From Astropecten irregularis (lineage: Eukaryota > Echinodermata > Asteroidea > Paxillosida > Astropectinidae), in contig OZ020250.1 in assembly GCA_963971285.1 (NCBI GenBank), positions 7,858,499 through 7,922,498 of the forward strand: a DNA stretch of 64,000 nucleotides, written 5' to 3'. The notes beneath the pieces were generated by a model, which saw only the letters and a program-made list of their open reading frames with translations, was not told the origin of the DNA and ran no database searches. Shown here one piece after another: positions 1 through 64,000 of this stretch (positions are counted from its first letter, which is position 1; every line of letters starts with the position of its first letter). Made by a program: the position numbers and the translations under genes.

Positions 1-635
1 TTCATGATGCTAATGATTAACTTCAATTGCCCATATATCACTATGGTTCAGTAATTGGACACAAAAGATGTTGGCTGCATCCATGCATTCTACACAGTAT
101 AATTACGTCTACCAGCTATTAACATGTATTCCAAATGCCATGGGCAGCTTTTCAAGGACATCAGATCTTTCCAGTTGGCATGGTTAGTGGGTACTCTGCC
201 CACTCTTGCTCCAATTTAATTTCCTGCTTTTTATGAAACCATCCCCCCTCCCCCTCTCCCCATCCATCTTGTCCTTAAATTGCTCTGCTAGTCTCCAACA
301 CCAGTCTCATCCTGTCTACAGCGTGACCGAAGTGCTAAATGCAAAATGATAATTTACATGCATGCACTGTTTTTATGTGTTAAACCGCTCTTGTGATGTT
401 ACTGTATTCAGAAAAGTGTTTCTAAGAATTTACAGTTAACTGTACATTCTTTGTAAAAGATTGACATTCTTTGTGGTTTCTCCTTAACTTACATTGTAAT
501 TATGCATGTACATTTTGAAGGACCCAACCAAGTTAACTGTTTTTGACACTTGTATTCTGCCATTATTGGCTGAGCATAACATTCACAAGGAGTTTTGGCT
601 GGCAGACCTATTTTATCTATCAATGTTTTTGGTGC

Positions 636-950
636 TTAAAGGTTACAGTACAGTAACATATGCAAACAGAAATGTCCACTTTCAGGGTATGAAGATGGTG
701 CTGGTAGAAACATACCGTTAAAATATTTCCGCCTGAAATGGTGTATTTATCCAGAAATTAGGAAAACAAAGACCGAAAACAGTTTTGACCTCGGGGTAAG
801 ATCAAAACCATTCTTTACTATCAGATTATAAGAAAAATTGAGTTGGGTTTTTGCTGTTTTCTCATGACTCAGATGTCCGATTAAGTTCAAATATTCACAA
901 ACAAAGAGTACTGTTTTGTGGCCTTTACCAATCATGTATTATACCTTTAA
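636..950 (+). repeat. TTAA-ended MITE, family B copy
   Basis: It starts TTAAAGGTTACAGTACAG and ends with a reverse-complement-like TATTATACCTTTAA. Internal blocks (a 'tccagaaattagtaaaacaa' type string and 'gaccgaaaacagttttgat') recur at 2546, 9693, 37147 and 39239. The TTAA at both edges is compatible with piggyBac-type insertion. There is no coding capacity. Confidence 0.7.
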
Positions 951-1951
951 GCAGATTTTGGTGCTTAAGCAGCTCTATGAAATTGGCCACTGGTTTTCAG
1001 ACAGTCCCTGATACAGCCCCCCCCCCCCCCTTCACAAAAATGCCCTTTTCTTTTAACATTATTTCAATACTTTGGCATGTTTGGTATAATTTCCTGTCCG
1101 TTCTGTGTTGAAGTCGAGAAAACAGATGTCTTCTGTAAATAGATACGATGGACTGAGTAAGATACTATTACTAGTTTCCAGGGATGGGGTAATGCATATT
1201 TCTGATACGGGGACATTTGCATGCAAACACACGTACCAGTGTCTGGCTCATGTGGCCACTGTATCCTACAGTATGTACAGAGTGTGTGTATGTATATCAT
1301 GTATATGGGTCATGGAGATGAAATGTCAATGGTTACAGGCCTACAGTACTGCCTATTACAAGTATATCACATACATCATATAGGTCATACATTTTGACTA
1401 TCATGACTATGGCTTTAAATGTGACACATGCACTCCATGGGAAGTGCTAGTTGTGAGTGAACGAATACAAGCCGTAGCCAATATAATTTCGGGCCAAGCC
1501 GCAGTCAATAAATTATGTAAAAATCTAAAAAATTTATGTAAATCAAAACAGTCCCCCTTTAACATGTTAAAGACACATCAAATGGGAGTGTCTTATTGTT
1601 CAAAAACCTGACAACGCACCTGACAACCCCAAAGCCCTGAAGTCCAATATTACTGCATAATATACAAAACGTCTTCTGGTTAAAATGCAGCTCTTGGGGC
1701 TAAAAATTAGGATTGGCAGCCGAAACAATTACCTTAACCCACCACACGAGGGCTTCGTGTTAGCAAAATGGGATGTATTTGTTAGGAGTCTTCTTTTTTT
1801 TCTACTTCAATCGATACTGATGTGTTATAAATGACATAAAACTATGGGATGAAATTTTCACCAAGTTCATACGTATACAGAAAATGAAATTGCAAGGAAG
1901 ACCTGAAGACAATCGTGTCAAACTAAAATTGCATGGATTGTATTATACTAG

Positions 1952-2206
1952 TGCCCTTTTCCAAACCTCAGCTCCGGCTCAGGCTCTGGCTCCGACGCTG
2001 TTATCCATATGCTAAAAAAATAAGGTTGTGGCTTTTCATTGAACATGTAGAAGCCAAATCTCTGTTTATCTTGATTTAAATAGAGCATCTACTTCAAAAA
2101 CCAAAGCCAAAAGCCTCTATTTTGATAGCCGTTATTTTAGAATGGATTCACGAAATGGAGCCAGAGCCGGAGCCTGAGCCGGAACCAAGGTTTTGAAAAG
2201 GGCCCA
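1952..2206. repeat. GGCTCC-arm foldback MITE, family A copy 1
   Basis: The left arm reads CTTTTCCAAACCTCAGCTCC followed by GGCTC hexamers. The right arm is its reverse complement and ends in GGTTTTGAAAAGGGCCC. The centre carries the conserved 'aagcctctattttgatagc' block. Four other copies lie in the window (7681, 39743, 56257, 56674). Confidence 0.8.
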
Positions 2207-2545
2207 AAATCCTAGGTTTTAAAAAGTAATTCCTACATGTACATGTACCAACATTGACCAACCAATGAACCAACGCATTGTTCATCTGCATTAAATGCTG
2301 TGTGTATACTGTACATCATACATGTATTTGAAAAAAATGCTCAGAAAAAGGGCAGTTTTCGTGTTTTATCCAATTTTGTACTTATTGGGAATGTGGGAGG
2401 GATTAGTGGGCTGTACTGAATTAATGAGGTCTCCAAGCCATAAATACATCAAATATGCAATATAAAACTCGCAGAAGTGTGTCCAATTTGTGCAGTGTCA
2501 TTAACCACATTAAGGCAGGCTTGCTCAGAGAAGCAAGTCGGACCA

Positions 2546-2948
2546 TTAAAGGTATAGTACAGAATTGGTAACATACCGGTACTCAAACAGAATGGTTCAC
2601 AGATTTACGTATAACTTTCAGAATATGGAGATAGCTGGATGGTGATGGGAGAAACATACTGTTAAAATATTTCCACCTGAAATTGTGTATTTATCCAGAA
2701 ATTAGTAAAACAAAGACCGAAAACAGTTTTGATCTTGGGGTGTACATGATGTAAGATCAAAACCATTCTTTATGTTTTACAAGAAATATTGAGTCGGGTT
2801 TTCGCTATTTTCTTGTGACTCTGATTCATGTCTGATTGAGCTCAAATTTTCACAGATGATTTCATGCACATGCTGGGTCAGACAAAGAGTTAGGGCTGAT
2901 CTGTGATGTTTATCAATCATGTTTACCAATCATGTATTATACCTTTAA
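2546..2948 (+). repeat. TTAA-ended MITE, family B copy
   Basis: It starts TTAAAGGTATAGTACAGAAT and ends TGTATTATACCTTTAA. It shares internal blocks with the copies at 636 and 39239 and has TTAA at both edges. Confidence 0.75.
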
Positions 2949-4473
2949 GGAACATACTCCAGCAGGAGTCAAGTCAGATTATATTAATCTTATCACCCTG
3001 CTAACCCTTCTGATTCTTAATCAGGGGGATTAGTTGCGGTGAAGGCTTGTCGGCCTAATCAACGGACCCTGTCAACGTACTTTTTGCGCGTGGCGCGTAA
3101 TCAACAGATCAAATCTGAAAATCAAATTGCCGGGGATTTTGCTCACTCGTACAAGATGACATCAAAGGGGGTCCCGGCATGCGCGACTGAAAGAACGCCC
3201 TCGAACATCGCATTTACACCTCTGGCAACCTTTCAGAGACCACTAACATGACTAATTCACCGACGCAGACTCCCTCCGCATGTAATCTCCTCATATAAGA
3301 GGCTGGGAACTGCAAGAGCATTTTGACCTACATGTCGCAAACATGAACAGAGAACAGGCATGCATACAACCCAGCTCCATTTATCAAATTTGCATAATAG
3401 ACACCACTGATAGAGTGCCAATGCTTTAAGTGCATCTTGCCGCCAAATGAATAAAATATGGGGATAAAATCTACTGTATGGTAACATGACCTTTAACACA
3501 TCAATATTGAGGGGTGTGGTCAAAACAGAGGCGTGGTCTTTGAACAGTGGATTAAAGAATACAAAGTCCATACACCATCTAGACGGAGGCGAGAGAACCT
3601 TTCTTCTTTGTCTAATAATTGGTTTTATTTGTTTCATGTTTTTTTATTTTTAATGTCTTACGCTAATATTAAAACTATTTTTTAATTAAATTGGTAAAAA
3701 AACATTATTTAATATAAGTTATGTACATGTATAAGAAACAAAGCAGCTTAATATATTTTTTGTAACTTTATTGCTTAAATGAGTTTTGCAGTTTATCCTA
3801 TGATATATATTTTTCCGTCACCGTATAGTGATTTATTTCGATTTGGGCAATTCAAAGGCTTGTCTTTATAAATGATTTTGTCTATAGTTTGTAATTTGCC
3901 CCAAAATAAATAAAATCAGTGTAAATAAATAATCATTTTCAAACGCCTTGAACATGTTGAATCAGCATCTTTCCTGCAGAAACTGCACAGTTACTTCTGT
4001 GGTACACTTCTGTTACATACATCGTCAGTTCAGGGCTCTCTCAGATAATTACCATACATCTACAGTGTAGTCTCCCAATTTCTCTTCAGAACATGTCAGA
4101 CATATCAAAAGACAGATATGTAATTCCCCATTCGGGATCCCCTAATGCAAGATTGATACGGACAATTAGGCATAATCGTTGCCATAATAATCATTAGTCA
4201 CCGCAATTATGATTATTTTTCTCCTGCGAGAGCATCTGGCAAAATATCTCTGATACCTTTGGGATTTTGCCAGTGAGCATCACTTAAGCCATGGTGTACA
4301 CACATATAAGAACCTGACCCTATACTATAATGTGGTTGGCTCTTATTAACGATGACAGAAAGATTCAGCAGTGCACAATTTCCTTGAAATTTGAGCGACT
4401 AATGTAGCAGAACTTTAGCAACAACTTGTGGCACAGGTAAGCTGCACAAGTTTTCACACAATCGACATCTGGC

Positions 4474-4912
4474 GTTCAGACGCAGTATTAAAAGTGGTCT
4501 ATCTTCGGTTTAAACTGAAAAGGGTCTACCTACTTGTGTCAGAATGGTCTACGATAGACTGTTTTGGGTGCTAAAAAGAAAAATCCTCGAAAACGAGAAG
4601 GGAAAGTCTTGACGACGTGTCTACAAAATGGGCCTTAAGACATCTGAACGGTCTATCTCAACCACATACGGTTTAGCTTGACCGCGAGGGGGCGCATAAC
4701 TCCTCTGTGATTTATGTCACTACTTGTGAATTAAGGAAAGTAAGTTTGGTTTTGGAATTATGCAACACAAGTGACCTCAAACACCAGAGATAGACTGTTT
4801 TCAGTTTAACCCTGTGTAGTATGAACGCAAGAGGTTTGGGATGAAGCGTTTACCTCTGGCTGTGACTGCAAAGGGTACACCTTTTTCAGTCTTCGGAGTA
4901 CTGTGTCTGAAC
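4474..4912. repeat. Short-TIR MITE
   Basis: The left end GTTCAGACGCAGTA is matched by the inverted right end TACTGTGTCTGAAC. The interior repeats 'ggtctatc' / 'gatagact' motifs. No coding potential and no clear target duplication were seen. Confidence 0.5.
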
Positions 4913-5020
4913 ATATCCAATACGACTAATGTACCTGCTCACTAAACGAGGTCAGGCCATGTGTTGGTCTGCTTGTCTATTTATCTGTACATATAATCCT
5001 TCTTGCCTACATGCACATAC

Positions 5021-5113
5021 CTTGCCCGATTCGATGTGTCTGACGCTGGTAGCTGATTCATCCTCCATCCACGGTGCTTCCTCAGTGGGGTTGTTCAAGA
5101 AATACAACATGGA
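5021..5113 (-). CDS. PDIA5: PDIA5 exon 6 (residues 130-160)
   Basis: Acceptor gatgatggcag, donor AAG|gtatgt, 31 codons, phase 0 at both ends. It encodes SMLYFLNNPTEEAPWMEDES and onward. This is the linker before the first catalytic domain in PDIA5 (human SIVAFLKDP..PPLWEED). Confidence 0.88.
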
Positions 5114-8100
5114 CTGCCATCATCGGGGAAGAACCAAAACAAAACATAAGCGTTCATCATCATGATAACTACAGGTTGGACAACTCAGGTTGGACTATAG
5201 AGGGCTTCAACATGACTAGGATCACTTTCTAGTTACGCCATGTTATCACCGGCATTGTTGTAGCCTTGTAGGAAATTTGGCAAGTTGAGGATAATCACAC
5301 ATTTTGAATTGACGACGGGTGATGGTGAAATTTGGAGAAACGCAGAGAGCAGGCACCCAAATCCGAACCAAAAGGGAAAATATGGCGCTTGAACACACTG
5401 GACAATGATGTTGCTAATTTACAAAAAAAAACTTCTGCAAACTTTTCTTGAGTTGGCCTGTGCAAACTGAAAATTAGCCCAGGCTTTCTTACAAGAATGG
5501 TGGCACAAAGAAACCAATTTCATAGAGCTGCTTAAGCACTAAAATTTAAGCACCAAAAATCTTGGTAAGTAAAATCAATATGCCAGCCAAAACTCCTCGT
5601 GAATGTTATGCTCAGAAAACAACGGCCGAATACAAGTCAAGAGTAGCAAACATCACACAAAAATCTGTTTGGTAATCCTGTTTGATCAAGGACGACTTTT
5701 CATGCTTAAAAGCAATTTTTTTCTTCTAAAAGCAGCTCTATGAAATTGACCCCAGGAGGATGATAATACATACTGTAGTCCAATAAAGATGGTAAGTATT
5801 ATGTATGACACGGTTGCTCAACCATGATGAAGTTCAGATAATGAGGGTAAATAATCACCTTTTTATTCTTTCGTCTGTCATAATCCTGATTGAATTCACC
5901 CTCCCTGGAAAACAAAACAAAAACAGCCAATCATTTTTCCTATTCTTAAAATGTAGAACAAACACATGCTATTAAATACCATTTACAACACAGAACTGCG
6001 GCTTTGAGCTCACTTGCTTAAATGTGCACGTATGTTCATAAGGACATTCATCCTTATTACATGTTAAATTATTATGTGCTTTATGGCCACGAGACTGAAA
6101 CACAATTTCATTACAGCCAGTGTCTAATCCATTATCAATTCAAATGAGAGCACATTTGCATCAGTTCATTAGCACATTAAGTGCAAAATAATTAGCAGCA
6201 CTTAATCATATTAACTTTTAGAGGTAGTATCATACTTTGGTAGCATACCAAAACAGAAATCTTCACAGATTTACAATATAACTTACAGGGTATAAAAGAT
6301 GGTGATGGTAGAAACATACCGTTAAAATTTGTCTGCCTGAAATGCTGAATTTATCCAGAAAAGAGTAAAAACCACAAACATTTTTGATCTTTTAAAGATA
6401 AAACTTAATGGTGCAAAGATATAAGAAATACCATGGGCGTTTTCAATGTTTTCTCAAAAAGTCTGCACTGTATGGGACTGGACTGACGTTAACTGTATCT
6501 TGATATTTTTGCCCAAGAATCTGCTTTTCTTTGTCAAAAACCAAAGTATGATACATATATGTATTACCTTGAAGTACATGTAACAACGAGATAAACGAAA
6601 ACAGAAAATGAAACCTGTGTATTAACCTTGATGTAACAACAGACACCATTCATGCCATTGTAAATCAAGCCCCAACCTGCGAAAATGATCCACCAATGAT
6701 TAGGGTACATGTACGTGTAATTTTAGCCTTTCTAATCGACAAGCATGTAAACAGTGAAATTGAGGCGGGAGGCATGGAGAAATTAAGTACGGTACACCTT
6801 TTTACTTAATCAAGAAATAAGTCCCCTGCCAATCTGATCGGAGATAGATCCTGATGAATGGCACTGTCAAACCTGTGGCAATTAGTTCAGCTAGAGCAAG
6901 CATTTCCCTGGAACTAAGCAGATTAAGTGGTTCAGCAACTTCAGCTGGCCCCACATGGCAAGGTCAACCGCCATTACTGCACATGGTGTGTGTATCATGA
7001 TATTCTTAGTAGATTATTAGTAGTATATGTATTCAGTCATTACTAGATTTTAATCATTCACAGGCATTTATTTTTAAGTACCAGGAAAAAAATCTAACAA
7101 TTGATCATTGGCAGATATGCAGTTCCAAAAAAAAAACCAGAACCTTGTTAGGTTTTTCATTACACTGAAAATGTTTTCATTTTTCTTTTCTTTTTCAATG
7201 AAGAAAATTATTGAGAAAGGAAGTGAACTGTGAGAAAATGTTCATTCTGGTCAAGAAAAAAAAGAACACAAATTCAAGAAAACAACAGTGGGCAATGGGA
7301 GACTTTAGGAGAGTCGGTCTTGAGTCAACAGCACACGCACAAACCATGCTTGCGCAATTGTGAGTATGCGCGCGTAGCATTGTGCGTGCGTGCGCGTGCG
7401 CTGTTGACTCAAGACTCTCCAAAAGTCTCCCATTCCCAGAGGCAATAAGGGACTTAAATATAAAGCTTTAAGATTAAAACTGGCAGTACAGTACAACATC
7501 ACAAGAAGGACATTAGTTAGTCTCAGATATTAAGATGACAATGGAGTGCAGTGGCTAAGTGGTCTGGGGTCAATTTCCCCAAACTCACTGTACATATGCT
7601 GAAGGACTTATGATGCATTGCAGCCCTACGTATAGGATACGATGGGATATCCTTTGTAACTCGAGTTACGAGCAATCACAGGGCATTTAAAAACTGAGAA
7701 TCAGGCTCCGTCTCAGGCTCCGACTCCATTTCGTGAATCTATTCTGAAATAACTGGTATCAAAATAGAGGCTTTTGGCTGCGGTTCTGAAGTAGATTCTC
7801 TAGTTTGAAAAGGAAAACAGAGTTTCAGTTTCAATGAAAAAACACAGCCACAGCCTATATTTTCAGCATATGGATGTCAGAGCTGGAGCCTGAGCCCGAG
7901 CCTAAGCCTCCGTTTCGTAAATGCCCATAGAGCTTTGTGAAATCAACCCCTGTTGATAAATCTGTGCAGATTATTACAGGTTCTAAGCCAAGTATTCGGA
8001 ATCGCAGTGTTTGTGTCCTTGAGTAAGACTAAGAGGCTTTGAAAATGATTTCCTCTCTCCACTGGGGAGTAAAGGCTTACTTAGGGAGGTAAAGTATCAT

Positions 8101-11100
8101 TTAATTTTGTTTAATTATCCACTGTGCACTTAGCAGTTTGCGCCGCGTAATCCCAAGTGAAAGGGTTTTAGAAGTGATTTTTTTACTCAGTGGCCAAGGA
8201 TGATATTAGGCACAATCTCACACACCAAAAAAGCGTGACTATTTGGGTCGCGATTTGCAAATAATCGCGCTTATTTGTGTGGGGACACAAATAATCGGGA
8301 CTATTAGTGCGTCTTTTTGAAAATAGTCGCGATTATTTGCTGTGTGAACGGTGCACCAAAAAATACCGGTTTTTTATATCCCATCATGCAAGGCGGCCCC
8401 GCAAGTTTAGCACAGGATGCATGCCAACTTCACGCTTCACTGCGCATGGGCAGTTTGATAGAAATCCTACCGGTACGATTTGGGTCGCGCTTTTTTGGCT
8501 ATGGGAACACAACAAAAAGCGCAACTATTTGGGTCGCGATTTGGAGTGCGACCCAAATAGTCACGCTTTTTGTTGTGAAAACGTGCCTATTGTGTGTTTA
8601 TCTATATCAGTCTTCCAGAAAAAACTGGTACAATAGCATCTATTCTTTAAATTGACTTTGACAATGGTGTAAAAGGGGCAACAAAGGGGACATTAGTGTA
8701 ACACAGGCAAATAATGTACAGATTTCAGATCACATACAGAAATCTCCAAATAATTTATTTCGCTTCAATTATACACCGATCCGACGGCGTGACCATGGAG
8801 GTAGCAAATGTTTGCCATTACTGCAGTGTCCCCGCCCGCCTTTTGTCCAGCAACAAGAGAATTTACATCCGCTGCACTCTATACTGCAGGGTGTACATCC
8901 CCTGATTAGGAAGACATACACCCTGCAGTATAGAGTGCGGCGGAGCGTAAATTGTTGCTGGACAAAAGGTGGGTGGGGACACTGCAGTAATGGCGGATGG
9001 TATGTCATGCTGTTGGGTCAGTGTATACAATCCCCTTCAGTATGCAAATCAGTATGCCTATCAATGCAAAAACCAATACTTACTTGTAGTGTTTTAAAAC
9101 CACATTGCTTGGTGAAGCTTTATATTTCTTGCACAGCTTTTTCGCCTCACTGTAAGCAAACAAATAAGTAAATAAACAAACAAATTAATATGAAAGGACT
9201 GTTGATTTATAAATATCCCCTGCATGGTTATTAATGGACAGGCTCTAGAAGAAATACTTAATATTATCAGGATCTTCAAAACCACAGCACCAATCCGCCA
9301 TTTCAAGTATGTAAAGTAAAACTTGTTCATGACATCGTTCTACACTCGATAGTGGGATAGAGAATGTTAACAAGAGCTTCATTTTTACCTTGAATGTACA
9401 AAAGGTTGCTAGTGAGTCTTGTGCAGATTTTACAAAAGGTCTTACTAAATCTCAATGTTTCGGTCACAATTTTCTGGTCATCTTTAGTAAATAGTGGTCA
9501 AAGCGTGAAGGCTCAGGAATATAAAAACCCATAATTCAACTAGCCAAGTGCTCCGGCTTGACAGCAAAAAATTAAAGACTTTTGCCAGGGTGCCGAAACG
9601 CCCCACTGTCAACTTATGAAAGTTAACAGGAAATTTACCTTTTTCATTTCTGTCTTATTTCTGAAATCAGTTTAAGGTGTTACGTTCCCGTCAATAAAGG
9701 TATAATACATGATTAGTAAAGGTCACAGAACAGCACTCACACTCTGTCTAATCCAACATGTACATAAAATAACACACCTGTGGAAATTTGAACTCAATCT
9801 GACATCTGAGTCATAACAAAATAGTGAAAACCTGACTCAATTTTTCTTCGGTAGTCATTTAACTAATTTCTAGATAAATGCACCATTTAACGCAGACATA
9901 TTTTAACTGCATGTTTCTACCAGCAGCATCTTCATACCTGAAAGTTATCTGGAAATCTGTGAACATTTCTGTTTGGGAACATGTTACCAATCCTGTACTG
10001 TGCCTTTAGGGCTGTTTATATGATCTATTCTTTTACCTGCAGTCGACAGTAATAAGTGTTGCGAGTCCTTTCATATCTGAGGCTACGTCGCCATAAATAT
10101 CCATCCAGGAGCTCGCATCTTTAGCTGTGTCAAAGGTCAAGTGGATATGAAGTGAATCACAGTGACCACAGTATGGAGACAATGGTTTATAGTACATGTA
10201 CATGTAAATGCATAATAGAGAATCAATCAGGATTGTTAAATGAGTTGGAGTTTCAAAAACCAATCAGAAATGTGGAAACACCATTCTATATCAAATTCAA
10301 ATTCCTTCAACTTCTGCGACTCTAATCCTACAAAACATCCGTGTGAATTTATCAAGTTTGAGACGGCACAAAAAAAATAACACCCATGTCGATGTCCAGC
10401 TACAGAAATGCAAGAAAAGGATCAGTGGAATGGCACTCGTGGGGAGCCATTCCACTGATCCAGACAACCACATAATTTATCAAGCCAAGTTACCTTTTTC
10501 CAAGGTAAAAGTCGTCTTGTCTCAATAATTATCTCAACAAGATAGTTTTTAGTGAAATCCTAATAATTTATCTGGCCAAGTCAACAAAGTGAATCTTATT
10601 CTGATCATTAATCCCAGTTTTAGTGAGCCGTCTTTGCAAGAAAAAACTATCAGGAAGTCGATTTCCTTAATTCTAGACCTATAAGTCGTCTTGGCGTGAT
10701 AATTATTAGAACATGTTGACATCTTTGTTTCAGTAAGTAGTCATGGCAAGATCAATATCAGGATATGTCGACTTCTTAGTTTGGGCTAAGTCATCTTTAT
10801 GCCTGGATACATTGTCTAGAGAAGTTGACATTTAGGGCTTAATAAGTTGACTTGGGGCGACATAATATGGTTAAATCTGGATTTAGTGGATTGGCACTTG
10901 TGGAGTGCCTAATCCAGCCAGCCACTGAACCAATTCTCTCATACATACATCCTAAAACAGAATGCCTGTATCCTGAAGAGGCACACGTATTGAGTGATCA
11001 AGACAGCACTGGGTTTACCATCTAAAATTGATCTGAATCTAGATGCCAAAAGTGTTTGAAGGCCGCCCTGATGAACTGATCCTAGCTGGATCTTTTTCCT

Positions 11101-12993
11101 AACCCTATGAGAAATAATACCCTTCTACGTGGATCGAAATGTCAGGCCCTTCAAACTCTGAGCATTACAAAACGCACATCAAGAGGCCTTATAAACACAC
11201 TCATGTGATGTTTGTTCACAGAATACTCTGGTTCACAGAACACACTTACCAGTTTTTGAAAATAGAGCAAGAACATTATTGCGCGTCCGCAGGATTTTCT
11301 TGAACTCCTTCATGTCATCTACTGAAACGATATGCTGGCTTTTGGGTTTCTTGGCTTCAGAGATTGACAGGAACAACTGTAGATAAAAAAGGATCACAAA
11401 CTCGTTAGTATTATTTTAAACCATTCAACTTGGTTAATTTTGCTGATCAGAATTTTAAATTAGACTGTCATCAAACTTATGTTTACATTGTTGATACCAG
11501 AGAAATTTTTAGTGAAGACTGTGGAACAAAGAATAAACATGCAGACAGAGGAAAGTCCAAACGATGATTATGATTTTAAAGCTGTATACTGTTTGAGTGA
11601 TCCCCCATGTACTGTTTCTTAGGTTGCAGCTGCACTGCTAATGCTACACGTATCTTGCTACAGTCCTTGGGATATAGTGGTATGTGAATGGTTTCATGGC
11701 TTCTGCCAAACGAACAAAGATAATTGACTATTAGGGACACCACCAACCATGCCAACATAGGGCTAGGCAGCTCAGTTGGTAAGATTGACTGTACGGTATT
11801 CCGGAAGTTGCTGGTTCGAATCCCGCTCCAGTCAATGGCACACAAACACTTGAGTTGCAAAATCTGGTACGACCGTACATGTACAAGGTGCCAAGTACAC
11901 CATTACTGATCATGCTGATCAACATTTTGCTATTATGCTATGGGGGTTATTGAGTTCATAGAATAGAGGTATACCTCCACGTACGCTGAGTTGTAGAAAG
12001 TTATTTGGGAAGTGGCAAAAAAATCACAAAGATCACTAAAAAATCAAAGCCCTGCCCTCTTTCCACAAATTAAACCAACATTGAAGAGGACTTTACAACT
12101 GGTCAACATACTTATTTAAGTGAGTTAGTTTACTGTAGAAGCCATGTCTGAAAATAATCCTTGTGGACGGGGATTGTGGGTTAACGGGTCCTAAAACTAT
12201 AAAGGAAAGGAAATTACTATTTGAAAAGTAACTTACCTACATATACTTTGTTGGTCTCCTCCTCTATATTACCAAGCTTAAATTTTTGGAAAGAGGGCAG
12301 GGCTTTGATTTTTGAGGGAAATTATGGGGTAAAAACGGTAACCAAGATTGTAACATTTCACCGCCGCACGGACGGCCGCAGACGAGAATAGTCTGGTTTC
12401 CACTCTGACATTTTGAGGACTCTTGGTCTGTTGGGTCTGGGCACTAGACTAACCAGACCAGACAAAATGGCCTCACGCGATCAGACGGTCTGTTTTAAAG
12501 TTTACAAGAAGTGCGTAAGAAAATTGAATTTTAACCCTGAAATGTTTTACAAATTTCTTCAATGTAGGCTTTTAAGGACCCAAGAACATTTGCTGAAAGT
12601 CAAAAGTATCATTTTTGAGGAGTAGAAGTTAGTTCAGAGCCAAAAAAATCAATGTGTTTTGGGATCCCGTTAACCCACAATCGCCCTTGTGGACTAAAGC
12701 ACATGAGCAAACTAACCCCTTTAACACCTCTTTAAAGTCCCTCTCACTCTCAGCAATTAGTACAACCATGGAGCTATATAGCTCCATGGTACAACTATTG
12801 TCTAATTCAATAAATTACGCCCATTCATTCAATAATTATCAACTGTTCCCAAACGAATACGGATTAATTAGCAAGATTATAAAGGACCAACAAACATGAT
12901 CCCAAAACTTGACAACTCGGAGATAGAGCTCACCGCTAAACAGCCAAGGCACAGTAAGGTACAAATCCAGGCCGATTTCCACGCCGAATTCAT
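5021..12993 (-). CDS. PDIA5: PDIA5-like protein disulfide isomerase, 5' half (6 exons, partial)
   Basis: This is an ER-lumenal thiol-disulfide oxidoreductase of the PDI family. Exons on the minus strand are 12993-12934, 11376-11250, 10124-10037, 9149-9084, 5904-5859 and 5113-5021. All have GT/AG edges and matching phases, and they sum to 160 codons. Residues 1-20 are a hydrophobic signal peptide (MNSAWKSAWICTLLCLGCLA). Residues 31-60 contain DDMKEFKKILRTRNNVLALF, which closely matches the N-terminal non-catalytic thioredoxin-like domain of vertebrate PDIA5 (DLKKLLRTRNNVLVLYSK). Later segments VDC..SEAKKLCKKYK, HYKEGEFNQDYDRR and the YFLNNP..APWMED linker also match PDIA5 in order. The CxxC catalytic domains lie outside the recognised part. 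The gene points away from ADAM10, and the Polinton begins about 600 bp upstream of the start codon. The start was chosen because it begins a clean signal peptide. An in-frame upstream ATG exists at 13068. Confidence 0.9.
5512..5758. repeat. CATAGAGCTGCTTA-ended MITE, family D copy 1
   Basis: The left end ATTTCATAGAGCTGCTTAAG is inverted at the right end as AGCAGCTCTATGAAATTGAC. A second copy lies at 48717-48957 and a half copy at about 950-985. Confidence 0.65.
5859..5904 (-). CDS. PDIA5: PDIA5 exon 5 (residues 114-129)
   Basis: A 46-nt exon between acceptor gttttccag and donor AAG|gtgatt, entering in phase 2 and leaving in phase 0. It encodes (K)EGEFNQDYDRRKNKK, matching the human PDIA5 segment DGAFHTEYNRAVTFK. 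Confidence 0.85.
6216..6560. repeat. Family C repeat (AGTATCATACTTTGG ends)
   Basis: It starts with 'gaggtagtatcatactttgg' and ends near the inverse 'ccaaagtatgatacatat'. The internal string 'ctgaatttatccagaaaaga' is shared with copies at about 30.6-31.2 kb, 42.94 kb, 48.3 kb and 55.6 kb. Confidence 0.6.
7290..7441. repeat. Foldback element with ~50-bp arms
   Basis: The left arm (GGGAGACTTTAGGAGAGTCG, then TCTTGAGTCAACAGC) is repeated inverted at 7399-7440. The loop is a CG/TG-rich run (gcgtgcgtgcgcgtgcg). It would form a long hairpin. The open reading frames here are mirror images created by the palindrome. Confidence 0.75.
7681..7926. repeat. GGCTCC-arm foldback MITE, family A copy 2
   Basis: Ends are GGGCATTTAAAAACTGAG and the inverse CCTCCGTTTCGTAAATGCCC. 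The arms contain repeated GGCTCC/GAGCCT hexamers, and the middle block is the same as in copy 1. Confidence 0.8.
8222..8588. repeat. Foldback MITE with AAAAAGCG-TATTTGGGTCGCG arms
   Basis: 'aagcgtgactatttgggtcg' near the left end recurs inverted near 8547-8570 as 'cgacccaaatagtcacgctt'. Nested smaller inverted copies of 'aataatcgcg' lie inside. No coding content. Confidence 0.65.
8775..9010. repeat. Palindromic MITE, family E copy 1
   Basis: An almost perfect palindrome. 'cattactgcagtgtcccc', 'ttttgtccagcaacaa' and 'ctctatactgcagggtgta' each recur inverted in the right half. The ends carry 'ccgatccgacggc'-like sequence. Other copies are at 61463-62187 (interrupted) and 63203-63455. Confidence 0.8.
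9084..9149 (-). CDS. PDIA5: PDIA5 exon 4 (residues 92-114)
   Basis: Acceptor gtttgcttacag, donor AA|gtaagt. It encodes (S)EAKKLCKKYKASPSNVVLKHY, matching human PDIA5 ESRKLCKKMK..VELFHY. It enters and leaves in phase 2. Confidence 0.88.
9693..10008 (-). repeat. TTAA-type MITE, family B copy (inverted)
   Basis: It runs as the reverse complement of the copies at 636 and 2546. It starts 'aaaggtataatacatgatta' and ends 'aatcctgtactgtgccttta'. Confidence 0.7.
10037..10124 (-). CDS. PDIA5: PDIA5 exon 3 (residues 63-92)
   Basis: Acceptor tgacacag, donor AG|gtaaaa. It encodes AKDASSWMDIYGDVASDMKG then LATLITVDC. This aligns with the end of the N-terminal thioredoxin-like fold of PDIA5 (..VKGQGTICWVDCG). 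Confidence 0.87.
10418..10910. repeat. Hairpin followed by degenerate tandem units
   Basis: Positions 10418-10461 form a hairpin (GGATCAGTGGAATGGC / GCCATTCCACTGATCC). From about 10490 to 10870 degenerate ~75-bp units recur, recognised by 'aagtcgtcttg', 'ataattat' and 'gttgaca'. The right end (10880-10910) again has an imperfect inverted 'ggattggcac' / 'gtgcctaatcc'. This is possibly one foldback element. Confidence 0.45.
11250..11376 (-). CDS. PDIA5: PDIA5 exon 2 (residues 21-63)
   Basis: Acceptor ttatctacag, donor ACTG|gtaagt. It encodes LFLSISEAKKPKSQHIVSVD and DMKEFKKILRTRNNVLALFS. This is the segment most similar to human PDIA5 (DPKDLKKLLRTRNNVLVLYS), and the gene call rests on it. It enters in phase 0 and leaves in phase 1. 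Confidence 0.92.
11758..11836 (+). repeat. tRNA-derived SINE head
   Basis: It contains a Pol III A box (GCTCAGTTGGTAAGA) and, about 40 nt on, a B box (GGTTCGAATCC), with tRNA-like spacing. The flanks do not close an acceptor stem, so this is a SINE or tRNA relic rather than a functional tRNA. Confidence 0.6.
12169..12686 (+). mobile_element. Non-autonomous DNA transposon, 518 bp, with a transposase-type promoter/first exon
   Basis: The element sits in PDIA5 intron 1. The inverted ends GGGGATTGTGGGTTAACGGG (left) and CCCGTTAACCCACAATCGCCC (right) are flanked by the direct repeat TTGTGGAC (12161-12168 and 12687-12694), an 8-bp target duplication. The interior from about 12276 is related to 44985-45290 in the transposase-like locus. 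Shared landmarks, in order, are 'gaaattatggggtaaaa', a CAAAATGG start, a short exon ending at a GTAAGA donor, a 'ttttaaggaNNcaNgaacat' block and 'tcaatgtgttt'. It therefore looks like an internally deleted derivative of the same transposon family. Confidence 0.8.
12934..12993 (-). CDS. PDIA5: PDIA5 exon 1 (signal peptide, residues 1-20)
   Basis: ATG at 12993 followed by MNSAWKSAWICTLLCLGCLA and the donor GCG|gtgagc. It is phase 0, matching exon 2. The strongly hydrophobic core is the expected ER signal peptide. Exon 1 has no remembered sequence match, so it rests on signal-peptide shape, splice site and phase. Confidence 0.75.
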
Positions 12994-13596
12994 GCTGGAA
13001 CTAGACCGAGACCGGAATCTACTCCGATCCGACGCCATTGTGCACATACACCGAGAAAGTTTGGCCACTTTTTTAGTGCCACGTCGGTTTACCGTGCAGA
13101 GTATATTAAATCAATGCTTGAAGGCCTTATAACGTGTACACCAATTACATGTTCACATGTGCTTACACTTGCACTGCGTTCGCGTAACAGGTGCACAGCC
13201 AGCCTACTGTTCACTGCACTTGCCTATGCAGTACTAAACGCACACATGGTATGGGGGAAACGCCTGGGTAGCGTTGGTCGCCACGATCTGGCTACGACTA
13301 TGACTTACATTTCCCATGCACACGTCTATGGAAGGCGAGTGCAGTCTAGCCGTAGCCGAGTAATATCGAACGCGCCATTGTTAAAATTACAGGGCGCCCT
13401 CTATAAGCTTCGGGGTAGGGGGCGTGATCATAGGGGGCGTGCACTCACCTTGCGAAGTTTTTCTCTTTTTTGTACCGCCCATGCCAGTTTTAATGAGAAG
13501 CAGATTTTAAATAAAAAATTAGTAATTTGGTTGACCAGAAATTATTGTTGCTGTCAAATGAGGCCACAACAATACAGCCGAAAGGATTGTGCATTA

Positions 13597-13602
13597 AATG
13601 GA
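13597..13602 (+). repeat. Left target-site duplication of the Polinton
   Basis: AATGGA directly before the left terminal repeat. The same hexamer follows the right end at 30301. Six bp is the usual Polinton duplication length. Confidence 0.8.
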
Positions 13603-13718
13603 GTAGGGAGAGAATCCCAATGCTTGCCCAATTGAGCTTTCGATGTTCAAGTCTGGGCTGGGCATAATAAAAAAAATCGGAAAAAATGAAAAAATTAAAT
13701 AATATTATTTTATATTAT
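13603..13718 (+). repeat. Polinton left terminal inverted repeat
   Basis: It begins GTAGGGAGAGAATCCCAATG and matches the reverse complement of 30184-30299 over 116 bp with about 4 mismatches. It ends just before the start of the polymerase gene and includes that gene's A/T start motif. Confidence 0.95.
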
Positions 13719-13730
13719 AATAAAAGGATA

Positions 13731-16700
13731 ATGACTGATCAAACAACGAATCAGCAAACGACGGAGCAGATGGCTAGACCAATTATTGCAAAGGGGTTTA
13801 GCCATTGGACAAAAGATAACTTAAAACATTTTGTTGAAGAAACCAAAATTCCAATAGAAGATCCAGAAACGGATTTTACTAAAAGTGAATATATTAATGC
13901 TATTACACGCAGACAACCAACCCCGCGTGGGTATAAAAGATGGGATTATTTAAAATTAAAAAATTATGTTCAAGATAATAATATTAGGTTAGATTTATCT
14001 AAAAAGCTCGATCACACTAGACGTGAATATATCAAAGCAATTAAAACGTTTACAAATCAATTTAAAAATTTAATAAAGAAAGATAATCAAGAACTTAGAG
14101 AATTAGCTAGAAAATATAACCTCAATGTTGTTCCAACGGGTCAAAGAGGACAAGTAATAAAACGAGATTATATCAAAACGATTAAAGAAAATTTATCATC
14201 GGAGGAAATTCGTGAAGCGACAAACTGGAGAGAAGTGAGATCTTTTCGTGGTAATCTTATAAATTTAGAAATAATTCTTCAAAGACAATATTCCGATCTA
14301 AATACATTTTTTAAACATCAGCATAAAAATATGATTAAAGAAGTAACAAAGATCTTTAGAAAAAAAGGTCAATTTAAGCTTGAATTTAGGATAAAACTCG
14401 AATATATAAAAGTTGAAGTTTTGGATGAAACATTACATGATTTTACTTTTCGAACCGAACAACATATTATTTTAAGGGAAGATGAAATAAATGAAAAGGT
14501 TAATAGCATTTTGTTCGAGCTAATAAATGTAGTGGAATCAAAAGATTTTGGACCCTCGGGTTTAACTTTAAATAAAATATTAGCGTTTTATATGAACTTT
14601 ATTAAATATACCAATGTTTCTGGTAGTTCATATATTGAACTTACGCCATTTATTAAACATAAAAAGGCTGTTGTTAGCGTACAAAATGACGACGATCAAT
14701 GCATTAGATGGGCTATCAGATCTGCGTTAGGGTTATACAAGGATGAAATCAAAGAAAAGAAAAAAAATAACCCGAAATACAGAATTCACGATGAAAGAGT
14801 CAGTACTTATAAGTTAAATGATGGGTTAGACTTTACCGGTATAGATTTTCCAACACCCTTAAAGCAGATTTCTAAAATAGAAAAACAAAATAATTTAAAT
14901 ATTAACGTGTTTGGGTTAGATTGTAATGATGAAAAAGAAGAATTTCCTTATCCATTACATATCTCTAAAGAAACAAACGACATTCACATAAATCTATTAT
15001 TATTTACTAGAGAGGTAGAAGAAGAAGGAGAAAAAATAATAAAAAGTCACTATGGTTGGATTAAGAATTTTTCGGCCCTATTCAGCAATGGTACATGTAA
15101 AGATGGGCATAAATTATATTTTTGTTACAGATGTCTATCGCATTTTTATACACCGCAAAAATTAAAAATTCACGATGAAATATGTCAAGGATTAACCGTT
15201 CATCCTTCAAGAGTCATCCTTCCAGAAGAAGATAAAAATATTTTAAAATTTAAAAACTTTAAAAATTTTCAAGATGCACCGTTTGTGATTTACGCGGATT
15301 TTGAATGTATTTTAGAAAAATACAATGTAGAAAAGATGAAAAAAACTCAAAAGTTGAGCGTTCATAAACCCAGCGGTTATTCTTATGTTGTGGTAAGATT
15401 TGATGGAAAACTAATGAAGCAAAAAACCTATAGAGGGTGTAACGCTAGCGAGCATTTAATTAATTCATTGTTAAAAGAACAACGTAAAATTAATCAAATA
15501 TTTAATAATCCTATACCGATTGAAGAGATCGACGAATCATTAATGATGAGTAACGAGTGTTGGATTTGTGAAAAGGAAATATATCAAACTAGCGTTTTAT
15601 ATTGTAATTGTGAGATACCTCGTGAACCCAAAACCAAATCCGAAAAAGAAGAAAACGCGGTCACAAACAGTAAAGGTTATACAGATTTTTTGTGTTTAGA
15701 ATGCGGTAAAAAAATTAATAAATTTAGAAAAGTTAGAGATCACTGCCACATCACGGGTAAATTTAGAGGAGTTGCACATGCACATTGTAACCTAAAACTT
15801 AAAATAACAAATCGAACACAAATACCGGTTATTTTTCACAATTTTAAAAATTACGACGGTCATTTGATCATGCAGGGGGTAAGCGCTTGCGTCGAAACGT
15901 TAAATAATAAAATAAAAAAACGTGAAACGTGTATAGAAAAAATCAAAACGCGTATAGAAAAAATCGAAGTGTATAAAGAAAAACTCGAAACGCAAGAAAT
16001 AAAACTCCGCAAAAAAATTAGATACATAAAAGAAAAACGTGAAATTTTTAACGAGTTTCGTCGAAATATAAGAAAAGGTGATAATTCAAAAATAAAAACG
16101 TTTGAAGAAAAATACGGAATTACATTCGATAAGAAACTTAATATAAAAATTAACCAAAAAGCAAACAAAAGCGAACGTTGTAATAGAGAAAAAATAAAAC
16201 TAATTAATCAAAAACTAAAAATAATCGATGAAAAAATAAATGTTAAAATCGATAAACTAAAAGAGGTTTTAAGTATATTAAATTATTATCAAAAGGAAAA
16301 AAACGTATTCGATAATATATTTTGTATTCCTCAAAACTCGGAAAAATACATAAGTATTAGTATAGGTCAACTCCGTTTTATAGATTCGTTAAATTTTATG
16401 AACTCTTCCTTAGAAAAATTAGTCGCTGCTTGTCCTAAAGACGCATTTCATTTATTTAGAAAACATTTTAAAGATTATAATACGGATGATGTTGATCTTT
16501 TATTAAAAAAGGGGTGTTATCCATACGAATATATGGATTCCTTTGATAGATTTAAAGAAACTCAATTACCACCCATTGAAAAGTTTTATAGTAAGATAAA
16601 ACTCAAAGGTATTACGCGAGAAGAATATACTCACGCGGAGTTGGTTTGGAAAACTTTCAACTGTAAAACTCTAGGTGATTATCACGACTTATACGTGACC

Positions 16701-18320
16701 ACGGATACGTTATTACTCGCCGATGTGTTTCAAAACTTTAGAACCACTTGTAAGAAAACCTATCGTTTAGATCCAGCGAAATATCTCACGGCACCGGGAT
16801 TGTCTTGGGATGCTTTGTTGCTGCATTCTAAAATAGAATTAGAACTTTTAACCGATATCGAACAATATTTATTTTTTGAAAAAGGTAAAAGAGGTGGTTA
16901 TTCTAGCGTGGGTAGTTGTAGGCATCACAAAGCCAACAATAAATATTTAAAAGATTACGATCCTGAAAAAGAATCTTCTTATTTACTTTATTTAGATGCG
17001 AACAATTTATACGGTTGGGCAATGAGTCAATCGTTACCCTACGCCGATTTTAAATGGTTAACCGATTACCAAGTCGCTAACTTTACGGTCGATCATATTT
17101 TAGGTTTAGCCGATGACAACGACTACGGATTTATGTTGGAAGTAGATCTAGACTATCCTAAAGAGCTTCACGACTTACACAACGACTTACCCTTAGCCCC
17201 AGAGAACATAACCGTATCGGCTGAATGGTTGAGCCCTTATCAAAAAGAATTGTTATCTAGCGGAGAAAAAGCTTCGCGAGATGACAGACTCATCGCTCAT
17301 TTAGGACCTCGTAAAAAATATGTCATTCATTATAAAACGTTAAAACTGTATTTACAACTAGGATTAAAACTCACACGCGTACATCGTGTTTTACGATTTA
17401 AGCAAAAACCGTGGATGCGGTCTTACATCGATAAAAATACACAACTCAGAAAAATAGCCAAATCAGATTTTGAAAAAGATTTTTTTAAACTCATGAACAA
17501 TTCCGTTTTTGGTAAAACAATGGAAAATGTTCGAAATAGAATAGATGGAAATATTATTATAGACGATGATAGCGATTTATCGATAAAAAAAATATTAAAA
17601 CTAGCATCCAAATCTAATTATAAAACATCAACTAAATTTACAGATTCTAATATAGGTTTCTTTGAAAGGTACAAAGAAAAAACGTATTTAAATAAACCCA
17701 TCTATTGTGGAGTGAGTATATTAGATTTAAGCAAATCTTTTATGTACGACTTTTATTACAATCACTTGAAGAAAAAATATAACGATAACATAAATCTCAT
17801 GTATACCGATACCGATAGTTTATTATTGATCGTTAAAACCGACGATGTTTACGAGGATATTAAACGAGACTCAGAACTTTACGATCTATCTAATTATTCA
17901 CCCACTCACCCTTTATTTGACCCTAAAAACAAAAAAGTAATTGGAAAAATGAAAGATGAATACGGTGGCCAAGTAGTAAAACAAGCCATTTGTTTAAGAT
18001 CAAAAATGTATGTGATCTTAATACAAGATGATAAAGAGGTTAAAAAAATTAAAGGTATAACAAAAACCGTGACTGAAAAAAATATTAACTTTGAAAATTT
18101 TTATAATTGTTTACAAAATAAAAAATCTCAAGAACATCAAATGAATATAATTCAATCTAACAAACATCAAATTTATACGCAAGTGAAAACCAAAACTTCA
18201 TTGAGTCCTTATGATGGAAAAAGATATATTTTATCCGATGGAATCAATACTTTAGCATTTGGCAATAAAAAAATTAAATATCAAGATTCTGGCAATTCGG
18301 TGTCATCTGGAACGATTTGA
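13731..18320 (+). CDS. Polinton protein-primed DNA polymerase B
   Basis: This replicates the element by protein-primed synthesis. The open frame runs from 13686. I prefer the ATG at 13731 (MTDQTTNQQ) because the A/T start motif lies just before it and the earlier ATG lies within the terminal repeat, giving 1529 residues. Positions below count from 13686. Three SAP-like helical segments lie in the first ~180 residues. The usual Polinton N-terminal region follows, including HYGWIKNFSALFS and a zinc-type CYRC..H..C (~460-505). Exonuclease motifs are YADFEC (~535), FHNFKNYDGHLI (~716) and YHDLYVTTDTLLLAD (~998). An HNH-like zinc segment (CWIC..HCHITGKFRG..HCN) sits at 624-700. Polymerase motifs are YLDANNLYGW (~1101), NNSVFGK (~1269) and YTDTDSL (~1372). 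A Lys/Glu-rich coiled coil of ~135 residues (~738-871) sits between exo II and exo III. The 3' end overlaps the converging integrase gene. Confidence 0.96.
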   Translation: MTDQTTNQQTTEQMARPIIAKGFSHWTKDNLKHFVEETKIPIEDPETDFTKSEYINAITRRQPTPRGYKRWDYLKLKNYVQDNNIRLDLSKKLDHTRREYIKAIKTFTNQFKNLIKKDNQELRELARKYNLNVVPTGQRGQVIKRDYIKTIKENLSSEEIREATNWREVRSFRGNLINLEIILQRQYSDLNTFFKHQHKNMIKEVTKIFRKKGQFKLEFRIKLEYIKVEVLDETLHDFTFRTEQHIILREDEINEKVNSILFELINVVESKDFGPSGLTLNKILAFYMNFIKYTNVSGSSYIELTPFIKHKKAVVSVQNDDDQCIRWAIRSALGLYKDEIKEKKKNNPKYRIHDERVSTYKLNDGLDFTGIDFPTPLKQISKIEKQNNLNINVFGLDCNDEKEEFPYPLHISKETNDIHINLLLFTREVEEEGEKIIKSHYGWIKNFSALFSNGTCKDGHKLYFCYRCLSHFYTPQKLKIHDEICQGLTVHPSRVILPEEDKNILKFKNFKNFQDAPFVIYADFECILEKYNVEKMKKTQKLSVHKPSGYSYVVVRFDGKLMKQKTYRGCNASEHLINSLLKEQRKINQIFNNPIPIEEIDESLMMSNECWICEKEIYQTSVLYCNCEIPREPKTKSEKEENAVTNSKGYTDFLCLECGKKINKFRKVRDHCHITGKFRGVAHAHCNLKLKITNRTQIPVIFHNFKNYDGHLIMQGVSACVETLNNKIKKRETCIEKIKTRIEKIEVYKEKLETQEIKLRKKIRYIKEKREIFNEFRRNIRKGDNSKIKTFEEKYGITFDKKLNIKINQKANKSERCNREKIKLINQKLKIIDEKINVKIDKLKEVLSILNYYQKEKNVFDNIFCIPQNSEKYISISIGQLRFIDSLNFMNSSLEKLVAACPKDAFHLFRKHFKDYNTDDVDLLLKKGCYPYEYMDSFDRFKETQLPPIEKFYSKIKLKGITREEYTHAELVWKTFNCKTLGDYHDLYVTTDTLLLADVFQNFRTTCKKTYRLDPAKYLTAPGLSWDALLLHSKIELELLTDIEQYLFFEKGKRGGYSSVGSCRHHKANNKYLKDYDPEKESSYLLYLDANNLYGWAMSQSLPYADFKWLTDYQVANFTVDHILGLADDNDYGFMLEVDLDYPKELHDLHNDLPLAPENITVSAEWLSPYQKELLSSGEKASRDDRLIAHLGPRKKYVIHYKTLKLYLQLGLKLTRVHRVLRFKQKPWMRSYIDKNTQLRKIAKSDFEKDFFKLMNNSVFGKTMENVRNRIDGNIIIDDDSDLSIKKILKLASKSNYKTSTKFTDSNIGFFERYKEKTYLNKPIYCGVSILDLSKSFMYDFYYNHLKKKYNDNINLMYTDTDSLLLIVKTDDVYEDIKRDSELYDLSNYSPTHPLFDPKNKKVIGKMKDEYGGQVVKQAICLRSKMYVILIQDDKEVKKIKGITKTVTEKNINFENFYNCLQNKKSQEHQMNIIQSNKHQIYTQVKTKTSLSPYDGKRYILSDGINTLAFGNKKIKYQDSGNSVSSGTI

Positions 18321-19324
18321 AGTTCTTCTTTCACAAACGATCGTTTGGGTCCGTCTTTTAAGTAATAAAGCGTAGGACCTGTAGTAACTTTTTTACCACT
18401 CATGATTTTAAATTGACTCGTTCTTTTTTCAATTTGATACATGTTAACGCTCCATATGGGATCGGTAGCCCTCCTCACCGTACCTCCTTCTTGTTCCCCT
18501 GGTTGTTATAAATAACGAACTAAAACATTAGTCGGAAGATCACTAACGTTTGTTTTTTGTGGTGATGAGGGTAATTGTTTAACCCGTTTTAACTTGATCG
18601 CTTGCGTAGGAGTGATTTCTTTATCTTTTGAATCTCGAATCAATCGTGTTGTTTCTTCATTGAGGGATTTTATAACCTGGGGCAACCTCACCACCCATTC
18701 GACGTTTCTCGCCTGCGGATCAAGCATTTCTTGCACGTATTGATGACCGAATAATCTTTCGGCTAAGGTTCGGTTAAATCTTTCAACCACTCCTTGCGAT
18801 CGATGCACACCCGGCACACCTACGCTGATCTCTACGCCATGAGACTGAAACAACTTTTTAAAATCTCCTTTAAATTCTGTTCCAGCATCGATTTGCGCTA
18901 ATTTAGGCCACGTTAAAGGCGAACGCTTGTAAATTTTAATAATCGCGTCTTTCACTTGACCGGCAACTTTAGAAGTTATGGGTTCAGCCTCTTTATACCG
19001 ACTCGCCACGTCTATGACCGTCAACGCGTATTTAAACGTTTTTTGTTTAACTAGATCCCAGGGTAAGTATAATATATCTAACTGATGTACGTAATTTGGT
19101 TCTAACCAATCACTCGACATTGCCGTCGGCCTGGGTACATATGAGGGAGGTGGTAAATAAATTTGCCAAACGGCTTGTTTTTTTAACCAAGATCTAACTT
19201 TTTGTTTATCAACCCCCGTTTTTTTATGCAAATGCGTGACAGCACCCTCACCTTTCCAATAACCTTTAGGACTGTAAAACAAACCTGAAAGCTGTTCTCT
19301 TTGTTTTTTATTTAACTCACTCAT
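18281..19324 (-). pseudogene. Polinton integrase (looks broken, about one break)
   Basis: A retrovirus-type DDE integrase that would insert the element. The core has D (LTVIDVASRYKE), D (QIDAGTEF) and E (GVVERFNRTL) in the expected order, preceded by an H2C2-like zinc/helical region. The C-terminal segment has the RRATDPIWS and K-rich chromodomain-like region typical of Polinton integrases. The likely start is the ATG at 19324 (MSELNKKQREQL), because a gtataaaataaaa motif abuts it. An upstream ATG in frame at 19375 lies inside the neighbouring gene. The gene converges on, and slightly overlaps, the polymerase gene. Confidence 0.9.
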
Positions 19325-19331
19325 TTTTATT

Positions 19332-19754
19332 TTATACATATCTATAAATGAAGAATCCCACTGCGGCTGTACCACCTAATACCCACACGAGTTCTCTAAT
19401 TTGTTGATCATCACTCGGAGTATAAAAGTCACTAAGTTTTGGTTTAGGTGGTAATTCTAAATCGTAATTTTCACCCGTTATTTCGCTGTACACTCTAAGC
19501 GCTTCGTTTACGTTACTAAACGTTTTTTCTGATAATTTTTGTTGTACCATACGTTTATTCAAAAAATCGAGATATTTAACGCGTTGTTGTTCCCAATCTT
19601 CTTTGGCTCGCGCTAATTTTTCTAATGCTAAGTCGTGTCTTTTTCGTTCTTTGTCAATTTGTTGTTTTGATAAACTGCTAAATAAAAAGTTACTACCGGT
19701 AAACGCTAACGCATTTACTACTGCCCCGCCAACCATCATTGCTATTCCTGCCAT
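19332..19754 (-). CDS. Polinton small membrane protein with coiled coil (140 aa)
   Basis: It has an N-terminal hydrophobic segment (residues 1-28, MAGIAMMVGGAVVNALAFTG), a charged coiled coil (30-75, KERKRHDLALEKLARAKEDW) and a second membrane segment at the C-terminus (123-139, VWVLGGTAAVGFFIYRYV). The LSDFYTPSDDQ motif before the last helix is one I recall from similar proteins in cnidarian Polintons. The function is unknown and it is probably a virion or morphogenesis membrane protein. It starts 57 nt from the divergent capsid gene and lies directly upstream of the integrase, whose start motif sits inside the end of this gene. Confidence 0.8.
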   Translation of the reverse strand: MAGIAMMVGGAVVNALAFTGSNFLFSSLSKQQIDKERKRHDLALEKLARAKEDWEQQRVKYLDFLNKRMVQQKLSEKTFSNVNEALRVYSEITGENYDLELPPKPKLSDFYTPSDDQQIRELVWVLGGTAAVGFFIYRYV

Positions 19755-19811
19755 CTTTTTATTTATACTAATTTAAAAACCTTATATATTAAAAACACAC
19801 TATTTTGAACT
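19755..19811. promoter_or_regulatory. Divergent start region (membrane protein / capsid)
   Basis: 57 bp between two divergent ATGs. It contains cttatatattaaaaa on the plus strand (19780-19796) and gtataaataaaaag directly before the minus-strand ATG. Both match the element-wide start motif. Confidence 0.6.
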
Positions 19812-21074
19812 ATGAATCATTACGGTAAAAAACTAAACCCAATGAGGCGTCTTAAAATCCCTAAAGCCATTAAAGGCGAACGAAGAGAAGTGTCAATCAC
19901 TCATAATCCAAGCACGATTGCGGCTGGTCAAAAACTCATCGTTAAGTTTCCGCAATTAGGACCCGACGATGTTATCGTACCCGGTACTTCTAAACTCGCT
20001 TTTAAACTCGAGTTAGAGGGAGGGACAGATGGTAATCGAACGGTGGTTAACAACTTATGTCGTAACTTAATACGCGAAATCAATGTTAGGCTTCAAGGTA
20101 ACACAATCGTGAGTTATCGCGATGCGGATGTCTTTCACAATTTTAAAGATAACTGGCTGCACCCCTACATTACACGAAATATGGCTTATGTAGGCCTTGA
20201 AAAAGAAAACGTCACAAAATTAAGATTAGGCGCGGCAGATGCTGATGCTGAAAATAATAGCGGAAAAGATAAAGCTATCGCTGACGCGTTTGGTAATCGA
20301 TATTGTATTCCTTTAGATATTGAGCTTTTAACGGCACATCATCCTTTTTATCCTAGCAGTCTAAAGCAGCCCCTAACGTATGAATTAACATTTAACGATC
20401 ACGATAAAGTCGTTAATAGCGCGGATACAAGTGCCCAATATTCAATTTCAGATTTAACGCTTGAATACGAAGTTGTCACTAACCGAGATTTGACACAAGA
20501 GCTAAAAAACAAACGAATGAAATACTATCTTTTTGATCACGTACATAATTTAGAAACAAGATCGATCAACAAATCAGATACCTTATGGAACGTTATGATT
20601 AATCAACCGATTAAAAGTCTCAAAGGTGTTTTAATCTTATTTAGAGATCCAACGGTAAAAAACCCTCAAAGATTTTACAACCCTCACATTAGCAAAACCA
20701 GCATTACGGTTGAAGGAAAACCCAATCAACTTTTTTCGCAAGGTATGTTTGAGTATCAGCACTGGCAAGAAGTTAATAAATTTTTTGGTGATAGCGATAC
20801 CGAAAATGGCCAATCGATTGTAAAAGATTTAAATTTAGTGGGTCTAGAAATGGCTGACTACTATAAAGATAAATACGGCCTGTGGCTAGATTTTCGCTCA
20901 ACTGATGATAATAGTGCTCACGGAAGTGGAAGACGTTTAAACGACGGAGGAGGAATTCAGATTCAGATGACTCGAGAGGCTGAAACAGCGGGAGATTTAA
21001 CGATGTTTGTATTTTTAGTCATGGATGCGCAATTAACCATTGAGGATGGAAATTTTAAGAATTTAGTTTTTTAA
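19812..21074 (+). CDS. Polinton major capsid protein (double jelly-roll)
   Basis: A 420-residue candidate for the main capsid subunit. The N-terminal half has the strand-rich pattern seen in Polinton/adintovirus capsids (GERREVSITHNPSTIAAGQK, then FPQLGPDDVIVPGTSKLAFK, then VNNLCRNLIREINVRLQG). The middle FYPSSLKQPLTYELTFND and the late segment PIKSLKGVLILFRDP match what I recall of capsid-like proteins in cnidarian and echinoderm Polintons. It is followed 16 nt later by the packaging ATPase, the usual pairing of capsid and ATPase genes. The fold assignment is by pattern recognition and gene order. A structure prediction should show two tandem jelly rolls. Confidence 0.8.
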   Translation: MNHYGKKLNPMRRLKIPKAIKGERREVSITHNPSTIAAGQKLIVKFPQLGPDDVIVPGTSKLAFKLELEGGTDGNRTVVNNLCRNLIREINVRLQGNTIVSYRDADVFHNFKDNWLHPYITRNMAYVGLEKENVTKLRLGAADADAENNSGKDKAIADAFGNRYCIPLDIELLTAHHPFYPSSLKQPLTYELTFNDHDKVVNSADTSAQYSISDLTLEYEVVTNRDLTQELKNKRMKYYLFDHVHNLETRSINKSDTLWNVMINQPIKSLKGVLILFRDPTVKNPQRFYNPHISKTSITVEGKPNQLFSQGMFEYQHWQEVNKFFGDSDTENGQSIVKDLNLVGLEMADYYKDKYGLWLDFRSTDDNSAHGSGRRLNDGGGIQIQMTREAETAGDLTMFVFLVMDAQLTIEDGNFKNLVF

Positions 21075-21090
21075 AAGCTTATTAAAATAA

Positions 21091-21696
21091 ATGGAATCTT
21101 GTCATTGTGCTTTAATTGTAGGAAAAACAAACTCGGGAAAGACTAAATGGATTTTAGATTTATTGGAAACCGAATATCGTGATAAATTTGAATCGATCGT
21201 GGTCATTTGCCCGACCTTATTTAAAAATAAAACTTATTTATCGAGGCTTTGGATATCAATGGATGAAAATGTATATTTGTGTGATTTAGACTTTGAAAAA
21301 ATAACTTTAAATGAAGCCCTAGATTTGTATCAAAATATTTTAGATGGAATAAAAACATTATTTATCATAGATGATTGTTCGAGTCAGCAGGAAATAAAAT
21401 ATCGAAAAAAAACATGTGCGTTGAGCAAAATCGCTTTTTCTGGGAGGCATTATAACCATAGCTGTTGGTTATTAACACAAAAGTATAATTCGGTTTTAAA
21501 AGACTATCGTGAGAATACAAGTTGGGTTGCGATGTTTTATACAAAAGATAAAACGAGTTTTGATATTGCATTAGATGAAAATGATGTTGTGTGTGATCAA
21601 AAAAGAGACGTAATTAAAAAACATTTGTGCGATAAAAAATATAGTAAATTGGTTATTAACACAGAACCTCCAGTTTCATATCAAGTTTTTGATTAA
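21091..21696 (+). CDS. Polinton packaging ATPase (FtsK/HerA-like, A32 family)
   Basis: This motor is expected to pump the element's DNA into capsids. Walker A is GKTNSGKT (residues 11-18) and Walker B is LFIIDDC (about 90-96). The arginine/sensor region SGRHYNHSCWLLTQKY (about 117-132) is the standard A32-like motif. Length (201 aa) fits the family. The ATG at 21091 is preceded by cttattaaaataa. It directly follows the capsid gene on the same strand. Confidence 0.93.
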   Translation: MESCHCALIVGKTNSGKTKWILDLLETEYRDKFESIVVICPTLFKNKTYLSRLWISMDENVYLCDLDFEKITLNEALDLYQNILDGIKTLFIIDDCSSQQEIKYRKKTCALSKIAFSGRHYNHSCWLLTQKYNSVLKDYRENTSWVAMFYTKDKTSFDIALDENDVVCDQKRDVIKKHLCDKKYSKLVINTEPPVSYQVFD

Positions 21697-21915
21697 CAAC
21701 CTAATTTTTGTTATCATTTGTTGTATTTTGTTAAAAATTTGCTAATAACTAACTATCAAGTTATTTATAGCAATTTTTAATTTTGTTATAAATAAAAAAC
21801 ACCAATGCTACAATACGTTGATGTTATTATTAAGTTTGTTATCACTTTAAACTTAAGCTACTTATGTTATAATTTATTTTGCTTTAACAAAATTTATAAG
21901 TTGTTATATAGTAAA
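21697..21915 (+). promoter_or_regulatory. AT-rich leader upstream of the 205-aa gene
   Basis: About 220 bp that is very AT-rich and repeats gttat/gttataaat. Two start motifs occur (gttataaataaaa at about 21785 and gttatatagtaaa directly before 21916). An open frame from 21805 reads through, but its first 37 residues look like noise or a hydrophobic leader. Confidence 0.45.
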
Positions 21916-22533
21916 ATGAACGACTTGACAACAATTATAAATAGCGATGTAAATACACCTTCAACACCAACAAACGACAGTAGTTATAAAGATCGACTTT
22001 GTGGCATAGTTGCAGCAGGTGATTCAAAAAAATATTTTGGCAAAGAATACACCATCAAAGACATAGAAGCACTAACACCTGCAGATCAAGAAAAATTATT
22101 TAACCGGTATCAAGTTAAATTCGGTAAAGAAGTGGTAGCTACAGTGGGTAACTCAATTTTGAGTTTGTATGCACGAGCTATAGGTTTAGCAACTCCGGCT
22201 GATATTTTAGGAATTAGAATTAGCTTAAATTCTGAGGAAAATTTAACCAATGATTTAAATAACGATCCTATCATTAGTAATAGCTTAGCTTATGCACTTA
22301 GCGAGGTTTGTTACAAATATGGTGTCTATCTATCACCTTTGATAGCAACACTTATTACCACAAAACATTTAAACTTTAACAAATCCACAACAAATAAAAA
22401 TACTTATATAATAAATAATTCAAATGACAACTATGCATCAGGAGAAGGAGCAAGCTTTACCAACAGCACCCCCAACAACAGCACCAGCAGCACCAACACC
22501 GATACCAACAACCCCAGTGACCCAAGTAACTAA
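21916..22533 (+). CDS. Conserved Polinton accessory protein (205 aa)
   Basis: I prefer the ATG at 21916 because the start motif gttatatagtaaa abuts it. The same frame opens at 21805. Segments SYKDRLCGIVAAGDSKKYFG, then YTIKDIEALTPADQEKLFNR and the later LAYALSEVCYKYGVYLSPL match a family I recall from cnidarian Polintons with no known function. A central hydrophobic stretch and an Asn/Ser/Thr-rich tail (residues ~165-205) are visible. The tail overlaps, in another frame, the start of the next gene. Confidence 0.75.
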   Translation: MNDLTTIINSDVNTPSTPTNDSSYKDRLCGIVAAGDSKKYFGKEYTIKDIEALTPADQEKLFNRYQVKFGKEVVATVGNSILSLYARAIGLATPADILGIRISLNSEENLTNDLNNDPIISNSLAYALSEVCYKYGVYLSPLIATLITTKHLNFNKSTTNKNTYIINNSNDNYASGEGASFTNSTPNNSTSSTNTDTNNPSDPSN

Positions 22534-22831
22534 AAAACAAACCGTAAAACCTAAAAACGCTAAACGCGTTGAACATGGTAAACGCCTAGCAGAACATAAT
22601 AAAAAAATGAAAGAGCAATTAGCTAAAATGAAAACAGAAGAGACAGAGTCGGAGATTATTCAAAATACCCCTGATTTGAGATTACTTTATGTTGGCGGTT
22701 TAATTTTAGTAGGCGGTATAGGTTTTTTATTGTATAAATCATCAAACAAATCACCAGAAAACTCTAAACCTATTCAAATAACAAAACCAAGTCTACCACA
22801 GAGTCAACCCGAAGAACTTTTAATGGATTGA
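22424..22831 (+). CDS. Polinton single-pass membrane protein, overlapping the preceding gene (135 aa)
   Basis: It starts within the 205-aa gene in a different frame (110-nt overlap). An own start motif, cttatataataaataattcaa, lies just before its ATG, inside the neighbour's coding sequence. The order is a Thr/Pro/Ala-rich N-terminus (residues 10-40), a Lys-rich helix (KRVEHGKRLAEHNKKMKEQL), one membrane segment (about 88-106, LYVGGLILVGGIGFLLYKS) and a short polar tail. Likely an envelope or inner-virion membrane protein. A similar K-rich-helix plus TM gene follows the same neighbour in other Polintons I recall. Confidence 0.75.
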   Translation: MTTMHQEKEQALPTAPPTTAPAAPTPIPTTPVTQVTKKQTVKPKNAKRVEHGKRLAEHNKKMKEQLAKMKTEETESEIIQNTPDLRLLYVGGLILVGGIGFLLYKSSNKSPENSKPIQITKPSLPQSQPEELLMD

Positions 22832-22856
22832 TTTTTTAAATGTTTATATATTAAAA

Positions 22857-22967
22857 ATGGATGAAACAACCGTAAATGATATTGCCGCCGCAGTTTATAT
22901 TTGTGTTTTAATAGCAGCAGTCACCATTGGCTTTCCCTTTTATCAATCTTTAAAAAAGGGGAACTAA
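22857..22967 (+). CDS. 36-residue Polinton membrane microprotein
   Basis: ATG at 22857, stop at 22965-22967. It encodes MDETTVNDIAAAVYICVLIA and a continuation AVTIGFPFYQ ending in SLKKGN. One membrane helix (about residues 10-29) is followed by a short basic tail. The start motif tttatatattaaaa abuts the ATG and is nearly identical to the motifs of the larger neighbours. Spacing to both neighbours (about 25-30 nt) fits an independent gene. Confidence 0.75.
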   Translation: MDETTVNDIAAAVYICVLIAAVTIGFPFYQSLKKGN

Positions 22968-22996
22968 TTTAAATTTTAAAAACTTATATAGTAAGA

Positions 22997-23251
22997 ATGG
23001 CAAATACAAATATTGATATAAACGGAATAGCAAACACAGTTTATCATGGTGCAGTGTTAAGCCTTTTAACCATGGGATATTCGATGGTAAGTAAAAAATT
23101 ACTCAAAATTAAATCGCCTGATTTAGATAGGCTTAGCGTAGAAGATGCGGCTAAACTAACCGCATTAGTCGGAGGTTCTTTAGCAACGCAACAGTGGCTG
23201 GTCACACAGGGAATCTTACCGGGTAGTATTATAAATAAACCTACAGTTTAA
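22997..23251 (+). CDS. Polinton small membrane-associated protein (84 aa)
   Basis: It starts after cttatatagtaaga. Residues 8-30 (NGIANTVYHGAVLSLLTMGY) are an amphipathic/hydrophobic helix. A second mildly hydrophobic segment lies at 50-80 (AAKLTALVGGSLATQQWLVT then QGILPGSI). A VYHGA(V/I)LSLLT(M/L)GYS protein of this size is one I recall from cnidarian Polintons. Function unknown. Confidence 0.78.
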   Translation: MANTNIDINGIANTVYHGAVLSLLTMGYSMVSKKLLKIKSPDLDRLSVEDAAKLTALVGGSLATQQWLVTQGILPGSIINKPTV

Positions 23252-23277
23252 AATGTGTATATAATAAATAATTAAAG

Positions 23278-24615
23278 ATGGATGATTTTGATTATCAAGA
23301 GAATGATCCCCTGTTAAATGAAACAGAAGATAGAGACGATCAACAATTTAACAACCCCGTTTATGATAATACCGAACTCGATTCTGAAGAAAATCAAGCT
23401 CGATTAAATAATTTACGAGGTGGTGGTACACAAGAACAACAAGAAGAATTAAGTGCTCTTCGTAATGGTGAAAATGTTGATTACTCGTTTCAACTTCAAA
23501 ATCAGTACATTGATAATTTTTATGCTAGCATAAGAAGTGAAGGTTATATTAAACGAGAAAACTTTAGATTTGAAAAGGATGGAATATATTACAAAAAAGA
23601 TGAAATTAAAATATTATTAACGTTGGATAATAATCCTAAAAAATTTGCTTCTGTGAATACAATATATTCTAGAACAAAAGGTAAAGGAATTGAACATAGA
23701 TCTCTTTTTATGCGAGAAGATTTAAGAATTGTTGGTTTTAAAACATCAAAACGCAGCAAAGAAGCAAGCACAGCGCTTCAACAAGCAAGTACATCTTTAA
23801 CTAATATTCAAAGTGAAAACATACCCTTACAAGATTTACCACAAGCAGCTGATCAAACGAGTAATGTTATAGAAGAACTCGAACAAGAAACCAATATTGA
23901 TGAACAAGGCGAATTAAATATCAGAGAGCTACGCGGTTTAGACAAAACATTACAATCGCTTAAAGGAAATTTATTATTGGAACAATCAAAGCTAACTGAG
24001 TTAAATGAGACAAAAGAAAGAGTTAAAAAAGAATTAAACGAAGCAAAAAAAGCAGAAGATGAAGAACAAATAAGATCACTCACAGAAGAGTTAGAAAATG
24101 TAAACATTGAAATACGAGAAAGGTCTAATTATATCATTAGAGAATCAGATAAAATAAAATATCAAATCAATCGCATCAAAGAAACAATCAATATAATGTT
24201 AGACAGTGATGTAACGCTTAGAGAAAAAATTAAGTTTTTATTTAAAGAGCAAGGTGTCACGATCGCGAGTATTTTAGCAGCAATTTCTATGGCCATCAGC
24301 ACACTGGTAAGCTCGGTGGTAGCAGCCGTTAGAGGTGTCGGTATCCCAACCCCAGAACCACCCGCGCCTAAACCTGAGCCACCATCAGGAGGTGGCATCA
24401 AAGAGTGGGTACACAAGCACTTGAAAAACTTAGCAAACGCTTTGAAAAAATTAGGGTTAGCCGCATTAGGTGCGCTGCCGGGGGTCATTGGTAGCGTCAT
24501 AAGTTGGTTACTAAATGTTTTAAGTAAATCAGTTGGCTGGCTAGCAGAACACGTGTGGGCTTTATTTATAGGTGCAGGTGCTTTAATTATTGCTTATATT
24601 AAAAATAATTGGTAG
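23278..24615 (+). CDS. Polinton membrane-active virion protein candidate (445 aa)
   Basis: Order: an acidic N-terminus (1-70) with NPVYDNTELD, a folded segment (~75-155), a long coiled coil (~215-310, KLTELNETKERVKKELNEAK), a hydrophobic helix (TIASILAAISMAISTLVSSV, ~328-347), a Pro-rich hinge (PTPEPPAPKPEPP), an amphipathic helix (GGGIKEWVHKHLKNLANALK) and a hydrophobic C-terminus (ALPGVIGSVISWLLNVLSKS, ending in a TM helix). The hinge-and-hydrophobic C-terminal block is characteristic of a conserved cnidarian Polinton protein. The biochemistry is unknown; membrane penetration or anchoring is my inference. The start motif gtatataataaataattaaag precedes the ATG. Confidence 0.8.
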   Translation: MDDFDYQENDPLLNETEDRDDQQFNNPVYDNTELDSEENQARLNNLRGGGTQEQQEELSALRNGENVDYSFQLQNQYIDNFYASIRSEGYIKRENFRFEKDGIYYKKDEIKILLTLDNNPKKFASVNTIYSRTKGKGIEHRSLFMREDLRIVGFKTSKRSKEASTALQQASTSLTNIQSENIPLQDLPQAADQTSNVIEELEQETNIDEQGELNIRELRGLDKTLQSLKGNLLLEQSKLTELNETKERVKKELNEAKKAEDEEQIRSLTEELENVNIEIRERSNYIIRESDKIKYQINRIKETINIMLDSDVTLREKIKFLFKEQGVTIASILAAISMAISTLVSSVVAAVRGVGIPTPEPPAPKPEPPSGGGIKEWVHKHLKNLANALKKLGLAALGALPGVIGSVISWLLNVLSKSVGWLAEHVWALFIGAGALIIAYIKNNW

Positions 24616-24636
24616 TTTTGTTTTTTAACAAATAAT

Positions 24637-24685
24637 AAAAAAAAATACCCCCAAGCTCCTTTTGAGCTTTGGGGGTATTTTTTTT
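24637..24685. terminator. Hairpin between converging genes
   Basis: AAAATACCCCCAAGCTC and GAGCTTTGGGGGTATTTT form a near-perfect ~20-bp stem with a CTTTT loop and A/T tracts on both sides. It lies midway between the stops of the converging genes ending at 24615 and 24707. It could act as a two-way 3'-end signal, by position. Confidence 0.65.
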
Positions 24686-24706
24686 GGTTTAAATATTTAT
24701 ATTTTT

Positions 24707-25966
24707 CTAAGTCAAAATTTTGTAGACTAAAACTCCTATCGCAATGATTGCAACTGTTCCTATCGTTAAAGATAATTTTTCATCTTGATGAATGTCTAAA
24801 GATGCTTTAGGATTTGACTCTGAGGTTTTAGGTATAGGTGATAAACGTGGTGTAGGTTCTTCTGTTGGTTCTTGAGTGGGTTTGGGTTCAAGGGTTGGCT
24901 GAGGATCAAAGTCATCAACTTGTATCGGAGCGTTTAAGGTTGGTTGAAATCCCGGTTTAGCGGTTAAAGGTGCAATTTGCAAGTTATTATTGTAACCATC
25001 GTGTATGCCTACCCTTAAATCCATATCTGACGGAATGAGGTATAGCCCGGGTCTTACGACAAAGTTGAGTGGAGTTTTAGCATACTGCAGTGAATCTTGA
25101 AATTGATTGATACTTTGCTCTAAATCTGGTTCGCTATTAATGAGACTTTCTACGATGGTAACAAACTGACGCTGTGCATCTAAACCGGTTCCCGGGGTTA
25201 ATACACTGGTTTTTGTTTGTGCTTGTGCACCTAAAAGCGCGTACACGTAAGCCCTAATCGATTCGTTAATTTTTGTAATTCCAACATCGGTAAAAGAACT
25301 CGTCTTTGAAATAAAGTCTGTCCAAGCACCTAAAACATTATTGGATTGTTCAAGGTAAGTGACCGTATAGGTACTCGCGTGACCCGATCCTTTTGGTGGA
25401 TCCATTAAACCAAAGCCCATAAAAGTTGAGCCTGCATACGTACCGTAGTTTACACCCAAGTCGTGGGGGTCATAGTTTTTCCCCGGCACTGGAACCGACC
25501 CCGAATTGTAGTAAAAAGCAGTACCCAAGCCGTTTGAGGTCGTATCTCTCGTTTGTTTAAAAGACTTGCTTCGATCGATTCCAAATACACGGCACGTGTC
25601 CGTAAAAGCTCTCGTATCATAACGGTTATTTAACGCGTTAAATACATCATCACCAGGTATAGGTGCTACCAAATTATAAAATATTTTTCGTATAGTATAA
25701 TACACGTGAAAATGAAACAGCGATGAAATATATTGGTTTTTATTGTGGAGGAGGTCAAGACCTACTCCACACGCGGTCGTGGCACAATAAATCGCAAAGT
25801 TGAATTGGTTTTGATAAAAGGACAAAGGGTTAGTTTGCCATCGTTCGATTGCTTCGTCCGTTTTAACGCGTGGTAATTTATACGCGGTTGACATATCTTT
25901 AAATTGTACAAAAAAAGTATGATTTTTATTGACGATAATAGCTAAAGCGCCTAAAGAGTTTCCCAT
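24707..25966 (-). CDS. Conserved Polinton protein with stalk and C-terminal TM (419 aa)
   Basis: The N-terminal domain contains QNQFNFAIYCATTACGVGLD (about 52-71), then FHFHVYYTIRKIFYNLVAPI and NNRYDTRAFTDTCRVFGIDR. I recall this signature (FNFA.(W/Y)CAT..CG(V/I)) from many cnidarian Polinton proteins of unknown role. Residues ~335-385 form a Pro/Glu/Thr-rich stalk (PTLEPKPTQEPTEEPTPRLS), followed by a single C-terminal membrane helix (~400-418, IGTVAIIAIGVLVYKILT). This layout fits a membrane-anchored surface or virion protein. The ATG follows cttatattataa and is divergent from the next gene. Confidence 0.78.
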   Translation of the reverse strand: MGNSLGALAIIVNKNHTFFVQFKDMSTAYKLPRVKTDEAIERWQTNPLSFYQNQFNFAIYCATTACGVGLDLLHNKNQYISSLFHFHVYYTIRKIFYNLVAPIPGDDVFNALNNRYDTRAFTDTCRVFGIDRSKSFKQTRDTTSNGLGTAFYYNSGSVPVPGKNYDPHDLGVNYGTYAGSTFMGFGLMDPPKGSGHASTYTVTYLEQSNNVLGAWTDFISKTSSFTDVGITKINESIRAYVYALLGAQAQTKTSVLTPGTGLDAQRQFVTIVESLINSEPDLEQSINQFQDSLQYAKTPLNFVVRPGLYLIPSDMDLRVGIHDGYNNNLQIAPLTAKPGFQPTLNAPIQVDDFDPQPTLEPKPTQEPTEEPTPRLSPIPKTSESNPKASLDIHQDEKLSLTIGTVAIIAIGVLVYKILT

Positions 25967-26005
25967 TTATAATATAAGTCTTTTTATAATAAAAGTAGAG
26001 TAAGA
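25967..26005. promoter_or_regulatory. Compact 39-bp divergent start region
   Basis: Only 39 bp separates two divergent ATGs. It contains cttatattataa (minus strand, abutting ATG) and tttataataaaag (plus strand, ~12 nt before ATG). Confidence 0.6.
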
Positions 26006-27196
26006 ATGAGCGGAATACAACACACATTTTATTTGACAAAAAACGAACAAACGTTTAAATTGCAAGAGGTGATTGATAATTTAGATGGCTCAAAACAAAT
26101 TCGCGTTAAAAATCTCGTGTTTACGGTAGGCTATTTTAACATAACTAAATCCAGTGAGATTACTTGGGAAAAGGAGATAGATGGGCAACCCGCTTATACT
26201 AACGGTAGGTCTAGAGACAATAGACAAACTGATAAAAGCTCACAACTACAGACAAAGCCATTAGAACTGACCCCTGAGATAATGAATCAATTTCGTTTAT
26301 CGATGACAACTGAAGAAATTCAACAAAGCAGAAAAGAAGTCATAGCACGCATTATTACACAGATGTTTGACGGATATGATACTGAAATTCTTAACGAAGT
26401 GGAAATAAAAATACAAGAAGAAATACAGGTCCTCAGACAACGAAAACAAACCCTAGAATTAGCCAGGGATAGACTTGATGATGAATTACAAAATTATGTT
26501 AACTATGTAATACATTTATTAAATAAAAGAATAGACTATATCATAGAAGGCCAAGTATTAGCCACAAATTTACTTCGATATGGATACAACAATGACAATC
26601 AAGAAAAAACAGAAAATATGCGTTTACCACAAATTAAAAACAGCCTCGTTGTTTTAGGACATAAAGAGCCAATCGTAAATGCACTACATCCGGTGAGTGA
26701 GGTTACGGCTTTGCCTGAGGGCAAATCAGGAAGCATCATTATTTTACCTGGATTTTATGGTATCGATTGGTTCGAGTCATTGATAAACGCGATACCGGGT
26801 GTGAGCTTTAAAGTCTATAGAGAAAGTAAAACGGTGACCTTAAGGGTCACTGATATAAACCTTAATCTACGTTTAAATCGAGAAGTTTCTAATTTGCTCA
26901 ATTTACCCAAAGGAAGGTTAATCCCAAATGTCATTTATAAGGGTGATTACGATATTAATCCATTTAACATTACGTTTATTCATTGCGAGCAGTTAAACAC
27001 GAGTGATAATTTTTACAACGGGTTTCCTTCAAATATGTTATCATTTTATCACACAAGCCAAACAAACCAAACTCACGTTGGGAAAACATTAAAAAACGGT
27101 AAAATTAATAAACTTGCCTTTTCAATTAAAAACGAGGAAGGAAAAATCATCAATAACAAAGGCGCGGGGATTTTAATCGAATGTGAAATAATTTAA
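26006..27196 (+). CDS. Polinton minor capsid / penton candidate (396 aa)
   Basis: The N-terminal ~55 residues are strand-rich (HTFYLTKNEQTFKLQEVIDN). A coiled coil follows (~120-185, EVEIKIQEEIQVLRQRKQTL). The C-terminal ~170 residues have the pattern of a single jelly roll: ITFIHCEQLNTSDNFYNGFP, SNMLSFYHTS, then KINKLAFSIKNEEGKIINNK ending GAGILIECEI. This 'interface strand ... D/N-E-G-x-x-(I/V)' ending resembles minor capsid (penton-like) proteins of Polintons and adintoviruses. The role is inferred from shape and neighbours, because no enzyme motif is visible. It shares a compact divergent start region with the TM-anchored protein upstream. Confidence 0.65.
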   Translation: MSGIQHTFYLTKNEQTFKLQEVIDNLDGSKQIRVKNLVFTVGYFNITKSSEITWEKEIDGQPAYTNGRSRDNRQTDKSSQLQTKPLELTPEIMNQFRLSMTTEEIQQSRKEVIARIITQMFDGYDTEILNEVEIKIQEEIQVLRQRKQTLELARDRLDDELQNYVNYVIHLLNKRIDYIIEGQVLATNLLRYGYNNDNQEKTENMRLPQIKNSLVVLGHKEPIVNALHPVSEVTALPEGKSGSIIILPGFYGIDWFESLINAIPGVSFKVYRESKTVTLRVTDINLNLRLNREVSNLLNLPKGRLIPNVIYKGDYDINPFNITFIHCEQLNTSDNFYNGFPSNMLSFYHTSQTNQTHVGKTLKNGKINKLAFSIKNEEGKIINNKGAGILIECEII

Positions 27197-27217
27197 AAAC
27201 GCTTATATATTAAAAAT

Positions 27218-27889
27218 ATGGCAACCGTAAATGTAAATGAAATAAAACCTTTATATCCTGATCTAAACTTAAACAGCGGTGATGATATTAAAGACGAAAC
27301 TAAAATTTATCGACTTCAAAAAATTGAAGATATTAAATCTCTAATCTGTAAAGAAAGAAACTCGCGCGAGGTTTCTTTTAAAAAGTTAAAAAGGTGGATC
27401 TCTGCGATTCAATATGTAGAGCACGGGGTTGAAGTACTGGGGGTCACTGCAGCCGCGATAGGGATCCCCGCATTAATGGGTGTTATTAGTGCCCCAATTG
27501 GCTTAGTCTTAGAGGGGACTAGCATAGGTGCCTTTGGATTTTACGCGGTACTTAAATACGCAAGCAAAAAATTAACGGTAAAGAGTAAAAAACACGATCA
27601 GATTAAAATTTTAGCAGATGCAAAGTTAAACACGATAGATGAATACGTGTCAAAAGCCATCGAAGATGGTGATATTTCTCACGAAGAATTTATATTAATT
27701 ACGTCAGAACTTAAAAAATTTAACGACTTGAAAGAAAAAATAAGATTAAAAACTTCTACAAAGTTAGAAGAAGCTAAACATTTAAATAAAGTTGAATTTG
27801 AACGACAAGTTGAAGAAAAGGCTAAAGCGATGGCGAGTGATTTACTCGCCAAAGAAAAAAAAGAGCTTATGAAAAAACTTGGAAATTAA
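27218..27889 (+). CDS. Polinton two-helix membrane protein with helical tail (223 aa)
   Basis: The N-terminus is a short acidic region followed by a helix (residues 25-70, RLQKIEDIKSLICKERNSRE). A hydrophobic hairpin follows at ~74-112 (VEVLGVTAAAIGIPALMGVI then APIGLVLEGTSIGAFGFYAV), and a long charged helix (~120-223) includes AKLNTIDEYVSKAIEDGDIS then HEEFILITSEL. The 'AKLNt..vsKAi.Dg.Is..EF' pattern recurs in cnidarian Polinton proteins I recall. Function unknown. The start motif cttatatattaaaaat abuts the ATG. It converges with the TFIIB-like gene. Confidence 0.75.
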   Translation: MATVNVNEIKPLYPDLNLNSGDDIKDETKIYRLQKIEDIKSLICKERNSREVSFKKLKRWISAIQYVEHGVEVLGVTAAAIGIPALMGVISAPIGLVLEGTSIGAFGFYAVLKYASKKLTVKSKKHDQIKILADAKLNTIDEYVSKAIEDGDISHEEFILITSELKKFNDLKEKIRLKTSTKLEEAKHLNKVEFERQVEEKAKAMASDLLAKEKKELMKKLGN

Positions 27890-27967
27890 GTTTAAGTTTG
27901 ACAAAGTCGTTTAAAAACGGGGAGAGTAAACCTCCGAGTTATAAAGAAAGTCAAGCGAGAGTTAGCC

Positions 27968-28399
27968 CTACGGCTCCTCCTCTTTAAAAGTTTCGTTGTA
28001 TCTTTTTAACGCTTGATTAAAATATTTTAATTCTACTTGAAATAACTTTTGTACTGTTTCTTGGGTTACGTTTAAAATGTTTTTTAGATAACATACTGCC
28101 ATTAACGACCTGAGTGGATGACCCCTAGATATTTTTCCCTTTAATATTTGTTTTAATTTAAACTCGACGAGTTTAAGGTCACACATTTGGTATTGAATGT
28201 TTAATTTATCAAAGACTTTTTTTACTATAGAAGCCTTTGTTTTTTTATAGAAAAATCTCTGATTATACTTTCCATTAATATTTTCCGTAGAATAATCCAT
28301 GAGACTATAACCTATAATTAATCCACACTTGTTGCAATAATACTCATCTTTAGCCTCATCGATAATGATGTTATGGTTACACATATCTATCTCATCCAT
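27968..28399 (-). CDS. TFIIB-like transcription factor (zinc ribbon plus one cyclin-like repeat, 143 aa)
   Basis: The N-terminus MCNHNIIIDEAKDEYYCNKC followed by GLIIGYSLMDYSTE has the layout of the TFIIB zinc ribbon (C7, H9, C22, C25, then GLIIG), compared with CPNH..[20 protein letters not shown] in human TFIIB. A B-finger-like linker follows (~40-60). The C-terminal ~85 residues form a helical repeat with RGHPLRSLMAVCYLKNILNV then TQETVQKLFQVELKYFNQAL. This resembles a cyclin-like TFIIB repeat (GRSPxxIAAAxxYIAxRxxG..RTxxEIAxVxxVxxxxIxxxY). Cellular TFIIB is ~315 residues with two repeats, so this is about half size with one. The ATG follows ttaaatataa. No TFIIB-like gene is among the standard Polinton genes I know. 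The assignment is by eye; an unrelated zinc-ribbon late factor (VLTF3-type) is the main alternative. Confidence 0.7.
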   Translation of the reverse strand: MDEIDMCNHNIIIDEAKDEYYCNKCGLIIGYSLMDYSTENINGKYNQRFFYKKTKASIVKKVFDKLNIQYQMCDLKLVEFKLKQILKGKISRGHPLRSLMAVCYLKNILNVTQETVQKLFQVELKYFNQALKRYNETFKEEEP

Positions 28400-28545
28400 T
28401 TATATTTAAAAAAAATTAATTAATTATTTTTTTTTTTTTTTTTTACTGAATCATTTTTTTTTTCACCCAATACTTTACTCAGAATGCGTGGGCGTTTTTA
28501 TAAAGAGTGTAAAGGGGCCGGGGTCTATGCCTTAAACTCATCAAA

Positions 28546-28572
28546 GAGGGCCAACAACACTGTTGACCCCCT
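28546..28572. terminator. Short hairpin (GGGCCAACA / TGTTGACCC)
   Basis: A short inverted repeat with a C-run and T-run after it, in the non-coding strip right of the TFIIB-like gene. It has no gene end next to it on the plus strand, so its role is open. Confidence 0.35.
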
Positions 28573-28576
28573 TTTT

Positions 28577-28868
28577 TGGGGTACCGGGTTCAAAGTTTAA
28601 AGGTTTTTTTTTTCATGTTTTTTTATGTCAGGATATTGTTTTTTATGTTTCTTATTAAATATCACCCCAAATATTCAACGAGAAACATTTTCTTTCTTTT
28701 TCTATTTTTTTTCATGTTTTTTTATGTCAGGATATTGTTTTTTATGTTTCTTATTAAATACCCACATCAAATATTCAACGAGAAACATTTTTTCTTTTTC
28801 TATTTTTTATTCATATTTTTTGTTATGTTAATTTTAATTTTACAGACCGTGCGTCGAACCCGGTACCC
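28577..28868. repeat. Inverted GGGGTACCGGGTTC arms enclosing two direct repeats
   Basis: GGGGTACCGGGTTC at 28577-28591 recurs inverted at about 28855-28868. Between them, two ~80-bp direct repeats start at 28614 and 28713 (catgtttttttatgtcagga, then gttttttatgtttcttatta and attcaacgagaaacattt). T-rich, no credible protein. Confidence 0.7.
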
Positions 28869-28916
28869 CATGGTTGCAAACCGCCGAGCTTATCCACTGA
28901 GCTATCCTCCCAGCCC
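28846..28916 (-). other. tRNA-like sequence with A and B boxes
   Basis: Read on the minus strand, GGGAGGATAGCTCAGTGGAT and, about 45 nt on, CCGGGTTCGACGC give good Pol III A- and B-box matches with tRNA spacing. An anticodon-loop-like TTTGCAA lies between them. The acceptor stem does not close and the anticodon stem is weak, so it is probably a degenerate or tRNA-mimic sequence, or a SINE head carried in the element. Confidence 0.4.
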
Positions 28917-28923
28917 CGACTGA

Positions 28924-29310
28924 AAATGGTTTTTTAATTTGATATATATTATACTCGAAATGGTGCAATAACAACGATGACGACACAAAGGACGAGTCTA
29001 TTTTTTGAGGGGTGTTTGACTGTGATTGTGACGGTTTACACAGGTTCAGTCATGTGTTATATTTCAATAACAAACCCGAGCGCTTTTAGGAATTTAACCT
29101 TTGTGTCAGCGGATGACTAAGCGTTTTACACTACGTTCAGTCATGAATGAAATTTGAATAACAAAAACCCTGTTTACGCTGGGGACAACCACGCGTGACA
29201 TTAAATGGCTGTTTTTTTCAAGCGAGTGTTGTGTATACACTTAAGGTAAATAACCTTTAGTGCATTGTCAAGTGCATATGAGTAGTGTACATGCATACGA
29301 CGTAAAAAAA
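28924..29310. other. Polinton non-coding strip with a spaced repeat
   Basis: No gene seen. 'gttcagtcatgtgttatatt' then 'tcaataacaaaccc' near 29044 recurs as 'gttcagtcatgaatgaaatt' then 'tgaataacaaaaaccc' near 29135. This is a direct repeat spaced by about 90 bp. It could be a regulatory or origin-like region, but nothing shows this directly. Confidence 0.4.
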
Positions 29311-29338
29311 AAGCCACATCCTAATTTGGATGTGGCTT
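29311..29338. terminator. Hairpin downstream of the 254-aa gene
   Basis: AAGCCACATCC and GGATGTGGCTT form an 11-bp perfect stem with a TAATTT loop. It lies ~70 bp past the stop of the minus-strand gene ending at 29409, on the side where its transcript would end. Confidence 0.55.
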
Positions 29339-29408
29339 AATTTAGTGTGTAAATAAAAATGATAATTTTTTTGTTATTTTTTTTGGCTTTCTTTTTTATA
29401 TTCTAGAT

Positions 29409-30173
29409 TTAGTCATCAATATCTTCAATATCAAACATGACATTAGTGGGGATTTGTATAGTTTCATATTGCCTAATAAAAGCTTGTTCTAATTTAAATC
29501 TGATACTTGCACCAAATCCACTATTTCCATGAGAACCAAAAAATATATCATTACAGATGAGAACAGGTGTAACTTTACATGATTTATTCATATATTCATC
29601 GATGTTATCAATCTTTTTCTTTTTAGAATCAAACAATTTTGTATATTGTTTTAATTGATTTCCTTTTCCATATGATTTAAGTTTAATATACATTTTTTTG
29701 TTTTTATCATCATAAATTGGTTTAACACTTTGTTTTCCCATGTTTATATACATATTTTTGGTTATTTTTGGTATATTTTTATCAGATTCAATATATTTAG
29801 TTACTGTACATCTCATTTTATCAAAGTATTTAACAATTTCATCACAATCATTTTGTAAATTATATACAATTTGATAGCCAGTTGTGTTGTCTGGATTTTT
29901 TTCTTCACCAAAAGTATTAATTGTATTTATTCCAAAACAAAAATTTGTTGGTAACATAAAAATTAAATTACATTCTTTATCATCATGTTTATAAGTAATT
30001 TTTGATTTAGCACATTCTACTACTTCTTGTGAAGTTTTAATCGCTGGATTTATTATTAAATTTTTCTCATTAAACAACCCATAATGATTATATTCACTTT
30101 TATCTGCGTTTTTATATAGATCATGTTTTTCAGTTACAAAGTATGTATGTTTTATTGTTTTGTTTTGTTCCAT
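29409..30173 (-). CDS. Polinton protein of unknown function (254 aa)
   Basis: I do not recognise this family with confidence. The sequence alternates basic and strand-like segments (NLIFMLPTNFCFGINTINTF, then KKMYIKLKSYGKGNQLKQYT), has KLFDSKKKKIDNIDEY, and ends with VTPVLICNDIFFGSHGNSGF then GASIRFKLEQAFIRQYE and an acidic tail. Size and the 'KLKxxxKG..TKLFD' then 'P(V)LIxxxI' order loosely recall single-stranded-DNA-binding-like proteins of large DNA viruses (DUF2738/DUF5871 type). This is only a resemblance. It is the last gene before the right terminal repeat and points inward. Its start motif (attattataaataag) lies just inside the element from the repeat. Codon use is more AT-biased than in the capsid genes. 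Confidence 0.7.
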   Translation of the reverse strand: MEQNKTIKHTYFVTEKHDLYKNADKSEYNHYGLFNEKNLIINPAIKTSQEVVECAKSKITYKHDDKECNLIFMLPTNFCFGINTINTFGEEKNPDNTTGYQIVYNLQNDCDEIVKYFDKMRCTVTKYIESDKNIPKITKNMYINMGKQSVKPIYDDKNKKMYIKLKSYGKGNQLKQYTKLFDSKKKKIDNIDEYMNKSCKVTPVLICNDIFFGSHGNSGFGASIRFKLEQAFIRQYETIQIPTNVMFDIEDIDD

Positions 30174-30183
30174 CTTATTTATA

Positions 30184-30299
30184 ATAATATAAAATAATAT
30201 TATTTAATTTTCTCATTTTTTCCGATTTTTTTTATTATGTCCAGTCCAGACTTGAACATCAAAAGCTCAATTGGGCAAGCATTGGGATTCTCTCCCTAC
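30184..30299 (-). repeat. Polinton right terminal inverted repeat
   Basis: The reverse complement matches 13603-13718 with about 4 mismatches in 116. It ends in GGGATTCTCTCCCTAC, followed by one T and the duplicated AATGGA. Confidence 0.95.
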
Positions 30300-30300
30300 T

Positions 30301-30306
30301 AATGGA
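30301..30306 (+). repeat. Right target-site duplication of the Polinton
   Basis: AATGGA, identical to 13597-13602. One extra T (30300) separates it from the exact terminal repeat, so the precise edge is uncertain by one base. Confidence 0.8.
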
Positions 30307-30454
30307 GACCAACTGACCTGCATGCAATTGTAATGACGTGCTATTAAAAATTAAGCCTAAAAAGCCCCGAAATTGGACTTGGAGGTGCCACATGCGGCAT
30401 TCAAGTTCATAAATTACATATTGCCTCATTAAAAGTAAATAAACCACGTAGTTT

Positions 30455-31480
30455 AAAGGTTAAGGTTTTATAGGAAACAAAACAGAAATGTTGACAGATT
30501 TACCTATAACGTACAATAAGGTGTGACAGTCATGATGCTGGTAGAAACATGATACTGGTAGAAACATTCCATTAATGTTGAGTCCTGTCTGAAATGGTGT
30601 ATTTATCAAGAAATTAGTAAAACAAAAATCGGTGAACAGATTTAAAGGTAGTATCATACTTTCGGGTAAATCAAAACAGAAATGTTGACAGATTATGTAC
30701 GTATCATACGGGAATGTGGTGGTGGTAGAAACATAACATGTTTCCGCCTGAAGTAGTGTATTATCCGGAAATTAGTAAAACAACGACCGAAAATTTGATC
30801 TTTTAAAAGGTAGTATATCATACTTTGACTTTTATCAAAAAAAATACAGATTCATGGGCAAAAGTATCAAGACAGATACAGTAACATTCATCTGTGAAAA
30901 TTTCCCATTACGCTGCCCACTTGTTGAGAAAACAGTGAGAAACAGCCACTGTACAGTATTTCTTAAGTCTTTTCTCTTTTAATTTTGATCTTTTAAAAGA
31001 TCAAAAAGATGTTCGATCGTTGTTTTACTAATTTCTGGATAAGTTCAGGCGGAAAAAATTTTAACGGTATGTTTCTCACCACCATACCCTGTAAGTTATA
31101 TGTAAATCTGTGAACATTTCTGTTTTGGTTTCTTACCAAAGTATAATACTTTTCCTACCTCCGTGATACTACCAAGGCCTAAAAAGCCCCGATCGATCGA
31201 AATTGGAGGCGCCACATGCGGCATTTCATAAATTACATAATTATTACCTCTTTAAAAGTAAATAAACCACGTAGTTTAAAGGTAATTTTATATTTTGGTA
31301 GGATCTTCAAACCAAAACAGAAAATGTTGACAGATTTATACCTATAACGTCGTACAGGGCGGTAACAGTCAGTGATGTTCAAGTTGGTATAAACATTCAT
31401 CCATTGAATGTTTCTGACATTAACTGTATCTTTCTTGATATTTTTACCTGTGAATCTGCATTAATATATAATTATTACCT
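30455..31480. repeat. Cluster of family C MITE copies
   Basis: At least three overlapping or nested copies. 'agtatcatactttc', 'ccgcctgaagtagtgta', 'gatcttttaaaaggtagtat' and 'aaaatgttgacagattta' blocks recur in both orientations. A short duplicated piece ('aaaaagccccgaaattgga') occurs near 30359 and 31180. No gene seen between the Polinton and ADAM10. Confidence 0.6.
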
Positions 31481-32434
31481 TTTATAGCGTTGGAATAATT
31501 ATTTGTATGTGATCCGATCATATCCATCAATTTGGTGGTACAAGGACTTCATCCATGGTGTGGGCATCATGGACCGAATCCCCCCCCCCCCCCCCAAAAA
31601 AAAATCAACTCTAAAATCTGGACCATGCCCATGAATTATAAGTTCAAAATAATGTTATGTAACAAAAATACTTTAAAAGTGACCGTTTTTCCAGTTGAAT
31701 ACACTGAATTTTCTGTACTAGCTATGATATTTTCCATTCTAACTCATTATCAGCCCGCATTAGGGCCTATTGTTTCGGCACTTCTGAGTTTTGTTTTCTT
31801 GTATTGAAGTTGGGAAGTTGAACTTGGACATTGTCAGTTGGACAGTTGGACGCGGAAATAATAATAATTTGCACATGGTTTAGGACATATTTCAATCGAC
31901 ATTTCATACCGAAAACCTGCACTTTAGACACCATTTTGTACTGAGTGCATCTGTCACTATTTGTGACTACATGTATTTTGAAACCGCGACTGAAACCGCG
32001 GCAGTGTTTACATTTTGGGCCCCGAATCGAGGCTATACCCGGAACTGATATCAACAGTTATCAAGGTCAAACGAGTTCACATGGGTTACGGCCCTATGCC
32101 AAAAGGGAGCAACTAAGCCTCTTCTTAAACATAAATATTTACCAATTGACCTAAGAATAAAATGCTATGCATTTTCATTGTCTTTTACAACACGTGCTGG
32201 TTTTTTAATAATATTTTATGAATTTTTTGTGAGAGTTTGTCATATAGGCTGAGCTCCCCCGTGACGTTATGTTGCCGTGAAGGATGCCTGACTCATTTGT
32301 GTCAAATTATTGCCTACGCCTAGCGCCGAGATAAGTTGGGCGCTGAATTGTTGATTGCATACTTTTGTCTCGGTTTCTTTGTACAAAAACATTTATTTTT
32401 AATTATTTTATTTTGCCATTTTGTAGTATATATC

Positions 32435-32483
32435 ATGTTGCTTCGGTGCCTTTTATTTGCTGCGGTACTTCCTGCCGTTTTAT
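32435..32483 (+). CDS. ADAM10: ADAM10 exon 1 (signal peptide, residues 1-17)
   Basis: [16 protein letters not shown] then donor T|gtaagt, phase 1. It is the only ATG before exon 2 that gives a signal peptide and the right phase. Confidence 0.85.
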
Positions 32484-35400
32484 GTAAGTAATTTCACATT
32501 TCTCGTCACTGATCTTTCGTAAAAATTCTAATTTGGCTTTCCTGTCGATGTATGCCCGGCCCACTGCAACTATTTCGTGAATTTTTCTTATCAAGTTTAT
32601 GAGAGTTTGTTGCTAAGTAGAATTTAAGGTAACTGCCGGGTGTTGATGGAAGTCGGATCCCGGATCTGGTCCGACCTTTCTGGAACCTCTCCCAAATTTG
32701 CGCTCAATTGCAGAATACCCCACCACTCTCTCCTTCATTGAAGCTGTGTGTAGCCTAACGTTACATTGTACTAATGAGTAATGTTGTTCTTGACCGCTCA
32801 TAATGTTTGTGCACAGGGCTTTAGTTTAAGTTTTGAGAGGTGGAGTATTCTGCAATTACTCCTATGCTATTGCGATGAAAACTGACCTTGTTTTGAAGAA
32901 ATTGTTTAATAGGCTACCCATACGAATCGGTATGCATGAAAAGCCCACGGACGAATTGTGTGACCAATACGTATCCCCACTGCAGGCCATTATCCGGAAA
33001 GGTCGGATCAGATCTGGGATCCGACTTTCAACGATCGCCCTCATTGCCGCCTGACTGGTTTTCAAATTTGTACTTTTATTAATTAATGTCTTTTCAATGG
33101 GCTGCTAATTGGGAGTTTTGGACCCCTTTTCTTTCAGTTTCACCAACCGACTAGGCTAAGTTTAAAAATAAATGTATGTCATACGTCGTATGTCATGTGT
33201 TATTGTGTTTCCATTGCAGCCCTACGTAGAAGTTGAAGGATACAATAAGTCAATAGGTTATCCATCATATCTCAAGTTACGTTTGATCGTAGGGCTTCGT
33301 AAAATCGACCCCAGGTCTTTTAACCATTTATCAAAGTGACAGAAAAGCTGATGAAACTAAACATTTCATGCCTCATGTAAATTTTTTGTGTTAAATTACT
33401 TTGTATTGTTCCTTGGTCATTTGCTCTGACCAGTGCAGTTTCCAATTTGCTTTTGAATAGAACTGTTCCTTTCCAAGGGATATAATATAGTCTTTTTCCC
33501 AAAAGAACAAAATCCTTATCCTGCCTTGCCTTTTTGACAATTCTTGTTGGCAATTCTGACGACCATTGGGCTCGATTTGGGCCTGTCTGAAAATTTTGAA
33601 CTTGAATGACTTCATCAAACCCTAACCCACCTCAATCCTCCAAAATCCTTCTGGTAGTTTTGGAGGATTACGGAGGATTCAGGATAATGAGGATATAATG
33701 TCATTTTCAAGTGAGAACCACTTTAGGAGTGGCAAGGATTCAGGATAAACACATTTTTTGAGGTAGGGCCACTAAAGGATTCTGAAGGATTCAGGATTCA
33801 GGTACCTCTCATTTTGAGTATAAGTGAGATCACTGGAGGACTGTGGAGGATTCAGGATGAACGTAGTTTTTAAAGTGTGACCATTGGAGGATTGTGGAGG
33901 ATTCAGGATGGTACATAGTAAAATGCCCCCAGGGGGTTTTGCATGCTTATTTCTTCCCAGTATCTCACTTGGACACTGACACATTTCTCTCTCTCTATTC
34001 CCGGCAGATGGTGAACCCTTAGGTAAATTCATCAAGAATTATGACACGCTGAATTATGATTCCAGTGAATTGCATCTCAAGCATGAGAGAGCCAGACGAT
34101 CCACTCAGGAGGAGAGCAACGTTCATCTCGATTTTACTGCCCATGGAAGGTAAGCTCAGCTCAGGCTGAATGAGGACCTAAGAAGATACAATATTGGTTG
34201 CAATTTGAAGCCTTTCCTAATTCAGAGATACTGTGCAACTTTTCAGATTTTCAAATGTTTTGAATTGTACTATTTATTTTGAAGTTTCCTTTGATGATAT
34301 TATCATAATTATTCACACTTTATCTAACGGCTTCATGCCTTGGATCGTGCGGTATGTCTAGTCTACACTCATAATGACTATCTACTTAGTCATGGGTTCG
34401 AATCCCACCTGAACAGCGCACAATTTTCTCATGTGCACTCAACAAGCACTGTGAATGCAGTGCTCATCCACGTCGGTGAAGGGCAAGCCCAATTTGCATA
34501 TTATCTATCTCCTGACCAAATCTATACATGTGTACATGTATAACACAGACATTCATTTTCAGATTTGTTTGTCATTGGCCAGTTGCTTTGCATTTCTGCT
34601 TATTACAGTGTATTAGGGGGCCTACACACTGTATAACACTGCATTCTTAGGCAAGTTCAACTCGAGGCCTCCTACAAGTACCGGTATCGTTCTGATAAGC
34701 CCGGCATTTTAAACCCCTGTTTGGTTTCACACTTGGTAGTTGTGGACTAGTTGCGATGATCGTAACCCTAGGTCTAACATGGGGACTGGGACCTTAGGGT
34801 TACGAGAAAACGTATTCAAAATGTTTGGGAATGACATTTTGGCCAACTCCTGAAGTACGTTTCTACTTAGTTTTCCACTTTCCAAAATCCAAACACAAAA
34901 TCTGACTACATGGATCTGATTGGTACTAATCAATGAGTCATATAAAACCACTTTGAATATCGAAAGATCATTTAGTTCAGAAAAAATGACCCAAAACTTA
35001 CCGAAGGTGTCGAGATTCCCTCCGTTTGCCGTCAGTCGGCCATTTTGAATAGTGCGCAGTGTGCCATCTCGACCAAATCACGTCATGCGAAATGCCGTTT
35101 TGGCTGTTCCACCTTTCAAACTCAAACTAACAGCCCTATGGAGGGTGTTCCCATAATAACACGTGCGCTGTGATACCGTGTACACGCATATCGTATACAG
35201 TATGGAGGAGGTTTTTTTAAGTCCGCATTGTTTGCCCATGTCAAGCTGCCGCTGACAATTCAAATATTTCATCATGAAGTGAAGGAAATTGCTAAGATTA
35301 TCAAATGATTTCCTTTATGAATGGTCCCATAAACAGACAATGTTAGCAAGCCACAAACTTGGTGCCGACCCAATTCATGATCAAACAGAAATAAAAAGGT

Positions 35401-38400
35401 CATCCACCTCATCACAGATCGCGCAGTGGTCGGAATTAACGCTGGACTGAAAAATATATCCGGTCATCAATTACACAAAAAATGATCATACCCGGTAGGA
35501 CAGTGAGGACGTATTCCTAAAAATATCACCGGAATATTCCATCGGAAAACCACCATTTCTTACTACAAATCTGTACCGAGCCGGCCGGCTGTGGGCCACC
35601 GTCCGTATACGGTAACGAACCCGGCCGCGATCCAAAAAGGTACCGACCGAGCGCAACATACACTTCAATTTCAAGCCCACGGCGAAATCTGTACCGAGCC
35701 GGCCGGCCGTGAGCTCCCGTCCGTAACGGTGAAACGAACCCGGCCGCGATCCAAAAAGGTAGGCCTTCCGACCGAGCGCAATATTTACACTTCATTTCAA
35801 GCACACGGCACGTACGTGTAACGTACAGATTGAGACTTTCGCTGGTGTACGTACACAATGTTTGCTTTGAAACTGTGGCTGTTACGCACGCGGATACCAG
35901 GCCGTCTTTCTCTGCGGTGTGGACAATGTTTTTACGTTTTAATTTAGTGCGATCGTCGGTCGGTTTCGGAAGGATTTCACGATATTTTTTTTAGATTCAG
36001 TATAATTATGAAAAGAGTGTTTCTACTTGGCCAACTGAACAAAATAACTGAGTGAAATTTAAGTAAGATTTATAAGCTGATCAGCCTACGATTTACGGTA
36101 CTTTGGAAATAAGGACGGTCGATCAGAATATTTTTATTTAGATTTCGCAACGATATAACGCATACATATCGTGTATGTTACACCATTTCTTTCTCCTTGA
36201 ATCGTATTTTCGCATGTGTTGGTTGGATGTCGGCCTGTGTTGGATGTCGGAAAAAAATCAAGCCGTATACGTTTTTCTTCACCTGTCATATCAGAAGAGT
36301 GGCGGAAAATAAACTTAATTCGGCAGTTTCGGCACACGGGCGCGGGTCTGGTCAATTCAATAACATGTGATTTATTTAACGGACACAATCACACACTGTA
36401 TGCGATATTCCGTGTATAGCACTGTACAACGCACGTGATACGAGCCCTCCATAGGGTTGCGAGTTTGAGTTTGAAAGGTGGAACAGCCAAAACGGCATTT
36501 CGCATGACGTGATTTGGTCGAGATGGTACACTGCGCACTATTCAAAATGGCCGACTGACGGCAAACGGAGGGAATCTCGACACCTTCGGTAAGTTTTGGG
36601 TCATTTTTTCTGAACTAAATGATCTTTCGATATTCAAAGTGGTTTTATATGACTCATTGATTAGTACCAATCAGATCCATGTAGTCAGATTTTGTGTTTG
36701 GATTTTGGAAAGTGGAAAAACTAAGTGGAAACGTACTTCAGGAGTTGGCCAAAATGTCATTCCCAAACATTTTGAATACGTTTTCTCGTAACCCTAAGGT
36801 CCCAGTCCCCATGTCAGACCTAGGGTTACGATCATCGCAACTAGTTGTGGACAAGCTTTCCCTGGGGCCGTTGGGCATGAACCTTTCACACTACACTTGT
36901 TTTCTCATTATTTATCTTGGACATCTTGCGAGATGGGTCTTATCCCGTGTTGACAAATCTTTACCCTGGTTTTGAGCAATGCTGAGGTAGTGAGCTTTGA
37001 TCCAGGAGCAGTCCCGTGAAGCATGTACCCAGGGCCAAAAACGCTGAATAGGAAGAAACAATTGAATACGTGTTCTCACCCCTACATTGCGTGTGTTAAA
37101 TTGTATGAGAAATTTATGACAAATACTGCATTGTGTATAGTGTCATTTAATTTAAACGGATGGTACAGAACTGGTGTTTGCGACAAAACCGTTGCTGACA
37201 GTGAAAGCACATTATGTAATCCATTGTATACCTAAACTGACAAACCTGTAGAAGTTTGAGGTCAATCAGCCATCTGGGTCACGAGAAAATAGTGAAAACC
37301 CGTGTACGGAGAACTGTTCACATTTCAACGAATGAATAAAACGCTTCGAAGCGATTTATTCCAATCGGAAAATAGTTTCATTTATTTCTCAACGAATATG
37401 GCATTTCAGACAAAAACATTTCATGGGATGTTTTCTCCTATCATCACCATTATACTGTGTAAGTTTTATGTGAATCTGTGATCATGAAGTGTATTTTGTC
37501 TTACCAATTCTGTACCCTCCCTTTAACAGAATGTAGTCAGACATTTAATACCTTGATCTCCATCTATATCCTTTTCCAAGAGATAGGTTTTGTTCTTAAA
37601 CTGTTAAAATAAGGTTTTTCAATGGCTTACCGGTATTATTAAAATATGAGACAGGTTGTTCATTTGGGCACCTGCCTGGTTGCTTGAAACCTTGTCTAAA
37701 GTTGTCTTACAAACCCATTCAGCATACCAAAAATTACCGGACATGGTTTTTCCTGAATACCACAATATACCACAATGTGGTTTGTGTTGTAATGTGTCAT
37801 TTATGACCCAGTCCCCCCTTGTGGAGACTGTGGTCATGTGTGGTAAACACCACTTTTCTTGTGTGATAAGATATTTTCCTCCTAAAGTTCTAAAGTTCCT
37901 AACTTCCTAGCGCACTAGAGTGTTTCGTTTATGATTTAAAGGGGCAAGGTGATATTAGGAACAAGAGGTACGCGTCAACTGTGGTTGGTAAATTCCCCCC
38001 CACCCCCAACAACTCAAGTTCATCAAATAGGCCTATTATGTTGATTTTAGTTGAAATCAAAAGAGAAAAAAAAATACATGAGTAAGTACTATATTTCACA
38101 TGCAAGCATGATATGAACTTTATCCCTCTCTTTGCTAGCATCACTGTCAAAAAAAAAGTGAGGACAAAGAAAGCTGAGTGGTGTATTGTATTTTAAGGCA
38201 TGACATACACTGTATTTCTCTTAATGATGTTAACCTAATTGAGTGTGTCTGTGTAGTGCATATTCAGTTCCTATAAGCCTAACTGTTTGTCCAAATGCAT
38301 GCTTTTCCAATGAAGGCCACAATGGACTTGATCTTGTGTATAAACATACAAAAAATGTACATATTGTCAGTACACATGTATGTACATGAATAACTTTGCC

Positions 38401-41400
38401 ATGTGGGATTAATATACATGTACATACATGTAATGCTAGTACTTCAATGCAGTCCACAGTCTTTTATTGTTTGTGCCTAATGATGTGTAGTTAATTTGAA
38501 CTGAATTTAAACCAATCAATCAACTTTTTCATTTGTCTACAAAGATTGAAATACTGTCCAAGGACACTATTGTACATGTACACATGTATGTAATTCCGTC
38601 TCATGTTCATTTTGCATGAACATACATGTAATATACACGTATACGTACTTGTACATGTAAGCAGCATTTACATGGACATGTACCAGTATATATATTGTAA
38701 CTGTTGTTCATTTGTGAAACCACACACCTGTGCATCAGACAACTTACAATACAATTGATATGATAATACCAGCATTATCAATACATTTGTTCTGTTTCCA
38801 TGATTGTACAATACAGAACATTTATCACATAATTTACAGTTTTGTACTTGTTACGTACAATACAAATTTATGTCCATGATGTTTGTACCACACCCAGCAC
38901 ATGACGTATGGAGATTATCACCTATAGTGTGGCAGACCAGGCAGCCCCCTGGCCGTTGCCAGACCGCACCCATTACCTGTGGTGTACTGGATAAAAAAAA
39001 CTACCCCTGTGCGCATACTGTACATGACATAATAATATATTATATTCAGTACTACACAGCACAGTTTTCGACATACAGTACACAATTTATATTTTGTCTT
39101 TAAGGTACCTGTTGTCTGGTTGTGAGATGTGCACAGAGCTAGGTGACCTTTGAACAGTCAAATATAGCGCTATGTTTTATTGTACACTGTAGGCCTACTT
39201 GTTTACGGTATTATTTTATTTAAACATCAATGTTTAGTTTAAAGGTACAGTTCAGGATTGGTAACATACCCAAGCAGATGGTCACAGATTTACGCAGGCC
39301 CATAACTTTCAGGATATGATGGTGCTGGTGGCAAACCGTTAAAATATTTTTGCCTGAAATTGCTGTATTTATCCAGAAATTAGTAAAACAAAGACCGAAA
39401 ACAGTTTTGATCTCGGAGTAAGATCTAAACCATTCTTTATGAATAAGAAAAATTGAACTGGGTCTTACATATGTACATGTATGTACATGTAGCTATTTTC
39501 TCGTGACTCAGATGTCCAATTTAGCTTCACAGGTTTATCATTTCATGTACATGCTAGATCAGACAAAGTGTGAGTGCTGTTTTGTGACCACTACCAATGG
39601 TGTATTATACCTTTAAGCACTATACTGTGTGAAGTTTATTCCAGAAACAGTTTTTTTGTGTACTTCCTGCCATGGCTAATAAAAATTATGTCATATGATT
39701 CAGGAAAACTACATGATTTGCAAAACGACACAATCACACCAGTGGCCTTTTCCAAACCTCGGCTCCGGCTCGGGCTCCGGCTTCGGCTCCATTTCGTGAC
39801 TCCATTTTTTAATAACAGGTATCAAAATAGAGGCTTTTGGCTATGGTTTGAAAGTAGATACTCTATTTTGAACAAGAAAACAGGGATTCAGCTTCAATGA
39901 AAAGCCACAACCTACATTTCCAGCATATGGATGACAGCACCGAAGCCGGAGCCTGAGCCGGAGCCGAGGTTTTGAAAAGGACCCAGCTGAGTACATTTGT
40001 TTGATTGCTGTAATTGAAATAAATACAAACCGGGACAAGTCCCTGTATCAAACAAAAAACTTCATTCATTGCCTTCATGAAAATGCAAACAGAGATTTGG
40101 CTAAAATTTTAAGCAGTTTTGAAAACCAGATGACTGACTGGAAAGAATGCTCTTTTCCAAAACTAAAGAAAGAAAACAAAAGAAGGGAAACAAACTTGAC
40201 AAACAGCATTATTGCACTTAACATAATTGTTTATTCCCTACAAACATGACAAACTGACAAACCTCTGCTTAAATTGCACTGAACAAAATTTCTTCTCAGT
40301 TGGTGTTCATAAATTACTAGGCCTATGCTTGTAGTTAGGAGGGCCTGACGCATTTTGATCCTAGCAGGATCTTTATAACTTGTATTGAGATTATAAACTC
40401 ATTTTACTTTTTGATTTTTGGGCTACAACACAGTGTTGTTTTGTTTTCTTCTTGGGTTATTCCATCATATTAGGAGCATGATTTGGTTATGGATGGTCAA
40501 GTTCAAACCTGTAGGGAATGTAGGCCTACAGTACAACGTACAATTGTACATTCAGGTAACCTCTAATGGATGAGTGTACATTCACAGCTGTCAATTTACT
40601 GTACTTCAAATCAGGATGAAATCAATCTGCACGCGGTACAGGAAAAAAGTATCAGTTGACTCTAATAAGTGAATAATAAGGAGTCATACACTACAGTACA
40701 TACAACATGTACATGTACAGTGTATTACTTGTGGTACAGGTTGTATGGATTTAGCAGAGAGAGCATACAGTACATGTAGGATCACGTGAATTTGTAATGT
40801 GGTGGAATGATCCATTGAGACTGTGTAATTCATACAAATGGCAAATTGGATTTTGATTAAACGGAATTATTTAGAATGCGCATACAGGTGCAGTGTAATG
40901 GAAATTTTGCATTATGATGGCTGGTATTCAGAAATATGCATACAATGTATTTTGTACACATGTATGTACACTGTCCAGTACGTTCATGTAAATTTTATAT
41001 CAGCATCAACACATCAGTGATGTCTGCAGTTTTCAAAACATGTCACGACACGTACACTTATTTACACATGTATCCAATTACACTGTAAATACAATAATGT
41101 GAATGGTGTCATGGTCTCATGTAAGCGATTCATCATACTACATGTACATGCATGACATGTATCTGACTATTGTCATGCACACTGAACATGTACAAGCTTG
41201 CAAGAAAATACTTGTACATGCTTTATAAATACCGGTACCTGAACCGTACAATCATTGAACTGAAAAATGCTTTCATTTTACTTGAATTCTTGGTGGGATG
41301 TCAGCGTTCCCATTGACTGGTTGACAAGAAGACTGTAAAGTGTATAATTTCATTGTATAAAACGTGTACATTTTGTACATGTATGTACAGTATCTGTGAG

Positions 41401-44400
41401 CTAACTGGATATCCAGTCCAAACTCAGTTGTTATTCAAGAGGAGTAATTCTGTCCTTTGTTTGATTAACAATTACACAATATGCAAGGGTGCTTAGCCAC
41501 ACTATGAAAAGCAAATACTTTTTACTAGGTATAACATTTGTTGTTCTAGATTCCCATCTCAATCTGAGGAATTAGTCAGATTTTATTTGTCAGACTAGGC
41601 CTAATTGTTTGGCAAAAGGCTGGAAAATAATCTGCAAGCAGGAAGCCGCCTGCCCAGATTGTTCTGTGCCTGTTCAGTGAACAAGAGACCGGGTGCTCTT
41701 CCTCTGAAATACAGTTTGTCTTGCATTGTAACCAATTTGTTAAAATAATCAGAAAAAAAAGAGAGAGGTGCTCGCAACTCACACTAATCTGGTGCAATGA
41801 AATATAAGGTACAATGCCTTGCTCAAACTTGCGGTCAACTGTAACCTGATAACCAATCTGGGCAATTCGTAACGTAAGTTTCCTGTTAAGTGACTTTGAC
41901 CTATTCCTCGATGAATCATTCCTAAAAGACTCCAATTTAAAAATGTTGTATTTGTATCAGCAAATATACATGTAACACTTATGATTCCTTGAAATGCATG
42001 CAAATAATGCAAACTTACGTTACTGTTAGGTTTTGAAAGGTTCAAGAGCCTTTATTAGGCTCAGAAGATGTAATGTGTGTATGTACCATTAAACTTGAGC
42101 AGTCACCAGACATGCCAGAAGCCGTGAATACTACAGAATATTCAGTCAGCATCGTTCATAACTTGCTCAGCGCAACATGTCACATTCCTTACAGAAAAAT
42201 CTGCATTGAAGCCGGCCGAAATCCACGGTACCGAGCACGACATTAGTCCATGCACCAAATACACACGCTGTACTTACGACATGTAGGCTTGCACTTCCGG
42301 CCCGATTGCGAATTGGCGACTGTGTACTGGTGCACAACGTACATGTATGCTTTGAATGGTGCGGCGCGGATACAAATCGTGGAATTTCGAGCGATCGTCG
42401 CTTTCAGAAGGCTGTTCACAATATTTGTTTAATCAAGTTTGCGAAAAGTTTGTTTCTGCTTGGCAAAATGAACAAAAAAACGACTGAAATTCAAGTATGT
42501 ATTATACAGTCTACACTTTTGGGGTTGTTTATTCATTGGGAAAACGTCAGTCTACTTTTTAAAAAGTTGGTTTCGTTATACCGTTTTGGAAATTTGAAAC
42601 CGGAAATCCGTTTTTTAATGCACAGCACTAGACCCCAAATCTTTGGATTTGAGAAGGTTCTTGATGAAAATGGTTTTGGTTCCTACATAAAGGATTAATC
42701 TACACTCATGAATTATGTTGTTGTATTTGCACAGGGATTTCAAGCTCCGGCTCATGCGTGGATCGCCCCACCTGTCCCCCAATCTGATCCTGGAAACAGC
42801 GGAGGGTGTCAGACATCACCAACCAGACTATCTGTATGTGGGACAGCTTGAAGGTATGACGTTCTTAAGAAATCATTCTTCGGTGAAGACTGTCACATTA
42901 TCATGATGCCATCAATTGATTTCTTGCGAGCACTGTTTAAAGGCAGTATCCATACTTTGGTAGCGTACCGAATCAGAAAGCTCCACATATTTACCTATAA
43001 CTTACGGGGTATAAAGATGGTGAATGGTAGAAACATACAGTACCATTGAAATGTTTCTGCCTGAAATGCTGTATTTATCCAAAAAAGAGTAAAACCAGTG
43101 ACCAAAATTGCGATGCGATCTGGGAAAACCCGTCGGATGTCGCCGAACCCGTATTCGAGAAAATCGAAAAATAGTCCCCAAAGCAATTTTTTTGACAATT
43201 TCTTTTTTTGGCCCCATTTCGTTAACTAATATCCAAAGTATCATTGTGTAAAATATCTAATAGAAATTCTTCTGTTTTATACGTTAAAATGCCGTTTTTT
43301 GATGACGAGTAATTAGAACGTCGTAATTGTTTTTAGCATCCGCCATATTGTTTGGAATAGACAGCGGCGGCTGTATACTTACATGCGCAAGAACGATCAT
43401 AACTCCATGGTACTTTATCGTACATGCCTGAATTATACATCAAAATAAAGCCTAATCACTGTTGAACAAGATGATTATCAATCCGCGTTCGTGTATACAT
43501 TTTTATGTACACACAGCGAGGGTTGAATGTACATGTCCAATGCGTGTACGTGTCTGCCCGACTGACCTTGTGACCTGTTGCGGCACCTCGCTCGGGTTCT
43601 TCTATTTTTACATCATTTCCCTCGAGGTTTTTTCGCTATATTTTCTACACTCTGTATTTATAAAAATGGGTATATTTTATGACTCTTGAACATGTAATTT
43701 GGCGATTAGTTTGAGGTGTTCATACGTTAGAAATGGCTTGTAAGTTTGAAGTGGATCGTGTGAGTTGTGTGAAAGTGTTGGACTTGCGATCCAAGATGGC
43801 AGCCTCCATGGACGCGGAGTCGAAATGTGCCACACAAGTTGCTGCTTGTTTAGATGAGGCCAGAAGGCTAAATTTGCACAGCTCTGGAGACGACCAAGCT
43901 TTGAAAGAGGTCATAGCTGATTATTTTACAGCTAGAGATGCTAGCGATGATTCAGATTTGTCTAATGATGAGGATAGTCTCGATGATAGTGACGGAGATG
44001 CCGGCAGCAACAGTTACAATTACTCTTGCATGCCTAGTACTAGTACTAGTAGTACTAGTAGTAGAACAAGTGATCATGATGACGTAAGCGAGGCTGATTC
44101 AGATGAAAATGACCATGAGCGAGGTATGTTTGTGTCCAAAATTAAAAACTTATGTAGTCCTCTGTCTGTGTTATTCATCAGGTAGTTTGGACCATTCAGT
44201 CTATCATAGTACATGCATTAATATTATTAACTTGTAGGCCTAATTGTACTAGTTTTTGCGATGATCGTGACCCTTGGTCTGACGTGGGGACATGGAAATG
44301 GTATGTCCGTGTCCCCACGTCAGACCAAAGTTACGATGGATGTAGCCTTTGGTCTGATGTGGGGACATGGATATAGTGGGTCCATGTCCCCACATCAGAC

Positions 44401-47400
44401 CAAGGTTACGATGAATGTAGCCTGTGGTCTGACGTGGGGACATGGATGTAGTGGGTCCATGTCCCCACGTCAGACCAAAGGTTACGATGAATGTAGCCTG
44501 TGGTCTGACGTGGGGACATGGACATGGTCCCCACGTGTCCATGTCCCCCACGTCAGACCAATGAATGTAACCTTGGTCTGATGTGTGGACATGTCCCCAC
44601 GTCAGACCACGGTTACGATGATCGTTACTCGGTCTGATGATTGTAACTCGGTCTGATGAGGGGACATGGACATTGTAGGTCCATGTCCCCATGTCAGACC
44701 AAGGTTACGATCATCGCAACTAACTTTGTACATGCCATGTAGGCATCCTACAAATGAAATGAAGCAGTTATGAACACTCATTATTTTCTTTGTAATTAAA
44801 TAACACCCATCACTTTGTTGTTTTGTATAAGTAGAGAGTAAACTTAAGTTATGGTATTTTATTCATGTATGTATAATTACTTTCTGTTATTTACATTATG
44901 ACAAGGAATAAAACAAATTATCTCACCTTACGTTATTGGTAATGTCCTCTTTATTACGTGGTTTGTGAGCAAGGCTTATTTTGTGGAAGTCTTAGATTTT
45001 CAGGGGGAAATTATGGGGTAAAACGGTAACGGACATACGACAACATGCGTGAGAGCTTAAAAAGCGTCCAGGTAGTTTGAATCAAAATGGAGTTTGACGC
45101 AACTGACAAGTTGTTTTCCAGTATGCAACAAGCGGGTAAGAACATTACATTTTTACAATAAAATTTTCCAAAATTAAATCTGGGGTTTTAAGGATTCAGG
45201 AACATTTTCTCAAAGTATAAACACCATTTTGGAGAAAAGAAGTTTCTTGAAAAAAAGTGTTTTGATTTATCAATGTGTTTAAAGTGCCTTAAACTATGAA
45301 TCGCCTTTATTGATTATTAATCGCCTTTATCTGTTTTCTTTTAGATGGTGATTACCCAATTATTGAAGACGTCCTCAATATTCTGCCACCCCTCCCACCC
45401 TTGGAGAATCTCGATGACCCTCACGTTGAAGCTGCTGGTGTGTTCAAGTGTAGTTGTAAGCACAATGAAGGCGATCCCTGTTTCACGATGTTCAATGATG
45501 GAGAAGTTGACGCTATTCGCTGCTCCTTTCTTGAAATGACCCGTGATGAATTGGACATAGCAATTTTAGCTAAACTCTCATGTGGTATGCACTTGTCCGA
45601 TATGACGTCAAGGTCCAGAAGAAACAGCACTGAAAGGAAAACGCAGAGGACGGACTTCTACCACCACGGACTGAGGATATGCCGCGATACCTTCAGGTAC
45701 ATCCATGGTATTGGACAGGAAAAGTTGAACAATCTCATCAAGCACTATAAAGAGCATGGAGTGACCCCTCGCACACACGGCAACAAAAAACGTCGGCCCC
45801 ACAATGCAATCACAGCTGATGACAACATCTACGTAGCACATTTTGTGTTAAACTATGCCGAGACCCACGGTATGCATTTGCCAGGCAGAGTACCAGGCTA
45901 CTGGCGCACTGATTTGAAACTTCTGCCCACTAACTGTTCTAAGAGAATGGTATATGATTGTTACTGTGCTGCCGTTGCTGTAACAACACATCGAGCCGTA
46001 TCCTTGGTGACATTTCGCAGGATCTGGCGAGAAGTTGTCCCCTTTGTTGTGACAATGCGACCCTCCACTGATTTGTGTTGGTTCTGTCAAAAGCACCAAA
46101 TGAAAATCAGTGTTGCTGCAAACAGAACAGATGCGGAGAAGGCAGAACTTCTGAAGGTCGCCTCTGATCACCTGGAACAAGCGTTCCAGGAACGCTCGAT
46201 GTACAACGACGTATGCAAGGAAACCAAAGATAATCTTCCTGCTGGATTTGATCTTGGTGAACATCCCCCATGTAGCTTCGATGGAAAAATGCACTACAGT
46301 ATGGATTTCGCACAACAAGTACATTATCCATCAAATCCTCAGCAACCTGGCCCCGTTTACTTCAAAACACCAAGGAAATGTGCAGTCTTTGGGGTTGCTT
46401 GTGAGGCGCTTCCAAAGCAAGTAATTTTTCTTGTGGATGAAAGTGTTCAAGTTAGCAAAGGTGCCAACTGCGTTATTAGTTTATTTCATTTTTATTTGGA
46501 TCATTATGGGATGGGAGAAGAACACATGCATCTCCATGCAGACAATTGCTCGGGCCAGAACAAAAATTCGTATGTCATGTGGTACCTGCTATGGCGTGTC
46601 CTAACTGACCGACACCGATCAATCACAATGAGCTTCCTGCTGGCTGGGCACACGAAATTTAGTTGTGACTGGTGCTTCGGATTGTTCAAACGAACTTTCA
46701 GGAGAACCAAGGTCGACTGCCTGGATGACATTGCTGATACAGTGTCCAACTCAAGTACAGCAGGAGTCAATGTCCCGCATCTCTGTGGAAAGGAGGATGG
46801 AACTGTCCTTGTCAACGTGTATGATTGGTCGTCCTACCTGAGCCGTTACTTCAAGAAAGTGAAACAGATCAAGACACATCATCACTTTCACTTTGACCAC
46901 ACATCGACCAGTGTAACTGTTCAACGGTTTCGTGACTCCGCGAGTTCAGTTCAGGAACTTATCAAAGTCCCCGGTACACTGCCTCCACATGATGTAATGC
47001 CAGCACAAATTCAGCCTAAGGGGCTCGATGGCAAGCGACAACTCTATCTGTACAAAGAGATACGTGAATTTGTTGCAGAGGACAAGCAAGATCTCGTGTG
47101 CCCTCCGCCAACACCTGAGGATCTACAGAGTGACTCAAACGCCAGTGAAAGTGAATCTGAGGGGGAGACAGCAGCACCGCCTGAAAAACGTGGGCGTCGT
47201 CGTGTTCCTAGAAACTGAACAGTAGACAGGTTAAACTGTAAGATAGTATAGCACAATATCCCGTACTTAGGTGCATGTAGACCTATCCTCCATACCAGTA
47301 GCCGAATTGTTCAATACAGAAGCTTTGCTCATGAATATTAATTAATTTTGGCCGGGAGATGGATAATATGCAAATTAGGCTTGCCCTTCACCGACATGGG

Positions 47401-50400
47401 TGAGGACTGCATATTCAGTGCTTGTTAAGTGCACATGAAAAAAAAAAATGTGCTGGCTCAGGTGGGATTCAAACCCATGACCTCCTGCTTATGGCATCTG
47501 CACAAGGTCGTGGGTTCGAATCCCACCAGAGCCAGCGTATGATTTTTTCATGTGCACTAAACAAGCATTGTATGCAGTGCCCGTCCACGTCCGTGAAGGG
47601 CAAGCCTAATTTGCAAGAAAGCTTCGGGTTAGCATGTTCTCTGTACACTGTGTCACAGTAGGGCATAGATTTATGTTGCTATTATCTCAGTACATGTCCA
47701 AGTAAAATCAATCAATTTAATCCATTGATTAAAAATCAGCCTCCCTCTTATGTTGAAAAAGGCCACGCCCCTAAAAAGGAAGAAATGTAGGTTGCAGACA
47801 TGTTTAGACCCAATGATGATAGCCCATGATTACATTTGCTAGAGATTGAGTTAACCAAACTCATACACATTGAATTTTCAACAATTTACCTATTAATTAC
47901 TGGTTTGACTTTTAGCCTCCCTCTTATGGTAAACCGGGGCCACGCCCCTAAAATGGAAGGTAGTGTGTGCTTGCGGATACAGGAATGTGGATTATGTGCT
48001 TATTGATAGACAAATGTAGGTCTGATTCCAACCAAAATCCTCAGAGTGGTTGTATAATCCTATTGTGGCTTTCGTACAGGTTCTGTCAATCAGTGAAGTT
48101 GTACTACTTTATGTGAATATTCATTAAATACTTTAAAGCTTTATTTCTCAAAATGAGGCGAACCGGTTTCCCGAACTTCATGGGACCATAACTTGACTTG
48201 TGGACATCCTATAATTATAAACAAAGCAGTTTTGGAAAGTACAAGACTTTCTCTTTCATTTGATGTACATAACTCAAAAATGAAAAAAATCACCATGTGA
48301 AGGGTTTTCCCAGATCACATCACAATTATGTTTGATCTATAAAGATCAAAAATAAAAGAGAAAAGACTTAAGCATGTTAAGTAATATTGTGGCCGTTTTT
48401 TTTTTACTGTTTTCTCAGAAAATGGGCACCGCATGGGACAGATGACTGTTACTGTATCTTTCTTGATATTTTTGCCCATGAATCTGTATTTCTTTGACAA
48501 AAACTAACTTTAAAAGTATGATACTACATGTACCTTTAATCAACCGTAATCTGGCTCAGGGTTTGTACCCTGTCATCCATACAAAACAAGCCACCCTTAT
48601 GGACTGATGGAGCATGTTGTCTATCCCTAGGCCTGGAAATTCCCTCTGGAAGAGGCGCAATGAGATGTTAATTTAAGTGGGAGCATTGTAAGACATGTAC
48701 ACGTGTACATGTACTAATTTCATATAGCTGCTTAGCACAACAAATTGCTTAGCACAAAAATTGCTTGCCCAATAAAACAAACCACCATTGAAAATTCCAT
48801 TTGATATTCATGGTCAGCAAACAACAGCCAAAGGCCAATTGCAAGTGATACATGACACACAATTTGGTTGTTAATCCTGTTTTTACAAAAAAAATTTACT
48901 TGACAGAAATGTCATGCTTAGCAAATTTTTGTACTAAGCAGCTCTATGAAATTTACCCAAGTGCTGTGGACATCACAACATTTTTTTGTGAGAGTGTTTG
49001 GCTTCTTGATAATGCAATTCCTGTACCTGATTGGACAACAGGCTGACAGGGGCGTTATTGTTGAATAAGGTCAGTACAACTGTTTCTTTGCTGGCTCCAC
49101 AAGTCCCTAACATCTTGCCTTCCTTGCTTCAGGCGAACCCAACACCAAGTGCCACGGCTCCATCCTCAAAGGGCTCTTCTCTGGGACCATCTACGCCGAC
49201 GATGACACCTACCACGTGGAGCCGGCTCACAGGCACTTTGACGAACCCACAGATTTCCATTCCATCGTCTACAAGGGCACAGACGTCCAGTATCCCACAG
49301 AGGGCGGATGCGGACTGACCTCGGAGACCAAGAAGTGGATGGAGAAGGTGCAAAAGTCAGCCGTGAAGGAGGAGAAAAAGGTTGTGAAGAAGGTGGGTGG
49401 TCCTTTTATTCCCTTTCACACCGCGGGGTCCGGAATGGGCCATGGAATATTGTTGTGATATTTGTATGGCCCGCAGCGTGGGCTCCAAATATTTCAACTG
49501 GTTACGCATGCCCTCTATTGTTGATGTTAGAACAACAATGACCCTCATTGGGAATTTGTGCATGATTTATAATACAAATGATGGTCGGTTACCAATAAAA
49601 GCAAGGCTTTTTGCAATTCTAAAGCCCCTTGTAGCGAGTTTATTAAAAATGGCAGACTGATCGAAGCGCAAAACGCGTGTAAACAAAGGAGATTATGAAC
49701 TCAATTTTAAATGATTCTGACAGTGATGATGATCGATTTGGCCTAGGCCAGGAGTCAGAATCTTCTGATGAAAAAAAAAAATGATCATTGATTCCGAGTG
49801 GGAATATGAGACAGATGAAGAGCAACTGCCCAGCACTTCAAGTTCAATAGACCGATCCAGTAAGCCCCGCCCTATTTCGCATTGACCAATCACAGCCGCG
49901 AAAATCTTATCACCAATTGCAGCAGCCATTTTGGTGATCACATGCTGGGGATCGCGGTATTGATTACAGTAGTGTTTACGTTTACGAACTGGAAAAACAA
50001 TAAATACCTTCCTCTGCAAATGCAGCACAACTTCACAAGTACAGTATGTGTGCGTCGTTGCTTGGCCGTTGCTATGGTGGGCGTGGCCTACTGGATCGGT
50101 CTATTGTCAGACCTTGTTGCAATATTTATGTGCAATGATTACAAATAAGGTACATGTAGTGTGTGCATGCTAATGTGTGAACAATGCTCAGGAATTTTTG
50201 TATATAATGCCCAGTAATGAAAGGGTTTAAATCACCTCATTCCAAAGGACTAAGGTAGAATTTGATTCAAATTCTCCATTGTGATATCAAGAGGAAAAAA
50301 AGGATAATTGACCACTTCAGGGTGGTTTTTCTATTGACTTTTCACCTTACGAGATTCTTTGTCCCTGTACAAATTTTTCATTGCAGCGGTCAGCTGTGCC

Positions 50401-53400
50401 GGATGTCCATCCAGACCACACCCACAATCTGTACACTGACCCGAAGAAGCATAGCCGGTCCCGACGCCAGACCCCCGACATGACAACGTGCAACCTGTAC
50501 CTACAGGCTGACCACACGTACACGGACTACTTCAACAACGAAGACCCAGAGGTCATTGCGCAGTTCAACAACTTTGTGGCTGCCATCAACGGAATCTACG
50601 GCTCGATCACGTTTGGCTCGTACAGGGGTGTGGGGTTCATGGTGGACAGGATAAGGGTGAGTGTCGAGCTTTGTTCTATTGTCTGGATTGTGAGTGAGTG
50701 AACGTAATAGTACACTGTGTCCTGTTCATGCTAGACTGTGATAGAATGACTGTTACATAGCATTGTGTGTCTTAGCATGGAGTAAGCCTCATTTACTACT
50801 AAGGCTGAGTCGGAATGGATCGGGTTCCGAAATTCCGCCCGATGCGATCGGATTTTTTGTTCCGGTGTTCCGGTGTTCCGATGAAACAATAAAACACATA
50901 AGAAATACTTTTTTAAACTTTCTTCTTCAAATCTTAATAAAAATCATGTTTCGTTTACTCAATCTTACCAATCGTAAAGGTAAAGTTTCTGTAGCGAAAA
51001 ACTAGTGTTTGTCAAAAGACGGGTCGGTCGTACACGTACCACCACATATCATATGTACCGTTACCAACCCCCGGTCATGGTCCTTGGTCGTCCAAGCGCT
51101 ACTTCACCGTGCATGCCACATACACACATCAAACGTACGTTGTGTACTGAACACATGTTGATGTACATGTACATGTATGGAAAGCTTCCTCCCGACGCAC
51201 GTGGTTGAGACTCTCGCTGATGCACTTTGCGCGGAGAACCAGTATCATGCATGGGAAATTCAATGGCATGGCATGCGAGATGATTGTTTACGTCTTACCA
51301 TGAAGGAAGAAATACTCACAGTGCGACCGTTGATTTCGGAAGGATTTCACAATGTTTCTACTTAGCCAATATGACAAAAATGACTGATTGAAATTCAAGT
51401 CAGGAAAACAGAATTTCGGAAGGAATATTTTACAGGGATCTCGCAACTAAATTACAAGCGTACATCGGTGTAACACTCGGCACTCAAACCGTGTTTTTGC
51501 ACGTGTTCGATGTCGGAATTTTAAAATGTTTTTCTTTATTTTTGGGGTCACCAAAGTAGGTCATTGTTCGTGAATTCATTTATCGGAACACTGGATCCCG
51601 AACGAAAAAACTCGGTCGGGTTCCGGAACGAAAACATTCTGAGATGACTCGGCCCTATTTACTTCTACTACTACTACTGGATAACATCGTGCATAACTGC
51701 ACATGCTGCCTGATGTGACAGATGCCTCCAAACAACATGGTCTGGTGCTGCAGCCTCTGCCTCTTCTACAGACCACCCGAGATCCATTTTGTTGATGTCT
51801 CTCTGGATAACCTCTGGCCATAATGTCCTATGGCGACCAGATTTTCATTTCCTGGAATTGGTTTCCAGTTGTACATTCTTGCGATGCGATCCATGTCCAT
51901 GCGTTGAAGATGACCAAACCATCGAATACTGTGTTTCCTCATTTAGTACGTAATAAACATGTAAATACATTGCACAGTCATAGAAAGTATGACACTATAG
52001 AAAATTGGTATGGACCATTCCGGACTGTCAATGAAACTGTGCGCATTGACCAATTGGAGTCGTTGTCGTCCAATACCTTAGTCAAACTCGGTCACATGGG
52101 GTATGTAAAAGAGCAAAACCGGAACGGTCCATTGAACTGTGACATCAAATAGGGGAAGAGTTTAAACGCATGTCCATTTCTCTCTGTTAACTTTGACCTT
52201 TGCCCCTTGGTGGTGCGATACTCTCACCTTCCAGATTAACGGCACTAACGAAAAGACTGACACTTCAAACCCCTTCGCATCTGAGAATATCGGTGTGGAG
52301 AAGTTCCTGGATCTGAACTCGTTGCAGAACCATGAGGAGTATTGTCTGGCCTACATCTTCGCTAACAGGGACTTCAACGATGGTGTGTTGGGCCTGGCGT
52401 GGGTTGGCTCTGCCGGAAGTGAGTTTTCAGAAAAACAAATTTTCCCTTGGGAAAACAATTTAAGGCCTACTGTAAACAAGTCCTGTGCTGATGGGAGATT
52501 GGGCTTATTGTCTCCCTCCAAACTTAATGAATGCTAATGGTCTCAAATCCACCAGAAATAAAAATAATTTGTACAGCACTGGCATTTTCATTATCCCTTG
52601 TCATTGGCTCCATTAACATTCCTAAAACCTGTTAAAATATTCATGATTCCTAAAACCATCTTAACTCCCTGGGGAGCATAAAGCCCCGGCTGCTGTAAGC
52701 GCACAGAGGCTAATCAAGCACAAAGCCATCTGTACCCTCACAGGTACCCATTTACACCTGGGTGAAGACAAGCAATATGTGACAATCGTCTTGCCTATGG
52801 ATGCAAGCGCCACAACCCATGGCTGGATTTGAACCCACAATCTGTAAATTTACCACAAGATCTTGAGTACGACACACCAGACCACTAGGCCACGGCTCCG
52901 CACTAAAAACACTTGGTTTTGCCTTATGCTGAAGAATACAGGACTATAGAGCTCATGCACCAATCCCAAAGAATGTGCCACAGGGATACCACATAGTAGT
53001 GATGAACATTTGAGGGACACAGCAGTGCAGAGCCTGTGCACTTTGACTTCATAGGGGCTTAAGTTGGTCCAAGGTAAAAGAAAAGGTCGTATGGGGTTAT
53101 AATATTGCCCAGTGGTGGAGTATGGTGGATTCAAGAAGGTTCTTAACCTCAAAGCATTATGGTTTGAACAATGCAGATGTAGCATCTGTTCTTATCATTT
53201 CAAGCACCAAATACTATTCAGATTTAAGTCACAAATGGCTTGAATAGTCCCAGAAACTCAATCATCCATCCACAGCTTGGCTTCGTCCTACATTGCCTCC
53301 TGACCTCCTGATGAATTCAGTCAGGCCTGACAAGGGGGAATGAATCGGAGCATATAATCACTCTAATGTCTGGATTTCTGGAGCCTAGGGATATTTTTAC

Positions 53401-56400
53401 TTGCCTGGTTCTCTTGTCCAAGTCGTGTGATAGAGTTGTCTGGCTTAGTCTCTCAGAGAGCTTGGTCCTCGTCCACTTGCAAAGTTTTAGACGTGTTTGT
53501 TTGTTTTTTGACGTTGAGCGGGCCATCAACGGGCCTAGCTGTCTGGTGTGTCGTACCCAAGATCTTGTGGTCAATCTACAGATTGTGGGTTCGAATCCAG
53601 CCATGGTCTAGTGGTGCTTGCTTCCTTGGGCAAGACGCTTTGTCACATATTGCGAGGGTAGGGATGGCTTTGTGGTTTGATTAGGCTCTGTTCACCTTAT
53701 GGTAGCACGGGTTGTATACTCCCCAGGGAGATGAGATGGTTTCAGGAATATAAATTATGGCCCGATGACCAGGGGTAGTAATAAATTTGTAATGGGCAGT
53801 AGAGTATATTCATATAGTAGCTGCGCAATATAAATGTCCTATATTATTGTAAATATATGGTGGTTTAATAGTTATTTTGTTGCCAGAAAAGTGGAATTCC
53901 GATAATATGTTATATTTTCGAGCTATCTGGTGACAGTTTATTTAAAGTCAACACGTGCAGTTGGGAGAACAGTGACATTAAACATTGTATGGAATTTTTG
54001 AAAGTTGATATTATTTTTAATTTTTCTTTTCTCCCATACTTAATTTTCAATATTTAGGGACAAAGAGTTACTAAGTGAGAGTGAAGGTTGTTGAGTGATA
54101 TTTATTATTGTTTTTAATTGTCCGTAAACATTTCTATGAACCCCCTACGTTTTTGCTCCTAATGTAGGTACGTCGGGCGGGATCTGTGAAACGTACAAAC
54201 GTTTCAGCACTGGCTACCAGAGTCTCAACACTGGTATTGTCACCATCAAGAACTACGGCTCTCAAGTCCCAGTCAAAGTCACGGAGATCACCTTTGCCCA
54301 TGAGATAGGTCACAACTTTGGCTCACCGGTGAGAACCTGATCACGTCCCCTCTCCTACCCCAGCCCAAGTGGTTGGCGCAAATTGCCATCTAGGGCTTTC
54401 TTGCCCCACCAGGACCTGGTCATTAACAGGGCTTCGCCGCAAAATGACTACTTCTCAAATACCATGAATATTGAAGATTTTGGTCGGGAAATAGATAATA
54501 TGCAAATTAGGCTTGCTCCTCACCGACGTGGATGAGCACTGTATACTCGGTGCTTGTGAGAGCACGTGAGAAAAAATCACATGCTTGCTCAGGTGGGATT
54601 CGAACCCACGACCTCCTGCTTACTAGTGCAGATGCCTTACCTGCTAGGCCACTGAGCCAGCTGGGGTCTGCAGGGTGAATCGAATCCAATATCGCGGCGG
54701 GTACCGCAGTAAATCATGAACAAAGCACTGCCATCAGACATAATCTGCTTTAGAAATCAACACTGGGTTGTTTGTTTGTTGTTGTTGTTGTTGTTGTTGT
54801 TTTAGCCAAATTGCACTTTGTTTATACTTACAGCACGACTACCCTCCGGAATGTCGCCCCGGGGATTACCAACAAACCCGGAGTGATGGCAACTTCATCA
54901 TGTATGCCAGCGCCACGTCGGGCGACAAGCCCAACAATCGGGCATTCTCCAGTTGCAGCGTCAGAAATATGACAGAAGTTGTCGCAGCCAAGGCAAGCCG
55001 ATGTTTTGTGGGTAAGTTGGAGATGTGATGCATTATGACAGGCTTCTAAACCCCAAACCATAATATGTTTTTGATCTGTACTGACTGGTCATCTGTGGTC
55101 ATCTGTGGTCTGGTTTCTCACAGCCTCTGATCGTCCTGTTTGCGGCAACCAGATTCTGGACAGTGACACTGAAGAGTGCGACTGCGGGTACAGCGATCAG
55201 TGCAGGGACCGTTGCTGCAATGCACGTCAGGAGGGCATGTCGCTGGCAGACGACACGGCTGCCTGCACCCTGGCACAAAAGCCTGGCGGCGGAAAAGTCA
55301 GTTGCAGGTTGGTTCCACGGACGGCAAGAAATTTAGTGTCAAGTTTGCCATGTAACAAATGACCCTGTGCTCCACTCTGATCCAGTTCTGTATTCATATT
55401 AACCAATACATTAAAAAAATTGATTAAAAAAACCCCAAAAGAAAACGAATCAGCTTTTTATACAAAAACTTTCTCTACAATAAGCCTTGGTACTTCAATT
55501 TGTTAAAACCACTTTGCCGAGCTTAAAAACCACAACATGACACCGAAAATATCTGCTCATGGGCATGTATGCAGTGTAACTTGCCTGGAAGCAGGTCACA
55601 AATTGAGTTTAAAGGTAATATCATACTTTGGTTTTTGTCATAGAAATACAGATTCATGGGCAAAAATATCAAGAAAGATACAGTAACAGTCATCTGTGAA
55701 ATTCCCAGTCTATTATTAAATTTTGAGAAAATGGTGAAAATGCCTAAATACGGTATTTAAAATATTTTACTCTTTTTTGGATAAAACAGCATTTCAGGCA
55801 GAAACATTTTAACAGTATATTTCTACCATCACCATCTTTATACCCTGTAAGTTATCGGCAAATCTGTGGAGATTTTTGTTTCGGAATGTTACCAAAGTAT
55901 GATAGTACCTTTAAAGCACCGAGCAATGAATGCACCCAAATCGCTGTGCAAATTTTGTTGACGAGCTTCTGACCATTCCTTGTTTTGATTGTTGTTCTTG
56001 TCTTTTGCCAGCAAATCGCAAGGAGTTTGCTGTGATGAATCAAATTGTGAATTTTCTACAACCGCCAAGATTTGCAAGGCAGAAACAGACTGCAGCATGG
56101 AAACTACGTGCGAATATCCTTTTCAGTCTATAAGTCAGTTATAGAGAAGTTTTACATGTATTACCGCTAATCATTCTTTTTTAGGAGACATGAAATTGTT
56201 GAGTAGCAATTTGGGAACCAGCCTATTTATAGGTCAGTGGCTATGTCTGTGTGATAGGGCGTTTTCGAAACGGAGGCTCAGGCTCCGTTTCAGGCTCCGG
56301 CTCCAGTTCATGTATCCATTCCAAAACAACTGGCATCAAAATAGAGACTTTTGGCTGCGGTTCTGGAGTAGATTCTCTGGTTTGAAAGGGGAAACAGCGT

Positions 56401-59400
56401 TTCAGCTTCAATGAAAAACCACAACCTGTATTTTTAGCATATGGATGTTAGAGCTGGAGCCTGAGCCTAAGCCTCCGTTTCGAAAAGGCCCCTAATACCC
56501 GGCTACTTCTTGAGTTTGCATGCCTATTGTGTGAAGCCGCAGCCAGATCATTTTAGACACAACATTGTGGTGGCATGCCATGCATGTGGGCCAGACATGG
56601 TCTGGCACCCAGAATCCACTCTATGCATTACAATGTTTTGCTTCCCCATTGATCCCTGTATTAAAGAGTGTTTGGGCATTTTAGAAACAGAGGCTCAGGC
56701 TCAGGCTCAGGCTCAGGCTCCGGCTTCATTTAGTGAATGCATTCTACACTGTTCTAAAATAATGGATATCAAAACAGACTATGCTTTTGGCTGTGGTTCT
56801 GAAGTAGATTCTCTGGTTTGAAAAGGAGCTTCAGATTCAATGAAAAACCACCAACTTTATTTTCAGCATGTATGGATGACAGGGCTGGAGCCTGAGCCTC
56901 CGTTTCGTAAACCTCCTTAGTTTCTCAATTTTTGGAGTCTGGATGCATGAACTAGCCCCCACCATGTTGCCACTTGGAAATGTCTTTTTTTGTGCATTTG
57001 GTCCAACAAAAATACCAGATTCAGTAGTCTAGTTCTTTCAAAATAAGCATCAAATCGTGAAGGAGGAAAAAGCAAAGCAAAATTTTTAAAACATTAATAA
57101 ATTGAAGAAAGCTGGCATAGTTGTTTATGTTTGTTTGAGAGCATTACTTTGAGTTTCATCCTTGACTGCTTTGTTCACTGGGACCAGTGCTGCTTGTCCA
57201 GTCCCAACAGCTAAGGAAGATCTTGCCCTGTGCAACAATAATAAACAAATCTGCAAGAGTGGGGTAAGTTTTTTTTTCTACGCCTCCCACCGCCCCCCCC
57301 CCCCCCCCCCCCACGCCCCCCCCACGCCCATATAACACGCCCTAAAGTGCACGGCTTTTACTGTACATAAAGCATGTATAGGACAGTGCCCTTGCAAAAG
57401 TATCCCATTGAGATTGTTGTCTGAGCCAAAATATGACAAATTTGCGTTGTCTTAATATTTTGTTCTCAAAAACTAGAAAGAATTTTTACCATGTTTACAG
57501 GCGGAAATGCTTTTGTTTAATCCTATAAAGTTTGATTCAGCCATATCAGCTGCTTTTCCTAACAAGGGCAACAAGGTGTTGATTTTTGTGCACAAGCCTA
57601 TAGGGCATTTCACACTATCCAAAATCTGGGGGTTAGAAACCGGATCGAACCCCAGATATTGTATTCACCCTTGAAAAATGTCAACCCCGAGCCAACCCGG
57701 GTAGGATGGCCTAGCCAGATTGAAATCAACCCCTGGTAGGGAGCAGGGTTGAAAATCTCAACCCGGTTCCAAACTGCATTTCTCGCTGTGATGCTTGTCG
57801 TATTAACCCGGTTCACCATAAAAGTAGTGTTGCGTTTCTTCAATCCTGTTAAAAAACTTGCCGGACTGAACCGGGGCGGATCCAGGTTGGTTTCAACATG
57901 TTCAACGCGGATTGAAAAGGAGATAGTGTGAAAAGCCTTATGGGACTATCGCCCTAATGTGGAATCACTGGAACCCATATGAAATAATTTATGTCATTAT
58001 GTTATTGTTATGTCTCAACGTTTTGACTAGCCTGCTCTAGACCTCATCAGGAGGAATAGAGCAGACTCGTCGAAACCTTGAGACCTTAATACGAGAAGTG
58101 CGAAAGTACGAACAATTCTTACATGGTGTTTCCGCAAACCAATCCACAAACTAATTGTCACCATGCATAGCCTCAAATCTTTCTTGTTATTATTGTTGTA
58201 ATTTGGATGTTTGGCAACATGTAGGAGTGCAGCGGCTCGGTCTGTGAGCGTTTTGGACTGACAGAGTGCTACTGTACAGCATTAGAACCCCCTGCAGTAG
58301 ACCAGAGATGCCACCTGTGCTGCCAGCAAGGAAGTAAGCGTCAATGTACTTTGTGTTTTGTGGGATGTTGGGGCTTGTCTGGAGTCCATGTAGATTCTCT
58401 CACTGTTAGAATTTGCTTGGAGATAGGAGGGCCTGATGCATTCCGATCCTAGGTCAGGCCCTCCTAACTCCAAGCATTCGATATATTTTTGGGTCATTTT
58501 GGCTGATGAGCAGTTTGCAGCAGTTTATTACTTGTATGTTTGAATTTGCCAAAGAGAATTCACCATGATGATTTTTGGTGAGCTGCGAAGCTGATTTCCG
58601 TCCGGCCTTCAGCATTCAGATATAATCATCAAACAACTACTAGGAAAACTTCCCTTGCATAATTCATCAGTCTCATTTGTAATTTTCTGATTAAGGTTCC
58701 CTAACGTGATTCATGTACTTTCAAGTAAGAAGTTTGATTTGCATCTACAGTAAAACTTGTCAACTCAGAAACGCTTACGTTGTAACTTCATTTTTCTCGA
58801 AGATAGAACTCATTCCCACCGAAAGAATAGGCTTTTTTGTACAAAAATTTCTCCGTAATTCAAAATTACGACTGTTACAGTGGAAGTATACAACACACGA
58901 AAATGAACGACATGAAAAAACTCACTTTACAGAAACAGCAAGCTAATGACAGCTTCACTCAGTGTTGGGGTAGAAATCTTGGGTTTGTTAAAATCATAAT
59001 ACCGATTGACTTATTGAAAATCTAAATTCTTCACTTAGATGATGAAAGCACTTGTATGAGCAGTCTGAGTATCGCATCGATGGACAACTTCACAGCCCAA
59101 TTTGGCGAAGTGATGCCCGGCAGTGATAGCACTGACAAGATCCTGTACCAGGTCCCTGGCGCTCCCTGCGATAACCTGAAGGGCTACTGCGACGTGTTCT
59201 ACAAGTGTCGCAATGTGGACTCCAACGGCCCTCTGTCCAGGCTACGCGATGCCATCCTGAATCCCCAGCTCTACAAGGATATCGCAGAGTGGCTCAAGGT
59301 GGGTTTGGTAATCTTTTTACCAGTCTAGTCTCGGAGGCCTTTGAGTCTAGTCTCGGAGGCCCTTGAGTCTAGTATCAGAGGCCCTTGAGTCTAGTCTTTG

Positions 59401-60283
59401 AGGCCCTTGAGTCTAGTCTTTGAGGCCCTTGAGTCTAGTCTCGGAGGCCCTTGAGTCTAGTCTCGGAGGCCTTTGAGTCTAGTATCAGAGGCCCTTGAGT
59501 CTAGTCTTTGAGGCCCTTGAGTCTAGTCTTTGAGGCCCTTTAGTCTAGTCTCGGAGGCCTTTGTGTCTAGTCTCGGAGGTCTTTGAGTCTAGTCTCGGAG
59601 GCCTTTGAGTCTAGTCTCGGAGGCCTTTGAGTCTAGTCTTAGAGGCCTTTGAGCCTAGTCTCAGAGGCTTTTGAGTCTAGTCTCGGAGGCCTTTGTGTCT
59701 AGTCTCGGAGGCCTTTGAGTCTCGTCTCGGAGGCCTTTGAGCCTAGCCTCATTTCAGTCATTGCTTCAGTCTGAGATTTGAGGGTGACCAAAGGATTAAA
59801 AATGGATAGATTGCTAATCTACTGGATTTAATACAAGTTATAAACTGTGATTCCCTTGAAAGTTGATAAGTGTTCCGATTCAAATCCCAGAACAATGTTT
59901 GAGTTGCTTGCCGCCTCACAAGCAGGAGTGTAACTGCTCTTCACCTTGCTGTTTTTTCCTTCTAGGTTCGCTGTACTATAGCTTTTTCCAAATTTGTTCA
60001 TTGGCTGATTTTGAAGTGGATAGCTTCCTGCAGTCATCCTTATCCTTTCTTCCCCCGATTCATATGGTCTGATTTTTGTTTTCCTCTGCAGGCCAACTGG
60101 TGGGCGGCCGTGCTGATCGGTCTGGGCGTCATCATCTTCATGGCCATCTTCATCAAGGTGTGCAGTGTGCATACTCCCAGCAGCAACCCCAAGCTACCCA
60201 AGCATCGGCAGCTCACCTTACCCAGGAGGAGCAGTGCCCGGCGTGGCGGGCAGGGCGGCGGCCGCAGTATAGAGATGGCCTAA
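32435..60283 (+). CDS. ADAM10: ADAM10 / Kuzbanian metalloprotease, complete (14 coding exons, 765 aa)
   Basis: A membrane sheddase that cleaves Notch and other ectodomains at the cell surface. Exons: 32435-32483, 34008-34149, 42735-42853, 49133-49392, 50387-50656, 52235-52418, 54168-54328, 54834-55011, 55124-55307, 56012-56125, 57188-57263, 58225-58333, 59039-59298 and 60092-60283. All have GT/AG edges and matching phases, and they sum to 766 codons with the stop. Domains: signal peptide (1-17), prodomain with cysteine switch GGC (C163), furin site RSRR (214-217), metalloprotease with [12 protein letters not shown] (386-397), disintegrin (455-579), Cys-rich region (580-702), TM helix (~707-724) and a basic tail starting [15 protein letters not shown]. 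That tail start, and the order of all blocks, match ADAM10 and not ADAM17. Human ADAM10 has 748 residues. Introns are crowded with repeats, and one holds a transposase-like gene. The exon-10 donor (CA|gtctat) is weak but supported by phase and homology. Confidence 0.96.
32618..33056. repeat. Inverted-repeat element in ADAM10 intron 1
   Basis: 'gaagtcggatcccggatctg' / 'gtccgacctttc' on the left is inverted at 33000-33025 ('aaaggtcggatcagatctgg', 'gatccgactttc'). An inner pair, 'tgcagaataccccacc' / 'gtggagtattctgca', also occurs. No coding content. Confidence 0.55.
33620..33915 (+). repeat. Degenerate minisatellite (GGAGGATTCAGGAT units)
   Basis: Six or more units containing 'ggaggattcaggat' or 'aaggattcaggat', spaced 55-70 bp, in ADAM10 intron 1 just upstream of exon 2. 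Confidence 0.7.
34008..34149 (+). CDS. ADAM10: ADAM10 exon 2 (residues 17-64, prodomain start)
   Basis: Acceptor ttcccggcag, donor AG|gtaagc. It encodes [20 protein letters not shown] then [11 protein letters not shown] and [10 protein letters not shown], matching human [20 protein letters not shown] then LRLDFHAHGR. Confidence 0.95.
34325..34520 (+). repeat. tRNA-derived SINE, family S1
   Basis: The B box GGGTTCGAATCCCACC is followed by the family tail: 'catgtgcactcaacaagcac', 'catccacgtcggtgaagggc' and 'aagcccaatttgcatatta'. The A-box half is degenerate. The same tail occurs at 47340-47640 and 54480-54668. Confidence 0.75.
34748..36843. mobile_element. 2.1-kb foldback element with ~420-bp inverted arms and 9-bp duplication (MULE-like)
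   Basis: The left arm (about 34748-35165) starts TAGTTGCGATGATCGTAACC. The right arm (about 36425-36843) is its near-identical reverse complement. GTTGTGGAC flanks both sides (34739-34747 and 36844-36852), a perfect 9-bp target duplication as in Mutator-like elements. The loop has a ~118-bp tandem duplication (35571 and 35689, 'gtaccgagccggccggc', 'gatccaaaaaggta'). No transposase frame is visible, so it is non-autonomous. It lies in ADAM10 intron 2. Confidence 0.85.
37147..37526 (+). repeat. Family B MITE, diverged copy
   Basis: 'ggatggtacagaactggtgt' at the left and 'accaattctgtaccctccct' then 'ttaac' at the right, with the family's 'gaaaatagtgaaaaccc' block inside. Confidence 0.55.
39239..39617 (+). 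repeat. TTAA-ended MITE, family B copy
   Basis: TTAAAGGTACAGTTCAGGAT at the left and TGTATTATACCTTTAA at the right. It has the same middle blocks as 2546-2948. Confidence 0.75.
39743..39984. repeat. GGCTCC-arm foldback MITE, family A copy 3
   Basis: Left GGCCTTTTCCAAACCTCGG with GGCTCC hexamers and right inverse GAGCCGAGGTTTTGAAAAGG. The centre has the 'tatcaaaatagaggcttttg' block. Confidence 0.8.
42735..42853 (+). CDS. ADAM10: ADAM10 exon 3 (residues 64-104, prodomain)
   Basis: Acceptor atttgcacag, donor GAAG|gtatga. It encodes [17 protein letters not shown] then YLYVGQLEG, compared with human RHFNLRMKRDTSLFSDEF and HIYGEE. Confidence 0.9.
42938..43130 (+). repeat. Family C repeat, partial
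   Basis: 'aaaggcagtatccatacttt' then 'gtgaatggtagaaacatac' and 'ctgaaatgctgtatttatcc', shared with 6216 and 55609. Confidence 0.6.
43733..44123 (+). CDS. Transposase-like gene, candidate first exon A
   Basis: ATG at 43733 opens 130 codons: [20 protein letters not shown], then an acidic Ser/Asp-rich stretch ([19 protein letters not shown]) and a Ser/Thr run. It ends at GAGCGAG|gtatgt in phase 1. That phase joins in frame to the large exon at 45345, giving a predicted 754-residue product. A second candidate first exon lies at 45087. Which one is used cannot be told from sequence alone. Confidence 0.55.
44248..44722. repeat. Short element of inverted GGTCTGA(C/T)GTGGGGACATGG units
   Basis: The ends TAGTTTTTGCGATGATCGTG and its inverse CGATCATCGCAACTA resemble the arms of the 34748 element. 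The interior is a run of head-to-head copies of 'ggtctgacgtggggacatgg' and its inverse 'ccatgtccccacgtcagacc', with 'gttacgat' spacers, giving many stacked hairpins. The flanks share only TTGTAC. Confidence 0.75.
45087..45135 (+). CDS. Transposase-like gene, candidate first exon B
   Basis: ATG at 45087 encodes [16 protein letters not shown] and ends GCGG|gtaaga in phase 1, which joins in frame to 45345 (640 residues in total). Its upstream region, exon position and intron are related to the interior of the 518-bp element at 12169-12686. This supports it as a real transposon-borne promoter and exon. Confidence 0.6.
45345..47218 (+). CDS. DDE-type transposase-like protein, main exon (DUF7869-like)
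   Basis: Acceptor ttttcttttag, then an open frame to the stop at 47216. It holds a Cys-rich N-terminal segment ([13 protein letters not shown]), a helical region with [20 protein letters not shown] (helix-turn-helix-like), a CxxC segment (LCWFCQKH) and an RNase-H-like core. The core acidic residues are MDFAQQ (codon 46304), [11 protein letters not shown] (codon 46541) and [11 protein letters not shown] (codon 46667). The [11 protein letters not shown] and AGHTKFS.DWCFG blocks are ones I recall from a large family of animal proteins annotated DUF7869 or 'uncharacterised'. The tail is acidic and then basic (KRGRRRVPR). The frame is intact over ~625 codons inside an ADAM10 intron, same strand. 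No inverted ends were found around it. It may be a recent transposon or a retained gene. Confidence 0.8.
47340..47640. repeat. Two S1 SINEs joined head to head
   Basis: 47345-47500 is a minus-strand copy ('gcaaattaggcttgcccttc', 'gtgggattcaaacccatgac'). 47505-47625 is a plus-strand copy ('cgtgggttcgaatcccacc', 'gtccgtgaagggcaagccta'). They meet inside the tRNA heads. Confidence 0.75.
48295..48541 (-). repeat. Family C repeat copy
   Basis: 'agatcaaaaataaaagagaa', 'tgatatttttgcccatgaat' and the end 'aaaagtatgatactacatgt', then 'accttta', shared with 30.8-31.0 kb and 55609. Confidence 0.6.
48717..48957. repeat. Family D MITE copy 2
   Basis: 'aatttcatatagctgcttag' at the left and 'aagcagctctatgaaattta' at the right, as in 5512-5758. 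Confidence 0.65.
49133..49392 (+). CDS. ADAM10: ADAM10 exon 4 (residues 104-190, prodomain with cysteine switch)
   Basis: Acceptor ttgcttcag, donor AAG|gtgggt. It encodes [39 protein letters not shown] and a Lys-rich end. Human: GGTFYVEPAERYI, FHSVIYHEDDINYP..GGC. The Cys of GGC (163) is the expected zinc-blocking switch. Confidence 0.95.
49846..50108. repeat. MITE family G copy 1
   Basis: TAGACCGATCCAGTAAGCCC at the left is inverted at the right as GGCCTACTGGATCGGTCTAT, ~28-bp arms. The segment 'gttgcttggccgttgctatg' is shared with the copy at 61544-61975. Confidence 0.75.
50387..50656 (+). CDS. ADAM10: ADAM10 exon 5 (residues 191-280, furin site and catalytic domain start)
   Basis: Acceptor ttcattgcag, donor AGG|gtgagt, 90 codons, phase 0. 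It contains KKHSRSRRQ (proprotein-convertase site) and [15 protein letters not shown], compared with human CQLYIQTDHLFFKYY. Confidence 0.95.
50801..51650. repeat. Larger TIR element in ADAM10 intron 5
   Basis: The left end 'gctgagtcggaatggatcgg' with 'gttccg' repeats is inverted at the right as 'cggtcgggttccgga' / 'gatgactcggcc'. The inner block 'ggaaggatttcacaatgttt' then 'ctacttagccaa' also occurs near 35965-36030 and 42400-42480, so pieces are shared with the MULE-like element. Confidence 0.5.
52235..52418 (+). CDS. ADAM10: ADAM10 exon 6 (residues 281-342, metalloprotease)
   Basis: Acceptor caccttccag, donor GGAA|gtgagt. It encodes [18 protein letters not shown] and [15 protein letters not shown], near-identical to human [18 protein letters not shown] and [15 protein letters not shown]. 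Confidence 0.97.
52740..52900 (-). repeat. tRNA-derived SINE, family S2 (minus)
   Basis: 'ggctggatttgaacccacaa' is an inverted B box, and 'accagaccactaggccacgg' gives the inverted tRNA head. The preceding 'ttacacctgggtgaagacaa' is the family body. Confidence 0.65.
53510..53760 (+). repeat. tRNA-derived SINE, family S2 (plus)
   Basis: 'ttgtgggttcgaatccagcc' (B box), then 'tgcttccttgggcaagacgc' and 'tactccccagggagatgaga'. It is in the opposite orientation to the copy at 52740. Confidence 0.65.
54168..54328 (+). CDS. ADAM10: ADAM10 exon 7 (residues 342-395, zinc-binding motif)
   Basis: Acceptor cctaatgtag, donor CCG|gtgaga. It ends in [15 protein letters not shown], the HExxHxxGxxH zinc site. 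The last His is the first residue of exon 8. Confidence 0.97.
54480..54668 (-). repeat. tRNA-derived SINE, family S1 (minus, well preserved)
   Basis: Read on minus: CTGGCTCAGTGGCCTAGCAG (A box), GGTCGTGGGTTCGAATCCCA (B box), then 'gatttttt', 'cacgtgct', 'catccacgtcggtgagga' and 'gcaagcctaatttgcatatt'. This is the clearest copy of S1. Confidence 0.85.
54834..55011 (+). CDS. ADAM10: ADAM10 exon 8 (residues 396-455)
   Basis: Acceptor acttacag, donor GTGG|gtaagt. It starts [11 protein letters not shown] (third zinc His) and has [16 protein letters not shown]. Human: NYIMYARATSGDKLNN. Confidence 0.96.
55124..55307 (+). CDS. ADAM10: ADAM10 exon 9 (residues 455-516, disintegrin)
   Basis: Acceptor tttctcacag, donor TGCAG|gttggt. 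[20 protein letters not shown] then DQCRDRCC, compared with human [20 protein letters not shown] and QCKDECC. Confidence 0.96.
55609..55917 (+). repeat. Family C MITE, complete copy
   Basis: TTTAAAGGTAATATCATACT at the left end is inverted at the right as AGTATGATAGTACCTTTAAA. It is the best copy for defining the family ends. Confidence 0.75.
56012..56125 (+). CDS. ADAM10: ADAM10 exon 10 (residues 516-554, disintegrin)
   Basis: Acceptor tcttttgccag, donor CA|gtctat (weak). [15 protein letters not shown], then [13 protein letters not shown] keeps the disintegrin cysteine pattern (human SPSQGPCCTAQCAF, DCAREGIC). Confidence 0.88.
56257..56492. repeat. GGCTCC-arm foldback MITE, family A copy 4
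   Basis: GGGCGTTTTCGAAACGGAGG at the left is inverted at the right as CCTCCGTTTCGAAAAGGCCC. The cleanest ends of the family. Confidence 0.85.
56674..56915. repeat. GGCTCC-arm foldback MITE, family A copy 5
   Basis: GGGCATTTTAGAAACAGAGG followed by four GCTCAG units, inverse CCTCCGTTTCGTAAACCTCC. It lies 180 bp from copy 4 in the same orientation. Confidence 0.8.
57188..57263 (+). CDS. ADAM10: ADAM10 exon 11 (residues 554-579)
   Basis: Acceptor actgggaccag, donor GGG|gtaagt. It encodes [20 protein letters not shown] then ICKSG (human [20 protein letters not shown] then VCINGQ). Confidence 0.9.
57601..57945. repeat. MITE with GGGCATTTCACACTATCC ends
   Basis: The left end is inverted at the right as GATAGTGTGAAAAGCCTTA. 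Inside are paired 'aacccgg' / 'ccgggtt' motifs. No coding content. Confidence 0.65.
58225..58333 (+). CDS. ADAM10: ADAM10 exon 12 (residues 580-616)
   Basis: Acceptor caacatgtag, donor GGAA|gtaagc. [17 protein letters not shown] then CHLCCQQG, compared with human QCAGSICEKYGLEECTC and CHVCCMKK. Confidence 0.94.
58405..58480. repeat. Hairpin TTGGAGATAGGAGGGCCTGA / TCAGGCCCTCCTAACTCCAA
   Basis: A near-perfect ~20-bp inverted repeat around 'tgcattccgatcctagg'. A related single arm ('agttaggagggcctgacgca') lies near 40335. Confidence 0.6.
59039..59298 (+). CDS. ADAM10: ADAM10 exon 13 (residues 616-702, Cys-rich)
   Basis: Acceptor ttcacttag, donor AAG|gtgggt. [20 protein letters not shown] then [14 protein letters not shown] (human [20 protein letters not shown] then DADGPLARLKKAIF). 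Confidence 0.96.
59325..59748 (+). repeat. 22-bp minisatellite (TTGAGTCTAGTCTCGGAGGCC), ~19 copies
   Basis: Tandem 22-bp units start 27 bp after the exon 13 donor. Variants alternate 'tcggaggcc', 'ttgaggcc' and 'tcagaggcc'. A higher-order pattern is visible: the run 'tcgg-tcag-ttga-ttga' occurs at least twice. Confidence 0.92.
60092..60283 (+). CDS. ADAM10: ADAM10 exon 14 (residues 703-765, TM and tail)
   Basis: Acceptor cctctgcag, stop TAA at 60281-60283. [20 protein letters not shown] (TM) then [16 protein letters not shown] (human HWWAVLLMGIALIMLMAGFI then [15 protein letters not shown]). The basic Gly/Arg tail is shorter than in human and lacks an obvious Pro-rich SH3 site. Confidence 0.96.
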
Positions 60284-60840
60284 GGCTCGGGCCAACAGTC
60301 AACGGTCACAAGGTTAGCCACTGATGCTTATGATCAGCACTGGGTGGCTGGGGATTTACTACTAAGCAGAAACAATTCGCTAAGCATGAACATGACTTGG
60401 CTCTGAGATCCTGTTTCATGGACTAGCGATAGACGTCCAGTTGTGCCCGTGTGTAACTATCAAGGATGTCACACTTTCTTGGGAAGTATAGAAATTTGGC
60501 GCTACCTCTCTGAAACTTGGCCTTGGCTGCTAGCCAAAAACTCCCCGACTTCTAAGATTGGGAATTTTGACCGACTGCCTGGAAGACGTGGCCATTGGTC
60601 ATTTCATGCTTAGTAAAGTGAATTTGTTTATGCTTAGTAGTTAGAACCACCACTACATACAGAATTACAGTGCCTGTGATCTACACAGGTACTTGACACA
60701 GCTGCACTGTAGCAGATCAATTTTGGTCAAATCACTCAAGTTTACTAAAGTTCATTATGTAGTTGGTCATTTTCATAAGACGTACACCTATCAATTTGTC
60801 AGTATAGAATTTTCTTTAATAAATATCTATCATTCTTTTT
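60284..60840 (+). other. ADAM10 3' untranslated region (probable)
   Basis: No frame. AATAAA at 60818-60823 is a good polyadenylation signal, followed by a T-rich tract. Further AT-rich sequence to 61460 has no recognised content. Confidence 0.6.
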
Positions 60841-61462
60841 TTTTTAAATAATGTCAATCAAAAATATGAATCTTTACAGATAACTAGTTGCATTTGCAGC
60901 TTAAATGTACAATTTGTGCACAGATTTTTTTTTTTTGGTTAAAGTGACATTGATTGATGTGTTTTTTAAACAAGGAGTCAGACAGGTACATTTTGATACA
61001 CTAAAATATTTTCTACACGTTGAAAAGTCAAAGAAACGTTTATCCATTGGAGCTAAAACATCCCATAAAATGGCATACATGTTACATGTAAATGCTAAGA
61101 TATTCATATTTTTTTGTTAGAAATTGCAGGTAAATATTTGTATCTCTCTTTTTTTTTTGCCTTATTTAATATAAGAACGTGATTTTGTTGTGGATGTTCT
61201 CGTCATTTTGTAATTCACCAGAAATTGAAATCCTCTTAAAGATTGTAAGCAAGTTAGAAATTGTCGCAGAAGTATTTTAATGTAACATATGCCCGTAGTG
61301 GTTTGTTGATATAGTAATGTAGCCCAAGATATGAATTATTCATCTTAACTGAAAAATAATGCTGTATATTGCAGATTTTTCATAAACCTTTCTATACATG
61401 AAATTCAAGTGCACAAACAAATTCTCATAGCGGTGGTTTATTGTTCATTCTCTTGTTGAGTA

Positions 61463-62187
61463 CCGTATACAGCGACCCGATGGTGCGAACATGGAGGTGA
61501 AAAACACCCTCCATTACTGGTGTGTCCCCGCAACTTTGCCGCAATACACCGATCCATTAGGCCACGCTCACCATAGCAACGTCCAAGCAACAACGCACAC
61601 GCGCACGCACACACAGTGTCACGATCGGCCACACACGAAGCATCGCATACTCTCAACCACCGAAAGCACCTCTCTCCGTTGGACTTTGGTTTTGCAAAAG
61701 GCCAAAAATGTACATTTCCATTCAGGGCATCGAGAGTCAGAAATATAATGAAAATATAAACACCGCTTGACCATGGTTCAGAATAATACTCGGATTTGTC
61801 ATAGAATTGCCTTGTAAATACGAAACAAAAGTAAACTCAACGAAAAGTGTGTAGTAAAGAATACACAATTTAAAACATTTTGTCAGACAAAATGTCGGCA
61901 ATTTGTCGGACCTTAAATAACGCGTTGTGACTGGTCAATTTGTCAGGGGGCGTGGCGTACTGGATCGGTGTATTTTGTCCGGCAACAACAGAATTTACGT
62001 CTGCCGCACTCTATACTGCAGGGTGTATGTCCCCTAATCATGGGACGTACACCCCGCAATTATAGAGTGCGGCGGAGCATACATTCTGTTGTTGCCGGAC
62101 AAAATACGGGCGGGGACACACAAGTAATGGCGGGTGTTTTTTTTACCTCCATGTTCGTGCCGTCGGATCGGTGTACTGTATACATGC
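61463..62187. repeat. Family E palindromic MITE copy 2, interrupted by a second MITE
   Basis: The outer arms 'gcgaacatggaggtgaaaaa' / 'ttacctccatgttcg' and 'ccattactggtgtgtccccg' / 'gggacacacaagtaatgg' enclose both the family E core (61980-62100) and an inserted family G element at about 61544-61975. Confidence 0.75.
61544..61975. repeat. Family G MITE copy 2, inserted in a family E MITE
   Basis: AATACACCGATCCATTAGGCC at the left is inverted at the right as GGCGTACTGGATCGGTGTATT. The 'ccatagcaacgtccaagcaa' block is the inverse of 'ttgcttggccgttgctatgg' in the 49846 copy. Confidence 0.75.
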
Positions 62188-62557
62188 TTGTGTGGGTTTT
62201 ACCATTATTATGATTCTTGCTCATATCAAAATGTAATGGCAACTAATCGAATCTTGCTATCATTATCGTTTATTCCATTGGTCCTTTGATACATGTATGC
62301 ACCCTACAAAAGATAATTCCGACATCTAATTTCATTCCAAAAACAAAAATTGATAATGAGAATTGTTTATTAAGACACATGTTCATATTGCTTCCTTTGA
62401 TAAGGAACTTTGGCGCCAAAACAATTTGTCATTTGATTTCTCTGTGGACTTTCACTGATCATAAATCAAGCTGTTGGTCACTGTCCCTGGCTCAACCTCT
62501 TGTTTTGGAATCAAAATGGCGGGTCAGTATGTTTATTGTGCAGTTGATGGGTTAGCC

Positions 62558-62690
62558 AGGGGCCGATTTTACTGTTTTCCGATCATCATTAAAGCCCAAA
62601 TCCATCGCAAAACGGAAATTTGCTATGCAAAGTAACAATCAATTCTCCGTTTAGCGATGATCGCAAAACGTTAGTGAAATCGGCCCCAGG
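62558..62690. repeat. Small MITE with GGGGCCGATTT ends
   Basis: GGGGCCGATTTTACTG at the left is inverted at the right as TTAGTGAAATCGGCCCC. The interior 'cgatcatc' / 'gatgatcg' is also palindromic. Confidence 0.65.
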
Positions 62691-63202
62691 TCTTTCATTG
62701 TGAACTATTGCATACTTTTACAACAGTTCAGATATGGAATCAAAGAGGATGGCACAATCACTGCTACTGAACATGCTGAAACCAAGGATAAAATGAATTT
62801 TGATGTACATGTAATATTCGCAGCGGGCTCAGCAGAAATCTGTATGTTGCTTATTAATTCACACTTTCTCTAGAATTGCAGGGTCGTCAACAAACAACAA
62901 ACGCCGGCAACAAATATTGAAATCGTCTATTTCTTCATTCATTCCGAACAAAGCGTCATTTGAGGGTGCACATTTCTTTTCATTTACCCCTAGGTCTTTT
63001 TGTGTTTGTATGTATAGAAGTGTTTTATTTATTAGGAATAGCATAAATTTTTGTCGCCATAAATATCAGAAGGTGATTTATACCTTATATAATTATCAAT
63101 ATTTTCGTTTGTTTGTATACAAATCTAGGATTTATCAATTATAAAATCAGAAATGATCTTTGCTCACAGAAAGTTGAAATGACTTTGAGGTACTGGTGTC
63201 AA

Positions 63203-63455
63203 GTAGCGACCGTGGAGGTAGGAAACACCCGCCATTACTGCAGTGTCTCCTCCTGCCTTTTGCTTGGCAGCAAAATAATGTACGTCCACCGCACTCTACA
63301 CTGCATGGTGTACATCCCCTAATCTTGGGACGTACACCCCGCAATTATAGAGTGCGACGGAGTGTAAGTTCTTTTGTTGCCAGACAAAAGGCATTTGGGG
63401 ACACTGCAGTAATGGCAGACAGTTTACCGTGCAGTCGGATCGGTGTATTGCGGTG
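63203..63455. repeat. Family E palindromic MITE copy 3
   Basis: Same order of inverted blocks as 8775-9010 ('cattactgcagtgtc', 'gcactctacactgcatgg', 'gcaattatagagtgcg', 'ggacactgcagtaatgg'). It ends in 'gtcggatcggtgtattg'. Confidence 0.8.
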
Positions 63456-63847
63456 ATGTATGAGTTTTCGTTGAGGTGGTGTCCCTACTAAGAGAACAAA
63501 ACTTAGAAATCCGTATTATCATCAATTTTTTTTAATACTCCCTACATCTTAAAAAAATTCTCCCAATTTAGTTTAGTGTCCATTTTGAATGCATTTTCTT
63601 CAAATGATTAATTTATTTTGAAGTAAATTTTTGTCCAAATGGACATTGGCTCCAATGAACTGTTTTAAGACTTGTCAAATGGATAATCAGCTTTATAAGA
63701 CTGCTGTACATCATCATGCTATATATAACAATTTAAGAAGTGTTAAGTAATCCAGTTTCATTTTTGAGGTTTTTTTTCATAGGTTTATATAAAAAAAGAC
63801 TGTTATTGAAAGAGCTATAGTTTACTATAAAAATTGAGAAATCAGGG

Positions 63848-64000
63848 GTCGATTTCATAAAACTTAAGAGGTGCCGCAGAGTTAAGACGCATCCTTACTC
63901 TATGGACTCATCGCATCTATGCGACGCGTCGCAGCTACGATGCATCGCAAATCGAGTTGCGACGCATCGCGGAGCTTTATGAAATCGTCCTCTGCTGCTG
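63848..64000. repeat. MITE with GTCGATTTCATAAA ends and GACGCATCGC core
   Basis: 'gtcgatttcataaaac' at the left and 'tttatgaaatcg' at the right. The interior is a run of 'gacgcatcgc'-like motifs on both strands. Runs to the window edge. Confidence 0.6.

Follow-up and report, generated by a model that had tools for sequence, protein, structure and literature searches.

TFIIB and archaeal TFB consist of a zinc ribbon (PF08271) followed by two cyclin-like repeats (PF00382). Giant viruses (Nucleocytoviricota) carry TFIIB-like genes of their own. In archaea, TFIIB homologues are found on mobile elements, namely haloarchaeal plasmids and Halorubrum tailed viruses, and passages of one study describe a TFIIB homologue encoded by thaumarchaeal integrative-conjugative elements (PMC6563490). 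Polintons (also Mavericks) are recognized by terminal inverted repeats (TIRs), a target duplication, an integrase, a packaging ATPase and their size. They are regarded as lying near the base of many lineages of eukaryotic DNA viruses. We know of no standard Polinton gene list that includes a TFIIB-like gene, nor of any account of how the virion genes of Polintons are switched on.

Here we describe a small gene, designated mini-TFIIB, in a stretch of 64,000 nucleotides of the Astropecten irregularis genome (“the window”). Its product resembles TFIIB and TFB in the order of ribbon and predicted cyclin part, in a co-linear profile alignment and in a predicted fold that matches repeat 1. It differs from them in its length of 143 residues, in the first knuckle of the ribbon (C-x-H) and in a cyclin part that is unrecognizable by sequence. 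The second cyclin repeat is absent, as the protein stops after one. Because it has one repeat instead of two, we call the protein TFIIB-like and not TFIIB. The best matches to it in BFVD are giant-virus proteins; however, the TFIIB-named targets among the top 30 matches have 223–428 residues, whereas mini-TFIIB is shorter and belongs to a 16.7-kb element in which no RNA polymerase was found. The TFIIBs of archaeal mobile elements are full-length and reside in archaea, while mini-TFIIB is reduced and resides in a eukaryote. The element itself has the TIRs, integrase, packaging ATPase and size of a Polinton, along with a target duplication of AATGG or AATGGA, and differs, as far as we know, from described Polintons in carrying a TFIIB-like gene.

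The original prediction suggested that such a gene may not have been described in Polintons, and our search of an open-access library found no TFIIB-like Polinton gene; a table in a supplement, a preprint or a subscription journal may contain an earlier mention. Passages of open-access papers that name both TFIIB and Polintons treat TFIIB as a gene or a marker, either of giant viruses or of integrative elements of Thaumarchaeota (PMC6563490), and in no case assign it to a Polinton.

A TFIIB-like gene that is open in more than 100 copies offers a concrete handle on Polinton gene switching, i.e., a factor together with candidate promoters. Through its product, the element may control transcription of its own genes, and the gene bears on the origin of giant-virus transcription factors. 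A working one-repeat TFIIB would also show how little of TFIIB suffices to start transcription.

The Polinton-type element

The element that holds the mini-TFIIB gene occupies positions 13602–30300 (Table 1). Its TIRs are 123 nt long and 96% complementary. Both flanks carry AATGG, and the target duplication reaches 6 bp only with the first A of the TIR included. In view of the TIRs, the integrase, the ATPase and the size, the element is filed as Polinton-type.

Table 1. Features of the element and of the mini-TFIIB protein (positions in the window unless residues are indicated)
Feature	Position	Strand	Basis or remark
Target duplication, left copy	13597..13601	.	AATGG (AATGGA counting the first A of the TIR)
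Left TIR	13602..13724	+	TIR detection; starts AGTAGGG
1544-aa ORF, presumed family-B DNA polymerase	13686..18320	+	Family-B motifs; endonuclease VII-like insert
Retroviral-type integrase (rve)	18506..19375	-	PF00665, E 1.1e-8
CTTATATANTAA	19781..19792	+	19 nt before ATG of presumed capsid gene
Presumed major capsid protein	19812..21074	+	Gene position
A32-type packaging ATPase	21091..21696	+	PF04665, E 2.8e-10
CTTATATANTAA	22403..22414	+	9 nt before ATG of 135-aa ORF
CTTATATANTAA	22983..22994	+	2 nt before ATG of 84-aa ORF
CTTATATANTAA, one mismatch	25967..25978	-	Immediately before ATG of 419-aa ORF
CTTATATANTAA	27202..27213	+	4 nt before ATG of 223-aa ORF
mini-TFIIB gene, 143 aa	27968..28399	-	ORF; Pfam, HMM, hhalign, structure prediction
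mini-TFIIB: zinc ribbon	residues 4–39		
mini-TFIIB: conserved basic linker	residues ~38–57		
mini-TFIIB: one predicted cyclin repeat	residues 52–141		
254-aa ORF, no assigned function, adjoins mini-TFIIB gene	29409..30173	-	ORF list, Pfam scan
Right TIR	30178..30300	-	TIR detection
Target duplication, right copy	30301..30306	.	AATGGA

The 1544-aa ORF is presumed to be a family-B DNA polymerase by its motifs; it gave no match to polymerase families or to the PDB. Within it, residues 652–704 resemble endonuclease VII (PF02945, E 2.3e-4, sub-threshold). The ORF upstream of the ATPase gene is presumably the major capsid protein, judging by its position, and has no family match. Pfam gave no match for the capsid candidates of the element (double jelly-roll capsid protein, penton), a cysteine protease was not identified among the ORFs, and a scan of 14 ORFs of the element for RNA polymerase families found none. 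Between the mini-TFIIB and 254-aa genes (28606–28811), a 56-nt sequence is repeated directly at a distance of 99 nt, and a further 49-nt repeat is present.

Domain structure and relatives of mini-TFIIB

The mini-TFIIB ORF starts with the ATG at 28399 on the minus strand, and its stop codon ends at 27968; the plus strand across the locus contains many stops. Both the 143-residue product and the ribbon residues named in the original prediction (C7, H9, C22 and C25, then GLIIG at 26–30) were found as described. The top Pfam matches are the ribbons of TFIIB (PF08271, E 3.9e-5, 23.5 bits with a cut-off of 29) and A2L (PF08792, E 5.4e-4, 20 bits with a cut-off of 22.9), both sub-threshold; it was not the case that only unrelated zinc ribbons matched.

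A ribbon HMM built from 69 archaeal TFBs gave the N-terminus of mini-TFIIB 24.4 bits, and the top score of 5000 shuffled sequences was 12.5 bits (0/5000). Two viral TFIIB-like ORFs, obtained by scanning a viral contig collection with an archaeal TFB alignment and used as yardsticks, scored 28.0 and 25.4 bits on the same HMM. With residues 1–54 as the query, hhalign matched residues 4–39 to the TFB ribbon (E 2.7e-6, probability 88.6); with the full-length query, the co-linear alignment extended to residue 65 (residues 4–65, E 1.2e-5). Profile evidence that is clear, yet under the Pfam cut-off, thus shows residues 4–39 to be a TFIIB-type zinc ribbon at the sequence level. A single-sequence search of the PDB found no match to mini-TFIIB, a profile search of the PDB gave only chance-level matches (the best is HcgC, E 0.073), and PHROGs contained no useful match.

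The first protein search of public contigs returned one relative, with 71% identity across its full length, and profile searches brought the number to 13 (P0001–P0013, contigs of 503–1825 bases) with 44–72% identity to the window protein. Conservation at this level extends to the linker and the C-terminal domain. The third search scored only the 7993 candidates that shared the most words, and the family may therefore extend beyond 13. About 80 additional residues precede the ribbon in P0002, P0009 and P0013. Scans of the viral contig collection with mini-TFIIB, the presumed capsid protein, the polymerase ORF, the integrase and the ATPase found no relative.

The first knuckle is covered in nine of the 13 relatives and reads C-x2-C in four of these nine; P0001 has C-x-H-C. 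In the window lineage it is C-x-H, and hhalign sets C7 at the position of the second cysteine. Because of the C-x-H knuckle here and the C-x2-C in four of nine relatives, zinc binding is likely but would be non-canonical.

The ribbon had been predicted to be followed by one cyclin-like repeat. Structure prediction agrees with this, and no significant sequence match was obtained: Pfam gave no cyclin-like repeat at E up to 1, an HMM of TFB repeat 1 gave the C-terminal part 2.6 bits (p 0.028, 5000 shuffles), and hhalign of the C-terminus alone against TFB found nothing significant (E 0.39). The structure model has a mean pLDDT of 70.1, a moderate confidence, and predicts a five-helix, cyclin-like bundle with helices at 58–65, 72–86, 94–107, 113–119 and 124–137. 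The best structural matches of this predicted domain are TFIIB and BRF chains, tied with cyclins including cyclin A, and the fold matches TFIIB repeat 1 in structure comparison. TFIIB or BRF ranked first in both of two models of different depth, in the domain order of TFIIB. Residues 52–141 are therefore described here as one predicted cyclin fold.

Copies in the host genome and selection on the gene

The original prediction proposed to look for the gene in other Polintons of related hosts; in the host genome itself, copies of it are numerous. A search of this 476-Mb genome (168 contigs) with the mini-TFIIB protein gave 126 match rows. At least 105 of them are full-length open copies (141–143 residues), and 15, including the window's own, are identical to the query; the 13 relatives described above add to these. 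Of 100 copies that were read, which take in all but nine of the full-length ones, 96 are stop-free across 432 nt and the remaining four are broken; the 96 fall into 46 nucleotide haplotypes. The ATG is lost in two of the 96 stop-free copies.

Ten other copies were sampled for element context, each through two pieces at distances of about 8 kb and about 11 kb. The presumed capsid gene was at the expected distance in nine of the ten, as was the polymerase ORF. The tenth copy is shifted by about 3.7 kb, and its pieces still contain capsid and ATPase sequence. Thus, all ten lie within elements that carry the presumed capsid gene. Among 60 right ends, the 254-aa gene occurs together with a match to the TIR in 58, and two have neither. 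The whole 123 nt of the TIR is present in 20 of the 58, most of it in six and only the inner 44 nt in 32. These 32 (in the set L121–L180) continue into another sequence, which is similar among them. As they leave the window's TIR after the inner 44 nt, there are, by this sequence comparison, at least two terminal subfamilies. The outer TIR end is visible in 26 right ends and has 26 different flanks, which means separate insertions. The most variable stretch of the right end is the 100 nt immediately before the mini-TFIIB gene. The elements at C15:18951199 and C14:20962687 look mosaic: their polymerase piece is 79% and their presumed capsid piece 97.5–97.7% identical to those of the window (L206, L207 versus L196, L197).

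The mean pairwise pN/pS across haplotypes is 0.28. Counted over all variants, there are 46 nonsynonymous and 23 synonymous changes versus a neutral expectation of 47 to 17, i.e., near neutrality, and the evidence for selection therefore lies in the common variants. Variants present in at least five copies comprise 12 nonsynonymous and 14 synonymous changes, where a share of 0.73 would be expected to be nonsynonymous (p 0.003, an optimistic value, since the five-copy threshold was set after the list had been seen and the variants are linked and non-independent). The rarer variants (34 nonsynonymous, nine synonymous) are as expected without selection, and the two classes differ with Fisher p 0.008. 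C7, H9, C22 and C25 are invariant in all 96 copies, with frequent silent changes at codons 7, 9 and 22. In 60 copies, third-position diversity is 2.6 times that of position 2 and 2.9 times that of position 1. Because amino acid changes are depleted among the common variants, the gene was probably under selection while the elements were active.

Candidate promoters and possible roles of mini-TFIIB

An exact copy of CTTATATANTAA, a TATATA-type motif first spotted by eye, stands 2–19 nt from the ATG of four of the 14 element genes. The test statistic was the best result over all patterns of the same shape; the best shared pattern reached four genes in 0/1000 dinucleotide shuffles and 3/1000 AT-matched control sets. 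De novo EM motif discovery was not significant, as 6 of 12 shuffled sets outscored the real one at width 12 and 3 of 12 at width 14. There are 10 motif matches versus 2.3 expected from whole-window composition, an expectation that is too kind because the G+C content of the window (0.385) is above that of the element (0.327). When an RNA has a leader, an ordinary TATA box lies about 30 nt upstream of the transcript start. The distance from CTTATATANTAA to the ATG is too short for such a box and is more like that of viral late promoters, which resemble the motif of the element as passages of PMC11788076 describe them.

On balance, we favor, with modest confidence, the explanation that mini-TFIIB is a genuine Polinton gene for a one-repeat TFIIB, most likely replacing or assisting host TFIIB at the promoters of the element. 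The ribbon would be able to dock on the polymerase, the conserved basic linker would occupy the place of the TFIIB reader and linker, and the single predicted cyclin repeat would stand in for two. Host RNA polymerase II would then be brought to AT-rich promoters that immediately precede the ATGs of structural genes, perhaps those of the late class. We infer the partners of the protein, the promoters that it serves and the direction of its effect (activation or block). The same kind of redirection of the host polymerase has been proposed for the TFIIB and TBP of giant viruses (PMC12085832). A broader reading, which we offer only tentatively, is that this Polinton family possesses its own promoter-recognition system, in which a one-repeat TFIIB and late-type TATATA promoters before the ATGs of structural genes redirect host RNA polymerase II with no viral polymerase. 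If this is true, it would link Polintons with the way giant viruses organize transcription, and mini-TFIIB would be the smallest TFIIB-type initiation factor that we know of.

The same anatomy would suit a blocker. A TFIIB mimic whose ribbon and one repeat fill the dock of RNA polymerase II would leave initiation incomplete and lower the reading of host genes during replication of the element. The presence of one repeat rather than two and the ribbon being the best-kept part agree with such interference; nevertheless, we find it doubtful, as the conservation of the linker and the C-terminal domain in the relatives exceeds the needs of a plug and several element genes have a common motif that wants a recognizer. 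It is unlikely that mini-TFIIB is a generic DNA-binding protein, in which a zinc ribbon and a helical domain unrelated to TFIIB regulate or package the element. Taken alone, the C-terminal domain indeed gives no significant match by sequence, and helical bundles often yield middling fold scores, but the ribbon is specifically TFIIB-like by the shuffling test, and both structure models put TFIIB or BRF first. A relative of the giant-virus late transcription factor VLTF3 (poxvirus A2L) in place of TFIIB is very improbable: the weak second Pfam match to the A2L ribbon and the late-promoter likeness of the motif (PMC11788076) speak for it, but the TFIIB ribbon scores higher, Pfam gives no VLTF3 match at E 1, VLTF3 first appears in BFVD at rank 47 (E 1.3, probability 0.07), and passages of PMC11253617 report it as undetectable outside Nucleocytoviricota.

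Several other features were observed in the window. Large inverted repeats (275 nt, 99%; 142 nt, 94%) lie outside the element at 34746–36845. Exon-like ORFs at 50381–52537 look like an ADAM10-type metalloprotease, as would fit an animal host. A 605-aa ORF with no assigned identity is located on the plus strand at 45401–47218, and a tRNA gene (Rfam RF00005) on the minus strand at 54585–54658.
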